A stretch of DNA of 45,116 nucleotides from Clostridia bacterium (GTDB lineage: Bacteria; Bacillota; Clostridia; Oscillospirales; CAG-272): NCBI GenBank assembly GCA_017481595.1, contig JAFUOY010000033.1, positions 1 to 45,116 on the forward strand. The letters run 5' to 3'. Positions 1 to 45,116 of the stretch are shown in pieces (position 1 is the first letter of the stretch; each line of letters begins with the position of its first letter). Under the pieces are notes generated by a model. The model made no database searches. It was not told the DNA's origin and saw only the letters and a list, made by a program, of their open reading frames with translations. The position numbers and the translations under genes are program-made.

Positions 1-15
1 AAACTCTCTGATAAA
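1..15 (-). rRNA. 16S rRNA gene, extreme 5' end only (partial)
   Basis: Read on the minus strand, the first 15 bases are TTTATCAGAGAGTTT. This matches the well-known start of Firmicute 16S rRNA, which continues GATCCTGGCTCAG outside this window. The promoter, hairpin and boxA-like leader upstream (positions 16-250) fit an rRNA operon. The gene runs off the left edge, so only its first bases can be seen and the exact mature end is inferred. Confidence 0.82.
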
Positions 16-250
16 TTGTATCTTATCTCTCTTTAAAGAGCTAAAATCTTCTTAACCAGAGCTTCTGTTTCTGCTCTATTACTTTTGTTTTGAGTTTGTT
101 TTCTCTAAAAGAATTTTCTTAAGAGTTCCGTCTTTGTACATTAGTTCTCTTAACTAATTTTTTCTTTTCATTGTTCAATTTTCAAGGATCTTTTACACTC
201 ATTTTCGCTGAGTGCCTTGCTATTATATCAAATACTTTTTGCTTTGTCAA
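16..250 (-). promoter_or_regulatory. rRNA operon promoter and antitermination leader
   Basis: On the minus strand a consensus promoter is visible: -35 TTGACA at 245-250, a 17-base spacer, and -10 TATAAT at 222-227. Just after the likely start is a 6-bp hairpin (196-201 with 209-214). It is followed by a boxA-like stretch, GATCCTTGAAAATTGAAC (about 174-191), which resembles the NusB/NusE-binding boxA of Firmicute rrn leaders. The remaining roughly 150 leader bases lead into the 16S start. There is no protein gene here. The promoter is seen directly; the antitermination role is inferred from family knowledge. Confidence 0.8.
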
Positions 251-339
251 GACCTTTTTTGAAATTTTTTTAATATTTTTTTATTATTTTTAGAATTTTT
301 TACTTCCTTGTAGAAAAACTAATTTAAAAGGAGGATTTT

Positions 340-1014
340 ATGGCTACGGTATTTATAAGAACAGCAATTATATACGTTATTTTTTTCCTTTCTGTAAGAA
401 TTGTAGGGAAAAGGCAAGTAGGCGAGCTCCAATTATCGGAGCTTATCACTATGCTGATGCTATCGGAATTGGCAGTAAATTCCATACAGGACATATCAAT
501 TCCGCTATCCTATTCAATAATTCCCGTAATTTTTCTTCTTTGCGCGGAGATAATAATATCTTATCTATCCATAAAATCTCAATTCCTTAAAAAAATATTT
601 TTCGGAACCCCCTGCATCATCATAAAGGACGGCAAGATAGATCAAAAGCAGCTTGCAAAGTTGAGAATCAGCGTAAACGAGCTACTGAGCGAGCTTCGCC
701 TTAAGGACTACTCTGACGTTGAGGATATTGATTACGCCATTATTGAGCAAAACGGACAGATCTCCGTTTTTCCAAAGCACAAAAAGCTGCCAACAAGCAT
801 CGAGGATCTTTACGAAAAGAGAAAGCCTTCTCCTCTTCCCTTTGCCATAATTACGGACGGAAAGGTAAACAAAAATGATCTTTTCCATATAGGCAAGGAT
901 GAAAAATGGCTGGAGGGGTATCTGAAAAAGCACAATTTAAGGCTTGATGATATATTTCTGCTGACGTCAAATCGCTGTGGGGATATAAATATAATATATA
1001 AGGAAGAAAAATGA
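340..1014 (+). CDS. DUF421 (YetF-type) membrane protein
   Basis: 224 residues. The first roughly 80 residues hold three hydrophobic segments and the family-typical stretch RIVGKRQVGELQLSELI. They are followed by the soluble part with INELLSELR-like and DYAIIEQNGQISVF motifs seen in DUF421/YetF proteins. The family is widespread in Firmicutes and includes spore-associated members; its biochemical role is not settled. The start at 340 follows a strong AAAGGAGG (326-334). The next gene overlaps its end by 4 bases and encodes a DUF4363 protein, a common pairing in Clostridia. The location next to spo0A is compatible with a sporulation role, but that is inference. Confidence 0.85.
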   Translation: MATVFIRTAIIYVIFFLSVRIVGKRQVGELQLSELITMLMLSELAVNSIQDISIPLSYSIIPVIFLLCAEIIISYLSIKSQFLKKIFFGTPCIIIKDGKIDQKQLAKLRISVNELLSELRLKDYSDVEDIDYAIIEQNGQISVFPKHKKLPTSIEDLYEKRKPSPLPFAIITDGKVNKNDLFHIGKDEKWLEGYLKKHNLRLDDIFLLTSNRCGDINIIYKEEK

Positions 1015-1373
1015 AATCATTTGTTATTTCCATAGTCACTCTTTTATTGGTTTTCGGAGTGATAATCTGGAATTTTTTCTACATTAACAATATATATGCG
1101 TACATGAGCGAGGTTGTTACAGAGCTGCACCAGGATGAAGAGTCAAAAATCAAGGTAGAGGAGTTGTGGAAACGCTGGAAAAAGAAAAGCGTACTGATCG
1201 CCCTATCCGTACCCCACAGAATATCCGATGAGCTGGAAAGAAATCTGACGATTTTAAGATCAAGAGTACAGGAAGGGTCAAAATCCGATTTTTTGGAGGC
1301 GAAGGAGCTGCTTCTAAATTCGATAGAAGAAATGAGAATTCACGCCGGGGCTTCATTAGATTCCATTTTTTGA
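1011..1373 (+). CDS. DUF4363 family small membrane-anchored protein
   Basis: 120 residues. One N-terminal membrane segment (about residues 4-25, VISIVTLLLVFGVIIWNFF) is followed by a helical, charged outer or inner domain with a central WKRWKKKSVLIALSVPHR stretch and a C-terminal leucine-rich helix. This matches the DUF4363 pattern, in which a single helix anchors a small all-alpha domain. The ATGA overlap with the DUF421 gene implies translational coupling, so the two probably act together in the envelope. Function unknown. No clear terminator follows; the 190 bases to spo0A hold the spo0A promoter. Confidence 0.75.
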   Translation: MKSFVISIVTLLLVFGVIIWNFFYINNIYAYMSEVVTELHQDEESKIKVEELWKRWKKKSVLIALSVPHRISDELERNLTILRSRVQEGSKSDFLEAKELLLNSIEEMRIHAGASLDSIF

Positions 1374-1467
1374 TACAGTTTTTACGCGCTTATTTCCCTG
1401 TTTTCGATACTCCATTAAACATAATTGGTAATTTCTTCCAATTTTATGCAAAAAACTTTGTTAAATT

Positions 1468-1474
1468 TGCCGAA
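1468..1474 (+). promoter_or_regulatory. Possible 0A box upstream of spo0A
   Basis: TGCCGAA at this position fits the Spo0A-binding consensus TGNCGAA and lies about 10 bases upstream of the -35 element of the spo0A promoter. In Bacillus, Spo0A controls its own promoter through such boxes. A 7-base match is weak by itself, so this is a suggestion only. Confidence 0.35.
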
Positions 1475-1484
1475 TTGGAAATTA

Positions 1485-1513
1485 TTGTAATTTATGGAAA
1501 TATATGGTATAAT
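1485..1513 (+). promoter_or_regulatory. spo0A promoter (sigma-A type)
   Basis: -35 TTGTAA (1485-1490), 17-base spacer, -10 TATAAT (1508-1513). It lies 53 bases upstream of the spo0A start, in an AT-rich gap of 190 bases that holds no gene. Confidence 0.6.
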
Positions 1514-1565
1514 TAAATCATCAAAAGAAGATTTAAGAAATTAAATATCATAAAAGGAGAAGAAA

Positions 1566-2339
1566 ATGGAAATTAACGCAAAAATTCTTGTAGCTGACGA
1601 GAATATTCAAACAAGACACTCAACGAAGGAGGCTCTTGTAAGAAAGGGCTACCGCAACGTGGATGAGGCAGCCAACGGTGAGGACGCCCTTATAAAAATA
1701 AGCAGAAATCACCCAGATATTGTAATTGCGGATATATGGCTTTCCAAGCTTGACGGCATCGGACTTATTAAAAACTCAAAGGGAATAAATTTTGGTAACG
1801 ATCAGGCGCCGTCCTTTATAATCGCGTCTATGGTGACTAATCAGAACGTGTTTATCGAGGCGACCAACGCAGGCGCGTCAATGTGCCTTATGAAGCCCTT
1901 TGATTTTTCAAGCTTGTGTGAGCATATTGACACAATTTACCGTTCCCGTGAGAACTCAAGCAACGATAAGAAGCCGAGCCGTGAGGATATTGAAACACAG
2001 GTTACAAAGGTGATACACCAGATCGGTGTGCCTGCACATATCAAGGGCTATCAGTACTTAAGAACGGCGATACTTATGACTATTTCCGATAACGATATTA
2101 TAAATTCCGTTACGAAAATCTTATACCCGTCTGTGGCAAAAAAGTACCAGACCACCACATCCCGTGTGGAAAGAGCTATCCGTCACGCCATTGAGGTAGC
2201 TTGGGACAGAGGCGACGTTGATACCCTCAATTCCTACTTTGGCTACACCATCCAGAATAATCGCGGCAAGCCCACAAACTCTGAGTTTATTGCTATGATC
2301 GCGGATAATATGCGACTTAAATATAAGCTTTATAACTAA
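1566..2339 (+). CDS. spo0A: Sporulation transcription factor Spo0A
   Basis: 257 residues. An N-terminal receiver domain (about 6-125) has the acidic pair D11/E12, predicted phospho-acceptor D56 in [14 protein letters not shown]88 and K110. The C-terminal DNA-binding domain (about 145-257) carries hallmark Spo0A segments: GYQYLRTAI, the recognition-helix region [18 protein letters not shown], and [14 protein letters not shown]. Phosphorylated Spo0A switches on early sporulation genes and represses others by binding 0A boxes. The start has AAAGGAG upstream. The gene stands alone, with its own promoter and terminator, and not beside spoIVB as in many Bacilli. The double signature makes the assignment firm and argues that the organism is a spore former or derives from one. 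Confidence 0.96.
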
Positions 2340-2344
2340 AAAAT

Positions 2345-2374
2345 GCCCTGTTGCAATTTTGCAATAGGGCTTTT
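2345..2374 (+). terminator. Intrinsic terminator of spo0A
   Basis: GCCCTGTTGC (2345-2354) pairs with GCAATAGGGC (2361-2370) around AATTTT, with one G-T pair, and is followed by TTTT. It lies 5 bases after the spo0A stop. Confidence 0.8.
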
Positions 2375-2395
2375 ACTATATATAATAAATGAAGA

Positions 2396-2425
2396 AAACA
2401 AAAAGAGGATCTTGCGATCCTCTTA
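2396..2425 (-). terminator. Intrinsic terminator of the rpmG-rplA operon
   Basis: On the minus strand AAGAGGATC (2416-2424) pairs with GATCCTCTT (2403-2411) around a 4-base loop, followed by a run of T. It lies 20 bases past the rplA stop, so transcription of this operon ends here and does not continue into rplJ-rplL. Confidence 0.87.
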
Positions 2426-2444
2426 ATATATGTTTGGCTTAAAA

Positions 2445-3134
2445 TTAAAGCTTAGCAGCGTTAACCTTGATACCAGGGCCCATTGTGGAAGCTACTGTGC
2501 AGCTCTTAATGTACTGACCCTTTGCAGCAGCGGGCTTAGCCTTGATGATAGCGCCGAGCAATGTCTCAAAGTTTTCTGTGAGCTTCTCTGTACCGAAGGA
2601 AGCCTTACCGATAGGACAGTGGATGATGTTTGTCTTGTCAAGACGGTATTCGATCTTACCAGCCTTTGCCTCAAGAACAGCCTTAGCAGCATCCATAGAT
2701 ACTGTACCAGCCTTGGGGTTAGGCATAAGTCCCTTAGGACCGAGGATCTTACCGAGACGACCGATAACACCCATCATGTCGGGAGTTGCGATAACTACGT
2801 CGAACTCGAACCAGTTTTCCTTAGTGATCTTTTCTACGTAATCTTCAGCACCTACGTATTCTGCGCCGGCATCAAGAGCTGCCTTAGCCTTGTCGCCACG
2901 AGCAAATACGAGTGTACGTACCTTCTTACCTGTACCGTTGGGAAGTACAACAGCACCTCTAACCTGCTGGTCAGCGTGTCTGGAGTCAACGCCCAAACGA
3001 ACGTGTACTTCGATTGTTTCGTCAAACTTTGCCTTTGAAGTTTCGCATACGAGCTTCATTGCTTCAGAAGGATCATAGAGCTTTGCTGCCTCGATGAGTT
3101 CAGCACTTGCGATATATTTCTTTCCCTTTTTCAT
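2445..3134 (-). CDS. rplA: 50S ribosomal protein L1
   Basis: 229 residues, the usual length of bacterial L1. Recognisable parts are [27 protein letters not shown] near the N-terminus, the central [12 protein letters not shown] and the conserved [18 protein letters not shown] segment. L1 forms the mobile stalk of the large subunit, helps release deacylated tRNA, and in many bacteria represses its own operon by binding the mRNA before rplK. It is the last gene of the operon, 20 bases after rplK, with AGGAGG before its ATG. Confidence 0.98.
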
Positions 3135-3154
3135 CTCAAATAACCTCCTAATCC

Positions 3155-3580
3155 TTATTCCTCAACAGTGATACCCATGGAACGAGCTGTACCTGCGATC
3201 ATGCTCATAGCTGCTTCAAGAGAGCCTGCGTTAAGGTCGGGCATCTTTGTTTCAGCAATCTTCTGTACCTGTTCCTTTGTGAGCTTAGCAACCTTTGTCT
3301 TGTTAGGTGTTGCAGAAGCTGTTTCAATACCTGCAGCCTTCTTGATAAGAACGGGCGCGGGAGGTGTCTTTGTGATAAATGTGAATGAACGGTCAGCATA
3401 TACTGTGATTACAACAGGAATGATGTAACCGATATCGTTCTTTGTTCTTTCGTTAAATTCCTTTGTGAAGTTAGGAATGGATACGCCGTACTGACCAAGA
3501 GCAGGTCCGATAGGCGGCTGGGGTGTAGCTTTACCTGCAGGGATCTGAAGTTTGATATAACCCTGAATTTTCTTTGCCAT
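3155..3580 (-). CDS. rplK: 50S ribosomal protein L11
   Basis: 141 residues, full length. The N-terminal [31 protein letters not shown] and FNERTK segments are typical of L11, as is the C-terminal GTARSMGI. L11 binds the GTPase-associated region of 23S rRNA and supports translation factor action. AGGAGG precedes the ATG by a normal distance. It follows nusG after an 86-base gap that can fold and may bind L1. Confidence 0.98.
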
Positions 3581-3596
3581 GATTAATTCCTCCTAT

Positions 3597-3634
3597 GTGG
3601 TACTGTTGAGAGAACCATATTTTCTCTCTCCCAC
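3597..3634 (-). promoter_or_regulatory. Candidate L1-binding hairpin in the rplK leader
   Basis: On the minus strand GTGGGAGAGA starts a fold that closes with CCAC just before the rplK ribosome binding site, with GAGAGA/TCTCTC pairing inside. The GTGGGAG/CCAC pattern resembles the L1 stalk of 23S rRNA that L1 imitation sites copy. The position between nusG and rplK is where L1 autoregulation usually acts. The structure is visible; the binding role is inferred. Confidence 0.4.
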
Positions 3635-3666
3635 GTATTTGCGACTCTTTAAGCAGGTCGCGTCGC

Positions 3667-4212
3667 TTATTCTTCTATTTTTTTAATACATTTTGCATTA
3701 AGGCTGACAGGCATTTCTCTTCCTATTGAAGATACGATAACCGTAACCTCCTGCATATCATCTGAGATCTCACTGATCTTACCGCTATGTCCTGTAAGAA
3801 TACCGTCAATGATCTCAACCATATCGCCGATGCTGAATGCATCCGCCTTAACCATTTCCTCTCCGCTGATTGCGCGGGCCTCTTCATCAGAAAGGGGAAC
3901 GGGCTTTGATCCGGGTCCTACGAAGCCTGTAACACCGCTGATATAACGTACGATGTGCCATACCTCGTCATTCATAATCATCTTTACGAATACGTAACCG
4001 GGATAGATTTTTTCTTCAACTACCTTTTCTTTACCCTTAGCATCAACTGTAGTCGTAGTAACCACAGGAACCTTAACATCAAATATAAGATGAGAGAGGT
4101 TTCTGTTTTCCACTACTCTTTCAATAGTGCTCTTAACCTTGTTTTCGTGACCGGTGTAGGTATGTACCACATACCATTTCTGACCGGCAGTAAGTTCGTT
4201 GAAATCACTCAT
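3667..4212 (-). CDS. nusG: Transcription termination/antitermination factor NusG
   Basis: 181 residues. The NGN domain (about 10-115) begins KWYVVHTYTGHENKV and contains KIYPGYVFVKM and VTGFVGPGSKPVPLS. The C-terminal KOW domain contains DMVEIIDGILTGHSGKISEI. NusG binds RNA polymerase, affects pausing and termination, and couples transcription to translation. It lies 13 bases after secE in the classic order. The start has AAGAGGT upstream. Confidence 0.97.
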   Translation of the reverse strand: MSDFNELTAGQKWYVVHTYTGHENKVKSTIERVVENRNLSHLIFDVKVPVVTTTTVDAKGKEKVVEEKIYPGYVFVKMIMNDEVWHIVRYISGVTGFVGPGSKPVPLSDEEARAISGEEMVKADAFSIGDMVEIIDGILTGHSGKISEISDDMQEVTVIVSSIGREMPVSLNAKCIKKIEE

Positions 4213-4225
4213 TTTCGATTACCTC

Positions 4226-4462
4226 TTAAATTATTGATCCAAGAGCATCGAACAATACACTGAGTCCAGCGTCTACAAGTCCGAGAACCATTGCGATAAC
4301 TACTACACAGATGAGTACCAAGCCAAAGCTCTTAAATGTAGTCTTAACAGATGCCCAAGTGATCTTTTTGAATTCGCTCTTAAGACCCTTAAGCTTACGT
4401 CCGAGTCTCTTAAAAAGACCTGGCTTCTTTTCTTTCTTTACTACTTCGTTCTTTTCAGCCAT
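4226..4462 (-). CDS. secE: Preprotein translocase subunit SecE
   Basis: 78 residues: a short single-span SecE of the Firmicute type. A lysine-rich N-terminus leads to the amphipathic helix LKSEFKKITWASVKTTFKSF, followed by one membrane segment VLICVVVIAMVLGLVDAGLS. SecE clamps SecY in the protein-export channel. The TAAGGAG ribosome binding site and position between rpmG and nusG support the call. Confidence 0.95.
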   Translation of the reverse strand: MAEKNEVVKKEKKPGLFKRLGRKLKGLKSEFKKITWASVKTTFKSFGLVLICVVVIAMVLGLVDAGLSVLFDALGSII

Positions 4463-4473
4463 TGTGATTCTCC

Positions 4474-4623
4474 TTACTTTGTTTCCTTATGCAAGGTGTG
4501 CTTACGACAGAAACGGCAATACTTGTTCATTTCAAGTCTGTCAGGATCATTCTTCTTATTTTTCTTTGTGTCGTAATTACGCTGCTTGCACTCGCTGCAT
4601 GCCAATGTGATTTTGACTCTCAT
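4474..4623 (-). CDS. rpmG: 50S ribosomal protein L33 (zinc-ribbon form)
   Basis: 49 residues starting [12 protein letters not shown]. An in-frame start further upstream exists, but GGAGG at 4631-4635 lies 7 bases before this ATG, and 49 residues is the normal length. It has both CxxC pairs (CSEC and CRFC), so it is the zinc-binding version; bacteria often carry a second, zinc-free copy for zinc starvation. First gene of the operon. Confidence 0.96.
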
Positions 4624-4769
4624 TTCAGCACCTCCATATTTTATTTGAGGACTTGTCCCCATTCGTTATGCACTTAGCGTGCATTGTGCCTCCCTCGTAG
4701 CAAAGGGATTAGCCCGAGATATGCGAAAAAAGCCGCACAAAAAAAGAGCCCTCCGCTTGAGGTGAATGC

Positions 4770-4798
4770 ATTATAACATAATATTATGGTGCTGTCAA
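4770..4798 (-). promoter_or_regulatory. Consensus promoter of the rpmG-secE-nusG-rplK-rplA operon
   Basis: On the minus strand TTGACA (4793-4798), a 17-base spacer and TATAAT (4770-4775): a perfect sigma-A promoter. The roughly 140-base leader before rpmG holds small hairpins, including ATGCAC/GTGCAT, and two T-runs. I cannot match the leader to a known regulatory RNA. Confidence 0.88.
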
Positions 4799-4844
4799 GA
4801 GCTAAAACGAAAATTTTTAAAAAATATTAAAAATAATTTTTTGC

Positions 4845-4873
4845 TTGATATTTTGATAGTGTTATGCTATAAT
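4845..4873 (+). promoter_or_regulatory. Promoter of the rimM operon
   Basis: TTGATA (4845-4850), 17-base spacer, TATAAT (4868-4873), divergent from the ribosomal operon promoter about 50 bases away. GGAGG at 4901-4905 then leads into rimM at 4913. Confidence 0.78.
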
Positions 4874-4912
4874 ATAAATTGGAATTTTATGTGTGCCTAC
4901 GGAGGATGATCT

Positions 4913-5419
4913 ATGGAAAAATATCTTGAATGCGGTGAAATAACGAGGATACACGGTCTTAACGGAGGCCTTGTCGTAAATCATTTTTGTGATGATTTTG
5001 AAACCTTTGCCGAGCTTGAAAGAATTTATATAAAATCTCCGTCGGGCTACGGCGAATATAAGGTAAAAAAGATCTCTCCCTACAAGGTTGGCGCGCTTCT
5101 CTATCTTGACGGAGTGACAAATGCTGACGAGGCGATGAAATTCAGAGGTAAGATCCTTTACGCTGACAGGGATGACCTTTACATAGACGAGGATTCTTTC
5201 TTTATAGTGGACCTTATCGGCTTACCCGTATACGATTATGAAACAAATGAAAAATACGGTGTTCTTGACGAGGTTGCAAACTACGGCGCCCAGGACGTTT
5301 ACGTTGTAAAGCGTGACGGAAAGACCGTTGGATACGTTCCTGTAGTGCCCGAATTCGTTAAGGAGATATCCCTTGACAAGGGTATTGCAATTTCACCTAT
5401 TGAGGGAATGATAGAATGA
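4913..5419 (+). CDS. rimM: Ribosome maturation factor RimM
   Basis: 168 residues. The N-terminal beta-barrel starts LECGEITRIHGLNGGLVV, matching the RimM GxIxxxHGxxG pattern. A PRC-barrel follows, with DLIGLPVYDYETNEKYGVLDEV and a closing YVPVVPEFVKEI. RimM binds S19 and helps mature the head of the 30S subunit. The stop overlaps the start of trmD by 4 bases (ATGA), the usual rimM-trmD coupling. The operon lacks rpsP, which often leads it in other Firmicutes. Confidence 0.95.
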   Translation: MEKYLECGEITRIHGLNGGLVVNHFCDDFETFAELERIYIKSPSGYGEYKVKKISPYKVGALLYLDGVTNADEAMKFRGKILYADRDDLYIDEDSFFIVDLIGLPVYDYETNEKYGVLDEVANYGAQDVYVVKRDGKTVGYVPVVPEFVKEISLDKGIAISPIEGMIE

Positions 5420-6168
5420 GATTTGACATACTTACCCTGTTTCCCGAGATGATAAGCTCCGTCCTTAACGAAAGCATAATAGGCAGAGCGCAAAAGGGCG
5501 GAATCTTAGAGGTCAACGCCCACAATATAAGAGATTACACAAAAAACAAGCACCGCAAGGTGGACGATACTCCCTACGGAGGGGGTATGGGTATGCTTAT
5601 GGCTACCCAGCCGATATACGATTGCTATCTTGCGGTAAAGGATATGCTGCCCGAGGGTAAAACGAAGACGGTGTATATGTCGCCAAGAGGCCGCATGTTT
5701 AACCAGACGGTGGCAAAGGAGCTGTCGGAGTACGACAATCTTATTATCCTTTGCGGTCATTACGAGGGAGTTGACCAAAGGGTTATAGACGAGATAATCG
5801 ACGAGGAGCTTTCTATCGGAGATTACGTGCTGACAGGAGGCGAAGTGCCTGCCTGTATCGTGGTGGACGCAGTATCCCGACTTATTGACGGAGTCTTACC
5901 CAGCGAGGAATGCTACGAGGATGAAAGCATTTCGTCAGGTCTTTTGGAATACCCTCAGTACACGCGCCCTCCCGTATTTAACGGCAAGGAGGTGCCCGAG
6001 ATACTTTTGTCGGGACATCACGGAAACATTGCCAAGTGGCGACTTGAAAGATCCCTTGAATTAACTAAGGAAAGACGCCCCGATCTGTATGAAAAATACA
6101 TGGCGGAGCATCCTCCCGTTGAAAAGAAGAAAAAGAAAAAAGCTCCACCCGTTGTGGATAAAGAATAA
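5416..6168 (+). CDS. trmD: tRNA (guanine37-N1)-methyltransferase TrmD
   Basis: 250 residues. The start MRFDILTLFPEMI and the trefoil-knot region (LCGHYEGVDQRVIDE, SIGDYVLTGGEVPA, VLPSEECYEDESIS) are typical. TrmD uses S-adenosylmethionine to methylate G37 next to the anticodon and so prevents +1 frameshifting. A C-terminal lysine-rich tail (EKKKKKKAPP) goes beyond the conserved domain. Confidence 0.97.
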   Translation: MRFDILTLFPEMISSVLNESIIGRAQKGGILEVNAHNIRDYTKNKHRKVDDTPYGGGMGMLMATQPIYDCYLAVKDMLPEGKTKTVYMSPRGRMFNQTVAKELSEYDNLIILCGHYEGVDQRVIDEIIDEELSIGDYVLTGGEVPACIVVDAVSRLIDGVLPSEECYEDESISSGLLEYPQYTRPPVFNGKEVPEILLSGHHGNIAKWRLERSLELTKERRPDLYEKYMAEHPPVEKKKKKKAPPVVDKE

Positions 6169-6192
6169 GAAATCAGTATTGGATGTGATATT

Positions 6193-8256
6193 TTGGTAAA
6201 CAAAAACGAAAGAGTTCCCCAAACGGCGTCAAAGTCAAAATTTGACCGCGCAAGCACGTGGTTCTTCTCCAAGGTAAAAAATTCCTTTTTCGGAAGATTC
6301 TTTACGTCTTACGATCAGCGCAATAAAAGCTTCGTCGATAAAACAAAGAATAAAAAGCAATCGAAGCTGAGAAGAAGAAAGAGGTTTGAGACCAAAAGAA
6401 AATTGGCAAGAACCTTTGAGCATAGCTTTTTTATAAAGAAATTCCCCCTTCTTGTAAGGCGTTTGCTCTGTACGTCCATGCGTGACTACGGAGTTGCTAT
6501 GCTGGTTATGGGTATTGTAATGTTCGCTATGTACCCTATACAGGACTTTATAACCTTTTTGACCGTTCCCTTCTCCACGCTTATTATCGGCGCGTCATTC
6601 AGCATCTGCGCTTTGCCGCTTTTGTTTTCTTCAAGATCCTTTGCCGCCTGCGTGATAACCTGTAAGCCTCTCAGCACAATACTTTTCGTGTGGCTCGGCA
6701 TGAAGAAGGATAATTTCCGTTCCGCAGCGGAGCAAAGCGTATGCTCATCATCCGCTACCGCATTTATCGCGGGACTTGTGTTCGGTATTCTGACCCATCT
6801 TACATCTCCCTTTACGGTTATAGTAACGGCATTTGTAACGGTGCTTGCATACATCGTGCTTACCACTCCCGAAACGGGTATAGTAATGCTCCTTTTCGTA
6901 TTGCCCTTCGTATCCGTAAAATATCTTATATTCATCACGATATACATTGACCTTTGCTACATCATAAAGTATCTCATAGGAAAAAGAACCTTTAAGTTTG
7001 AGTTCCTTGACATATTCGTAATATCGGTTTTGGCGCTTTTGGCATACGGCTACGGAGTTTCCGCAAATATCGGACAGTCCCATATGACCACGTTTACGAA
7101 TCTTGCCCTTGTAGTCTGCTATTTTGCGGTGGCAAATCTTATCCGCTCCAAAAATCAGTACAAGCGCTGCGTATTCGCGTTTACTATCTCCGTATCAATG
7201 ACCTGCGCTATCGGTATTATCCAGTATGTCTTTGGCAGAGCGGGTATTACAACAAACACATTGGAATTCTTTTCCAATATAGAGCAAAGAATAAGCTCCG
7301 TATTTAATGACCCCGACGTATTTGCCCTTTACCTGTGTCTGGCAATTCCCTTTATTATGCTGTTTGTAACGACGGCGCAAAGGGCGATGCTTCGCCTCTT
7401 TGGAATTTTCGTCCTCGGTCTTTCATTTACCTGTATTCTTATGACTCAGTCCGCTCCCGCTCTTATTACGTCCATTGCAATAATGCTTTTGTTCCTCATT
7501 GTTCTCAATAAGAACTACGTATATCTTTTGCTTGGCGTATGCGCAGCGCTTCCGATATTCTACTTCTCCTTGCCTGCAAATATGCTTGAAGCCGTACTTA
7601 ACTTCGGACGCATATCAATGGCGACGGGTGAGGCGCGCCTTTCACTGTTGAAGCTTACTGCGAAGATATTCTTAAACCGTCCCTACGGAATGGGTATTGG
7701 AGAGGCTAATCTTGAATCTATGACAAATCTGCTCGGCGCAGAAAGCGTATCAGACCTCGGATGCCTTTATACTCAGCTCCTTGCCTACTTCGGCATCCTC
7801 GGTGTTATTGTTATTGCCGCGTTTGCTATCGTATTCACGTCTCTTGCCATTTCCTTCTGCGTAAAGGCAAAGAATAAATACAGACGTGTAAACGGCGCCG
7901 CGGGATATTTGTCCTTCCTTGCTATTCTTATTTCAGGTGTGCTCTGCCATTCCTTAGGCTCAAGCGAGCTTGTGCTGCTTACATTTATGGCAATCGGCTT
8001 TACGGTTGCTTATTACAGGATCGAAAGAGATCTTGACGAGCCCGAAAAGATATATTTCGACATTACTACGGCATCGGTTGACATCAACATCCCCGCTGAG
8101 CTTACGAAAAATACTACCCCCAGGAGAAAGTACGTAAGAGCTCCCCGCAGAAAAGCGGTAGCGAAGGAGGATAAGGATCCTATTGAGGAGCTTCTCAGCA
8201 GTAACGAATTTATCAGAGTAATTGATGAAAAATCGGAGAGATCTGACAATGAGTAA
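6193..8256 (+). CDS. O-antigen ligase/polymerase-like polytopic membrane protein
   Basis: 687 residues, starting at a TTG with only a weak GGATGTG before it, so the start is less certain. A basic N-terminal tail of about 80 residues leads to ten or more membrane segments. A longer loop between about 345 and 370 is followed by SVFNDPDVFALYLCLAIPF, which resembles the N-D/N-P segment of the O-antigen ligase (Wzy/WaaL) superfamily. GIGEANLESMTNLLG and a repeat of Y/F-GILGV-type helices follow. Such proteins join or polymerise lipid-linked glycans on the outer face of the membrane. A basic, charged C-terminal tail (about 620-687) is probably cytosolic. It lies between trmD and a DUF4330 gene whose start overlaps its stop, an unusual place for a glycan gene. 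The substrate is unknown. Confidence 0.72.
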   Translation: MVNKNERVPQTASKSKFDRASTWFFSKVKNSFFGRFFTSYDQRNKSFVDKTKNKKQSKLRRRKRFETKRKLARTFEHSFFIKKFPLLVRRLLCTSMRDYGVAMLVMGIVMFAMYPIQDFITFLTVPFSTLIIGASFSICALPLLFSSRSFAACVITCKPLSTILFVWLGMKKDNFRSAAEQSVCSSSATAFIAGLVFGILTHLTSPFTVIVTAFVTVLAYIVLTTPETGIVMLLFVLPFVSVKYLIFITIYIDLCYIIKYLIGKRTFKFEFLDIFVISVLALLAYGYGVSANIGQSHMTTFTNLALVVCYFAVANLIRSKNQYKRCVFAFTISVSMTCAIGIIQYVFGRAGITTNTLEFFSNIEQRISSVFNDPDVFALYLCLAIPFIMLFVTTAQRAMLRLFGIFVLGLSFTCILMTQSAPALITSIAIMLLFLIVLNKNYVYLLLGVCAALPIFYFSLPANMLEAVLNFGRISMATGEARLSLLKLTAKIFLNRPYGMGIGEANLESMTNLLGAESVSDLGCLYTQLLAYFGILGVIVIAAFAIVFTSLAISFCVKAKNKYRRVNGAAGYLSFLAILISGVLCHSLGSSELVLLTFMAIGFTVAYYRIERDLDEPEKIYFDITTASVDINIPAELTKNTTPRRKYVRAPRRKAVAKEDKDPIEELLSSNEFIRVIDEKSERSDNE

Positions 8257-8701
8257 CAACAGAATAACGAAAAATAAGAAAAAGGCTCCCTTTAACGCGG
8301 TTGACGTTATTATCGCCCTGTTTTTGGTGCTGTACGTTGCATACGTTGTGTACGTGCTTATACTCGGCAACAGCCTGTATAATATCGGCGCCCAAAAGGT
8401 GGCTATCGAATATGAAATAGAGATAAAGAGCAACGATATCAGTATTGATAATTATGAAAATATTCAAATCGGCGACGTGGTAAGAAGCCACGACGGAGCC
8501 AATATTTTAGGAAAGGTCGTTGCAAAATATTCAAACGCTGACGGAAGCGCAAGCATTGTGATAAAATCCGATGCCTTTCTGAGAAACGGCGTTTACAAAA
8601 TTGACGGAGTGCGGGTATATAAAAAAGCCGACCTCGAAATTAGATTCCCTGATTACGCGCCAAAGAACGCGGTGAAATGTATCGGTATTAAGGTGGTTTA
8701 A
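8249..8701 (+). CDS. DUF4330 family membrane-anchored protein
   Basis: 150 residues from the ATG at 8249, chosen because GGAGAG lies 8 bases upstream; an earlier in-frame ATG lacks one. One membrane helix (about 17-40, VDVIIALFLVLYVAYVVYVLI) follows a basic N-terminus. The outer part contains IQIGDVVRSHDGANILGKVVAKYS and repeated beta-strand patterns as in DUF4330 proteins. The gene overlaps the preceding O-antigen-ligase-like gene by 8 bases and ends one base before obg. In Firmicutes such proteins often sit beside O-antigen-ligase-like genes, suggesting a joint envelope job; that is inference. Confidence 0.7.
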   Translation: MSNNRITKNKKKAPFNAVDVIIALFLVLYVAYVVYVLILGNSLYNIGAQKVAIEYEIEIKSNDISIDNYENIQIGDVVRSHDGANILGKVVAKYSNADGSASIVIKSDAFLRNGVYKIDGVRVYKKADLEIRFPDYAPKNAVKCIGIKVV

Positions 8702-9982
8702 ATGTTTATAGACAAAGTAAAAATTTACGTAAAAGCGGGTAACGGCGGAAACGGATGCGTTTCCTTCAGACGCGAAAAATACGTTGCAAAGGGAGGCCCC
8801 GACGGAGGAGACGGAGGCCACGGCGGAAATATTATTTTCCGTATTGAAAGAGGAGATAACACTCTTCTCTCCTTCAGATACAAAAGAAAATTCGTTGCTG
8901 AGCCCGGCGGTGACGGCGCAGGCGCGAAATTCCACGGCAAAAACGGAGAGGACGTTATAATCAAGGTTCCCAACGGAACGATTATCAGAGATGATAAAAG
9001 CGGCAAGATACTTAAGGATATGTCCGACTGTGAGGATTGGATCTGCGCCAAGGGCGGCAGAGGCGGTTGGGGCAACAAGCATTTTGCCACCTCTACACGC
9101 CAGATACCTATGTTTGCAAAAAGCGGAACAAAGGGCGAGGAATGGGAGCTTTCGTTGGAGCTTAAAATGCTTGCCGACGTTGGACTCGTTGGCTTGCCCA
9201 GCGCAGGTAAATCATCTATTCTTGCGGCGGTGAGCGACGCAAGACCGAAAATAGCGGACTATCATTTTACTACTCTTTCCCCCAACCTCGGCGTTGTAAG
9301 GATCAGCGAGGGCGCGGGCTTTGTAATGGCGGATATTCCCGGTCTTATTGAGGGCGCATCCGACGGCGCGGGTCTTGGTCACGCATTCCTTCGTCATATT
9401 GAAAGATGCCGCTTGCTCCTTCAGGTAGTGGATATTTCCTGTATTGAGGGCAGAGATCCCGTTGACGATATAAAGACCATTGACGAGGAGCTTTCAAAAT
9501 TCTCTCCCGAGCTTTCCGTCCGTCCGAGAATCATAGTTGCAAACAAGGTTGACTCCTTGGACCGCGATACCGTTGACATTGAAAAATTCGAAAATTACGT
9601 TAAGGAATGCGGTTGGGAGCTTATTTACGTTTCCGCCTATACGGGTGAAAACACGGACGAGCTTGTAAGTATGGTTGCAAAAAGACTTGAGGAGCTTCCT
9701 CCCCTTACCATTTACGAATCCGACTACGAGCCTGAGGACAAGTTTATCTCGGGTGACGACCACGAGGTTACAATTACCAAGGACTCCAAGGGCAGATATA
9801 TCGTGGAGGGCGAATGGCTCTTTAACCTTGTAGGACAGGTAAACTTTGAGGACAGAGAGTCCCTTATGTTCTTCCAGAGAGTTCTTTTAAAGAGCGGAAC
9901 TATCGACAAGCTTCGTGAGGCGGGATGTAAGGACGGCGACACCGTTTCAATGTACGATTTTGAATTTGACTTTGTAGGTTAA
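8702..9982 (+). CDS. obg: GTPase Obg (CgtA), ribosome assembly
   Basis: 426 residues with the three Obg parts. The glycine-rich Obg fold (1-158) starts MFIDKVKIYVKAGNGGNGCVSF. The GTPase domain has G1 GLPSAGKSSI, switch II DIPGLIEGAS and G4 NKVD. The C-terminal OCT domain spans about 345-426. Obg binds the 50S subunit late in assembly, and in spore formers it is linked to the general stress and sporulation responses. AAGGTGG lies just before the ATG, and the previous stop directly abuts the start. Confidence 0.97.
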   Translation: MFIDKVKIYVKAGNGGNGCVSFRREKYVAKGGPDGGDGGHGGNIIFRIERGDNTLLSFRYKRKFVAEPGGDGAGAKFHGKNGEDVIIKVPNGTIIRDDKSGKILKDMSDCEDWICAKGGRGGWGNKHFATSTRQIPMFAKSGTKGEEWELSLELKMLADVGLVGLPSAGKSSILAAVSDARPKIADYHFTTLSPNLGVVRISEGAGFVMADIPGLIEGASDGAGLGHAFLRHIERCRLLLQVVDISCIEGRDPVDDIKTIDEELSKFSPELSVRPRIIVANKVDSLDRDTVDIEKFENYVKECGWELIYVSAYTGENTDELVSMVAKRLEELPPLTIYESDYEPEDKFISGDDHEVTITKDSKGRYIVEGEWLFNLVGQVNFEDRESLMFFQRVLLKSGTIDKLREAGCKDGDTVSMYDFEFDFVG

Positions 9983-9985
9983 TAT

Positions 9986-10825
9986 ATGAAATTTAATATT
10001 GGATGCCACCTTTCCGTATCGGGTGGTTATGAAAAAATGGGAAAGACTGCTCTTTCCATCGGTGCTACAACTTTTCAGTTTTTTACAAGAAATCCCCGAG
10101 GGGGTAGCTATAAATACCCTACTGATGAGGATATTGGCGCTCTTAATTCCATACTTGAAGCAAATGATTTTGCGCCTATTATTGCCCACGCGCCCTACAC
10201 CTTGAATCCCTGCGGAGCTGACGAGAGCCTGCGCGATTATACAAAGGAGGTAATGTCCTCCGATATCTGCCTTCTTGAAAAGGTAAGAAACGCGTATTAC
10301 AATTTCCACCCCGGCTGTCACGTTTCTCAAGGAGTTGAGACGGGAATACAAAAGACTGCGGACACTATAAATCACATTTCAAAAAACGCAGAAAAAACAA
10401 TAATTCTTATTGAAACTATGGCGGGCAAGGGCTCTGAGATAGGCAAGACCTTTGAGGAAATAAGAGAAATAATAGACAGATGCCATAAAAAACAGGTGGT
10501 AGGAGTTTGCCTTGACACCTGTCACGTTCACGACGGCGGATACGATATAGCCGCTGATCCCGACAAGGTGCTTACGGAGTTTGACAGGGTGATCGGTCTT
10601 GACAAGCTTAAGGCAATACATCTAAACGACAGTAAAAATCCCCTCTCCGCCCATAAGGACCGCCACGAAAAGATCGGCGACGGTTGCCTTGGCATTGACG
10701 GAATTACGCGCATTATCACACACCCCGTTATCGCTTCTCTTCCCATCTGCTTAGAAACCCCCAACGAGCTTGATGGCTACGCAAGAGAAATCTCGCTTCT
10801 TAAAGAAATATTCAACTCTAAATAA
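9986..10825 (+). CDS. nfo: Endonuclease IV (AP endonuclease)
   Basis: 279 residues, normal length. Metal-binding motifs are visible: FHPGCH, ETMAGKG, CLDTCHVHDGGYD and HLNDSKNPLSAHKDRHEKIGDG. These provide the histidines, aspartates and glutamate that bind three zinc ions. The enzyme nicks DNA 5' to abasic sites in base excision repair. It is the last gene of the rimM operon, 3 bases after obg, with a weak ribosome binding site that may rely on coupling. A strong terminator follows. Confidence 0.96.
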   Translation: MKFNIGCHLSVSGGYEKMGKTALSIGATTFQFFTRNPRGGSYKYPTDEDIGALNSILEANDFAPIIAHAPYTLNPCGADESLRDYTKEVMSSDICLLEKVRNAYYNFHPGCHVSQGVETGIQKTADTINHISKNAEKTIILIETMAGKGSEIGKTFEEIREIIDRCHKKQVVGVCLDTCHVHDGGYDIAADPDKVLTEFDRVIGLDKLKAIHLNDSKNPLSAHKDRHEKIGDGCLGIDGITRIITHPVIASLPICLETPNELDGYAREISLLKEIFNSK

Positions 10826-10827
10826 CG

Positions 10828-10860
10828 AAAAAAGAGTGCTGAAAAACAGCACTCTTTTTT
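10828..10860. terminator. Bidirectional terminator between nfo and the sigma factor gene
   Basis: A 14-bp perfect stem (10828-10841 with 10847-10860) has core GTGCTG/CAGCAC and runs of A on one side and T on the other, so it works from both sides. The two converging genes end on its flanks. Confidence 0.9.
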
Positions 10861-10861
10861 G

Positions 10862-11629
10862 TTAAATAATGTAGTCGGTGATGCAATCATACCAATGAAC
10901 ATAGGTTTCTCCATTGATAGTAAGTCTTTCATTATCGGGTAAAAGCTCAGTCCACTCCTTACCGTAACGGTGCTTTGCCCAATCGTTTTTATTAAATCTG
11001 CGCCAAAGGATAGTTCTTCCATTTTTGTCAAGGTACTGCTCGATGGCTATTCTGCTATTAAAATGCCCAACGTTCATTACACAGACAGTATCGTATTCCT
11101 TGTCGCCTATTGTAACCTTGTATCTTCCCACAACGTCAACGGTTTCCTTATCCACGTTTACTTCGATGTTGTTTTCACAACGCTTAATAGATCCATTTGG
11201 CGCAATATTTGTTTCATATCCGCAATTATCCTCGCCAAAGCCCCAATTATTTACAAAAGCATCGCTGTCAAGGAACGTAAATATCTTTCGTACGCCGTTT
11301 TCATAATGACTTTCCGCAAGATATCTGCAATGAGTGTCCGTAAGCTGAGCGATAAATCCTCTTTCTATCTTCTTTTTGCTGTTATTATCGTGCTGTATCG
11401 CTACAATTTCAACTCCCTCAATACCGTGCACCTCTGCCCTTCCCGTTACTGAAGCCACGGTATATTCAACCTGCTTTCTTGACGGAATATCGTAGCTTGC
11501 CCAAGTGATTTTTTCTCCAAGCTTTGGCACGATGCAAAAGCCCATAAGCTCCTCAGACCTTACCTTAAAAATCTCTTCGTTTGTTTTTTCAATTTTATAT
11601 TCGGGTAAAAATTCAGGTAACTTTTTCAT
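10862..11629 (-). CDS. Probable internal start: C-terminal domain of the sigma-factor gene made as a separate 255-residue protein
   Basis: Inside the sigma-factor gene, in the same frame, AAAGGAGG is followed 7 bases later by ATG at 11629, coding MKKLPEFLPEYKIEKTNEE. This is as good a start site as any stand-alone gene in the window. The ribosome could therefore make both a long sigma fusion and a short form with only the C-terminal domain. Two genes may have been joined by loss of a stop in the SPISKGGNI linker, or the dual output may be functional. The start is seen; its use is inference. Confidence 0.5.
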   Translation of the reverse strand: MKKLPEFLPEYKIEKTNEEIFKVRSEELMGFCIVPKLGEKITWASYDIPSRKQVEYTVASVTGRAEVHGIEGVEIVAIQHDNNSKKKIERGFIAQLTDTHCRYLAESHYENGVRKIFTFLDSDAFVNNWGFGEDNCGYETNIAPNGSIKRCENNIEVNVDKETVDVVGRYKVTIGDKEYDTVCVMNVGHFNSRIAIEQYLDKNGRTILWRRFNKNDWAKHRYGKEWTELLPDNERLTINGETYVHWYDCITDYII

Positions 11630-12127
11630 AATATTTCCTCCTTTTGATATAGGTGAGTTAGGATAATGCTTTTTGAATTTTTCCTTGGCATAATGCAAGC
11701 GGCTCTTTACCGTACCTACGGGAATGGATAGTTTTTTTGCTATCTCTTCTTGGGATAATTCCTGAAAGTAATATAAATAAATGATCTCTCTTTCCTTTTC
11801 TCCAAGAGTATCTATGGTTTCCCTTATATCGCTTTTTTCCACAAGGCCGTATTTTCCTGTAGTAAGGGTGGATTCCGCTAAGGATTCAATGGGGATATAG
11901 GAATATTTGTCTTTTTTCCTGTAATAGTCCCTGCATTTATTTATGGCTATTCCAATTAGCCAAGGCTTAAATGACTCTTTATTTTTCAACCCAACAAAAT
12001 GCTGCGTTGCAACAAGACACACATCCTGCACTACATCCTCCGCATCGTGCCTATTGCTTATTTTGAAATTTACGAATCTTTGAAGCGGAGCAAGATTCTC
12101 CGCTAAAAGCCTTTCAAATTCAGTCAC
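10862..12127 (-). CDS. ECF-type RNA polymerase sigma factor fused to an unknown C-terminal domain
   Basis: 421 residues from a GTG at 12127. This start is chosen because AAGGAGGTGATA lies just before it; the upstream ATG at 12166 would put the ribosome site inside the gene and falls about at the transcription start. Residues 1-160 are an ECF sigma factor. Region 2 contains RHDAEDVVQDVCLVATQHF and SFKPWLIGIAINKCRDYYRK; region 4 contains LGEKEREIIYLYYFQELSQEEIAKKLSIPVGTVKSRLHYAKEKFKK. From about residue 167 a second domain of about 255 residues (from MKKLPEFLPEY) follows with no stop. It is rich in beta-type sequence and aromatic residues, has no membrane segment, and I cannot assign it. It has its own ribosome site and ATG (separate entry). 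It may be a regulator of the sigma domain or a ligand sensor. The gene has its own ECF-like promoter. Confidence 0.85.
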   Translation of the reverse strand: MTEFERLLAENLAPLQRFVNFKISNRHDAEDVVQDVCLVATQHFVGLKNKESFKPWLIGIAINKCRDYYRKKDKYSYIPIESLAESTLTTGKYGLVEKSDIRETIDTLGEKEREIIYLYYFQELSQEEIAKKLSIPVGTVKSRLHYAKEKFKKHYPNSPISKGGNIMKKLPEFLPEYKIEKTNEEIFKVRSEELMGFCIVPKLGEKITWASYDIPSRKQVEYTVASVTGRAEVHGIEGVEIVAIQHDNNSKKKIERGFIAQLTDTHCRYLAESHYENGVRKIFTFLDSDAFVNNWGFGEDNCGYETNIAPNGSIKRCENNIEVNVDKETVDVVGRYKVTIGDKEYDTVCVMNVGHFNSRIAIEQYLDKNGRTILWRRFNKNDWAKHRYGKEWTELLPDNERLTINGETYVHWYDCITDYII

Positions 12128-12169
12128 ATTATCACCTCCTTTGATTTTCTTTGAAATCGATTTCACCTA

Positions 12170-12199
12170 TATAGACGCTTTAAAAATTCAAAAGGTTCA
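12170..12199 (-). promoter_or_regulatory. ECF-type promoter of the sigma factor gene (likely self-activated)
   Basis: On the minus strand TGAACC (12194-12199) and CGTCTATA (12170-12177) leave exactly 16 bases between AACC and CGTC, the classic extracytoplasmic-function sigma factor promoter (AAC...CGTC). ECF sigma factors usually drive their own gene, so this is probably an autoregulatory promoter. No sigma-A-like elements are seen nearby. Confidence 0.75.
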
Positions 12200-12245
12200 A
12201 GCTATTAAAAATTTTACCACATTTTTATTTTTCTATCAAGTCAAT

Positions 12246-12281
12246 ATAAAAAATCCTTGCAATTTGTGATTGCAAGGATTT
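12246..12281 (-). terminator. Terminator of the cardiolipin synthase gene
   Basis: AAATCCTTGCAA (12251-12262) pairs with TTGCAAGGATTT (12270-12281) around a 7-base loop. On the minus strand a T-run follows. It lies 5 bases beyond the cls stop. Confidence 0.87.
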
Positions 12282-12286
12282 TTATT

Positions 12287-13849
12287 TTAAAGAAGCGGGG
12301 CGAAAATTCGTACGATGGATCTGAAAAAGCGGGCGAAAAGGTTGGTTTTGAGAGTTTCCGTTTCGATTTTTTCGCTTTTTGAGATGGTACCTTCAAGGTC
12401 GGCTCTGATACCCTTTATACAGTCACACTTAAAGAGCCATACGCCGTTTTCAAAATGGTGAACAAGGCTTCTGTAATCCAGATTTACAGTGCTTACCATT
12501 GCGTATTTATCATCACACAAAACTACCTTTGCGTGGATAAAGCCGGGAGTGTACTCATAGATTTTGACTCCCGCCCGCATAAGCCTTAAGTAAAAGCTTC
12601 TCGTCATACTGAAAACCATCTTTTTGTCGGGAATATGGGGAGTAATTATACGCACATCCACTCCGCGGATGGCTGTGTTTTCAATAGCGGTACAAAGCTC
12701 GTTATCTATGATAAGATACGGAGTTGTAATATATACGTATTCCGACGAGGTGGAAAGGATATTTATTATTGCGGTCTTACCTACGTTGCGCATATACATT
12801 GGTCTTGGTCCGTCACCAAAGGGCACCATATATCCATTACCCTCTCCCACGGTTTCGGGATAAAGGTCGCTTCTTGCGGGTAAATTACCCTTGTAATTGA
12901 TGCCGAAATCCGTAAGAAACAGCTCCGTAAGTCCCCATACCGCTTCTCCCTCTAAACGAACGCCAACATCCTTCCAATGTCCGAATCTTTCCTTTTCGTT
13001 AATATACTCGTCCGCTATATTAACTCCGCCTGTGTAACCGATATTTCCGTCTATTACCATTATTTTTCTGTGGCTTCTGTTATTGAATTCGCTGTCTGCC
13101 TGACCCTTAAGGCGTGAAAATGGCGTTGCCAGAATTCCGTATTTCTTAAGTATCTTTGCGTAATTACCGGGTAAGGTCTGCATACATCCTATATCGTCGT
13201 AAAGCACCCTTACGTCAACGCCGCATTTTACCTTTTCCTTAAGAATATCAAGTATAGAATCCCAGAATTTACCCTCCTCAATGATAAAAAACTCAAGGAA
13301 GATAAATCTTTTTGCCTCATTAAGATCCTTCAGCATACTCTTATGCATATCCTCACCCAAGGGAAAATACTGTGCGTTTGTATTTTCAAACAAATGCGAG
13401 TCGGAAATATTACAAAGCATCCTTGCCTGTCCGTATGCCGTAGCGTCCTCATCCTTAAGGGATGAAAAGGCTTTCGTATCTTCCTTATCCGCTCTTGTCA
13501 GCTTAAGCTCTTCAAGTCTTTTTATATATTTCTTTTGCAGCTTGCGTGAGTAGAATATAAAATAAAGCATAAATCCCGCCACGGGAAGAATAAGCACGAA
13601 AAGAAGCCAGGGTATTTTATAGTCGGGATTATCCTCCGAGGCTATTATTTTAATTATACATCCTATCTCCGTAAGCCAGGCAAGAATATAGAAATAAGGT
13701 ATAAAATAACAGCACGCAAAAACGATACCGATTATTGCGGCTATTTCAAATACCGTAATAAGCATAGCAAAAATATACCTTGTGGGTATGTAATTTATTT
13801 CTCTTTCTATTTCCCTGTTGCCTGCGTTGTATTTATACGTTCTTTTCAT
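12287..13849 (-). CDS. cls: Cardiolipin synthase (phospholipase D family)
   Basis: 520 residues. Two or three N-terminal membrane segments (about 25-50, 52-70 and 80-100) precede two phospholipase D half-domains. Both catalytic HKD motifs are complete: H260RKIMVID with GYTGGVN, and H439AKVVLCD with STVNLDYRS. The enzyme joins two phosphatidylglycerol molecules into cardiolipin plus glycerol in the membrane. It is 42 bases downstream of a small charged protein gene, with a terminator between them, so it may use its own promoter. GGAG precedes the ATG. Confidence 0.93.
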   Translation of the reverse strand: MKRTYKYNAGNREIEREINYIPTRYIFAMLITVFEIAAIIGIVFACCYFIPYFYILAWLTEIGCIIKIIASEDNPDYKIPWLLFVLILPVAGFMLYFIFYSRKLQKKYIKRLEELKLTRADKEDTKAFSSLKDEDATAYGQARMLCNISDSHLFENTNAQYFPLGEDMHKSMLKDLNEAKRFIFLEFFIIEEGKFWDSILDILKEKVKCGVDVRVLYDDIGCMQTLPGNYAKILKKYGILATPFSRLKGQADSEFNNRSHRKIMVIDGNIGYTGGVNIADEYINEKERFGHWKDVGVRLEGEAVWGLTELFLTDFGINYKGNLPARSDLYPETVGEGNGYMVPFGDGPRPMYMRNVGKTAIINILSTSSEYVYITTPYLIIDNELCTAIENTAIRGVDVRIITPHIPDKKMVFSMTRSFYLRLMRAGVKIYEYTPGFIHAKVVLCDDKYAMVSTVNLDYRSLVHHFENGVWLFKCDCIKGIRADLEGTISKSEKIETETLKTNLFARFFRSIVRIFAPLL

Positions 13850-13862
13850 TTCTCTAACTCCG

Positions 13863-13888
13863 AAAAAGAGGCACTTCTGTGCCTCTTT
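13863..13888 (-). terminator. Terminator after the 85-residue protein gene
   Basis: AAAGAGGCAC (13865-13874) pairs with GTGCCTCTTT (13879-13888) around TTCT, with a short T-run on the minus strand. It lies 3 bases from the stop of the 85-residue gene. Confidence 0.72.
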
Positions 13889-13891
13889 AGT

Positions 13892-14149
13892 TTATTTGTT
13901 CTTTGTGGACTTTGCAAGCTCGATACGCTCGTTAGCTGCTTCAGTTCTCTTCTTTGCTTCTGCTATTTGCGCGTCTCTTTCCTTCTGCATAAGCTCCGCT
14001 CTGCCTGAGGGGGACATCTTTGCCTCCTCCCAAGTAGCCTTGGATTCTGCCTTTGCAGCCTCAAAATTTGCCTTATCAACCTCGTGCTGAGATTTTGCGC
14101 TTTCCTTCATATCGCTAAAAGCCTTCTTGAAAAAATTCTTTACTCCCAT
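13892..14149 (-). CDS. Small alanine/lysine/glutamate-rich helical protein, function unknown
   Basis: 85 residues, starting MGVKNFFKKAFSDMKESA, almost entirely predicted alpha-helix with a strongly charged AEAKKRTEAANERIELA tail, probably coiled coil. No membrane segment. A clear AAGGAG precedes the ATG. It resembles no family I can name. It sits between cls and a small membrane protein gene, so a membrane-surface role is possible but unsupported. Confidence 0.68.
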   Translation of the reverse strand: MGVKNFFKKAFSDMKESAKSQHEVDKANFEAAKAESKATWEEAKMSPSGRAELMQKERDAQIAEAKKRTEAANERIELAKSTKNK

Positions 14150-14182
14150 TTTAATTTCTCCTTTATATTCAGTTAATTTATA

Positions 14183-14527
14183 TTATTTGTTGTTAAGAAT
14201 ACTGTCTGATATTTCAAATATCTTTTCAGAGTATTTCTTTTTTCTTTTCTTAAGCATCTTATTGTGCAAATTAACCGTAGAAGATACCATTAAAATACCT
14301 ACGCATCCTACCGCAATTCCAACACCCATCATATTGCCGATAACCCCCATGGCAAGGCACATACCCGTTCCCATTACAAGGGCGCCTATCGTACCGTATA
14401 CATAGGAAAAAATCTTTACAGGACGCTTAACCTTTTTGTCAAGCTCCTTAAGTCTGTCTACCTCTGTGATCTTTTTTTCTTCGTACTGCTGGCGAATCAT
14501 TTCAACCTGCTTTGCTTCGTTTGTCAT
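14183..14527 (-). CDS. Small two-helix membrane protein, paralogue of the 126-residue protein
   Basis: 114 residues. A charged N-terminal helix (MIRQQYEEKKITEVDRLKEL) is followed by two membrane helices (about 40-60 and 63-82) with a glycine/methionine-rich turn and a lysine-rich tail ending YSEKIFEISDSILNNK. The gene at 15037-15417 has the same architecture and matching pieces (RKQYEAK, LDSFVQ, KYGEEILRLSEELLNK), so the two are paralogues. GGAGG precedes the ATG. Function unknown. Confidence 0.75.
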   Translation of the reverse strand: MTNEAKQVEMIRQQYEEKKITEVDRLKELDKKVKRPVKIFSYVYGTIGALVMGTGMCLAMGVIGNMMGVGIAVGCVGILMVSSTVNLHNKMLKKRKKKYSEKIFEISDSILNNK

Positions 14528-14637
14528 ATCTGTTTCCTCCGTGTTTGTTTTCGTTTTAGCTTACGTTGATATTATACGGCTCTCTTGTTTTTAAATCGCT
14601 AAAAATTCGTAAGGGTTTTGAAAAAGAATTGTAAAAG

Positions 14638-14684
14638 AAATGTAAAAGTGGGGATTTCCTTGAAAAATCCCCACTTTTACATTT
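14638..14684 (-). terminator. Long hairpin terminator downstream of the two-component operon
   Basis: A perfect 20-bp inverted repeat (14638-14657 with 14665-14684) with a 7-base loop. The minus strand reads GTGGGGATTT...AAATCCCCACTTTT with further T-rich sequence. It probably was the terminator of the operon ending at 15037; a repeat element now lies between them. Confidence 0.7.
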
Positions 14685-14690
14685 AGTGGA

Positions 14691-15023
14691 AGCGAAATAA
14701 GTGTTGACCCAATCCCTTAAATTGTAAAACAATTTCAGGGGACCCTTGGGGAAGGCGTGAATGCGTACACGTCGCGCGCGGAACTTCCTAAAACACAGTC
14801 GTCTCGCGTGCCTCGATGCACTCGGCTTCGACACTCCTTGTTTTAGTTACTCACTCATAAAATTAGCACACTGTGCTGATTTTATTTCGTTCACTAAAAA
14901 CAGACACATAAAAAGAAGAGATTTTGCCCTAAAGCAAAATCTCAACCTTAAATATTCAATATATATCAGCAAATTATAGTTATGCCATCACACGTGTCTG
15001 TTTTGTTCTGTGCTTATTGCAGC
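14691..15023 (-). repeat. Interspersed 3'-end element, copy A
   Basis: In the sense of the upstream gene (minus strand) it begins GCTGCAATAAGCACAGA 13 bases after the stop of the 126-residue gene. It then has CAGACAC, an AT-rich stretch, a 10-bp hairpin GAGATTTTGC/GCAAAATCTC (14918-14943) followed by CTTCTTTTT, and GTGTCTGTTTTT. A second module (14784-14894), a CGACGTGTACGCATTC block (14759-14774) and an AACACTTATTTCGCT end follow. Copies B and C share the first part and the CATTC block. It is flanked by a 15-base direct repeat CCCACTTTTACATTT (14670-14684 and 15023-15037), which looks like the footprint of an insertion. The 500 bases between the genes hold no supported coding region. Confidence 0.8.
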
Positions 15024-15036
15024 CCACTTTTACATT

Positions 15037-15417
15037 TTACTTATTTAACAATTCCTCGGAAAGCCTGAGTATTTCCTCACCGTACTTTTCCTTATTTTTC
15101 TTTAAGGTAATTACGTACAGGGGATAAGCGGCTATCATAGGGCAAACCCCGATAACGCATACGACAATGCCGAATACGAAAATATCCCACACAAGCACCA
15201 TTGAAAGTCCAAGGCCGAAAATAAGCGTGCCCATAATTCCCAAAACCAATGCAAGAATTGTGGAAAAATTCTGCACGAATGAATCAAGCTTTCTTATTCT
15301 TTCAAGCTTTATCTGCTTTTCATCCTTTGCTTCGTATTGCTTTCTGATCCTTGCTATCTCCCTTCTTTCTGCCTCTGTGGGGGCGGAATAAGTATATTCA
15401 AAGCCTTTATTGTCCAT
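15037..15417 (-). CDS. Small two-helix membrane protein (paralogue of the 114-residue protein)
   Basis: 126 residues. The charged N-terminus (APTEAERREIARIRKQYEAKDEKQ) precedes two strongly hydrophobic helices (about 52-75 and 78-100) and a basic, helical tail KKNKEKYGEEILRLSEELLNK. It overlaps the end of the 304-residue membrane protein gene by 11 bases and so belongs to the two-component operon. Function unknown. Confidence 0.78.
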   Translation of the reverse strand: MDNKGFEYTYSAPTEAERREIARIRKQYEAKDEKQIKLERIRKLDSFVQNFSTILALVLGIMGTLIFGLGLSMVLVWDIFVFGIVVCVIGVCPMIAAYPLYVITLKKNKEKYGEEILRLSEELLNK

Positions 15418-16321
15418 CTTTTTTCTCCGATTTTAATTTTTTTATTGTTTTATTTCCTTTTACTATCATAAATATTGCCATAAAGTAGGCAAAAATACTT
15501 ACCGCGCTTCCCGTTAAAGTATTGGTAAGGGAGATGTCCATAGTTCCGTCTCCGAAGGAAGCAAGCATTGCGGTCTGCAGGGCGAGAATTGATACTGCGC
15601 CGTCCACAAGGTTTATATCTCTTGCCGCCTCAACCGTAAGGTCCGTCTGCTTTTGCGCCTTTACAAAATTATATATTGCCGTACCTATTTTTGTAAAGGT
15701 ATACGCTGCGTGTACGTATATAAGAAGCCCGGGATATTCGTATCCCATACCCTCAAATATCATTTGCGCAATGGCAAAGGATAGCGCCACGTTAAGCAGA
15801 AGCAGGACTATACCGCTGTTTCTGTAGGTTTTTGCTGTTTTATATTCCTTGTTTTCAATATCCTTTTTTACTTTTTTATTTCGATTTATTACTCCTGCCC
15901 GAATAAGTGTAAGACAGATATAATAGGCAGAAAGAGCGCCGTACCACACAGAGCCGTAGATTATACCGAAAACTCCGTTAAACAAGCCGTAGGCAATGCT
16001 GACCCCCAAGGAAAGAGTAACGCCCACCATAGTGCGAAAGCCAAAGCTTTCTAAAAATTCCCTTGTTACGCGCCATCTTTTAAGTAAATTTACCGTCCTT
16101 TCCTTTGCGTGGGGAATAAATATTACCACAAGATACACAGAGTATCCAAAGAAAAGCGCGGAAAAGCCAAAGCATACGTAGGATAATATTTCAAGCGTCT
16201 TATTTAGCTCGGGTATAAAAAGGAAAACCATAGAGCCGCCCACCGTTAAAACGGTAAGTAGGGTTGATAATGCGATAATTTTACCCGAGGGCTTTTTTAA
16301 TTTTTCAAAAAGATTATTCAT
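15407..16321 (-). CDS. Polytopic membrane protein of unknown function
   Basis: 304 residues with about eight membrane segments spread over the whole length, and a basic loop RNKKVKKDIENKEYKTAKT near residue 150. Its start overlaps the histidine kinase gene by 8 bases, so it is translated together with the sensor. I recognise no catalytic motif. By context it is either the output of, or an accessory to, the two-component system. CGGAG-type ribosome sites and overlaps show this is a real gene. Confidence 0.75.
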   Translation of the reverse strand: MNNLFEKLKKPSGKIIALSTLLTVLTVGGSMVFLFIPELNKTLEILSYVCFGFSALFFGYSVYLVVIFIPHAKERTVNLLKRWRVTREFLESFGFRTMVGVTLSLGVSIAYGLFNGVFGIIYGSVWYGALSAYYICLTLIRAGVINRNKKVKKDIENKEYKTAKTYRNSGIVLLLLNVALSFAIAQMIFEGMGYEYPGLLIYVHAAYTFTKIGTAIYNFVKAQKQTDLTVEAARDINLVDGAVSILALQTAMLASFGDGTMDISLTNTLTGSAVSIFAYFMAIFMIVKGNKTIKKLKSEKKDGQ

Positions 16322-17369
16322 CAGCGCCCGTTCCCTTTAAGATTATAGTAAAGGTACTTCCCTTTCCTATCTCGCTTTTAACCGAGATCTCACCGCCTAA
16401 AATATCAATTACCTTTTTTACAAGGGGGAGTCCGAGTCCGTTTCCCTCTCCCGAATGGGACGTATCGCCCTGATAGAATTTTTCAAAAATGTGCTTTCCC
16501 GTTTCTCTTGAAATGCCGCAGCCCGTATCCGTTATCTTTACCTCAACGGAGTCAAGATGCTCCTTAAGGCTTATAAAGATGCTGCCGCCCTTATCAGTAA
16601 ACTTAATGGCGTTGGAAATAAGATTATTCCACACTATTTCAAGGTATGAGCCCGAGGAATATATAACCACGTCATCAAGGTCGCATTCCAAATTAAGCTC
16701 CTTCTTTTCAATAATGCTTTCAAAGCTTAGTACCATGTCGGAAAGCATAGCAGTCAGGTCCACTCTTTCATATTCGGGAGCTATATCCCGGTTTTCAAGC
16801 TTATTAAGCTTCAAAATATTGGTTATAAGATCCGTCAATCGCTTTGACGCGTTATTTATGGTGGCTACGTACTTTTGTCTTGTTTCGCTGTCAAGCTCCT
16901 CATTTTGCAGCATTGAAGAATAGCTTTGTATAACGGCAAGAGGAGTTTTCAGCTCGTGGGAAACGTTTGAAATAAAATCCGTTCTCAGCATTGCGCTTTT
17001 TTCAAGCGCCTCCGCCATTTTATTAAGGTCCTCCATTATAGCGTCGTAGCCGTTGTAATGATTGTACTTTACAGGCAGATCAAGCCTTGCGGAAAAGTCT
17101 CCTGCGGTTATCTTTTCCGTTGCGTCAAGTATTTTCTTTACAGGCTTATCTACCATTATTTTACGTCTGAAAAAGTCAATAAGGGTGCATAAGGTGGAAA
17201 GAATAAATATAAGCACCAAAACCAAAACGGCAATAAGACCGTTATTCGATGTCCTGTCCTCTATATAGTCAAAGACCAATATTGCCACCTGCATAATAAA
17301 GGCAATAAGGAAGAAGAAAAACAGCATACCGCCCACAGATATTGTGCTTCTGCGTCTTTTGTTCTTCAT
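16314..17369 (-). CDS. Two-component sensor histidine kinase
   Basis: 351 residues. Two membrane helices (about 11-34 and 44-66) enclose only a short outer loop, so the signal is probably sensed in or near the membrane. A HAMP domain (about 70-125) leads to the HisKA domain with predicted phospho-histidine H138 in FISNVSHELKTPL. The ATPase domain has the N box NLISNAIKF, G1 DTGCGI and G2 GNGLGLPLV. It shares a 4-base ATGA overlap with its response regulator gene. The very short sensor loop and adjacent membrane proteins resemble envelope or antimicrobial-peptide stress systems; that is inference. Confidence 0.93.
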   Translation of the reverse strand: MKNKRRRSTISVGGMLFFFFLIAFIMQVAILVFDYIEDRTSNNGLIAVLVLVLIFILSTLCTLIDFFRRKIMVDKPVKKILDATEKITAGDFSARLDLPVKYNHYNGYDAIMEDLNKMAEALEKSAMLRTDFISNVSHELKTPLAVIQSYSSMLQNEELDSETRQKYVATINNASKRLTDLITNILKLNKLENRDIAPEYERVDLTAMLSDMVLSFESIIEKKELNLECDLDDVVIYSSGSYLEIVWNNLISNAIKFTDKGGSIFISLKEHLDSVEVKITDTGCGISRETGKHIFEKFYQGDTSHSGEGNGLGLPLVKKVIDILGGEISVKSEIGKGSTFTIILKGTGADE

Positions 17370-18037
17370 TTCAGCACCGCCTTATATCCAAGACCGTGGA
17401 CGGTAAGTATCTCAAAGCCGTCGCATACGGAGGTCTTTTCTCTTATCTTAGCCATATATACGTCAACAGTACGGGAGGTTGCCGAGGAGTCAAAATCCCA
17501 GAATTCCTCCATTAAGGCAGACCTTGTAAATGTCTTTTTGGGATAGGATAGAAGCTTGAAAAGAATATCAAATTCACGCACGGTAAGGGATATTTCTTCT
17601 CCGTCCGCTACTGCTGTACGCTCCTCCGTATTCATTACGAAATTGCCTATCCTTATCTCCTTTTGGGTTTCTACCCTTGCGCGCCTTAATACCGCGTTTA
17701 TCTTAAGAAGCAAAACGTCCATATCAAAGGGCTTGGTAACGTAATCGTCAATACCGATGGAATAGCCAAACATCTTTGAGGGCTTATCGTCCTTGGCGGT
17801 CATAAAGATTATAGGTACGTCCTTATCGAAGCTGCGTATCTCCTTGGCAAGCTCAAAGCCGTCCATTTTCGGCATCATTATATCCGTAAGGATCATATCG
17901 AATCTTACTCTTTCGGTTGCCTCAAGGCCCTCCTCACCGTCAAAGCAAGAGGTTATATCGTAGCCCATATTTCTTAAAGATGACGTCACGAATCTGTTCA
18001 GATCCTTATCATCCTCACAAACGAGTATTTTTATCAT
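17366..18037 (-). CDS. OmpR-type response regulator
   Basis: 223 residues. The receiver domain has acidic residues E8/D9/D10, phospho-acceptor D52 in MILTDIMMPKMDG, T (FMTAK) and K (VTKPFD). The C-terminal winged helix contains FDILFKLLSYPKKTFTRSALMEEFW and SRTVDVYMAKIREK. It is the first gene of the four-gene operon regulator-kinase-membrane protein-small membrane protein. AGGAGG precedes the ATG. Confidence 0.95.
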   Translation of the reverse strand: MIKILVCEDDKDLNRFVTSSLRNMGYDITSCFDGEEGLEATERVRFDMILTDIMMPKMDGFELAKEIRSFDKDVPIIFMTAKDDKPSKMFGYSIGIDDYVTKPFDMDVLLLKINAVLRRARVETQKEIRIGNFVMNTEERTAVADGEEISLTVREFDILFKLLSYPKKTFTRSALMEEFWDFDSSATSRTVDVYMAKIREKTSVCDGFEILTVHGLGYKAVLK

Positions 18038-18073
18038 ATTTACCTCCTGTAAGAGCTTGATCTCATTACTTCT

Positions 18074-18102
18074 ATTGTATCATATATTTTTCATATTTGC
18101 AA
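18074..18102 (-). promoter_or_regulatory. Promoter of the two-component operon
   Basis: On the minus strand TTGCAA (18097-18102), 17-base spacer, TACAAT (18074-18079), 36 bases before the regulator start. It diverges from the htrA gene; the AT-rich gap between them holds no gene. Confidence 0.65.
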
Positions 18103-18296
18103 AAGGTTTATGTTTTGTTAAGAAATTGTAAATTACCCTTTATTTTTACCGTTTCACATAAAAATCATTTTTAAAAAATGCTTTTTCAAATTATTTTTTT
18201 GGTATCATCATAAAAATTTCACAAAGATATTGTAGAATAAAATCGTGGAATAGAGGAATACTCTCCTTTGATAATAAGACGAAAAGAGGTCTTTAT

Positions 18297-19508
18297 ATGT
18301 CTGATTACATTTTCAATAATTATCCAAACGATAATAAATTTTCAAATAATCAAAAGCCGAACAAGAGCTCGGGAAAAACGGTATTTATCGCATTGTTTTG
18401 CGCGGCGTCCATACTCGTGTCGGGATTTTTGGGAATAATGATAGGCGTTGCCTTCGCTCCCGATACAAGTAAGGATACAAACGGCGGTACTGTAAACAGC
18501 TACGTTTACGAATCTCCCTCCATTCAGAATACGGGAAGCGTTTTTGAACCCGAGCAGCTGCAAAACGGAGGCTACCTTACAGTTGCGCAGACTGCAGCCT
18601 ACTCCGCTCCCACGGTTGTGGAGATAAGAACGGAATATATGGCGCAATCCTATTTTCAATACGTTACGGGCGGCGCAGGTAGCGGCGTTATCTCGGGTGA
18701 ATACAAGGTAAACGGCGCAAAGGCGGGATATTATATCCTTACCAACGCCCACGTTATCCAAAAGGAAAACGGAAATATAGTAGAGGCAAGCGGTATAACC
18801 GTCACTACCTCCGACGGCAAGGACTATACCGTAAAAAATATAGTTGGCTATGACACGATGGGTGACGTTGCGGTTCTGATGATAGAAACGGGGGACACAT
18901 TAAAATGCGCCTCCTTTGGTGACTCCGATACACTTATCGTAGGTCAGGAGGTGGTTGCCATAGGTAACCCCTTAGGTGAGCTTGGCGGTACTGTAACAAA
19001 CGGTATAGTAAGCGCCCTTGACCGTGAGATAAACGTTGACGGCAATAAAATGAATCTTTTACAGACAAACGCGGCGATAAATCCCGGTAACTCGGGCGGC
19101 GGACTTTTCAACCTCCGCGGTGAGCTTGTGGGACTTGTAAACGCAAAATCCTCTGGCAGCGGTATTGAGGGACTTGGCTTTGCCATTCCTTCAAACGACG
19201 TAAAAATGATGCTTACCGATATTCTTACCTACGGTTACGTCCGCGGCAGACCCTTTGTCGGTATTAACGTATACCTTGACTCCTATTCAAGGGTAAGAGT
19301 TCACTCCTTAGCCCCCGATCACAACGACGGTGTGCTTCAGCAGCACGACATTATCCTTTCCGCTGACGGAATAAATATAAAATCCTCTGCCGATCTTTTA
19401 TCCGTGGTGCAAAGCCACGAGGTAGGCGAAACCATAGACCTTAAGATAGTAAGAAACGGCAAGGAATCCACGGTTAAAATAACCGTTTTTGAAAAGAAGC
19501 CTTCTTGA
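18297..19508 (+). CDS. HtrA/DegP-type membrane-anchored serine protease
   Basis: 403 residues. A short cytosolic N-terminus, one membrane helix (about 27-52) and an extracytoplasmic trypsin-like domain. The catalytic triad is predicted as H152 (ILTNAHVI), D190 (TMGDVAVL) and S266 (NPGNSGGGLFN). The C-terminus (about 310-400) is a PDZ domain with GIEGLGFAIP before it and an exposed VGETIDLKIVRNGKE strand. Such proteases degrade misfolded envelope proteins. An AGAGG site precedes the ATG at 18297. The neighbouring two-component systems on both sides suggest envelope-stress control, as inference. Confidence 0.94.
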   Translation: MSDYIFNNYPNDNKFSNNQKPNKSSGKTVFIALFCAASILVSGFLGIMIGVAFAPDTSKDTNGGTVNSYVYESPSIQNTGSVFEPEQLQNGGYLTVAQTAAYSAPTVVEIRTEYMAQSYFQYVTGGAGSGVISGEYKVNGAKAGYYILTNAHVIQKENGNIVEASGITVTTSDGKDYTVKNIVGYDTMGDVAVLMIETGDTLKCASFGDSDTLIVGQEVVAIGNPLGELGGTVTNGIVSALDREINVDGNKMNLLQTNAAINPGNSGGGLFNLRGELVGLVNAKSSGSGIEGLGFAIPSNDVKMMLTDILTYGYVRGRPFVGINVYLDSYSRVRVHSLAPDHNDGVLQQHDIILSADGINIKSSADLLSVVQSHEVGETIDLKIVRNGKESTVKITVFEKKPS

Positions 19509-19522
19509 TCTCCTTTCCATAT

Positions 19523-19579
19523 CCGCAAATTGTTGCGGACGCAGAATGCAACACAAAATTTTAGTGTTGCATTTTGTGC
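19523..19579 (+). terminator. Double hairpin after htrA
   Basis: A 7-bp hairpin TCCGCAA/TTGCGGA (19523-19540) is followed directly by a long hairpin with core AATGCAACAC/GTGTTGCATT (19546-19555 with 19564-19573), extended by wobble pairs. The T-run inside the right arm is short, so it may act as a terminator or as an RNA stabiliser. The next promoter starts 7 bases on. Confidence 0.55.
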
Positions 19580-19585
19580 ATATGG

Positions 19586-19615
19586 TTGACAATCAGTATG
19601 AATTTATGATATTAT
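19586..19615 (+). promoter_or_regulatory. Promoter of the second two-component operon
   Basis: TTGACA (19586-19591), 18-base spacer, TATTAT (19610-19615), 20 bases before the regulator start. The very short leader (about 15 bases) leaves just enough room for the GAGGTGA ribosome site. Confidence 0.65.
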
Positions 19616-19635
19616 TTTTTTACGAGGTGATGACA

Positions 19636-20334
19636 ATGTACAGAATTTTAGTAGTTGATGACGAAATAATGATTAGAAGCCTTATACGAAAATACGGAGA
19701 GTTCGAGGGACATACCGTAATTGAGGCGGTTGACGGAATGGACGCCATTTCAAAATTCAAGTCCGAGGGCGCTGATATTATAATTATGGATATTATGATG
19801 CCCGAGCTTGACGGCTTCTCTGCCTGCCGTGAGATAAGAAAGATATCTGACGTGCCCATAATTATGCTTTCCGCAAGGGGCGAGGAATACGATAAGATAA
19901 ACGGATTCGAGATAGGTATTGACGATTACGTTGTAAAGCCCTTTTCACCAAAGGAGCTTATGCTTCGTATCGATGCCATAATGAAGAGAGCAAAATCAGG
20001 CGGAAGAAACGAAAGCAAAAACGAGATAATTACTCTTGCAGGGGGCGGTATAACCGTTGATTTTACCGCAAGAATCGTTTACAGGGACGGAGAAAGAATA
20101 GAAATGTCACCCAAGGAGTACGATCTTTTCTTCTATATGATAAAGAATAAGAATATTGCCCTTACGAGAGATAAGCTTCTTTCCGACGTTTGGGGATACG
20201 ATTTCTTTGGGGATGACAGAACTCTTGACACACATATAAAAATACTGAGAAAAAGCCTTGGCGCATACAACGACCTTATAGTTACCATAAGAGGCGTTGG
20301 CTACCGCTTAGAGGACAAGTATGAAGCAAAATAA
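19636..20334 (+). CDS. OmpR-type response regulator (second system)
   Basis: 232 residues from the ATG at 19636, which has GAGGTGA upstream; the longer in-frame reading would begin inside the htrA end and cross the promoter. The receiver has D8/D9, phospho-acceptor D52 in IIIMDIMMPELDG, S (MLSARG) and K (VVKPFSPKE). The winged-helix output contains YDLFFYMIKNKNIALTRDKLL, VWGYDFFGDDRTLDTHIK and the typical end VTIRGVGYRLE. It overlaps its kinase gene by 14 bases. Confidence 0.95.
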   Translation: MYRILVVDDEIMIRSLIRKYGEFEGHTVIEAVDGMDAISKFKSEGADIIIMDIMMPELDGFSACREIRKISDVPIIMLSARGEEYDKINGFEIGIDDYVVKPFSPKELMLRIDAIMKRAKSGGRNESKNEIITLAGGGITVDFTARIVYRDGERIEMSPKEYDLFFYMIKNKNIALTRDKLLSDVWGYDFFGDDRTLDTHIKILRKSLGAYNDLIVTIRGVGYRLEDKYEAK

Positions 20335-21799
20335 AAAATTCGTGCCCAGCATAAGGACAAGAATATTCATATCGATGCTTATTCTTACCTTTGTAATGCT
20401 GTTTATTATCTGGCTGACGCAGACGGTATTTCTTGCGGGTATGTACAGATACATAAAGACCAACGATATGGAAAATATCGCGAGCGTGGTGGGCAGTAAT
20501 CTCGACAAGGAAAACTTTGACCTTCTTCTTGATGACATCTCTGCCAAGCACGAGACCTGTCTTACGGTAATAAACGTATCCAAGGATAACGAAATAGTTT
20601 ACAACAGCCACGCATTGAATAACTGTATCGTCCATAAAATGACAACGGACGATATAATCCGCCATTGGTATATGGAGGCGGTAAAAAGCGATAATTCATT
20701 TGTAAAGATCATATCAGCGGATGAATTCCGTAATTCATATTTCGATTACGGCTCCTTTGACAACGTTTTGCCCGATGATGGTGTATCAAACTGTATAATC
20801 TCCGCAAACGTGACTAAAAATGCGGAGGGAGATACCTATTTGTTCGTGCTTAATTCGTCTATTGAGCCTGTTTCCGCAACTATAAGGACCTTAAGAATCC
20901 AGCTTATCTCCATTTCCCTCTTGATGGTGGCGGTGGCGGGAATTATGTCCTTCATCCTTTCAAAAAGAATTGCATCCCCCATTGCAAATATGAGCAAGGA
21001 CGTAAAAAGAATGGCAAAGGGCGACCCCGTTCGCTTTGTTGAGGCGGGCACGGAGGAAACCGTGGAGCTTGCAAGGACCCTTAATTATATGTCCAACGAG
21101 CTTGAAAAGGTTGACAAAATGCAAAAGGAGCTTATTGCAAACATATCCCACGATCTACGCACACCCCTTACAATGATTTCGGGATACAGTGAGGTAATGA
21201 GGGATATTCCCGGCGAAAATACGCCCGAGAATATGCAGATCATCATTGATGAGACCGCCCGTCTTTCCTCCCTTGTAAACGATCTATTGGATCTGTCCAA
21301 ATTCCAGACGGGAGTGCAGGTGCTTAACTGTCGGGTTATGAATCTTACAGAGGCGATACGCAAAACTGTAGAACGGTACGAGCATCTTATATCCCACAAC
21401 GGCTACGATATAAGCTTTGAGTACGATAGGGACGTATACATCTACGCCGACGAAATAAGAATTTTGCAGGTGGTATACAATCTTATCAACAACGCCATAA
21501 ATTACACGGGTGACGACAAGAGGGTTACGGTACGTCAAAAGGTAAGTGACGGATACGTAAAGATACTTATTATTGACACAGGGTGCGGTATTTCCGAGGA
21601 TGAGCTTCATCTTATATGGGACAGATACTATAAGGTGGATAAGGTACATTCAAGAGCCAAGGTAGGCACGGGAATCGGTCTTTCCATCGTTAAAAACATT
21701 CTTACCATTCACGATTGCCGCTTCGGTGTTTCAAGTGAGATCGATAAGGGTAGTACATTCTGGTTTGAATTTAAAATAATTGATGGAAATGTTAAATAA
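20321..21799 (+). CDS. Two-component sensor histidine kinase (second system)
   Basis: 492 residues. Membrane helix 1 (about 14-38) and helix 2 (about 192-214) enclose a roughly 150-residue extracellular sensor domain. HAMP follows (SKRIASPIANMSKDVKRMA). HisKA contains phospho-histidine H277 in LIANISHDLRTPLTMISGYSEV. The ATPase domain has NLINNAINYTG, DTGCGIS and GTGIGLSIVKNIL. The architecture resembles the VanS/ResE-like class. The stop codon TAA lies inside the conserved AATAAG start of repeat copy B, so the last codons may have been changed by an insertion. Confidence 0.93.
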   Translation: MKQNKKFVPSIRTRIFISMLILTFVMLFIIWLTQTVFLAGMYRYIKTNDMENIASVVGSNLDKENFDLLLDDISAKHETCLTVINVSKDNEIVYNSHALNNCIVHKMTTDDIIRHWYMEAVKSDNSFVKIISADEFRNSYFDYGSFDNVLPDDGVSNCIISANVTKNAEGDTYLFVLNSSIEPVSATIRTLRIQLISISLLMVAVAGIMSFILSKRIASPIANMSKDVKRMAKGDPVRFVEAGTEETVELARTLNYMSNELEKVDKMQKELIANISHDLRTPLTMISGYSEVMRDIPGENTPENMQIIIDETARLSSLVNDLLDLSKFQTGVQVLNCRVMNLTEAIRKTVERYEHLISHNGYDISFEYDRDVYIYADEIRILQVVYNLINNAINYTGDDKRVTVRQKVSDGYVKILIIDTGCGISEDELHLIWDRYYKVDKVHSRAKVGTGIGLSIVKNILTIHDCRFGVSSEIDKGSTFWFEFKIIDGNVK

Positions 21800-22014
21800 G
21801 AACAGATCAAAACAGACACACCGTATAAGTTAACGGTAATTTATCGATATATATCATAACTATCTAAAGTTGAGATTTTGTCATATGACAAAATCTCTTC
21901 TTTTTATGTGTCTGTTTTTAAGAACGACTGCTTCTCCACGGGGTCCCCGTAAAATCCATAAGGATTTTTGGGGAATGGGTCAGCCGTACAAAGTACAGCG
22001 ACGAGTACGCATTC
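21795..22014 (+). repeat. Interspersed 3'-end element, copy B
   Basis: Begins AATAAGAACAGA, of which TAA is the stop codon of the upstream kinase. It continues CAAAACAGACAC, an AT-rich stretch, a perfect 12-bp hairpin (21872-21883 with 21886-21897) followed by TTCTTTTT, and GTGTCTGTTTTT, then CGACTGCTTCTCC and a closing CGACGAGTACGCATTC block (21999-22014). The hairpin plus T-rich tail is the only terminator-like structure in the correct sense for the kinase operon. Same order of blocks as copies A and C. Confidence 0.8.
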
Positions 22015-22052
22015 GTCCTTTCTGTCCATATTTTCCTATTTCCAAAATATTA

Positions 22053-22078
22053 AAGGCTGTCTTATCAAAGACAGCCTT
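22053..22078 (-). terminator. Terminator of the S1-domain gene
   Basis: AAGGCTGTCTT (22053-22063) pairs with AAGACAGCCTT (22068-22078) around ATCA, with a TTT-rich continuation on the minus strand. It lies 7 bases after the stop of the S1-domain gene. Confidence 0.8.
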
Positions 22079-22084
22079 GTTTTA

Positions 22085-23017
22085 TTAGAATACAGTTTCA
22101 ACGAGCTTTTTACAGGTGGTGGGAGAGTAGCGCCAGCGGGAGATACTATCCACCTCCTTAGGGTCTACGAAATAGCCGCAGGGCTTTATCTCGGGGGTAA
22201 AATCGTAGGAGTCGATAATAACAAGCTTTACCTTCATTTTATCGGGAATTATGCTCTTTATATACACGGCGCAGAATTGACCCTCACACACGCCCTCCCG
22301 ATATTCCGCAAGTCCCGCAAGATTTGGGGCAAGCTCCACAAAAATGCCGTAATCCTCTACGCTTCTGACTATGCCAGATACCGTCTGCCCCGGGGAAAAC
22401 ATAGATGCATTTTCCTCCCATGTGCCAAAAAGCTCCTTTGTGGAAACGTAAATTCTGTTAGTTTCCTTATCTATGCTCTTTACCACAACGTATATCTCGT
22501 CACGCAAGGAAAATCTTTCCGACGGGTTGGCAATTCTTGACACGGACACACAGTCTACCGTAAGCAGGGCGACTGCGCCGCATCCTACGTCAACGAAAGC
22601 TCCAAAGGGCTCAAAATGGGTAATTCGGGCGGGAATTATTTTACCCGGAGTAAGGGATGCAATATAGCTTTCTATACACTCCCTCTGGGCCTCCTTTCTT
22701 GAAAGAATAGCCGTTTGCTTACCGTTTACGGTCTTAAGCTCCATTACCTTAAAGCACACGGGCTTACCTACCCTTGTTATAATGGCAATATCCTTTGCTC
22801 TTTCTCCGTATACGCACTCATCCCTGTATATAATTCCGTCCACTCCCCCAAGGTCAATATGAAGTGTATATGTGTCGCTATCACACAAATTAACCACTCC
22901 CTCAAGGATTTTTCCCTCACGTCGGGCATTTTCAAGCCCCTGATATGAGGAAATGTATTCTCTGTTTTCTGCAGTTCCGAGGATCGCGCCCTCGGGCAGA
23001 TATGTATTATGTTTCAT
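22085..23017 (-). CDS. S1-domain RNA-binding protein (RpsA-like)
   Basis: 310 residues. Three S1-type beta-barrels can be outlined: an N-terminal one (about 37-105, GKILEGVVNLCDSDTYTLHIDLGG), a central one (about 124-190, GKIIPARITHFEPFGAFVDVGCGAVALL) and a third (about 212-270, GQTVSGIVRSVEDYGIFVELAPNLAGL). The middle and last have the FGAFVD/GIFVEL signature. Low-GC Gram-positives often have such S1-like proteins in place of the six-domain E. coli S1. It likely binds mRNA or ribosomes. It begins 15 bases after the P-type ATPase stop, with GGAGG, so the two are probably cotranscribed. A tail of about 40 residues without S1 features ends the protein. Confidence 0.85.
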   Translation of the reverse strand: MKHNTYLPEGAILGTAENREYISSYQGLENARREGKILEGVVNLCDSDTYTLHIDLGGVDGIIYRDECVYGERAKDIAIITRVGKPVCFKVMELKTVNGKQTAILSRKEAQRECIESYIASLTPGKIIPARITHFEPFGAFVDVGCGAVALLTVDCVSVSRIANPSERFSLRDEIYVVVKSIDKETNRIYVSTKELFGTWEENASMFSPGQTVSGIVRSVEDYGIFVELAPNLAGLAEYREGVCEGQFCAVYIKSIIPDKMKVKLVIIDSYDFTPEIKPCGYFVDPKEVDSISRWRYSPTTCKKLVETVF

Positions 23018-23032
23018 TTTATTTTCCTCCGT

Positions 23033-25657
23033 CTACATATATGATATTTTGCCGAGAGCCTTTATATGCTCTTGTTTTCGTAATTTTTTTGTGACAAGCT
23101 TTCTTATAAGATCAAACACCACCGTCGTTGAGGATATAAGAACGACGCTTACAAGGTCCTCAAAAAGAAGGGGTACAGAACGAAACGCTTTACCGCCGAA
23201 ATAAATAAACCCGATCTGCACACAGAAAATAAGAAGCATAATAGAAATAAAGGATCTGTTTTTTGATATATTTGCAAAAATATTTATTCTGTCCGTTCTC
23301 GATATAAAGCAGACAAAAACGCTCATAAAACAGAACATAGCAAAAAATCCGCTTAATATATACGCCTCGTCGCATTTGTGCAAGATCATACACAGGGTGT
23401 CACTTTTTAAAAACCAGATGCACAAAAACAGGATAAAGATACTGTTAAAGGCTATCTTATGAACGGTGTTTTTATCAAGGATATTTTCATCCCTTCTCTT
23501 CGGCTTGTTTTTCATATATTCCAGTAAGGGAGGCTCGGCGGCAAAGGCTAAAGCGCCAAGGGTATCCATAATTATGTTTACCCACAGCATTTGAGACACG
23601 GTAACGGGATTTTCAACTCCGATAAAGGGTCCTACTAAGGAAATACCCATAGCGCCGAAATTCATAGTAAGCTGAAAAACTATAAATCTGCGTATGGACT
23701 GAAATATAGTTCTGCCGTATAGTATTGCTTTACAGATGGAATTAAAATTATTGTCCGCAATAATTATATCTCCCGCCTCCTTGGCTACCTCCGTGCCCGA
23801 GCCCATAGCAAAGCCTACGTCAGCAAGCTTTAAGGAGGATGCGTCGTTTATGCCGTCCCCCGTCATTCCCACCACGTAGCCCATATTCTGCGCTATTTTT
23901 ACAAGTCGGCTTTTATCCGTGGGCAGCGCCCTTGCCACAACGGCAAGCTTTGGCATAATTTCAGCCACGTCTTTGTCGGAAAGCAGATTCAACTCATCCC
24001 CCGTGATTACAATATCCCTCTTTGAAAGGGTGGAAATAATGCCGCATTCCCTTGCGATCTCCTTTGCGGTTTCCTTATTATCTCCCGTTATCATAACCAC
24101 GCCGATTCCCGCCTCGGTAACGGTTTTTACGGCCTTTGGTACTGCTCCTCTTACCTTATCCTTAAGCGCCACGAGACACAAAAAGGTAAGACCTGAAAGC
24201 TCCGTATCGTTTCCGTCCTTTATTGCCATTGCAACCACACGGTACGCCATTGACGTAAGGGAGGAAAGGCTAGAGATAAGCTGTTCCCTTGAGGTAATGG
24301 GCAGAGTATTACCGTTTACGTCCATAATTTTTGTTGAGGCGGCAATAATTTTTTCGGGCGCGCCCTTAAATAATGTTACGGTTTTTTCATCTTTGTCAAT
24401 TACGGTGGCGCAGTATTTTTTTGCGCTGTCAAAGGGCAACTTATCAATTACGGTTGCCCCCTCTCTTTTTTTGCCCACGTATTTAAGAATTGCCCTGTCC
24501 GTCTGATTTGAGGATACGGTCTTACCGCCTACGCTTTCCATCTCACCGCAGTAGGTAGCGCAAAGGGTAATACAGCTTTTGTATTTTCCATCCTCAATAT
24601 GCGAAAAGTTATCCTCGCTTTTGCCGTTTGAAAGGCGCATTTCCTTTACCTTTAATACGCCCTCCGTAAGAGTGCCTGTTTTATCCGTAAACAAAAGGTC
24701 AATATTGCCCGAGGTTTCTATTCCAACGGGCTTACGGACTATTACGTTGTCCTTAAGCATTTTTTTCATATTTGAGGAAAGCACCACGGTTATCATCATA
24801 GGCAGTCCCTCGGGTACGGCTACCACAACTACGGAAATAGCAAGGGTAAGGGCGGAAAGCAGCTTGCTAAAAAGGAATTTTACATCCTTTATTTTTAGCA
24901 GAGCCTCGTTTAAATTCATACCCGTGTCCACAAAAAACGCATTGAACAAATATGCAAGACCGATAAGCACGGCGCAAACGTAGCCTATTTTACTTATTGA
25001 TTTTGCAAGGACGGTAAGGCGCTCCTTAAGCGGACTTGCCCTCGTTTCCGTCGTAAGCTCCCTTGCCGCCTTACCGTAATAAGTATTTTCTCCAACGGAG
25101 GTAACACGCGCAAATGCACTTCCCCCGCGGACGAAGGAGCCCTTATAAATTTTCTCTCCCTCTGTGTTTTTTATTATCTCCGCGCTTTCCCCCGTCAGCA
25201 TAGATTCATCCACGCTTATTTTTCCCGATATTATTTCTCCGTCCGCCTGTATTCTTACGCCCGAATCAAGAAAAAGAATATCCTTTACCACTATTTCCTC
25301 GGGGGAAATTTCCGTTTTCTCTCCATTTCTTATTACAGCGCATTTTACACCCTCGCCCTGCTCTCTCAGCTTTTCAAAGGCGTTTTCGCTGCTGTATTCC
25401 GAATAGGTGGAAACAAGGGTGGATACCAATACGGAAAAGGCGATCCCGCCCGACTCAAACCAATTTATATTCGGTATCATAAAAGCTATATTTATAAAAA
25501 GAGCCACAAGAAGCACTCTTATTATAGGATCGGAAAAGTTAGACAGATAGCACTTAAAAAAGGTCTTTTTCTTTACTTCCCTCAATACGTTTGCCCCATA
25601 TTTTTCTCTGCTCAGTGCTACCTCCCTGTCGCTGAGCCCCTTTTCAATATCTTGCAT
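23033..25657 (-). CDS. P-type calcium-transporting ATPase
   Basis: 874 residues, full length for the P2 group. Present are the actuator motif TGES (about 155-158), the PEGLP segment (282-286) in the fourth membrane helix, phosphorylation site D325KTGTL, the nucleotide-domain KGAPEKI, and hinge motifs MTGDNKETAKEIA and GMTGDGINDASSLKLADVGFAMG. C-terminal membrane helices (about 660-850) complete the pump. The order and motifs match bacterial Ca2+ exporters related to PMCA/SERCA pumps, but Mn2+ or other cations are possible. The weak AAAGGA start site is acceptable. The gene is followed closely by the S1-domain gene. Confidence 0.92.
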   Translation of the reverse strand: MQDIEKGLSDREVALSREKYGANVLREVKKKTFFKCYLSNFSDPIIRVLLVALFINIAFMIPNINWFESGGIAFSVLVSTLVSTYSEYSSENAFEKLREQGEGVKCAVIRNGEKTEISPEEIVVKDILFLDSGVRIQADGEIISGKISVDESMLTGESAEIIKNTEGEKIYKGSFVRGGSAFARVTSVGENTYYGKAARELTTETRASPLKERLTVLAKSISKIGYVCAVLIGLAYLFNAFFVDTGMNLNEALLKIKDVKFLFSKLLSALTLAISVVVVAVPEGLPMMITVVLSSNMKKMLKDNVIVRKPVGIETSGNIDLLFTDKTGTLTEGVLKVKEMRLSNGKSEDNFSHIEDGKYKSCITLCATYCGEMESVGGKTVSSNQTDRAILKYVGKKREGATVIDKLPFDSAKKYCATVIDKDEKTVTLFKGAPEKIIAASTKIMDVNGNTLPITSREQLISSLSSLTSMAYRVVAMAIKDGNDTELSGLTFLCLVALKDKVRGAVPKAVKTVTEAGIGVVMITGDNKETAKEIARECGIISTLSKRDIVITGDELNLLSDKDVAEIMPKLAVVARALPTDKSRLVKIAQNMGYVVGMTGDGINDASSLKLADVGFAMGSGTEVAKEAGDIIIADNNFNSICKAILYGRTIFQSIRRFIVFQLTMNFGAMGISLVGPFIGVENPVTVSQMLWVNIIMDTLGALAFAAEPPLLEYMKNKPKRRDENILDKNTVHKIAFNSIFILFLCIWFLKSDTLCMILHKCDEAYILSGFFAMFCFMSVFVCFISRTDRINIFANISKNRSFISIMLLIFCVQIGFIYFGGKAFRSVPLLFEDLVSVVLISSTTVVFDLIRKLVTKKLRKQEHIKALGKISYM

Positions 25658-25751
25658 ATACTTTGTCCTTTCATTTTTATATTACATACTATTCACTAAG
25701 AGGTTTTAATATGTATTTCAAAAATGGAAGAAACAAAACAATTAAGGGGTT

Positions 25752-25955
25752 AGCGAAATGAGTGCAGAAGTGGTGAATGCGTACACGTCGGCGTACTGGC
25801 GTACGACAGAGTAGCAGTCGCCACTAAAAAACAGACACAAAAAAAGAAGAGATTTTGCCATAAGACAAAATCTCAACCTTAAAAATATAATATTTATAAG
25901 CGAATTAACATTATGCTATAAACCGTGTCTGTTTTTGGTCTGTGCTTATTGCAGC
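25752..25955 (-). repeat. Interspersed 3'-end element, copy C
   Basis: In the sense of pnp it begins GCTGCAATAAGCACAGA 10 bases after the pnp stop. It continues CAAAAACAGACAC, an AT-rich stretch, a 9-bp hairpin GAGATTTTG/CAAAATCTC (25849-25874) followed by TTCTTTTT, GTGTCTGTTTTTT, GCGACTGCTACTC and a CGACGTGTACGCATTC block (25775-25790). It closes with ATTTCGCTAACCCC, which mirrors the GGGGTTGCTGCAAT at the other end, so the ends are imperfect inverted repeats. The 308-base gap between the ATPase and pnp genes holds only this element and the ATPase upstream region. Confidence 0.8.
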
Positions 25956-25965
25956 AACCCCGCCA

Positions 25966-28074
25966 TTAAAGTGCGTCTTTGCGGGAAAGATTAGCTCTGC
26001 CCTTGTCGTCAATGCCAAGGAACTTAACGAGCATTTCGTCACCAACCTGGCAAACGTCCTCAACCTTAGCAACTCTTTCCTTAGCAAGCTTGGAAATGTG
26101 TACCATTCCCTGTCTGCCGGGAGCATACTCAACGAAAGCGCCGATCTCAATGATTCTTACAACCTTTGCGTTGTAGATTGCGCCAACCTCGGGCTCAAAT
26201 ACGATAGCCGCGATCTCAGCTCTTGCAGCGTCAATGGACTGCATGCTGATAGCGGAGATAAAGATTGTACCGTCATCCTGGATATCAACCTTTGCGCCTG
26301 TTTCAGCAACGATCTTCTGAATTACCTTACCGCCTGTACCGATAACCTCACGGATCTTTTCGGGCTTGATATTCATTGTGATCATCTTGGGAGCGTAGTC
26401 GGAAACCTGTGCTCTGGGAGCGGGGATAGCCTTAAGAATAACCTCGTCAATGATAGCGTCACGTCCCTTATGAGTTACCTCAAGAGCCTCCTTGATGATC
26501 TCGGGTGTAAGACCGTCGATCTTAAGGTCCATCTGAATGGATGTGATACCCTTATGTGTACCTGCTACCTTAAAGTCCATATCTCCGTAGAAGTCCTCAA
26601 GGCCCTGAATGTCGATCATAGTCATCCACTTTTCACCCTCTGTGATAAGACCGCAGGAGATACCTGCAACGGGAGCTGTGATCGGAACACCTGCGTCCAT
26701 AAGAGCGAGTGTAGAGCCGCAAACGGAAGCCTGTGAGGTAGAGCCGTTAGAGGAGATTACCTCGGATACGAGTCTGATAGCGTAGGGGAACTGCTCAACA
26801 GGGGGAAGAACGGGAACGAGGGATCTTTCAGCAAGAGCGCCGTGACCGATCTCACGTCTGCCGGGAGTACGGGAAGCCTTAGCCTCACCTGTGGAGTAGC
26901 CGGGCATATTGTAGTGGTGCATATATCTCTTCTCGGTTTCCTCGTCGATACCGTCAAGCATCTGGCAATCGGAGATGGGACCGAGAGTTGCAAGTGTCAT
27001 AACCTGTGTCTGTCCACGAGTGAACATACCGCTACCGTGGATCTTCTTGAACATACCAACCTCAGCTGTGAGGGGTCTGATCTCGTCCATACGACGACCG
27101 TCAACACGCTTCTTGTCCTCAAGGAGCCAACGGCGAACGATCTTCTTCTGGATCTTATAGATAAGCTCTGCCATAATTGCAGGAAGCTCAGGATACTTTT
27201 CCTCAAATGTAGCTACGATATTTTCCATAATGGGCTGCATTCTTGCATCGCGAACTGTCTTGTCATCTGTATCAAGAGCGTACATTACGTCCTTTTCACA
27301 GAATGCAAAGATCTCGTCAAACATATCGTGATCAAGCTCGCAGGAGGGGTATGCAAACTTGGGCTTACCGATCTCGCTAACGATACCGTTGATAAATACG
27401 ATAAGCTTCTTGATCTCCTCGTGAGCCATCATAATAGCGGCGTACATATCCTCGTCGGATACCTCCTTAGCGCCTGCCTCGATCATAACTACCTTCTTTT
27501 CGCTTGCAGCAACTGTAAGCTCAAGAGTGCTTTCTCTTCTCTGCTCGGATGTGGGGTTGATAACGATCTTGCCGTCTACCATACCCATAAAGAGACCGCC
27601 GATAGGACCGTTCCAAGGAATGTCGGAGATAGAAAGGGCGATGGACGCGCCGATCATAGCCGCAATTTCAGGGGAGCAGTCGTTATCAACAGAAAGAACT
27701 GTTAATGAAATATTTACGTCGTTACGAAGATCCTTGGGGAACAAGGGACGGATGGGACGGTCAATAACTCTGGATGTAAGAACCGCCTTTTCAGAGGGCT
27801 TACCCTCTCTCTTAAGGTAACCGCCGGGGATTCTGCCAACGGAGTACATTCTTTCCTCAAAATCTACTGAAAGGGGAAGGAAGTCGATACCGTCTCTGGG
27901 AGCGGCGGAAGCAGTAGCGCAAGCCAAAATAACTGTTTCGCCGTAACGGATAAGAACGCTGCCGTTTGCAAGGCCTGCCATCTTACCGCTTTCAACAACG
28001 AGCTTACGGCCTGCAAGCTCATACTCGTAAACCTTGTAATTGTCAAATACTTTTTCTGTAAACATCTGTGACAT
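25966..28074 (-). CDS. pnp: Polynucleotide phosphorylase
   Basis: 702 residues from the ATG at 28074, chosen because GGAGG (28083-28087) lies 8 bases upstream; an ATG inside the ribosome site is unlikely. Two RNase PH-like domains (about 10-230 and 310-545) include the second-domain segments FTRGQTQVM and SEVISSNGSTSQASVCG plus the active-site DFYGDMDFKVAG. They are followed by the KH domain (IREVIGTGGKVIQKIVAETGAKVDI) and the S1 domain (GAFVEYAPGRQGMVHIS). The enzyme degrades RNA 3' to 5' with phosphate and takes part in mRNA decay and RNA quality control. It lies downstream of rpsO, as in many bacteria. Confidence 0.98.
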   Translation of the reverse strand: MSQMFTEKVFDNYKVYEYELAGRKLVVESGKMAGLANGSVLIRYGETVILACATASAAPRDGIDFLPLSVDFEERMYSVGRIPGGYLKREGKPSEKAVLTSRVIDRPIRPLFPKDLRNDVNISLTVLSVDNDCSPEIAAMIGASIALSISDIPWNGPIGGLFMGMVDGKIVINPTSEQRRESTLELTVAASEKKVVMIEAGAKEVSDEDMYAAIMMAHEEIKKLIVFINGIVSEIGKPKFAYPSCELDHDMFDEIFAFCEKDVMYALDTDDKTVRDARMQPIMENIVATFEEKYPELPAIMAELIYKIQKKIVRRWLLEDKKRVDGRRMDEIRPLTAEVGMFKKIHGSGMFTRGQTQVMTLATLGPISDCQMLDGIDEETEKRYMHHYNMPGYSTGEAKASRTPGRREIGHGALAERSLVPVLPPVEQFPYAIRLVSEVISSNGSTSQASVCGSTLALMDAGVPITAPVAGISCGLITEGEKWMTMIDIQGLEDFYGDMDFKVAGTHKGITSIQMDLKIDGLTPEIIKEALEVTHKGRDAIIDEVILKAIPAPRAQVSDYAPKMITMNIKPEKIREVIGTGGKVIQKIVAETGAKVDIQDDGTIFISAISMQSIDAARAEIAAIVFEPEVGAIYNAKVVRIIEIGAFVEYAPGRQGMVHISKLAKERVAKVEDVCQVGDEMLVKFLGIDDKGRANLSRKDAL

Positions 28075-28215
28075 TTTGTTTTCCTCCATTTTAAAAATTC
28101 TTTATGCGAGAAAACAGCACTTAACCCAAAGCAAAACCGTTTTTGCCCTCGGTTAATGGCTATCTTACCCGCATATACTAACCTTGATTTGTGTGTGAGT
28201 GCTTCAAGCAAAACT

Positions 28216-28263
28216 TTGGCTGTGCAAAAATTTGCACAGCCAAGCGCGTGCGCCAAAGCGCAC
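28216..28263 (-). ncRNA. Strong hairpins in the rpsO-pnp spacer
   Basis: A 12-bp hairpin with arms TTGGCTGTGCAA (28216-28227) and TTGCACAGCCAA (28232-28243), plus a second hairpin GTGCGC/GCGCAC (28248-28253 with 28258-28263). On the minus strand both lie just after the rpsO stop. The first has TTTTG after it, too short for certain termination. In E. coli this spacer carries an RNase III-cut hairpin through which pnp regulates its own mRNA, so these may serve similarly. Structure seen; function inferred. Confidence 0.5.
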
Positions 28264-28270
28264 CTTCGTT

Positions 28271-28525
28271 TTACTTTCTGAGATCGAGCTTGTCGATAAG
28301 AGCACGGTAACGCTCAATATCAACCTTTGCAAGATAAGCGAGAAGGTTTCTTCTCTGACCTACCATTTTAAGAAGACCTCTTCTGGAGTGGTGGTCCTTG
28401 TCGTTCTTCTTAAGATGCTCGTTGAGAGCCTTGATACGGTAAGTAAGAAGTGCTACCTGTACTTCGGGAGAACCTGTATCGCCCTCGTGTGTTGCATACA
28501 TTGCAATGATTTCCTGCTTGTTCAT
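28271..28525 (-). CDS. rpsO: 30S ribosomal protein S15
   Basis: 84 residues, slightly short of the common 88-89 but complete at both ends. Recognised by [50 protein letters not shown] and the ending [13 protein letters not shown]. It binds the central domain of 16S rRNA early in 30S assembly and starts the rpsO-pnp unit. GAGGTGA precedes the ATG. Confidence 0.98.
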
Positions 28526-28627
28526 AATTTCACCTCATATAAATTTATTGACCCACATACACAGCAAACGGCAGGTGAAGTAACCGATGGTCTGTATCCG
28601 TTAGCCGAGCACACGGTGTCCTTGTGC

Positions 28628-28656
28628 ATTATAACACAAGAGTTCTGTTTTGTAAA
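28628..28656 (-). promoter_or_regulatory. Promoter of rpsO-pnp
   Basis: On the minus strand TTTACA (28651-28656), 17-base spacer, TATAAT (28628-28633), leaving a leader of about 95 bases before rpsO, which could hold an S15 control site. Confidence 0.78.
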
Positions 28657-28676
28657 GTCCTTTTGTTAAAATTTTT

Positions 28677-29048
28677 TCACTTTTTTGAATATTTAAATTT
28701 CTTTATTACTTTAATAAGACTTATAATACCGTTTATGGTAAGAAAAACGCTTAGTCCCATCGTGGGGATCTTCGGGTCTACGTTATTTGCCAATGACGAG
28801 CCAAGGATAGTTGCGGGGACGGATACGGCAATAATGGGGATAAGCTCCTTTACGAAAAGCCTTCTTCTTTTTACGTGGACGAACAATGACGAAATACCAC
28901 TTATCAAAAAGAACGTAAGGTTAGTTCCCTGAGCTATTAGCTGAGGGTAATTCAAACACAGGGTCAGATATATTACGAAAAATCCCCCTCCGCCAATGCC
29001 AAGCCCCACTATAAGAGCGATAAGGAGCGAAACGAGTATATCCATCAT
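28677..29048 (-). CDS. TSUP (TauE/SafE) half-transporter, second half
   Basis: 123 residues from the ATG at 29048, whose bases overlap the stop of the preceding gene (ATGA). Four membrane segments. The GLGIGGGGFFVIYL start matches the glycine-rich beginning of each half of the TSUP permeases that export sulfite, sulfoacetate or related anions. The usual permease is one 240-270-residue chain with two such halves. Here the halves are separate genes and probably form a heterodimer. Substrate unknown. Confidence 0.75.
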   Translation of the reverse strand: MMDILVSLLIALIVGLGIGGGGFFVIYLTLCLNYPQLIAQGTNLTFFLISGISSLFVHVKRRRLFVKELIPIIAVSVPATILGSSLANNVDPKIPTMGLSVFLTINGIISLIKVIKKFKYSKK

Positions 29049-29449
29049 AGGACTCTTACCCCCATACTTATTCCCGAATAGATAACAAGGATAGAAAATA
29101 TAAGGTTGAGCCATTTCGTATCTATCCTGTCCATAAAGGCGGCGCCAAGAGCTCCTCCCAAGGATATGGGGACGAAAAGGCGGGATATCATTGCCATATC
29201 CACGTTTGAGCTTTTTAAGTAGACTGTAAAGGCGGTAAGAGTCATTGGAATAACGGTTACAAGGGTTCTTGCAAAAACGTCCCTCGTGCTTTTCTCTCCT
29301 CCACCGTCAAGCATAAAAAGGAGTAAAACCATAAGTATCCCTCCACCCGTACCTACAAAACCGTTTATACATCCCGCAAGGAAGGATAAAACCACCAAAT
29401 ATATGAATTTTTTGACACCCTGTGGCTTATTTTCTGTTTTTTTATCCAT
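29045..29449 (-). CDS. TSUP (TauE/SafE) half-transporter, first half
   Basis: 134 residues. A short polar start is followed by four membrane helices. GCINGFVGTGGGILMVLLLFMLDG is the typical TSUP glycine motif, and LGGALGAAFMDRID mirrors the second conserved loop. It overlaps the second half-gene by 4 bases. The reading frame ends cleanly and the two frames differ, so one simple point change would not make a single chain; the intact signatures argue for two real half-proteins. The gap before the divergent ftsK gene is AT-rich, with an 8-bp inverted repeat TTATCATA/TATGATAA at 29503-29521. Confidence 0.78.
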   Translation of the reverse strand: MDKKTENKPQGVKKFIYLVVLSFLAGCINGFVGTGGGILMVLLLFMLDGGGEKSTRDVFARTLVTVIPMTLTAFTVYLKSSNVDMAMISRLFVPISLGGALGAAFMDRIDTKWLNLIFSILVIYSGISMGVRVL

Positions 29450-29618
29450 AAAATTTTTTTGCTCTTTTCAAGTTTTCCTATTGTTTTTTTCTTTTATTTC
29501 TGTTATCATATATTATGATAAATAAATATTGCTTAAATACTCTTTTGGTATTTACCAGTTTATGACTGCCTTTTTACAGGCTGACTATACGACAGATCAT
29601 AAGGAAAGGAATGCAAAA

Positions 29619-32444
29619 ATGAAAAAATCTCCCGTAACAATCAAAACAAAAAACGAGCCCCCGAAAAAGCGTAGTAAGGCAAGCGCATTTTTTGGATTTA
29701 TAAATAAGCTGATGCCCTATATTCTTGCCATCGTCTTTGTTATAACCCTGTTTTCAATAGCGGGCATTGCAGGAAATATGGGCATTGTATGGAGCAGATT
29801 TTTATACGGTCTTTTCTCCAATTTTGCCTCCTACTTTATAGTTATATTTACCCTCTACCACTCTCTTATGTGGTATCACGATTACAACACAAGAATACTT
29901 GCAAGACGCCTTATCTGTACAGGAGTAACTCTTATTTGTATATCCGTTATTCAGCATATTATTATGGCTATGGCAGGTAACGAGGCGGTGCTTACCTACA
30001 ACATCAAGGAGCTTTTTCTCCTTGGTGAGGAAAAGATGGGCGGCGGCATTTTCGGCGGACTTTTAGGTACTCTTTTAAATAACCTTATGGGCTCTGTTGC
30101 ATCCGTTATTGTAGTGTTTATGATCCTTATCTTTATGGTGCTTCAGATGGTTAATATTACTCCCGCCACCATAACTGCGGCTATAATGGAAAAAAGACAG
30201 ATAAGAAAGCAGGAAAAGGCGAAGGAAAAGGAAACGGGACGCAAGATAAAGTCAAAGAGGATCAGCGTTTTTGACGAGGATGACGACGACGATATCTACA
30301 TAGATGAGCCTAAGAAAAAGAACAACAAAAAGGATATTGAGGAGTTCTTTATCTATCACGGCAAGGAGGAAAATGATGAGCGCAAGAAAAAGTCCTCCGC
30401 AAAGAACCGTAAATCTCCCTCTCTCTACGATCAGATACCCGTAAACGAATTTGAGCTTACGTCTCCCTACGATCTTAATAAAAACGAAAAGGGTGAGGTT
30501 GACGGTGTCAAGATCTCTCCCGAGACCGAATACATTTCCCCCGACAAGACCTACGCAGAGAAAAAGGACATCCCCACTCAGGATTTCAAGATAGACCAAA
30601 CCGTAGTTACGGATGAATTTACCGTTCATCACTCCTCTATCTCAGACGGTTTCTCCGATAAGAAGGAGACCAAGTCGGAGGCGTATGTACCTGCGGAAAG
30701 CAACAATGCAAGCGCGGATATTTTCACCGACGCGGGCACTTATAATTATGATGATGATATTGAGGACGATCTTGACAACGCCATATTCAGCGAGGAAAGT
30801 AAGGTAGCCGACGCAGATAACGACGTGCTTTCTCAGTTCCTTTCCGACGAAGCGTTTGCGCAGATACACGGTCACTCCCGCGACGGTAAGCCCATTGAAG
30901 AAAAGCCTGCCGAGCCCGTTGCAGCAGAGCCTGTCGCACCTCCCCCGCCTGTAAAAAAGGTGAAGAAGCAGTACGTATTCCCTCCCATTGATATATTTGA
31001 AAAGCGCGCCCAGACTGAGCATTCTCCCGAAAAGCGCGAGGAAATGGAAAGAAACGCAAGAATTATCGTAGACACACTTTGCAGCTTCAACGCAAGAACA
31101 AAAATTGTAGATATTCAGAGCGGACCTACGGTAACAAGATACGAGCTTGTACCCGAGCCGGGCGTACGCTTTCGCTCCATTGCAAACCTTGTTGACGATA
31201 TCGCCCTTAACTTAGCGGCTGACGGTATTCGTATTGAATGCCCCATTCCCGGTAAGAGCGCGGTAGGTATCGAGGTACCTAACAAGATCACAAGCACGGT
31301 ATACCTTCGCAGCTTGCTTGAGGATAAAAAATTCAAGGAAGCAAAGAGCACGGTAACCTGCGCCGTAGGTAAGAGCATCTCGGGTGAGAACGTATATATT
31401 GACGTTGAAAAGCTGCCCCACCTTTTGGTTGCGGGCGCAACTGGTATGGGTAAATCCGTATGCATAAACGCATTACTCGTCAGCCTTCTCTATAAGGCTT
31501 CTCCCGATGATCTCCGTCTTATACTTATTGACCCTAAGCGCGTTGAATTTTCAGTATTCAACGGCTTGCCCCACTTACTCGTCCCCGTAGTTTGCGAGGC
31601 AAAAAAATCCATCGGTACGCTTCAGTGGGCGGTTGCCGAAATGGAAAGAAGATTTGAGGTCCTTGAAGAAGCAGGCGTACGTAATATAGGCGAATTCAAC
31701 GACAGAGTTGACAAAAAGAAGATAGATGCGGAGAAATTTGCCCGTATCGTAATCGTAATAGACGAGCTTTACGATCTTAAGATGCAGGTGCCCGAAATTG
31801 ACGAGCATATTATCCGTCTTACTCAGAAGGCAAGAGCCGCAGGTATCCACGTAATTATCGGTACACAGCGTCCCTCGGTTGACGTTATTACAGGTGTAAT
31901 CAAGGCTAATATCCCCTCCCGTATTGCATTCCGTGTTCCTGCCCAGGTTGACTCAAGAACTATTCTTGACGAGGTTGGCGCAGAAAAGCTTGTAAGCCGC
32001 GGAGATATGCTTCTTAAGCCCGTTGGCTCTCTTAAGCCCATTCGTTTGCAGGGCGCCTTTATCACAGAGGATGATCGTACTGCAGTAGTTGAATTTATTA
32101 AGGAGCATTCAAGCGAAAACTACGACGAAGAGGTTATCAGCGAGATCGAAACAAACGCATCCAAGCTTGCTAAAATGGAAAAGAGCGCGGATAATGAATC
32201 GGGCGGATTGGACAGTGATCTTGACGATCTTTTCTACAAAGCCCTTGATATTGCCACGGATATGGGTAAGGTGTCCGCCTCCAACCTTCAGATAAGACTT
32301 AATATCGGCTTCCAGCGCGCGTCAAGAATTATCAGCCAGATGGCTGAAATGGGTTACGTTGGTGAGGCTAACGGCTCCAAGCCGAGAGAGGTGCTTATCT
32401 CCAAGGAGCAATATATGGAATTAAGAATGAGAAACGAAGATTAA
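29619..32444 (+). CDS. ftsK: FtsK/SpoIIIE-type DNA translocase
   Basis: 941 residues from the ATG at 29619, with AAGGAAAGGA upstream. Four N-terminal membrane helices (about 25-160) anchor it at the septum. A long acidic/charged linker (about 190-480, rich in D, E, K and P) follows. The motor has Walker A GATGMGKS with K612, Walker B IVIVIDE with D715, and the strongly conserved ARAAGIHVIIGTQRPSVDVITG region. The C-terminal gamma winged helix (about 875-941, VSASNLQIRLNIGFQRASRII) reads DNA orientation signals. It moves chromosomal DNA during division or into the forespore; with Spo0A present it may serve as SpoIIIE. After the Walker B aspartate-glutamate the usual LADLMM is LYDLKM. Confidence 0.95.
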   Translation: MKKSPVTIKTKNEPPKKRSKASAFFGFINKLMPYILAIVFVITLFSIAGIAGNMGIVWSRFLYGLFSNFASYFIVIFTLYHSLMWYHDYNTRILARRLICTGVTLICISVIQHIIMAMAGNEAVLTYNIKELFLLGEEKMGGGIFGGLLGTLLNNLMGSVASVIVVFMILIFMVLQMVNITPATITAAIMEKRQIRKQEKAKEKETGRKIKSKRISVFDEDDDDDIYIDEPKKKNNKKDIEEFFIYHGKEENDERKKKSSAKNRKSPSLYDQIPVNEFELTSPYDLNKNEKGEVDGVKISPETEYISPDKTYAEKKDIPTQDFKIDQTVVTDEFTVHHSSISDGFSDKKETKSEAYVPAESNNASADIFTDAGTYNYDDDIEDDLDNAIFSEESKVADADNDVLSQFLSDEAFAQIHGHSRDGKPIEEKPAEPVAAEPVAPPPPVKKVKKQYVFPPIDIFEKRAQTEHSPEKREEMERNARIIVDTLCSFNARTKIVDIQSGPTVTRYELVPEPGVRFRSIANLVDDIALNLAADGIRIECPIPGKSAVGIEVPNKITSTVYLRSLLEDKKFKEAKSTVTCAVGKSISGENVYIDVEKLPHLLVAGATGMGKSVCINALLVSLLYKASPDDLRLILIDPKRVEFSVFNGLPHLLVPVVCEAKKSIGTLQWAVAEMERRFEVLEEAGVRNIGEFNDRVDKKKIDAEKFARIVIVIDELYDLKMQVPEIDEHIIRLTQKARAAGIHVIIGTQRPSVDVITGVIKANIPSRIAFRVPAQVDSRTILDEVGAEKLVSRGDMLLKPVGSLKPIRLQGAFITEDDRTAVVEFIKEHSSENYDEEVISEIETNASKLAKMEKSADNESGGLDSDLDDLFYKALDIATDMGKVSASNLQIRLNIGFQRASRIISQMAEMGYVGEANGSKPREVLISKEQYMELRMRNED

Positions 32445-32453
32445 GGTGTTATT

Positions 32454-33116
32454 ATGGGAAAATTTATTGCAATTGACGGTCTTGACGGTTCAGGTAAGGG
32501 CACGCAGACAGACATCCTCGTTGAAAGATTGAAAAAGGAAAACAAAAAGGTACGCGTTTTGTCCTTCCCTATGTATGAAAACGATTCTTCCCTTTTTGCA
32601 AGAATGTACCTTGACGGTAAATTCGGCAAAAATCCCTCTGATACAAATGCATACGCCGCCTCAATGTTCTTTGCTTCGGACAGGTATATAAGCTACAGGA
32701 CCGATTGGATAAAGGATATTCTTGACCCCGATACCTACGTTATCGCCAACAGATATACCTCCGCAAACGCGGTGCATCAGTTGTCCAAGCTGCCTTACGA
32801 GGAGTGGGAAGGCTTTCTTAACTGGCTTTGGGACTTTGAATTTTCAAAGCTTGGCTTACCCGAGCCCGATGCTACCGTATATCTTGAGGTACATCCCGAC
32901 GTTTCCTTATCGCTTGTCAAGTCAAGAAGTGAGGAAACGGGAAGAAAGATAGACATCCACGAGGGAGACCGCGAATATATGTTCAAATGCTATGATGCGG
33001 CGCTCTACTCCAGCAAGGCGCTTAATTGGATACAGATAAGCTGCTGTAAGGATGGCGCCCTCCGTACCCGTGAGGACGTTGCCGCAGAAATTTACGAAAA
33101 AATATCAAAAATATAA
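32454..33116 (+). CDS. tmk: Thymidylate kinase-like dNMP kinase
   Basis: 220 residues. The P-loop is GLDGSGKGTQ, FPMYE follows at about 40, DRYIS gives the DR[YH] motif near 77, and a basic lid region SRSEETGRK lies at about 160. This is the dTMP kinase pattern, which makes dTDP from dTMP and ATP. The P-loop residue after lysine is glycine, as in adenylate kinases, where typical Tmk has threonine; related clostridial enzymes may share this. It is 9 bases after ftsK and starts a run of four tightly packed genes. Other deoxynucleoside monophosphates could also be substrates. Confidence 0.86.
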   Translation: MGKFIAIDGLDGSGKGTQTDILVERLKKENKKVRVLSFPMYENDSSLFARMYLDGKFGKNPSDTNAYAASMFFASDRYISYRTDWIKDILDPDTYVIANRYTSANAVHQLSKLPYEEWEGFLNWLWDFEFSKLGLPEPDATVYLEVHPDVSLSLVKSRSEETGRKIDIHEGDREYMFKCYDAALYSSKALNWIQISCCKDGALRTREDVAAEIYEKISKI

Positions 33117-33128
33117 GGAGGATGGCTT

Positions 33129-33671
33129 ATGGTTTATATGTTTTTGGCAAACGGATTTGAGGAAATTGAAGCGCTTTACACTCTTGATGTTTTAAGACGC
33201 GCGGGAATCGAAATAAAGACGGTTGGCGTTTCCTCTGAGGTAGCCACAGGCTCCCATAATATCCCCGTTATATGCGATATTACAAAGGATATGCTCCCAT
33301 TAACTGACGAGTTTGATATGATAATTCTTCCGGGAGGTATGCCCGGCTCCACAAATCTTGATAATGACCCCGTTGTTAATAAATATATTGAGCTTGCCGT
33401 AAACGGCGGTAAGCTTATATGCGCCATCTGCGCCGCTCCCTTTATCCTCGGTAAAAGAGGCATTTTAAAGGGTAAGCGCGCCACCTGCTTCCCCGGATTT
33501 GAAAAATATCTTGAGGGCGCGGAGGTTGTTGACGCAGGAGTAGTACGCGACGGAAATATCATAACGGGCAGAGCTATGGGCAGCGCCCACGAATTTGCAC
33601 TTACCATTCTTGAGGCTCTTAAGGGCAAGAAAGCTGCTGAGGAAATGAAAAAGACCATTATACTTAAGTAA
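33129..33671 (+). CDS. DJ-1/PfpI family protein (YajL-like)
   Basis: 180 residues with the DJ-1 fold hallmarks. FEEIEALYTLDVLRRAG near the start supplies the conserved glutamate; the nucleophilic elbow ICAICAAPFILG has reactive cysteine C101; a late motif GRAMGSAHEFALTILEALKG completes the pattern. Family members protect against carbonyl or oxidative damage or act on glyoxal-like compounds; the exact activity of this member cannot be read from sequence. AAGGAGG precedes the ATG, 12 bases after tmk. Confidence 0.9.
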   Translation: MVYMFLANGFEEIEALYTLDVLRRAGIEIKTVGVSSEVATGSHNIPVICDITKDMLPLTDEFDMIILPGGMPGSTNLDNDPVVNKYIELAVNGGKLICAICAAPFILGKRGILKGKRATCFPGFEKYLEGAEVVDAGVVRDGNIITGRAMGSAHEFALTILEALKGKKAAEEMKKTIILK

Positions 33672-33683
33672 GGAGATGACATC

Positions 33684-34292
33684 TTGACACCTATGAAAAA
33701 AATCAAGGACGAGATAAGGAAGGAATTTTCCGCCAGACGTGATGCTCTCCCCGAGGCTGACCGCATTGAAAAAAGTGAAAAAATATGCTCCATAGCCAAG
33801 GAGCTTGTAAGCTTTCGTCACGCGGAGGTAATACTTCTCTACTCCCCTATCAAATCTGAAATAGACGTTCTTCCCATTGCAGAATATGCCTTAAGTAAGG
33901 GAAAAGCCATTGCCTTTCCAAGATGTAATACTGAGGACAGGACTATGAAATTCCATTTCGTTACCTCCCTTGATCAGCTTAAGGAGGGTGCTTACGGTAT
34001 TAAGGAGCCTACTGAGGATGCTCCCGTTTACGATCCCCTGGAGGAAAAAAGAGTTGCCGTATGCTACGTTCCCGGTCTTACCTTTGACGTTTACGGATAC
34101 AGGCTTGGCTACGGAAAGGGCTACTACGATAAATTTATGCATATCTTTAACGGCTGCTCCATCGGTATTATCCACAGCGACTTTATCGTAAAGAGCTTAC
34201 CCAAGGGTAAATATGACTGTCACTGTGACGTTTTGCTTACGGAAAAGGGAGCTAAATGCATAAAGGTGGAAAAGTCCGCATCGAGATTTTAA
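33684..34292 (+). CDS. fau: 5-formyltetrahydrofolate cyclo-ligase
   Basis: 202 residues from a TTG at 33684. AGGAG lies 8 bases upstream; the next ATG, 9 bases further on, would be too far from it. The N-terminal KDEIRKEFSARRDAL, the SPIKSEIDV segment and the signature VPGLTFDVYGYRLGYGKGYYDKFM identify the family. It uses ATP to turn 5-formyl-THF into 5,10-methenyl-THF, rescuing an inhibitory folate. Last gene of the ftsK-tmk-DJ-1 operon, with a terminator after it. Confidence 0.94.
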   Translation: MTPMKKIKDEIRKEFSARRDALPEADRIEKSEKICSIAKELVSFRHAEVILLYSPIKSEIDVLPIAEYALSKGKAIAFPRCNTEDRTMKFHFVTSLDQLKEGAYGIKEPTEDAPVYDPLEEKRVAVCYVPGLTFDVYGYRLGYGKGYYDKFMHIFNGCSIGIIHSDFIVKSLPKGKYDCHCDVLLTEKGAKCIKVEKSASRF

Positions 34293-34317
34293 CTACATTT
34301 ATTAAATACATATGATT

Positions 34318-34350
34318 ACAGGGAATTCCGCACGGATTCCCTGTTTTTAT
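34318..34350 (+). terminator. Terminator after the folate cyclo-ligase gene
   Basis: ACAGGGAAT (34318-34326) pairs with ATTCCCTGT (34337-34345), with a further CCG/CGG pair inside, followed by TTTTTATTTT. It lies 26 bases after the stop. Confidence 0.88.
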
Positions 34351-34410
34351 TTTCGGGCATAAAACCCACTTATATAATAGGTTGAAGCGAAGAAGGTTTT
34401 ACGTCAATAA

Positions 34411-34578
34411 GCCTTCACCTTGAGGGTGAACGAAGGCAAATCAACACGGTGTGTTAATTTGTCGAGTGTGTAACCAAAGCAAGGAGCGTCGAAGCCACGT
34501 GTATCGAGGCGCGCGAGGCGACTATGTTTTGGGAAGGGCAAGCCTACTTAGGTGACACCTTCCCCTCAAGGTGAAGGC
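34411..34578 (+). repeat. 168-bp inverted-repeat element, copy D
   Basis: Perfect 16-bp terminal inverted repeats (GCCTTCACCTTGAGGG at 34411-34426 and its complement at 34563-34578) enclose a middle that matches a module inside copy A. Shared blocks include GTGAACGAA, AAGGAG[CT]GTCGAAGCC, ATCGAGGC, CGCGAG and CGACT[AG]TGTTTT[AG]GGAAG. The shared part spans 34426-34536 here and 14784-14894 (opposite strand) in copy A. It looks like a non-coding MITE-like element. The 34351-34730 gap holds nothing else that I can support. Confidence 0.75.
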
Positions 34579-34730
34579 AAAAAGTACAAGTGTTTACGAT
34601 TATCAAGAATAATTAAGGATATGCCCGAAAATTTTTATTGAGATTAAGTGAGATAAAATGAGATAAAACGAGAATAATCGAGAACGCACCGCAAATTATC
34701 AAAATGGGCAAAAAAATTTTAAAAAAGCTC

Positions 34731-34759
34731 TTGACAGACCGAGGGGTGCGTGATATAAT
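34731..34759 (+). promoter_or_regulatory. Consensus promoter of rplM-rpsI
   Basis: TTGACA (34731-34736), 17-base spacer, TATAAT (34754-34759): a perfect sigma-A promoter, typical of ribosomal genes. Confidence 0.9.
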
Positions 34760-34765
34760 GGTTGA

Positions 34766-34810
34766 GCAAATAAAGAAGCGGGTGTTCCCGTACATCTAAC
34801 TTATTGGAGG
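34766..34810 (+). promoter_or_regulatory. Possible L13 autoregulatory leader
   Basis: The roughly 50-base leader contains AAGAAGCGGGTGTTCCCGTACA with a GCGGG/CCCGT hairpin just before the rplM ribosome site. Firmicutes are known to have an L13 leader RNA in this place. I match only its general location and hairpin, not the full consensus. Confidence 0.4.
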
Positions 34811-34818
34811 AATTTAAA

Positions 34819-35247
34819 ATGTCAACATTTATGGCTAACAACACCATTGAACGTAAATGGTATGTTATTGACGCTGCAAACAAGCCTCTTGGTAAGACAG
34901 CAGTTGCTGCTGCTAACATTTTGAGAGGTAAGCACCGTCCCGAATTCACACCTCACGCTGACTGTGGTGAATTCGTAATCATCGTAAACGCTGGTAAGGC
35001 TGTACTCACAGGCAAGAAGCTTGAGCAGAAGTACTACCGCCGTCACTCCGGCTACATCGGTGGTCTTAAGGAAGTTCAGTACAAGACTCTTATGGCTACA
35101 AAGCCTGAGCTTGCTATGCAGCTCGCAGTTAAGGGTATGCTTCCCCACAACAAGATCGGCGACAAGTCCATCACAAGACTTAAGGTTTACGCAGGTGCAG
35201 AGCACAAGCAGCAGGCTCAGCAGCCCGTAGCTTATCCCGCTGAATAA
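34819..35247 (+). CDS. rplM: 50S ribosomal protein L13
   Basis: 142 residues from the ATG at 34819, which has GGAGG at the right distance; the earlier TTG would overlap that site. Recognised by the [19 protein letters not shown] start, [24 protein letters not shown] and the [20 protein letters not shown] region. An early 23S-binding assembly protein, paired with rpsI as usual. Confidence 0.98.
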
Positions 35248-35267
35248 TCGAAAGGAGATAATACACA

Positions 35268-35669
35268 ATGTATCAGAGTGCAAAGCCGTATTTCTACGGC
35301 ACAGGCAGAAGAAAGAAATCCATTGCTCGTGTACGCATTGTTCCCGGTACCGGCAATATCACTGTCAACGGCAAGTCCATTGACGAATATTTTGGTCTTG
35401 AAACTCTCAAGCTCATCATCAATCAGCCTTTCGGCGCAACTGCAACTGAAGGTAAGTTCGACATCATCGCTAACGTTAAGGGCGGCGGACTTTCCGGTCA
35501 GGCAGGTGCTATCCGTCACGGTCTTTCCAGAGCTCTTCTTCAGGCTGACGAAACCTATCGTCCGGCTCTCAAGAAGGCCGGCTTCCTCACTCGTGACCCG
35601 AGAATGAAGGAAAGAAAGAAGTACGGTCTCAAAGCCGCACGTCGTGCAAGCCAGTTCTCAAAGAGATAA
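35268..35669 (+). CDS. rpsI: 30S ribosomal protein S9
   Basis: 133 residues. [21 protein letters not shown] at the start and the basic tail [25 protein letters not shown] are diagnostic; the last residues reach toward the P-site tRNA. 20 bases after rplM, with AAAGGAG. Confidence 0.98.
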
Positions 35670-35698
35670 TCTGTCCCGAATGGGATTTATCGAAAATT

Positions 35699-35730
35699 AC
35701 AGCACTCGTTTTTTCGCGGGTGCTGTTCTT
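35699..35730 (+). terminator. Terminator after rpsI
   Basis: ACAGCACTCG (35699-35708) pairs with CGGGTGCTGT (35717-35726), including one T-G pair, followed by TCTTTTAT. It is the last piece of the housekeeping part before the accessory island. Confidence 0.8.
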
Positions 35731-35809
35731 TTATATATTCAATATCAATCTTCGGTGAATATGGAACAACCCCGGAACCATTACGGCTTCGGGGATGTTG
35801 TTATCTTGC

Positions 35810-36637
35810 CTATCTATTGCGTTTTCGGTAACTGCCGGAGCTCTCACCGGTGATCTTTTTGAATACTCGGCAAAAGCTTTTTAAATCTGAAAAACCTGCG
35901 TTCAAGGCGATTTCTTCAACGGATGCAGTACTGTTTTTGAGGTGCATACAGGCAATTTCGATTCTGTGTCTGTTCAGTACACTGTGAAAGGTTTCGCCGG
36001 TGATTTCTTTGAAAATCTTGCAGAAGCTGCTTTTGCTGTATCCGCATTCTGCGCTGACACTTTCTATATCGAGCGGCTCCGAATATCGGTTATATATAAT
36101 TTCAATCGCCTTCTCGATTTTTACGATGTTGTGATGTTGAAACGGTCCGGCTTGTATCAGCTTTTTATCATAAAGCAATTGAAGAAGTACAGAGCTGATT
36201 TTATATAAATTTCCTTTTATAACCAGGTTGTGAAACTCCGGACGCCTTACATACATATCTGCGATTTCTTCAAAAAGATTACGCAGTTGTTTATAAGATT
36301 TCTCGGAAGAATTTTTGAGATTTAAAAATACCCTTTTCGATTTCAAATTCACGAAACCGTTGAAATAATCTCCGAGAAGGGCAGGACCTAACTCCACTGT
36401 CACACTTGTGGATGGTCTATTGTCAGAGGCTATAATCTCATGGGCAACCGTCGGTGAAATAAGCACAAAATCACCTTCTTTTATATGGTGCTTCTCATTA
36501 TCAACGATGATACTGTAGAAACCGCGCAGACAGTAACTTAATTCCACTTCGGGATGTCTGTGCAGTTCGAAGCTTTTAACGGTGCAGGCTGATACAAAAT
36601 ATGACTCATTCCCAAGTAATAATTTTTGGTAAATCAA
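35810..36637 (-). CDS. AraC-family transcriptional regulator with cupin sensor domain
   Basis: 275 residues, starting at TTG (36637) 8 bases after AGGAGG. The N-terminal cupin-like domain (about 1-130) contains ELHRHPEVELSYCLRGFYSI and IKEGDFVLISPTVAHEI, which fit sugar-binding AraC regulators. The C-terminal pair of helix-turn-helices (about 175-275) contains SKSSFCKIFKEITGETF and VEEIALNAGFSDLKSFCRVFKKITGES. Divergent from the ceramidase-like gene with 172 bases between, so it probably controls that gene and the island. Its own promoter is TTGCAA-17-TATAAT at 36661-36689. Confidence 0.92.
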   Translation of the reverse strand: MIYQKLLLGNESYFVSACTVKSFELHRHPEVELSYCLRGFYSIIVDNEKHHIKEGDFVLISPTVAHEIIASDNRPSTSVTVELGPALLGDYFNGFVNLKSKRVFLNLKNSSEKSYKQLRNLFEEIADMYVRRPEFHNLVIKGNLYKISSVLLQLLYDKKLIQAGPFQHHNIVKIEKAIEIIYNRYSEPLDIESVSAECGYSKSSFCKIFKEITGETFHSVLNRHRIEIACMHLKNSTASVEEIALNAGFSDLKSFCRVFKKITGESSGSYRKRNR

Positions 36638-36660
36638 TCGAATCGCCTCCTTCTATGAGC

Positions 36661-36689
36661 ATTATAACATACAATAAATTCTTTTGCAA
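36661..36689 (-). promoter_or_regulatory. Promoter of the AraC-family regulator gene
   Basis: On the minus strand TTGCAA (36684-36689), 17-base spacer, TATAAT (36661-36666), with AGGAGG directly downstream. Confidence 0.75.
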
Positions 36690-36731
36690 TACCTATGAGA
36701 ATTTTTGCGAAGTTTTAGATAAATATTGCTA

Positions 36732-36760
36732 TTTACACTTGCTTTCAAAAGTGATATACT
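36732..36760 (+). promoter_or_regulatory. Promoter of the ceramidase-like gene with overlapping inverted repeat
   Basis: TTTACA (36732-36737), 17-base spacer, TATACT (36755-36760). CACTT...AAGTG (36736-36740 and 36749-36753) forms an inverted repeat inside the spacer, a possible operator. The divergent AraC regulator is the obvious candidate to bind nearby. Confidence 0.65.
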
Positions 36761-36809
36761 GAACATATACGGTGAAATAACTTATAAAAACATAAAAAGG
36801 AGAACACAG

Positions 36810-38102
36810 ATGGAAAAGTTATATCTCGGAGTTGCAAGAAAGGTTATCACTCCCGAAATAGGCGGTCAGCTTTTCGGTTACAAGCCCGACATTTTTTCGG
36901 AGTCGATTGAAGATGATCTCACGGCGACAGCATTTTATTTTAAGCAGGGTGACAAGCAGGCGCTTATGATAAGCGTTACTGTTTGCTCTATCAAAACCGA
37001 GCTTGCAGAGTCGATTGCACAGACTATAGAAGAAAAATTCGGCATAAAGAAAGAGAATTGCCTCATCAGTGCGACACATACACATTCCGGCCCTAACACC
37101 GCAGGAATGACCGGCTGGGGGGATGTTGACACAAAATACTGCAATGACATTTTTGTTCCGCAGATTTTGGCAGCGGTCGGTGAGGCTGTTTCAAAAACTG
37201 AAGCGGTGACAGTCGGTATAGCACACGGTGAAAGCTATGTCGGCATAAACAGACGTCAGCTTCTCGCGGATAACCGTCTTATTTTAGGTCAGAACAAACG
37301 CGGCTGTTTTAACCCCTTGATGACTGTGGTTTCATTCAGAAACGATGAGAAAAAGGTTATTGCAAACATGATACATTACGGTGCACACGGTACTGCTGCC
37401 GGTATGAATCATGAGATCACACGTGACTGGTCGGGTATAATGACAGATACGCTTGAGGGATTAAGTGGCGGAATCACTGCATTTTTCAACGGTACGGAGG
37501 GTGACGTCGGTCCAAGACTTTCGAACGGCGGAACCACAGGTAATATGAAGCTTGTACACGAAACCGGCGGTGTTGCGGCACGCGATGCTGTTAAGATTTA
37601 TAACACCATATACGATTACCGCGAAGCAGAGCTTATTGTGTCCGCGCAGGATATTAAGATTCCGCTCAAAAAACGAATGACCAAGGAAGAAGCAACGGCA
37701 CTTTTGGAGATGCACAAGGATGCACGTATCAGCAAATTTGCTTTGATGAAAAAGCATTCCGAGGACGTGCTTAAGTCTTACGAGGATGGTTTTATCGACG
37801 AGGAGTTTATGAGCGTTCCGCAGACGGTTATCGGCTTTAATAAGCTTTTGTTTGTGGGATTCCCGTTTGAACTCTTTTCGGAGATCGGTATGCGTATTGA
37901 TGACGAGGTTAAAGATGCGTGCGTTCTGTCGCTTTCAAATGCGAATGGCAGTGAGGGTTATTTCGTAACCGAGGATGCGATCTGCCGCTCAGGATATGAG
38001 GTTGATATGTATCTTCATATTCATCTCCAGCAATACGAAGACAATGCGGATTTCAGTCTCATGACGGAGACGCTTTCTCATATCGAAAAAATAATCGGAT
38101 AA
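36810..38102 (+). CDS. Neutral ceramidase-like hydrolase (cytosolic)
   Basis: 430 residues from the ATG at 36810 with AAGGAG upstream. Family marks are YLGVARKVITPEIGG at the start, LISATHTHSGPNTAGM (zinc-binding histidines), NMIHYGAHGTAAGMNHEITRDWSG and FFNGTEGDVGPR. This matches the catalytic N-terminal domain of neutral/alkaline ceramidase-type proteins. There is no signal peptide and no C-terminal Ig-like domain, so it is a short, probably cytosolic version. Such bacterial relatives near sugar genes may hydrolyse amide- or ester-linked sugar derivatives and not ceramide; that is inference. It has its own promoter and terminator. Confidence 0.8.
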   Translation: MEKLYLGVARKVITPEIGGQLFGYKPDIFSESIEDDLTATAFYFKQGDKQALMISVTVCSIKTELAESIAQTIEEKFGIKKENCLISATHTHSGPNTAGMTGWGDVDTKYCNDIFVPQILAAVGEAVSKTEAVTVGIAHGESYVGINRRQLLADNRLILGQNKRGCFNPLMTVVSFRNDEKKVIANMIHYGAHGTAAGMNHEITRDWSGIMTDTLEGLSGGITAFFNGTEGDVGPRLSNGGTTGNMKLVHETGGVAARDAVKIYNTIYDYREAELIVSAQDIKIPLKKRMTKEEATALLEMHKDARISKFALMKKHSEDVLKSYEDGFIDEEFMSVPQTVIGFNKLLFVGFPFELFSEIGMRIDDEVKDACVLSLSNANGSEGYFVTEDAICRSGYEVDMYLHIHLQQYEDNADFSLMTETLSHIEKIIG

Positions 38103-38139
38103 GCGTTGCATTATTTAACTTAATAAACATTGATTTTTT

Positions 38140-38170
38140 CCCGAAGCTGTTAAGGTTTCGGGGTTTTTTA
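38140..38170 (+). terminator. Terminator after the ceramidase-like gene
   Basis: CCCGAA (38140-38145) pairs with TTCGGG (38157-38162) around an 11-base loop, followed by GTTTTTT. The next gene therefore has a separate promoter; TATAAT and an ATGATATCAT palindrome lie just before it (about 38256-38275). Confidence 0.65.
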
Positions 38171-38299
38171 TTGCCTTTGAATATATAATTAATGAAACTT
38201 TTCGGAAAACATTGCCAGAAACAAAAAGCAAATTTCTTATTGCGTCCTTTTGGCATTTTATGATATCATTATAATACAAACACAGCAAGGAGAATGATC

Positions 38300-39988
38300 A
38301 TGCTTATCACCGACAAGGAAAAGTTAAAGGAATACAGCTCGGGACACCGTGTCTGGCAGGGAATCCCCGGTATCGCGAGAACAGATAAAGGACGTATTTT
38401 TGTTTCATTTTATTCGGGAAGCACAACCGAAACCTACGGTAATTTTGCCGCTGTTATCAAGAGCGACGACGAGACGAATTTCAGTGAGCCTGTGGTCGTT
38501 GCAATGAAGGATGGGAAATTCCGCTGTTTTGATCCCGTACTCTGGATAGATCCGCTGAAACGCTTGTGGTTTATCTGGAACGTCATGCCGGGCGAGGAGG
38601 TCATGGCATCGATCTGTGACGATCCCGATGCGGATGTACTTTCATGGGGAGCACCTTTTTATATCGGTCGCGGCATTATGATGAATAAACCGCTTGTTTT
38701 AACCAGCGGAGAATGGCTTTTCCCGATAGCTGTATGGAAGCTCAAAATTTATGAGGCCTTACGAAGCTGTGCATATGCGCCAGATGAAACTCCCGGTTCT
38801 TTTGTTTATAAGACCTCGGATAACGGTAAGAATTTCATAAAGCTCGGTTATGCGGATATACGCGACCGTTCCTTTGATGAACATATGCTCATAGAGCTTG
38901 AAACCGGAATAATCGAGATGCTTGTCAGAACCAAGTACGGTATTGCGGCGACATATTCCTACGATCGCGGTAAAAACTGGAGTCGCGGAGAGGACAGTAA
39001 GCTTGGCGGTCCGAACTCTCGTTTCTTTATTAAAAAACTCAGATCAGGACGTGTTTTGCTTATAAATCACCATAATTACACGGGACGAAACAATCTCACC
39101 GCATTGCTTTCGGAGGACGACGGTAAGACCTTCCCGTATACGCTGCTTCTCGATGAGCGAGAGAACGTTTCTTATCCCGACGCAATGGAGGGCGATGACG
39201 GATATATCTATATCGTTTATGACAGAGAGCGTGGCTTTGGAAAATATTCTCTTGAAGAAGCATATGCCTGCGCAAGAGAGGTTCTTATCGCCAAGATCAG
39301 CGAGGATGATATTCTGAAGGGCGAGCTTCAAAGTAAGGACAGCTTTTTAAAGCGAGTTGCCTGCAAATTGGGTGAGCTTGGTGAAGGTGTAGCCGATCCT
39401 TATATCGGAAGCAAGATTGACGACCAGAGACTTGCGGAGGAGCTCATAGAAGGTGACGTCGGAGGTATTATTGATAAGGTGTTCGAGCGTTATCCGAGAA
39501 ACTGCATTAATTTAGAAAACGTTGATGCCAAGCAGATGGATAAGCTTATTGACCGCTTTAACGATTCGGGATGTAAGGATGTTCAGCTGCTTGCACAGAT
39601 TATCGAGCTTGTTCGTTTGTCTCCGATGAAGAATAACGATTTCCCGGTTATCGAGGCTGCTAAAAATTACATAACCGATAACCTTGTCAGAGATTTTTCC
39701 ATAAACGAAATTGCGGATCATCTTCACGTCAGCGTTTATTATCTTTCACATCTCTTTAAATCGGTGACGGGTACTACCATCCTCGAATACCGCAATGAGC
39801 TCCGTTTCACTCAGGCGAAGCTTATGCTTATTCAGACTGATATGGATATTACATATATCGCAGAGCAGACCGGCTTCGGAAGTGCCGCTTATTTCACGTC
39901 ACTCTTTTCAAAAGCAGAAAAGATCCCGCCCTCGGAATACAGAAAATATCACAGAGGAGTTTATAATGATGAGAAAAAATGTGATTGA
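38300..39988 (+). CDS. Sialidase-fold (BNR) protein fused to an AraC-type DNA-binding domain
   Basis: 562 residues from the ATG at 38300, which lies 7 bases after AAGGAG; an ATG 6 bases earlier is too close to it. Residues about 1-350 look like a six-bladed sialidase-type propeller, with Asp-box-like motifs TSDNGKNF, SYDRGKNW and SEDDGKTF and an N-terminal GIARTDKGRIFVSFYSGS. Residues about 455-555 form a typical AraC pair of helix-turn-helices (SINEIADHLHVSVYYLSHLFKSVTG, DITYIAEQTGFGSAAYFTSLFSK). There is no signal peptide. It may bind a glycan breakdown product with the propeller and regulate the operon, or be an enzyme that also regulates. First gene of the aldolase/kinase operon. Confidence 0.85.
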   Translation: MLITDKEKLKEYSSGHRVWQGIPGIARTDKGRIFVSFYSGSTTETYGNFAAVIKSDDETNFSEPVVVAMKDGKFRCFDPVLWIDPLKRLWFIWNVMPGEEVMASICDDPDADVLSWGAPFYIGRGIMMNKPLVLTSGEWLFPIAVWKLKIYEALRSCAYAPDETPGSFVYKTSDNGKNFIKLGYADIRDRSFDEHMLIELETGIIEMLVRTKYGIAATYSYDRGKNWSRGEDSKLGGPNSRFFIKKLRSGRVLLINHHNYTGRNNLTALLSEDDGKTFPYTLLLDERENVSYPDAMEGDDGYIYIVYDRERGFGKYSLEEAYACAREVLIAKISEDDILKGELQSKDSFLKRVACKLGELGEGVADPYIGSKIDDQRLAEELIEGDVGGIIDKVFERYPRNCINLENVDAKQMDKLIDRFNDSGCKDVQLLAQIIELVRLSPMKNNDFPVIEAAKNYITDNLVRDFSINEIADHLHVSVYYLSHLFKSVTGTTILEYRNELRFTQAKLMLIQTDMDITYIAEQTGFGSAAYFTSLFSKAEKIPPSEYRKYHRGVYNDEKKCD

Positions 39989-40619
39989 TGCTGTAAACAA
40001 AGAAAAACTTATCGTCATTGTACGCGGAGTTGAGAGGGAAAAGCTTATTCCCCTTGCCGAAGCGATGTATGACGGCGGCATCAGACTCCTTGAAATTACA
40101 TATAACGCAAAAGTACCCGAAAGCGATAAGGAAACGGCGGAGAATATTAATATGCTTGTCCGTCATTTCGGTGAGCGGATGTATATCGGTGCAGGAACTG
40201 TTCTGACCGCGGAGCAGGTTAAGCTTACGGAATCGGCAGGCGGTTCATTTATTATCTCTCCGAACGTAAAGCAGTCTGTAATCGAAAAAACAAGAGAGCT
40301 GGGACTTGTTTCAATGCCCGGTGCACTGACTCCGAGTGAGATCGCCTGCGCTTATGACTACGGTGCCGATTTTGTCAAGCTTTTTCCGATAACCGAGCTT
40401 GGTGCAGGATATGTCAAGGCTGTAAGAGCACCGCTTTCGCATATTCCGATGCTTGCAGTCGGCGGCGTTGATCTTGGTAATATGAAGGATTATCTCAAGG
40501 TTGGAATTTCCGGCTTCGGCATCGGCTCGAACATTATTGATAAGAAAATGCTCGCATCAAACGATTGGGACGGTATTTGCCGTTTGGCAAGCGAGTATGT
40601 CCGTGCGGTGCAGGGGTGA
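39966..40619 (+). CDS. KDPG/KDPGal aldolase (2-dehydro-3-deoxy-6-phospho-aldonate aldolase)
   Basis: 217 residues from the ATG at 39966, which overlaps the end of the previous gene by 23 bases and has AGAGGAG upstream. It is a class I aldolase TIM barrel. IVIVRGVE near the N-terminus, E43 in LLEITYN and the Schiff-base lysine K138 in FVKLFP are present, with AVGGVDLGN and GFGIGSNII at the phosphate end. It cleaves 2-keto-3-deoxy-6-phospho-gluconate or -galactonate to pyruvate and glyceraldehyde-3-phosphate. The kinase next to it points to the galactonate form. Confidence 0.92.
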   Translation: MMRKNVIDAVNKEKLIVIVRGVEREKLIPLAEAMYDGGIRLLEITYNAKVPESDKETAENINMLVRHFGERMYIGAGTVLTAEQVKLTESAGGSFIISPNVKQSVIEKTRELGLVSMPGALTPSEIACAYDYGADFVKLFPITELGAGYVKAVRAPLSHIPMLAVGGVDLGNMKDYLKVGISGFGIGSNIIDKKMLASNDWDGICRLASEYVRAVQG

Positions 40620-40622
40620 AAT

Positions 40623-41552
40623 ATGGCTATATATATAACTGTTGACGGCGGTACGACCAATACAAGGCTTTATCTTGTCTGCGATGGTGCCGTTAAGGAT
40701 TCTCTTAAGCTTTCAAGCGGAAGCAAAAGCGGTATCGATGTGCTCAAGGCGTCACTGCGAGAGGGAATATCGGATATTCTTTCGAGGAACTGTTTTGCCG
40801 TCTCTGACGTTTCGTGCGTTATTGCTTCCGGGATGATAACCTCCGAATACGGCTTGTGTCCGATTGATCATGTCACGATGCCGGCCGGTAAGAGAGAGCT
40901 GCATGAGACGATGTTCAGAACCCCATTTGAGGAGCTTCCGGATATTCCGTGGTACTTTATCCGCGGTGTTAAATCGGGAAGCAGTGTGCTTGGCGATTTT
41001 GATATGATGCGCGGTGAGGAAACCGAGCTTATGGGTATCATCAAAGAGGGGGACACTGACGCACTGTATATTCTTCCGGGTTCACATTCAAAGCATATCA
41101 GGATCGATGAAAACGGAAAGATAGTAAGCATTAAAACGATGCTCAGCGGTGAGCTTTTTGCCGCAGTTATGGAGCATACGATCTTAAAGGATGCCGCCGA
41201 TTTTGATCACAATACGATTTCGGAGGAATATCTTAAGCTCGGATATGAATATGCGGCAGAGCATGGCGTTAATGAAGCTATGTTTAAAACCCGTATTCTT
41301 AAAAATATATTCGGTGCAAAAAAGGATGAATGTTACAGCTTTTTAATGGGTGTTGTGCTTTCAAGCGAGGTTACGGCAGTCATAAAGAGTGACGCGAGAC
41401 GCGTTGTGATCGGCGGACAGAAGCAATTCAGACGTGCGCTTGCCATACTGCTTGGTGACTGCACTGACAAAAATATCATCACGCTCTCAGATAAGGATGT
41501 CGACGCTTCAACGGCACTCGGTGCTGTCTCTGTTTACGAATATAAAGCATAA
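40623..41552 (+). CDS. dgoK: 2-dehydro-3-deoxygalactonokinase
   Basis: 309 residues. The DgoK marks are the N-terminal phosphate loop VDGGTTNTRLYLV, VIASGMITSEYGL, GDFDMMRGEETELMGI and the LPGSHSKHIRIDENG segment. It phosphorylates 2-keto-3-deoxy-galactonate with ATP, making the substrate of the aldolase just upstream. It starts 3 bases after the aldolase stop with only a weak ribosome site, as in a coupled operon. A galactonate dehydratase (dgoD) is not in the window, so the keto-deoxy acid may come from another reaction. Confidence 0.93.
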   Translation: MAIYITVDGGTTNTRLYLVCDGAVKDSLKLSSGSKSGIDVLKASLREGISDILSRNCFAVSDVSCVIASGMITSEYGLCPIDHVTMPAGKRELHETMFRTPFEELPDIPWYFIRGVKSGSSVLGDFDMMRGEETELMGIIKEGDTDALYILPGSHSKHIRIDENGKIVSIKTMLSGELFAAVMEHTILKDAADFDHNTISEEYLKLGYEYAAEHGVNEAMFKTRILKNIFGAKKDECYSFLMGVVLSSEVTAVIKSDARRVVIGGQKQFRRALAILLGDCTDKNIITLSDKDVDASTALGAVSVYEYKA

Positions 41553-41564
41553 AGGAGAATTTTT

Positions 41565-43121
41565 ATGAAAGGCGTTATAATCAACCAGGACTGCACATCT
41601 CCCTTTTCCGATGTGCTGAAAAACGGTCCGTGTACAGTTGAGCAGTTAAGGGCTGTACCCCATCAGTATGAGGGATCACAGGTTACGGATTATATGATCT
41701 GCCTTTGCGACGGAGTGGCGTGTTTCCCCTCAAAAACATGGACGAGTACTATTGACAAATACCATCAAAAGATCGAAAACGGACAGCCGGTTGACTATTC
41801 AAACGAGAGATTTCCGAAAAGTGCCCATTATGTTTTTGAGGAGCTCGGTCTTGACATTTTCGCAATGCAGATCGAGGAGTTTAAGAAGATCGGTATAAAT
41901 CCGTGGCTTTCTTTCAGAATGAACGACTGTCATAGCCGTCACCTCGAAAGATTTTGGCTTCATTCGGATTTCTATCATGAGCATCCCGAATTTCAGCGTG
42001 TAAAATTCCATCCCGAGTTCATTCAGACAAATACTGACCGTATTTTCGATTATGCTTACAAAGAGGTGCGCGATTATTATCTCGGGCTTATTGACGAGGC
42101 ACTTGAACGCTATGATCCTTACGGTATTGAGCTTGACTTTATGCGTGAGATCGAGCTTTTCGCAATCGGACGTGAGCATGAGGGAATCGAAATTCTTAAC
42201 GGATTTATGCACGATGTTTATGCGCTTCTCAAAAAGTACGAGGCAATACGCGGACATGAGCTTAAATTGGCGGTTCGAGTTGCGCCCGATGTACAGATCA
42301 ATCTCGATTTCGGTCTTGACGTTATAAAATGGGTGCAGGATGGACTTATCGACATGATAACTCTGAGTGCACGTTTTGAGTCGAATGACACCGATATGCC
42401 GATAAAGCTGTGGAAGCGTATACTCACCCCATATAATGTGCAGTTGGTTGCCGGTATTGATATGGGAATAAACCCGAATATCGAATGGGGATATAATGTT
42501 CTTTATCCGAATATCGAAACCTTTGCGGCTTGTGCGATAAATGCATATTCGCAGGGAGCTGACAAGGTATATTTCTTCAATTATTTTAAAACGGAAGTAA
42601 CCTCGCTTCTTGCAAAAGATACTCCCTTTTCAACCGATCCGACGGCACATTATGGTGCGCCCGGAATACACATGACGGTTCATCATAAATTCGGTGATCC
42701 CGATGAGATCATGAAGCTGAACCGCCGTCACATCATTTCAATAAAAGACCGTTTGCCGCAGTGGAAGCGAAGTGCAAATTTCCCGGTTGAAAATCGTGCG
42801 GCTTATCAAGTTCCGTATACTTTCAACAGAAACGGAAGCTTCAAAATAACGGTTGGAGAGATCCCTGAGGGGGCTGAATTAACGCTTCGATTTGCCGTTG
42901 AGGACGGAGATGCCGTGAGACGTGACACGCCGCGTGTGTTTGTTAATTCCGAGCCTTGCGAGTTTATCGGAATTGAGAAGGATGAGCGGTGGAGCAGAAG
43001 CGAAAATACGCTTTCGTATCGTATACCAAAGACCGGCTTCGGGTTCGATATTTGCCCCTATATTATAGTAAATAGCCTTACAAAAGTTACATACATGGAT
43101 GTACTTATTAAGGTGAAATAA
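41565..43121 (+). CDS. Putative glycoside hydrolase-like TIM-barrel protein
   Basis: 518 residues, no signal peptide. Residues about 60-400 fit a TIM barrel: GINPWLSFRMND (beta strand with polar end), DPYGIELDFMRE as the probable catalytic strand with acidic residues, LAVRVAPDVQIN, and YSQGADKVYFFNYF near the end. The last roughly 110 residues form a beta-rich domain (NRNGSFKITVGEIPEGAELTLRFAVEDGD). The layout resembles glycosidase-like proteins of the GHL10 type, but I cannot name a family. AAGGAG lies before the ATG, 12 bases after dgoK. It may release or open the sugar that feeds the aldolase pathway. Confidence 0.65.
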   Translation: MKGVIINQDCTSPFSDVLKNGPCTVEQLRAVPHQYEGSQVTDYMICLCDGVACFPSKTWTSTIDKYHQKIENGQPVDYSNERFPKSAHYVFEELGLDIFAMQIEEFKKIGINPWLSFRMNDCHSRHLERFWLHSDFYHEHPEFQRVKFHPEFIQTNTDRIFDYAYKEVRDYYLGLIDEALERYDPYGIELDFMREIELFAIGREHEGIEILNGFMHDVYALLKKYEAIRGHELKLAVRVAPDVQINLDFGLDVIKWVQDGLIDMITLSARFESNDTDMPIKLWKRILTPYNVQLVAGIDMGINPNIEWGYNVLYPNIETFAACAINAYSQGADKVYFFNYFKTEVTSLLAKDTPFSTDPTAHYGAPGIHMTVHHKFGDPDEIMKLNRRHIISIKDRLPQWKRSANFPVENRAAYQVPYTFNRNGSFKITVGEIPEGAELTLRFAVEDGDAVRRDTPRVFVNSEPCEFIGIEKDERWSRSENTLSYRIPKTGFGFDICPYIIVNSLTKVTYMDVLIKVK

Positions 43122-43145
43122 AAAATTTTTAAGGAGGATATACAC

Positions 43146-45116
43146 ATGAAAAAGCGCTTTTTACCCCTATTTTTGGCAGCTTGTCTCGCAGTATCGAGTC
43201 TGCAGACAATCGCATTTGCAGATTCGGCAGATGTGAATGGCACACCCTTGACTCTTTCAGAAAATGACGTGGATTGGGCAGGTACTAACGGTACTCCTGT
43301 CACTGTCGGAAGCGACTGCGAGTGCATCAGCTTTGAGCAGGCTGAGGGCTATAAGTATCAGTTCAGCTACAAGGCAGGAAGCACTCTTGCGGCAGGCGAC
43401 TATAAGCTTTCCGTTACCGCTCGTTTCGATCCCGCTGCATATGCAGAAAACGATTACGGAAGCTACATCGACGGCACAAAGGCATCGAACACAAGAGGCT
43501 GTCTTGTTGATAACGGTCTTGTTGTCGGCGTAAATGCAGGTACACACGGCACCACTAACAACATTCTTACTGCAGGTGCAGACACAAGTGTTCTCACTGT
43601 TACTGCATTCAACAAGGATGGTGCGGCATCAGATAACTCCTATGCACTCGGAATCGATGACGAATGGCATACATTTGAAATTGATTTTACACTTAAAGCA
43701 GATCAGTCGCTTGAGCATTTCGGTGCAATCGTATTCTTCTATAACATCAGAAGCGACTTTACAATTCCCGTTCAGGTTAAGGATCTCTCGCTCGTAAACA
43801 GCACAACAGAAGAAACCTACTCGCAGGGAATGGATGCAAAGTACTGGACCTACAGAAAGGGCAACGGTTACGATTATGATGTAACTATCGCCGAAGAAAC
43901 TCCGTATTTTACAACTCTTGCAACCGGTGCGGATACGATTATGTATGTTGGTGACGATACAGCTGAATATGCGGCAGGTATCTATACACTGAATACAAAT
44001 GTACGTGGAGCAGCAGGCACTGTGATCACTGCAGGTGTGAACGGCGTGACTGCTTCGTACACGCTCACGACTGATACATGGGAAGCTGCTACGTTTGAAC
44101 TCGACACAACCTCTGCTTTCACAATGAGCGATATCACAATCGGCTTTGGGGCTGACATCGATTTCACTGAGATTGAGCTTGTTAACACTTACATATACCC
44201 TGTATGTAAGGACTTCGCAGGTACAAACGGTGAGGCGATCACAGCAATTGGTGATGACAAGTGTGTAAGCTTTGAGCAGGCTGAGGGCTATAAGTATCAG
44301 TTCAGCTACAAGGCAGGAAGCACTCTTGCGGCAGGCGACTATAAGCTCACAGTTACCGCTCGCTTTGATCCCGATGCTTACGCAGAAAATGATTACGGAA
44401 GCTACATCGATGGCACAAAGGCATCGAATACAAGAGGCTGTCTTGTTGATAACGGTCTTGTTGTCGGTGTAAATGCAGGCACACACGGCACCACTAACAA
44501 TATTCTTACCGCAAGCGCAGACACAAGTGTTCTCACCGTTACTGCATTCAACAAAGACGGTGTAGCATCAGATAACTCCTATGCGCTCGGAATCGACGAC
44601 GAATGGCATACCTTTGAAATCGACTTTACTCTTAAAGCAGATCAATCACTTGAGCATTACGGTGCAATCGTGTTCTTCTATAACATCAGAAGCGACTTTA
44701 CAATTCCGGTTCAGGTCAAGGATCTTTCGCTTGTAAACAGCACAACAGAAGAAATCTATTCGCAGGGAATGGACGCGAAGTACTGGACCTACAGAAAGGG
44801 CAACGGTTACGATTATGATGTAACTATCGCTGAAGAAATTCCGTACTTCACAACAACAAACAGCGGCGCAGAAGCTATTACCTATATCGGCGATGATACA
44901 ACCGAATACGGCGCAGGCGGTTACACAGTAAATGCAACTGTACGCGGCGAAATCGGTACTGTTATCACTGCAGGTGTGAATGGCGTTACTGCTTCGTACA
45001 CTATCGAAACCGACACTTGGGAAACTGCGGTGTTCACTTTTGACACCAAGAAAGCTTTCACAATGAGTGATATCACAATCGGCTTTAACGCTGACATTGA
45101 TTTCACTGAAATTGAG
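43146..45116 (+). CDS. Large secreted tandem-repeat protein with carbohydrate-binding-like repeats (partial, runs off the window)
   Basis: 657 residues visible, open at the right edge. The start MKKRFLPLFLAACLAVSSLQ is a signal peptide with likely cleavage after AFA. From about residue 45 a 313-residue unit begins and is repeated: unit 1 is 43278-44216, unit 2 is 44217 onward with 900 of 939 bases inside the window. Each unit has a jelly-roll-like part (FEIDFTLKADQSLEHFG, FYNIRSDFTIPVQVKDLSLV) that looks like a carbohydrate-binding module, then a DAKYWTYRKGNGYDYDVTIAEE stretch and a second beta part ending SDITIGF..DIDFTEIELVN. The copies are nearly identical in DNA. It follows the glycosidase-like gene by 24 bases with AAGGAGG. 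The catalytic part or anchor, if any, lies outside. Confidence 0.85.
   Translation, partial: MKKRFLPLFLAACLAVSSLQTIAFADSADVNGTPLTLSENDVDWAGTNGTPVTVGSDCECISFEQAEGYKYQFSYKAGSTLAAGDYKLSVTARFDPAAYAENDYGSYIDGTKASNTRGCLVDNGLVVGVNAGTHGTTNNILTAGADTSVLTVTAFNKDGAASDNSYALGIDDEWHTFEIDFTLKADQSLEHFGAIVFFYNIRSDFTIPVQVKDLSLVNSTTEETYSQGMDAKYWTYRKGNGYDYDVTIAEETPYFTTLATGADTIMYVGDDTAEYAAGIYTLNTNVRGAAGTVITAGVNGVTASYTLTTDTWEAATFELDTTSAFTMSDITIGFGADIDFTEIELVNTYIYPVCKDFAGTNGEAITAIGDDKCVSFEQAEGYKYQFSYKAGSTLAAGDYKLTVTARFDPDAYAENDYGSYIDGTKASNTRGCLVDNGLVVGVNAGTHGTTNNILTASADTSVLTVTAFNKDGVASDNSYALGIDDEWHTFEIDFTLKADQSLEHYGAIVFFYNIRSDFTIPVQVKDLSLVNSTTEEIYSQGMDAKYWTYRKGNGYDYDVTIAEEIPYFTTTNSGAEAITYIGDDTTEYGAGGYTVNATVRGEIGTVITAGVNGVTASYTIETDTWETAVFTFDTKKAFTMSDITIGFNADIDFTEIE
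43278..45116 (+). repeat. 939-bp tandem repeat within the secreted protein gene
   Basis: The unit at 43278-44216 is followed by a second unit from 44217 offset by exactly 939 bases (313 codons). Examples are TTTGAGCAGGCTGAGGGCTA at both positions and the GATTTCACTGA[AG]ATTGAG ends at 44177 and 45116. Most differences are silent third-base changes, though the stretch just after TIAEE differs more. More units probably follow beyond the edge. Confidence 0.95.

Follow-up and report, generated by a model that had tools for sequence, protein, structure and literature searches.

A structured miniature element at transcription terminators of gut Clostridia and its probable link to IS1182-type transposases

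The repeats found at the ends of three genes in the window (i.e. the whole 45,116-nt stretch of DNA that was analysed) are members of a family of structured elements that, in the genomes of gut Clostridia, usually sit where gene transcription ends. Judging from sequence comparisons, we consider it probable (roughly 0.65) that they are structured non-autonomous MITEs, moved in trans by IS1182-type transposases into terminator stem-loops. The initial annotation had regarded them as a mobile or amplified 3'-UTR/terminator element, and possibly a small non-coding RNA family; they are better described as a terminator-aimed miniature transposable element, probably linked to IS1182-type transposases, than as a 3'-UTR RNA family. 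The interspersed repeat that it had recognized is real and larger than noted. In the mechanism that we propose, an IS1182-type transposase would move the element in trans, insertion (in the window's genus) would take place at the foot of a terminator or by replacing it, and the sense orientation would be kept since the inner hairpin and its T-run could then supply or reinforce termination.

Copies of the element in the window

The fold of the element is a three-way junction, consisting of an outer stem, an arm formed by an AU-rich hairpin with its T-run, and an arm (P4) that carries a conserved core. All three window copies contain the sequence blocks described at first, arranged as stated (read by eye); they are ~216-344 nt long and have no transposase of their own. 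Since an outer stem encloses the whole element (GGGGTTGC...GCTAACCCC in the pnp copy), the bounds first given were too short and are widened to those listed here:

~25746-25961, minus strand: element copy 1, 3' of pnp, bounded by its outer stem (sequence, covariance model)
25849..25874, minus strand: inner AU-rich hairpin of copy 1 with its TTCTTTTTTT tail (terminator scan, helix 3 of alignment A1)
25769..25825, minus strand: P4 arm of copy 1, including the conserved core (alignment A1; core pattern in other Clostridia)
~14685-15028, minus strand: element copy 2, which follows the 126-aa ORF and contains extra blocks (sequence, covariance model)
14918..14943, minus strand: inner hairpin of copy 2 with its TTCTTTTTAT tail (terminator scan)
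15023..15037, minus strand: left one of the two 15-nt direct repeats AAATGTAAAAGTGGG on either side of copy 2 (sequence, by eye)
14670..14684, minus strand: right 15-nt direct repeat AAATGTAAAAGTGGG, which is the 5' arm of the hairpin adjoining copy 2 (by eye)
14639..14683, minus strand: terminator-like hairpin beyond copy 2, 20 pairs (terminator scan)
~21791-22017, plus strand: element copy 3, after the histidine kinase gene, its P4 carrying a hairpin insert and its ends being approximate (sequence, covariance model)
21872..21897, plus strand: inner hairpin of copy 3 with its TTCTTTTTAT tail (terminator scan)
21937..21984, plus strand: hairpin GGGGTCCCC...GGGGAATGGGTCA, inserted into the P4 arm of copy 3 (sequence, by eye)
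22053..22078, both strands: terminator-like hairpin beyond copy 3, between two convergent genes (terminator scan)

The covariance model (built from 28 genus copies, the pnp copy among them) gave 233 bits for the pnp copy (25739-25965), 142 bits for copy 3 (21781-22050) and 83 bits for copy 2 (14741-15031), and no further match above 21 bits in the window. Copies 2 and 3 contain additional blocks within or beside the P4 arm, and a hairpin insert like that of copy 3 is found in 7 of the 23 copies of the window's own genome (c02, c06, c17, c19-c22; by eye). Two of the copies begin after the stop codon of the preceding gene as previously described (4 nt after it in the pnp copy, ~8 nt in copy 2); copy 3 overlaps it, its AATAAG (21795-21800) including the stop codon of the histidine kinase (21797-21799). 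Pfam supported the naming of pnp and of the histidine kinase, and returned no match for the 126-aa protein. A short frame on the opposite strand (MSAEVVNAYTS start, copy 1) was discarded, as in the copies of a second genome of the genus (G025) it stops within the P4 core (by eye).

Distribution and insertion sites

The window's genome (which is partial) yielded 30 blastn matches, read as 23 copies, and 23 covariance-model matches; within the genus, model matches were present in 22 of 23 genomes, with up to 37 in one genome. A blastn search of phages and plasmids with the pnp copy gave no match. The P4 core is present in one viral contig. Searches against Rfam gave 0 matches for the whole window and, for 18 further loci (E up to 1), no above-threshold match covering an element; at one of them (L207), mir-4872 and BTnc005 overlap the element far below threshold (E 0.12 and 0.71). 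No description of the element was found in the portions of the literature covered, in which a letter search for the core led to unrelated subjects only.

The suggestion that the repeat is amplified and mobile is borne out by its 23 copies in the window's genome and by its absence from close relatives at 14 of the 15 gene ends that were matched, by which most copies look young. Among the 29 loci of two close relatives that were matched to 15 own copies, one has the element (168 bits) and another matches weakly and in part (24 bits). Among 24 pnp loci, a strong match is confined to that of the window: a sister species with a 97% identical pnp lacks the element, and its ordinary pnp terminator is gone at the window's pnp site. 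Another sister locus (L341) has a hairpin like that at 22053-22078 and no element. From such sites we infer (by eye) that insertion in the genus takes place next to terminators or replaces them. No clean target duplications turned up in the genus, flanking repeats being seen only at c01 and c17 (by eye). The idea that the outer stem is the host terminator's own stem was ruled out for two copies, c04 and c05, because the stem is missing from their sister sites (by eye); it may hold for c01, c14 and c17.

Covariation, orientation and termination

Pairing was said to be kept by compensatory changes, and this holds over many copies. Alignment A1, made up of 28 non-redundant copies, shows two-sided change in 28 of 59 pairs, amounting to 142 cells as compared to 42.6 in shuffled and at most 17 in slid controls; on 99 distinct copies the figure rises to 52 of 59 pairs, in an alignment that was itself fitted to the structure. 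Compensatory changes occur in each arm of the three-way junction, the inner hairpin (helix 3 of A1) having two-sided change in 8 of its 11 pairs.

The proposed sense placement directly after stop codons is general as well: the gene on the left is co-directional in 20 of 23 own copies and in 30 of 32 single-piece copies in relatives. This strong bias (together with the strong covariation, the loss of the sister's ordinary terminator at pnp, and an inner hairpin that in all three window copies has an 11-pair stem with 4 G-C pairs and a T-rich TTCTTTTT tail) speaks for an RNA adopted by the host for 3'-UTR termination or stability, in which copies would be retained as terminators or 3'-end protectors and mobility would belong only to the past. 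We nevertheless regard such an adoption as unlikely, given the 14 empty gene ends in close relatives and the second terminator-like hairpin that lies just past the element at two of the three window sites (14639-14683, 22053-22078). Furthermore, as the inner hairpin is only one arm and the outer stem reaches from one end of the element to the other, a transcript ending in the hairpin could form neither the outer stem nor P4, both of which covary and lie partly past the supposed stop point; and the P4-core elements of other Clostridia are oriented without bias (16 sense, 13 antisense). The presence of a following hairpin at two of three sites implies that self-termination would be needed only at some sites, including pnp, where the terminator scan lists no other such hairpin on that strand up to the next gene. 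The element's hairpin may stand in for a terminator that its host gene has lost.

The P4 core and its strand asymmetry

The P4 core recurs in other Clostridia, within elements whose ends differ. Direct repeats of at least 13 nt flank 46 of the 93 scored P4-core loci (33 of these repeats being at least 20 nt long), as compared to 0 of 93 when flanks from different loci were paired; after addition of the Ructibacterium gallinarum copies and of a looser core, repeats were found at 59 of 104 loci, and 41 of them contain a stem of at least 5 pairs. The duplicated flank in these related elements is often a whole stem-loop. No recurrent partner gene was found near the core (117 loci, 475 ORFs; the largest cluster comprised 5 loci), and candidates for an autonomous version at three loci (L077, L083, L084) were rejected, as the frames that overlap the element do not exceed 108 aa.

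Across 137 P4 stems read on the gene strand, mismatches comprise 5 G-U as against 113 A-C, with 20 to 48 for shuffled partners (Fisher p 2.4e-6). Since an A-C mismatch read in this way corresponds to G-U on the complementary strand, this excess fits, and suggests, folding of the strand opposite the host gene. It may also hint at a strand-specific function, which would be superfluous for a simple MITE. One could accordingly imagine that the element encodes (or is) a strand-specific RNA or ssDNA from the opposite strand that serves its own spread, with the terminator being a landing site only, and the occurrence of one P4 core in elements with differing ends is in keeping with this. We deem it quite unlikely: the contrast weakens when distinct events are counted (5:38 vs 16:34, p 0.025), two positions contribute much of the A-C excess, the inner hairpin has no asymmetry (27:34, 11:11), and the outer arms of the elements from other Clostridia are close to control (11:45 vs 19:42; 24:28 vs 23:29). 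Moreover, in the model-fitted genus alignment the outer arms and the hairpin lean the opposite way (63:41, 40:20, 25:7), with P4 at 17:42. When whole elements were folded, the opposite strand came out as the more stable one for 27 of 28 copies from the genus and for 90 of 92 others; as all folded copies share the core, this difference is not independent evidence. A broader formulation, which we put forward as doubtful, is that of a Clostridia-wide mobile structured class that shares P4 and differs in its ends, in which the strand opposite the host gene would fold and P4 (instead of being an IS relic) would direct or license insertion at terminators.

Link to IS1182-type insertion sequences

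The reading of the elements as MITEs moved in trans draws on their ends. In R. gallinarum the left end of the element (CAGACTGTCGAAAAAG) is found exactly at two loci (L245, L247) and with one mismatch at three others, all of which continue into the same IS sequence; a stem-loop lies immediately left of all five IS ends (by eye). The incomplete ORF of this IS, of which the left end alone is seen (the right end lying beyond the contig ends), has its best match to NCBIfam NF033551 at 243 bits, below the cut-off of 270, which an IS of the window's genus passes (340.8 bits). The left end of this genus IS (one IS, from another species) matches that of the element in 16 of 18 positions for the G025 type and in 15 of 18 for the pnp copy. 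As a sister genome also has the IS end GGGGCTGTTGCATTA as terminator hairpins standing on their own, this likeness could stem from the target; the reading of the GGGGCTGTCGC hairpin beside the G025 copies as the right end of the element is uncertain for the like reason that stand-alone hairpins exist. PF01609 or PF05598 matches were absent from the window's partial genome and, among 19 genus genomes searched, present in one (G011). The element is not itself an IS1182 insertion sequence, its 216-344 nt in the window being far below the 513-aa frame of the genus IS; and no P4 is visible in that IS, both ends of which were read, so that a simple deletion derivative of it does not account for P4. 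Spread of the copies by recombination or gene conversion between terminators, without transposition, would agree with the lack of clean target duplications in the genus and with the repeated hairpin beside the G025 copies (which also occurs without the element), but it is very improbable, as duplicated stem-loops of many differing sequences and sites at sequence-unrelated terminators are hard to obtain in this way.

Comparison with known systems

As far as the available text of the cited papers goes, the closest counterparts are IS1272 and TnSha1 (IS1182 family, Staphylococcus), which insert into stem-loops without sequence specificity (several targets being terminators), partly delete or replace the target hairpin, and for which one proposed pathway duplicates the entire stem-loop (PMC4923244, PMC5678879). 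The present elements share with them the stem-loop targets, and those of R. gallinarum have their left end in common with an IS1182-type IS; the elements differ in being gene-less (IS1272 is autonomous) and in their conserved three-way-junction core, which those texts do not note for IS1272. BOX of Streptococcus pneumoniae comprises small modular structured interspersed repeats with ends resembling a resident IS, and such repeats are reported to be over-represented between convergent genes (PMC3049150); the likeness noted here is one of description, the host group is different, and neither a sense-after-stop bias nor a P4 core is mentioned for BOX in the text seen. The pneumococcal SPRITE, a repeat resembling a Rho-independent terminator and most enriched between convergent genes (PMC3049150; PMC10969869), consists of an 18-bp duplex and a U-rich tract, whereas the hairpin described here forms part of a three-way junction as one of its arms. 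MRSC-65-2, a multi-copy structured motif that is presumed mobile and sometimes lies near a transposase gene, has the conserved repeat UYCCGG, unlike the P4 core (PMC11109978); this comparison covers MRSC-65-2 among the mobile or repeat candidates of that noncoding-RNA survey, whose table has 250 others. The portion of PMC2229807 that was available holds nothing on terminators.

Taken together, the element resembles known miniature transposons, among which its shared core appears unusual, and it may add to them a structured family in gut Clostridia that targets transcription terminators. The elements lend themselves to a natural comparison: orientation is unbiased where the stem-loop is duplicated, and where the terminator is perhaps displaced (in the window's genus), it is nearly always sense, as though a terminator had to come with the element. 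An isolate suited to testing this contrast is R. gallinarum DSM 107454.

Copies in the window and their fold

The three copies of the element carry their sequence blocks in the order given by the initial annotation, and the positions reported there hold, but the element is longer than stated, as the outer stem closes on both sides (the bounds below run from outer stem to outer stem, with covariance-model scores):

~25746-25961, minus strand: element copy 1, after pnp (233 bits)
~14685-15028, minus strand: element copy 2, after the gene of a 126-residue protein (83 bits)
~21791-22017, plus strand: element copy 3, after a histidine kinase gene (142 bits)

The covariance model derives from 28 copies of the genus (the pnp copy included among them) and scored nothing above 21 bits in the rest of the window. 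Pfam agrees with the identities of pnp and the histidine kinase as host genes, and a Pfam search with the 126-residue protein gave no hit. The end of the window (43321-45116) contains a tandem duplication, with two direct repeats 939 nt apart (300 nt at 92% and 253 nt at 74% identity).

For the fold, 44 single-piece copies were reduced to 28 aligned ones (2 contig-edge oddities and 14 copies more than 90% alike were removed), from which RNAalifold returned three parts (P4 arm, inner hairpin and outer stem); a further one, the P3 arm's own outer stem, was added by eye. The paired changes between copies, noted earlier from the window alone, were borne out across the 28 copies: we observed two-sided change in 28 of 59 pairs (outer stem 8, P3 4, inner hairpin 8, P4 8), amounting to 142 cells, as against a shuffled mean of 42.6 (142 reached in 0/500) and at most 17 in slid versions, the unit counted in these tests being the sequence and not the independent event. 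In a larger set (99 distinct copies from 88 loci), whose alignment was fitted to the structure, two-sided change was found in 52/59 pairs and 655 cells, compared with 160 after shuffling and no more than 94 in slid versions.

Within P4, mismatches read on the gene strand comprised 5 G-U versus 113 A-C (137 stems), while shuffled partners gave 20 to 48; counted as distinct events the ratios were 5:38 vs 16:34 (p 0.025), and much of the A-C excess came from two positions. An A-C on one strand is a G-U on the other, and the asymmetry hints that P4 folds from the opposite strand. It was looked for and not found in the inner hairpin, and in the outer arms the mismatch ratios lay near the control or leaned the opposite way.

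Distribution and placement relative to genes

The source genome of the window (an assembly of 1.87 Mb, estimated 62% complete) gave 30 blastn matches to the pnp copy, which we read as 23 copies (c00-c22, one truncated), and the covariance model likewise returned 23 matches. With the same model 22 of 23 genus genomes were positive (1 to 37 matches each), as were 2 of 15 genomes from other families; this census admitted E up to 1e-4 and scored 59 candidates per genome, and its counts may be too low. In L074 (contig 9 of compared genome G019) two diverged family members (1267-1508 and 3719-3928 (-)) each lie directly 3' of a stop codon, in a setting that by eye resembles a pyrimidine operon. L058, a locus in a relative, holds a second copy at 192-415 (+), the left half of which resembles by eye the terminal part of an IS3-type transposase gene, and two matches to Gut-1 RNA (440-510 (+) and 554-646 (-); 34.6 and 28.4 bits against a gathering score of 50) adjoin the diverged element copy there.

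The sense placement after stop codons described for the window extends to the genus: with a simple open-frame caller the left gene was co-directional at 20/23 copies of the source genome and at 30/32 single-piece copies of relatives, the latter with a gap to the stop codon of at most 30 nt in 26/30. Between co-directional neighbours, sense exceeded antisense by 12 to 2 (source genome) and 8 to 1 (relatives; combined p 0.0005). The P4-core elements of other Clostridia, in contrast, showed no orientation bias (16 sense, 13 antisense, 44 convergent and 5 divergent, with 42 edge cases left out), a difference that is suggestive (Fisher p 0.017), and the side of their T-run was likewise unbiased (26 to 21, 12 ties).

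Terminators and empty sites

The hairpin and T-run had been proposed to terminate the upstream transcript, and a terminator scan recovered a hairpin of 11 pairs, trailed by a T-rich stretch and in sense, in every window copy. At pnp the scan lists no terminator-like site other than the inner hairpin on that strand up to the next gene; at two of the three sites (copies 2 and 3) a further hairpin lies beyond the element.

Among 24 pnp loci scanned (three of which, L307, L309 and L312, extend less than 230 nt past pnp, too short to reveal a full element), a strong match (233 bits) occurred at the window's own locus only. In the sister species G011, whose pnp is 97% identical and is followed by the same gene, the pnp end carries an ordinary terminator, and a partial match there scored weakly (25 bits); G043, from another family, has a diverged match near pnp on the other strand (L316:3635-3886 (-), 51 bits), and in G001 (L307) possibly related sequence was seen by eye near pnp at the contig end. 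The gene ends of 19 further copies were searched in two relatives, G011 and G018, and comparable loci were found for 15, orthology being based on a gene-end match (~78-93% identity). Thirty loci were returned and 29 scanned (L359, a 47-nt match, was left out), some overlapping or paralogous. Since only L356 (G011, at copy c21) holds the element and L341 gives a weak partial match (24 bits), the element is absent from the relatives' loci seen for 14 of the 15 compared copies. Visual inspection showed a native terminator stem retained at c04 and c05, and no comparable hairpin remaining at c00, c06, c14, c16 and c19 (c14 retains the T-run).

A wider family and a probable IS1182-type partner

The P4 core pattern was matched in one viral contig and in at least 116 stretches from named genomes; all titles among the 80 matches listed are Clostridia (the isolate Ructibacterium gallinarum included), and an even draw of the order yielded 18 carriers in 394 genomes. 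Its surroundings elsewhere are, by eye, elements of like plan with different ends. Direct repeats of at least 13 nt flank 46 of 93 scored loci (at least 20 nt at 33/93; 27 contig-edge loci left out), as against 0/93 when flanks were taken from different loci, and these loci are not independent, as several of them come from one genome. With a looser core and the R. gallinarum copies, repeats were found at 59/104, 32 edge cases being set aside, and 41 of these 59 repeats contain a stem of 5 pairs or more, the other 18 lacking one.

We consider the element, with a probability of roughly two in three, to be a miniature one moved by IS1182-type transposases into terminators. R. gallinarum has 32 occurrences of the end CAGACTGTCGAAAAAG when one mismatch is allowed (the reversed pattern once), and the exact P4 pattern lies within 700 nt of it in 18/30 loci, with a near variant in several more (by eye). 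At four loci cut by contig ends (L245, L247, L258 and L260; exact end in two) it leads into IS sequence instead, and at L268 (one mismatch) into an open frame that the contig end truncates and for which the IS1182 model is the top NCBIfam match (243 bits, cut-off 270). Our confidence is slightly lowered because only the left side showed this shared end, the right end of the IS lying outside the sequence seen; a less likely rival, in which the copies are host-adopted 3'-UTR terminators or stability RNAs, gained marginally on the same ground. Within the genus, one of 19 genomes searched (G011) has an IS1182-family element above cut-off (340.8 bits), which starts directly 3' of a stop codon and whose left end agrees with G025-type copies at 16/18 positions and with the pnp copy at 15/18. 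This link is weaker because the 15-mer of that end also exists in G027 as stand-alone terminator hairpins GGGGCTGTTGCATTAGCGACAGCCCC (L275, L280, L282 and L284), with no element within the adjoining 95 nt. Searches of the source genome (62% complete) with PF01609 and PF05598 gave no match.

Comparison with known systems

IS1272 and TnSha1 of the IS1182 family are described as inserting into terminator hairpins, with part of the hairpin removed (PMC4923244; PMC5678879). Sense copies of the present element may be retained because the inner hairpin could replace a lost terminator. Copy 2 contains modular extra blocks (window 14701-14751 and 14800-14896), the kinds of which are seen by eye at the same places in copies of the source genome (first 6/23, second 4/23), and which recall the boxB modules of BOX.
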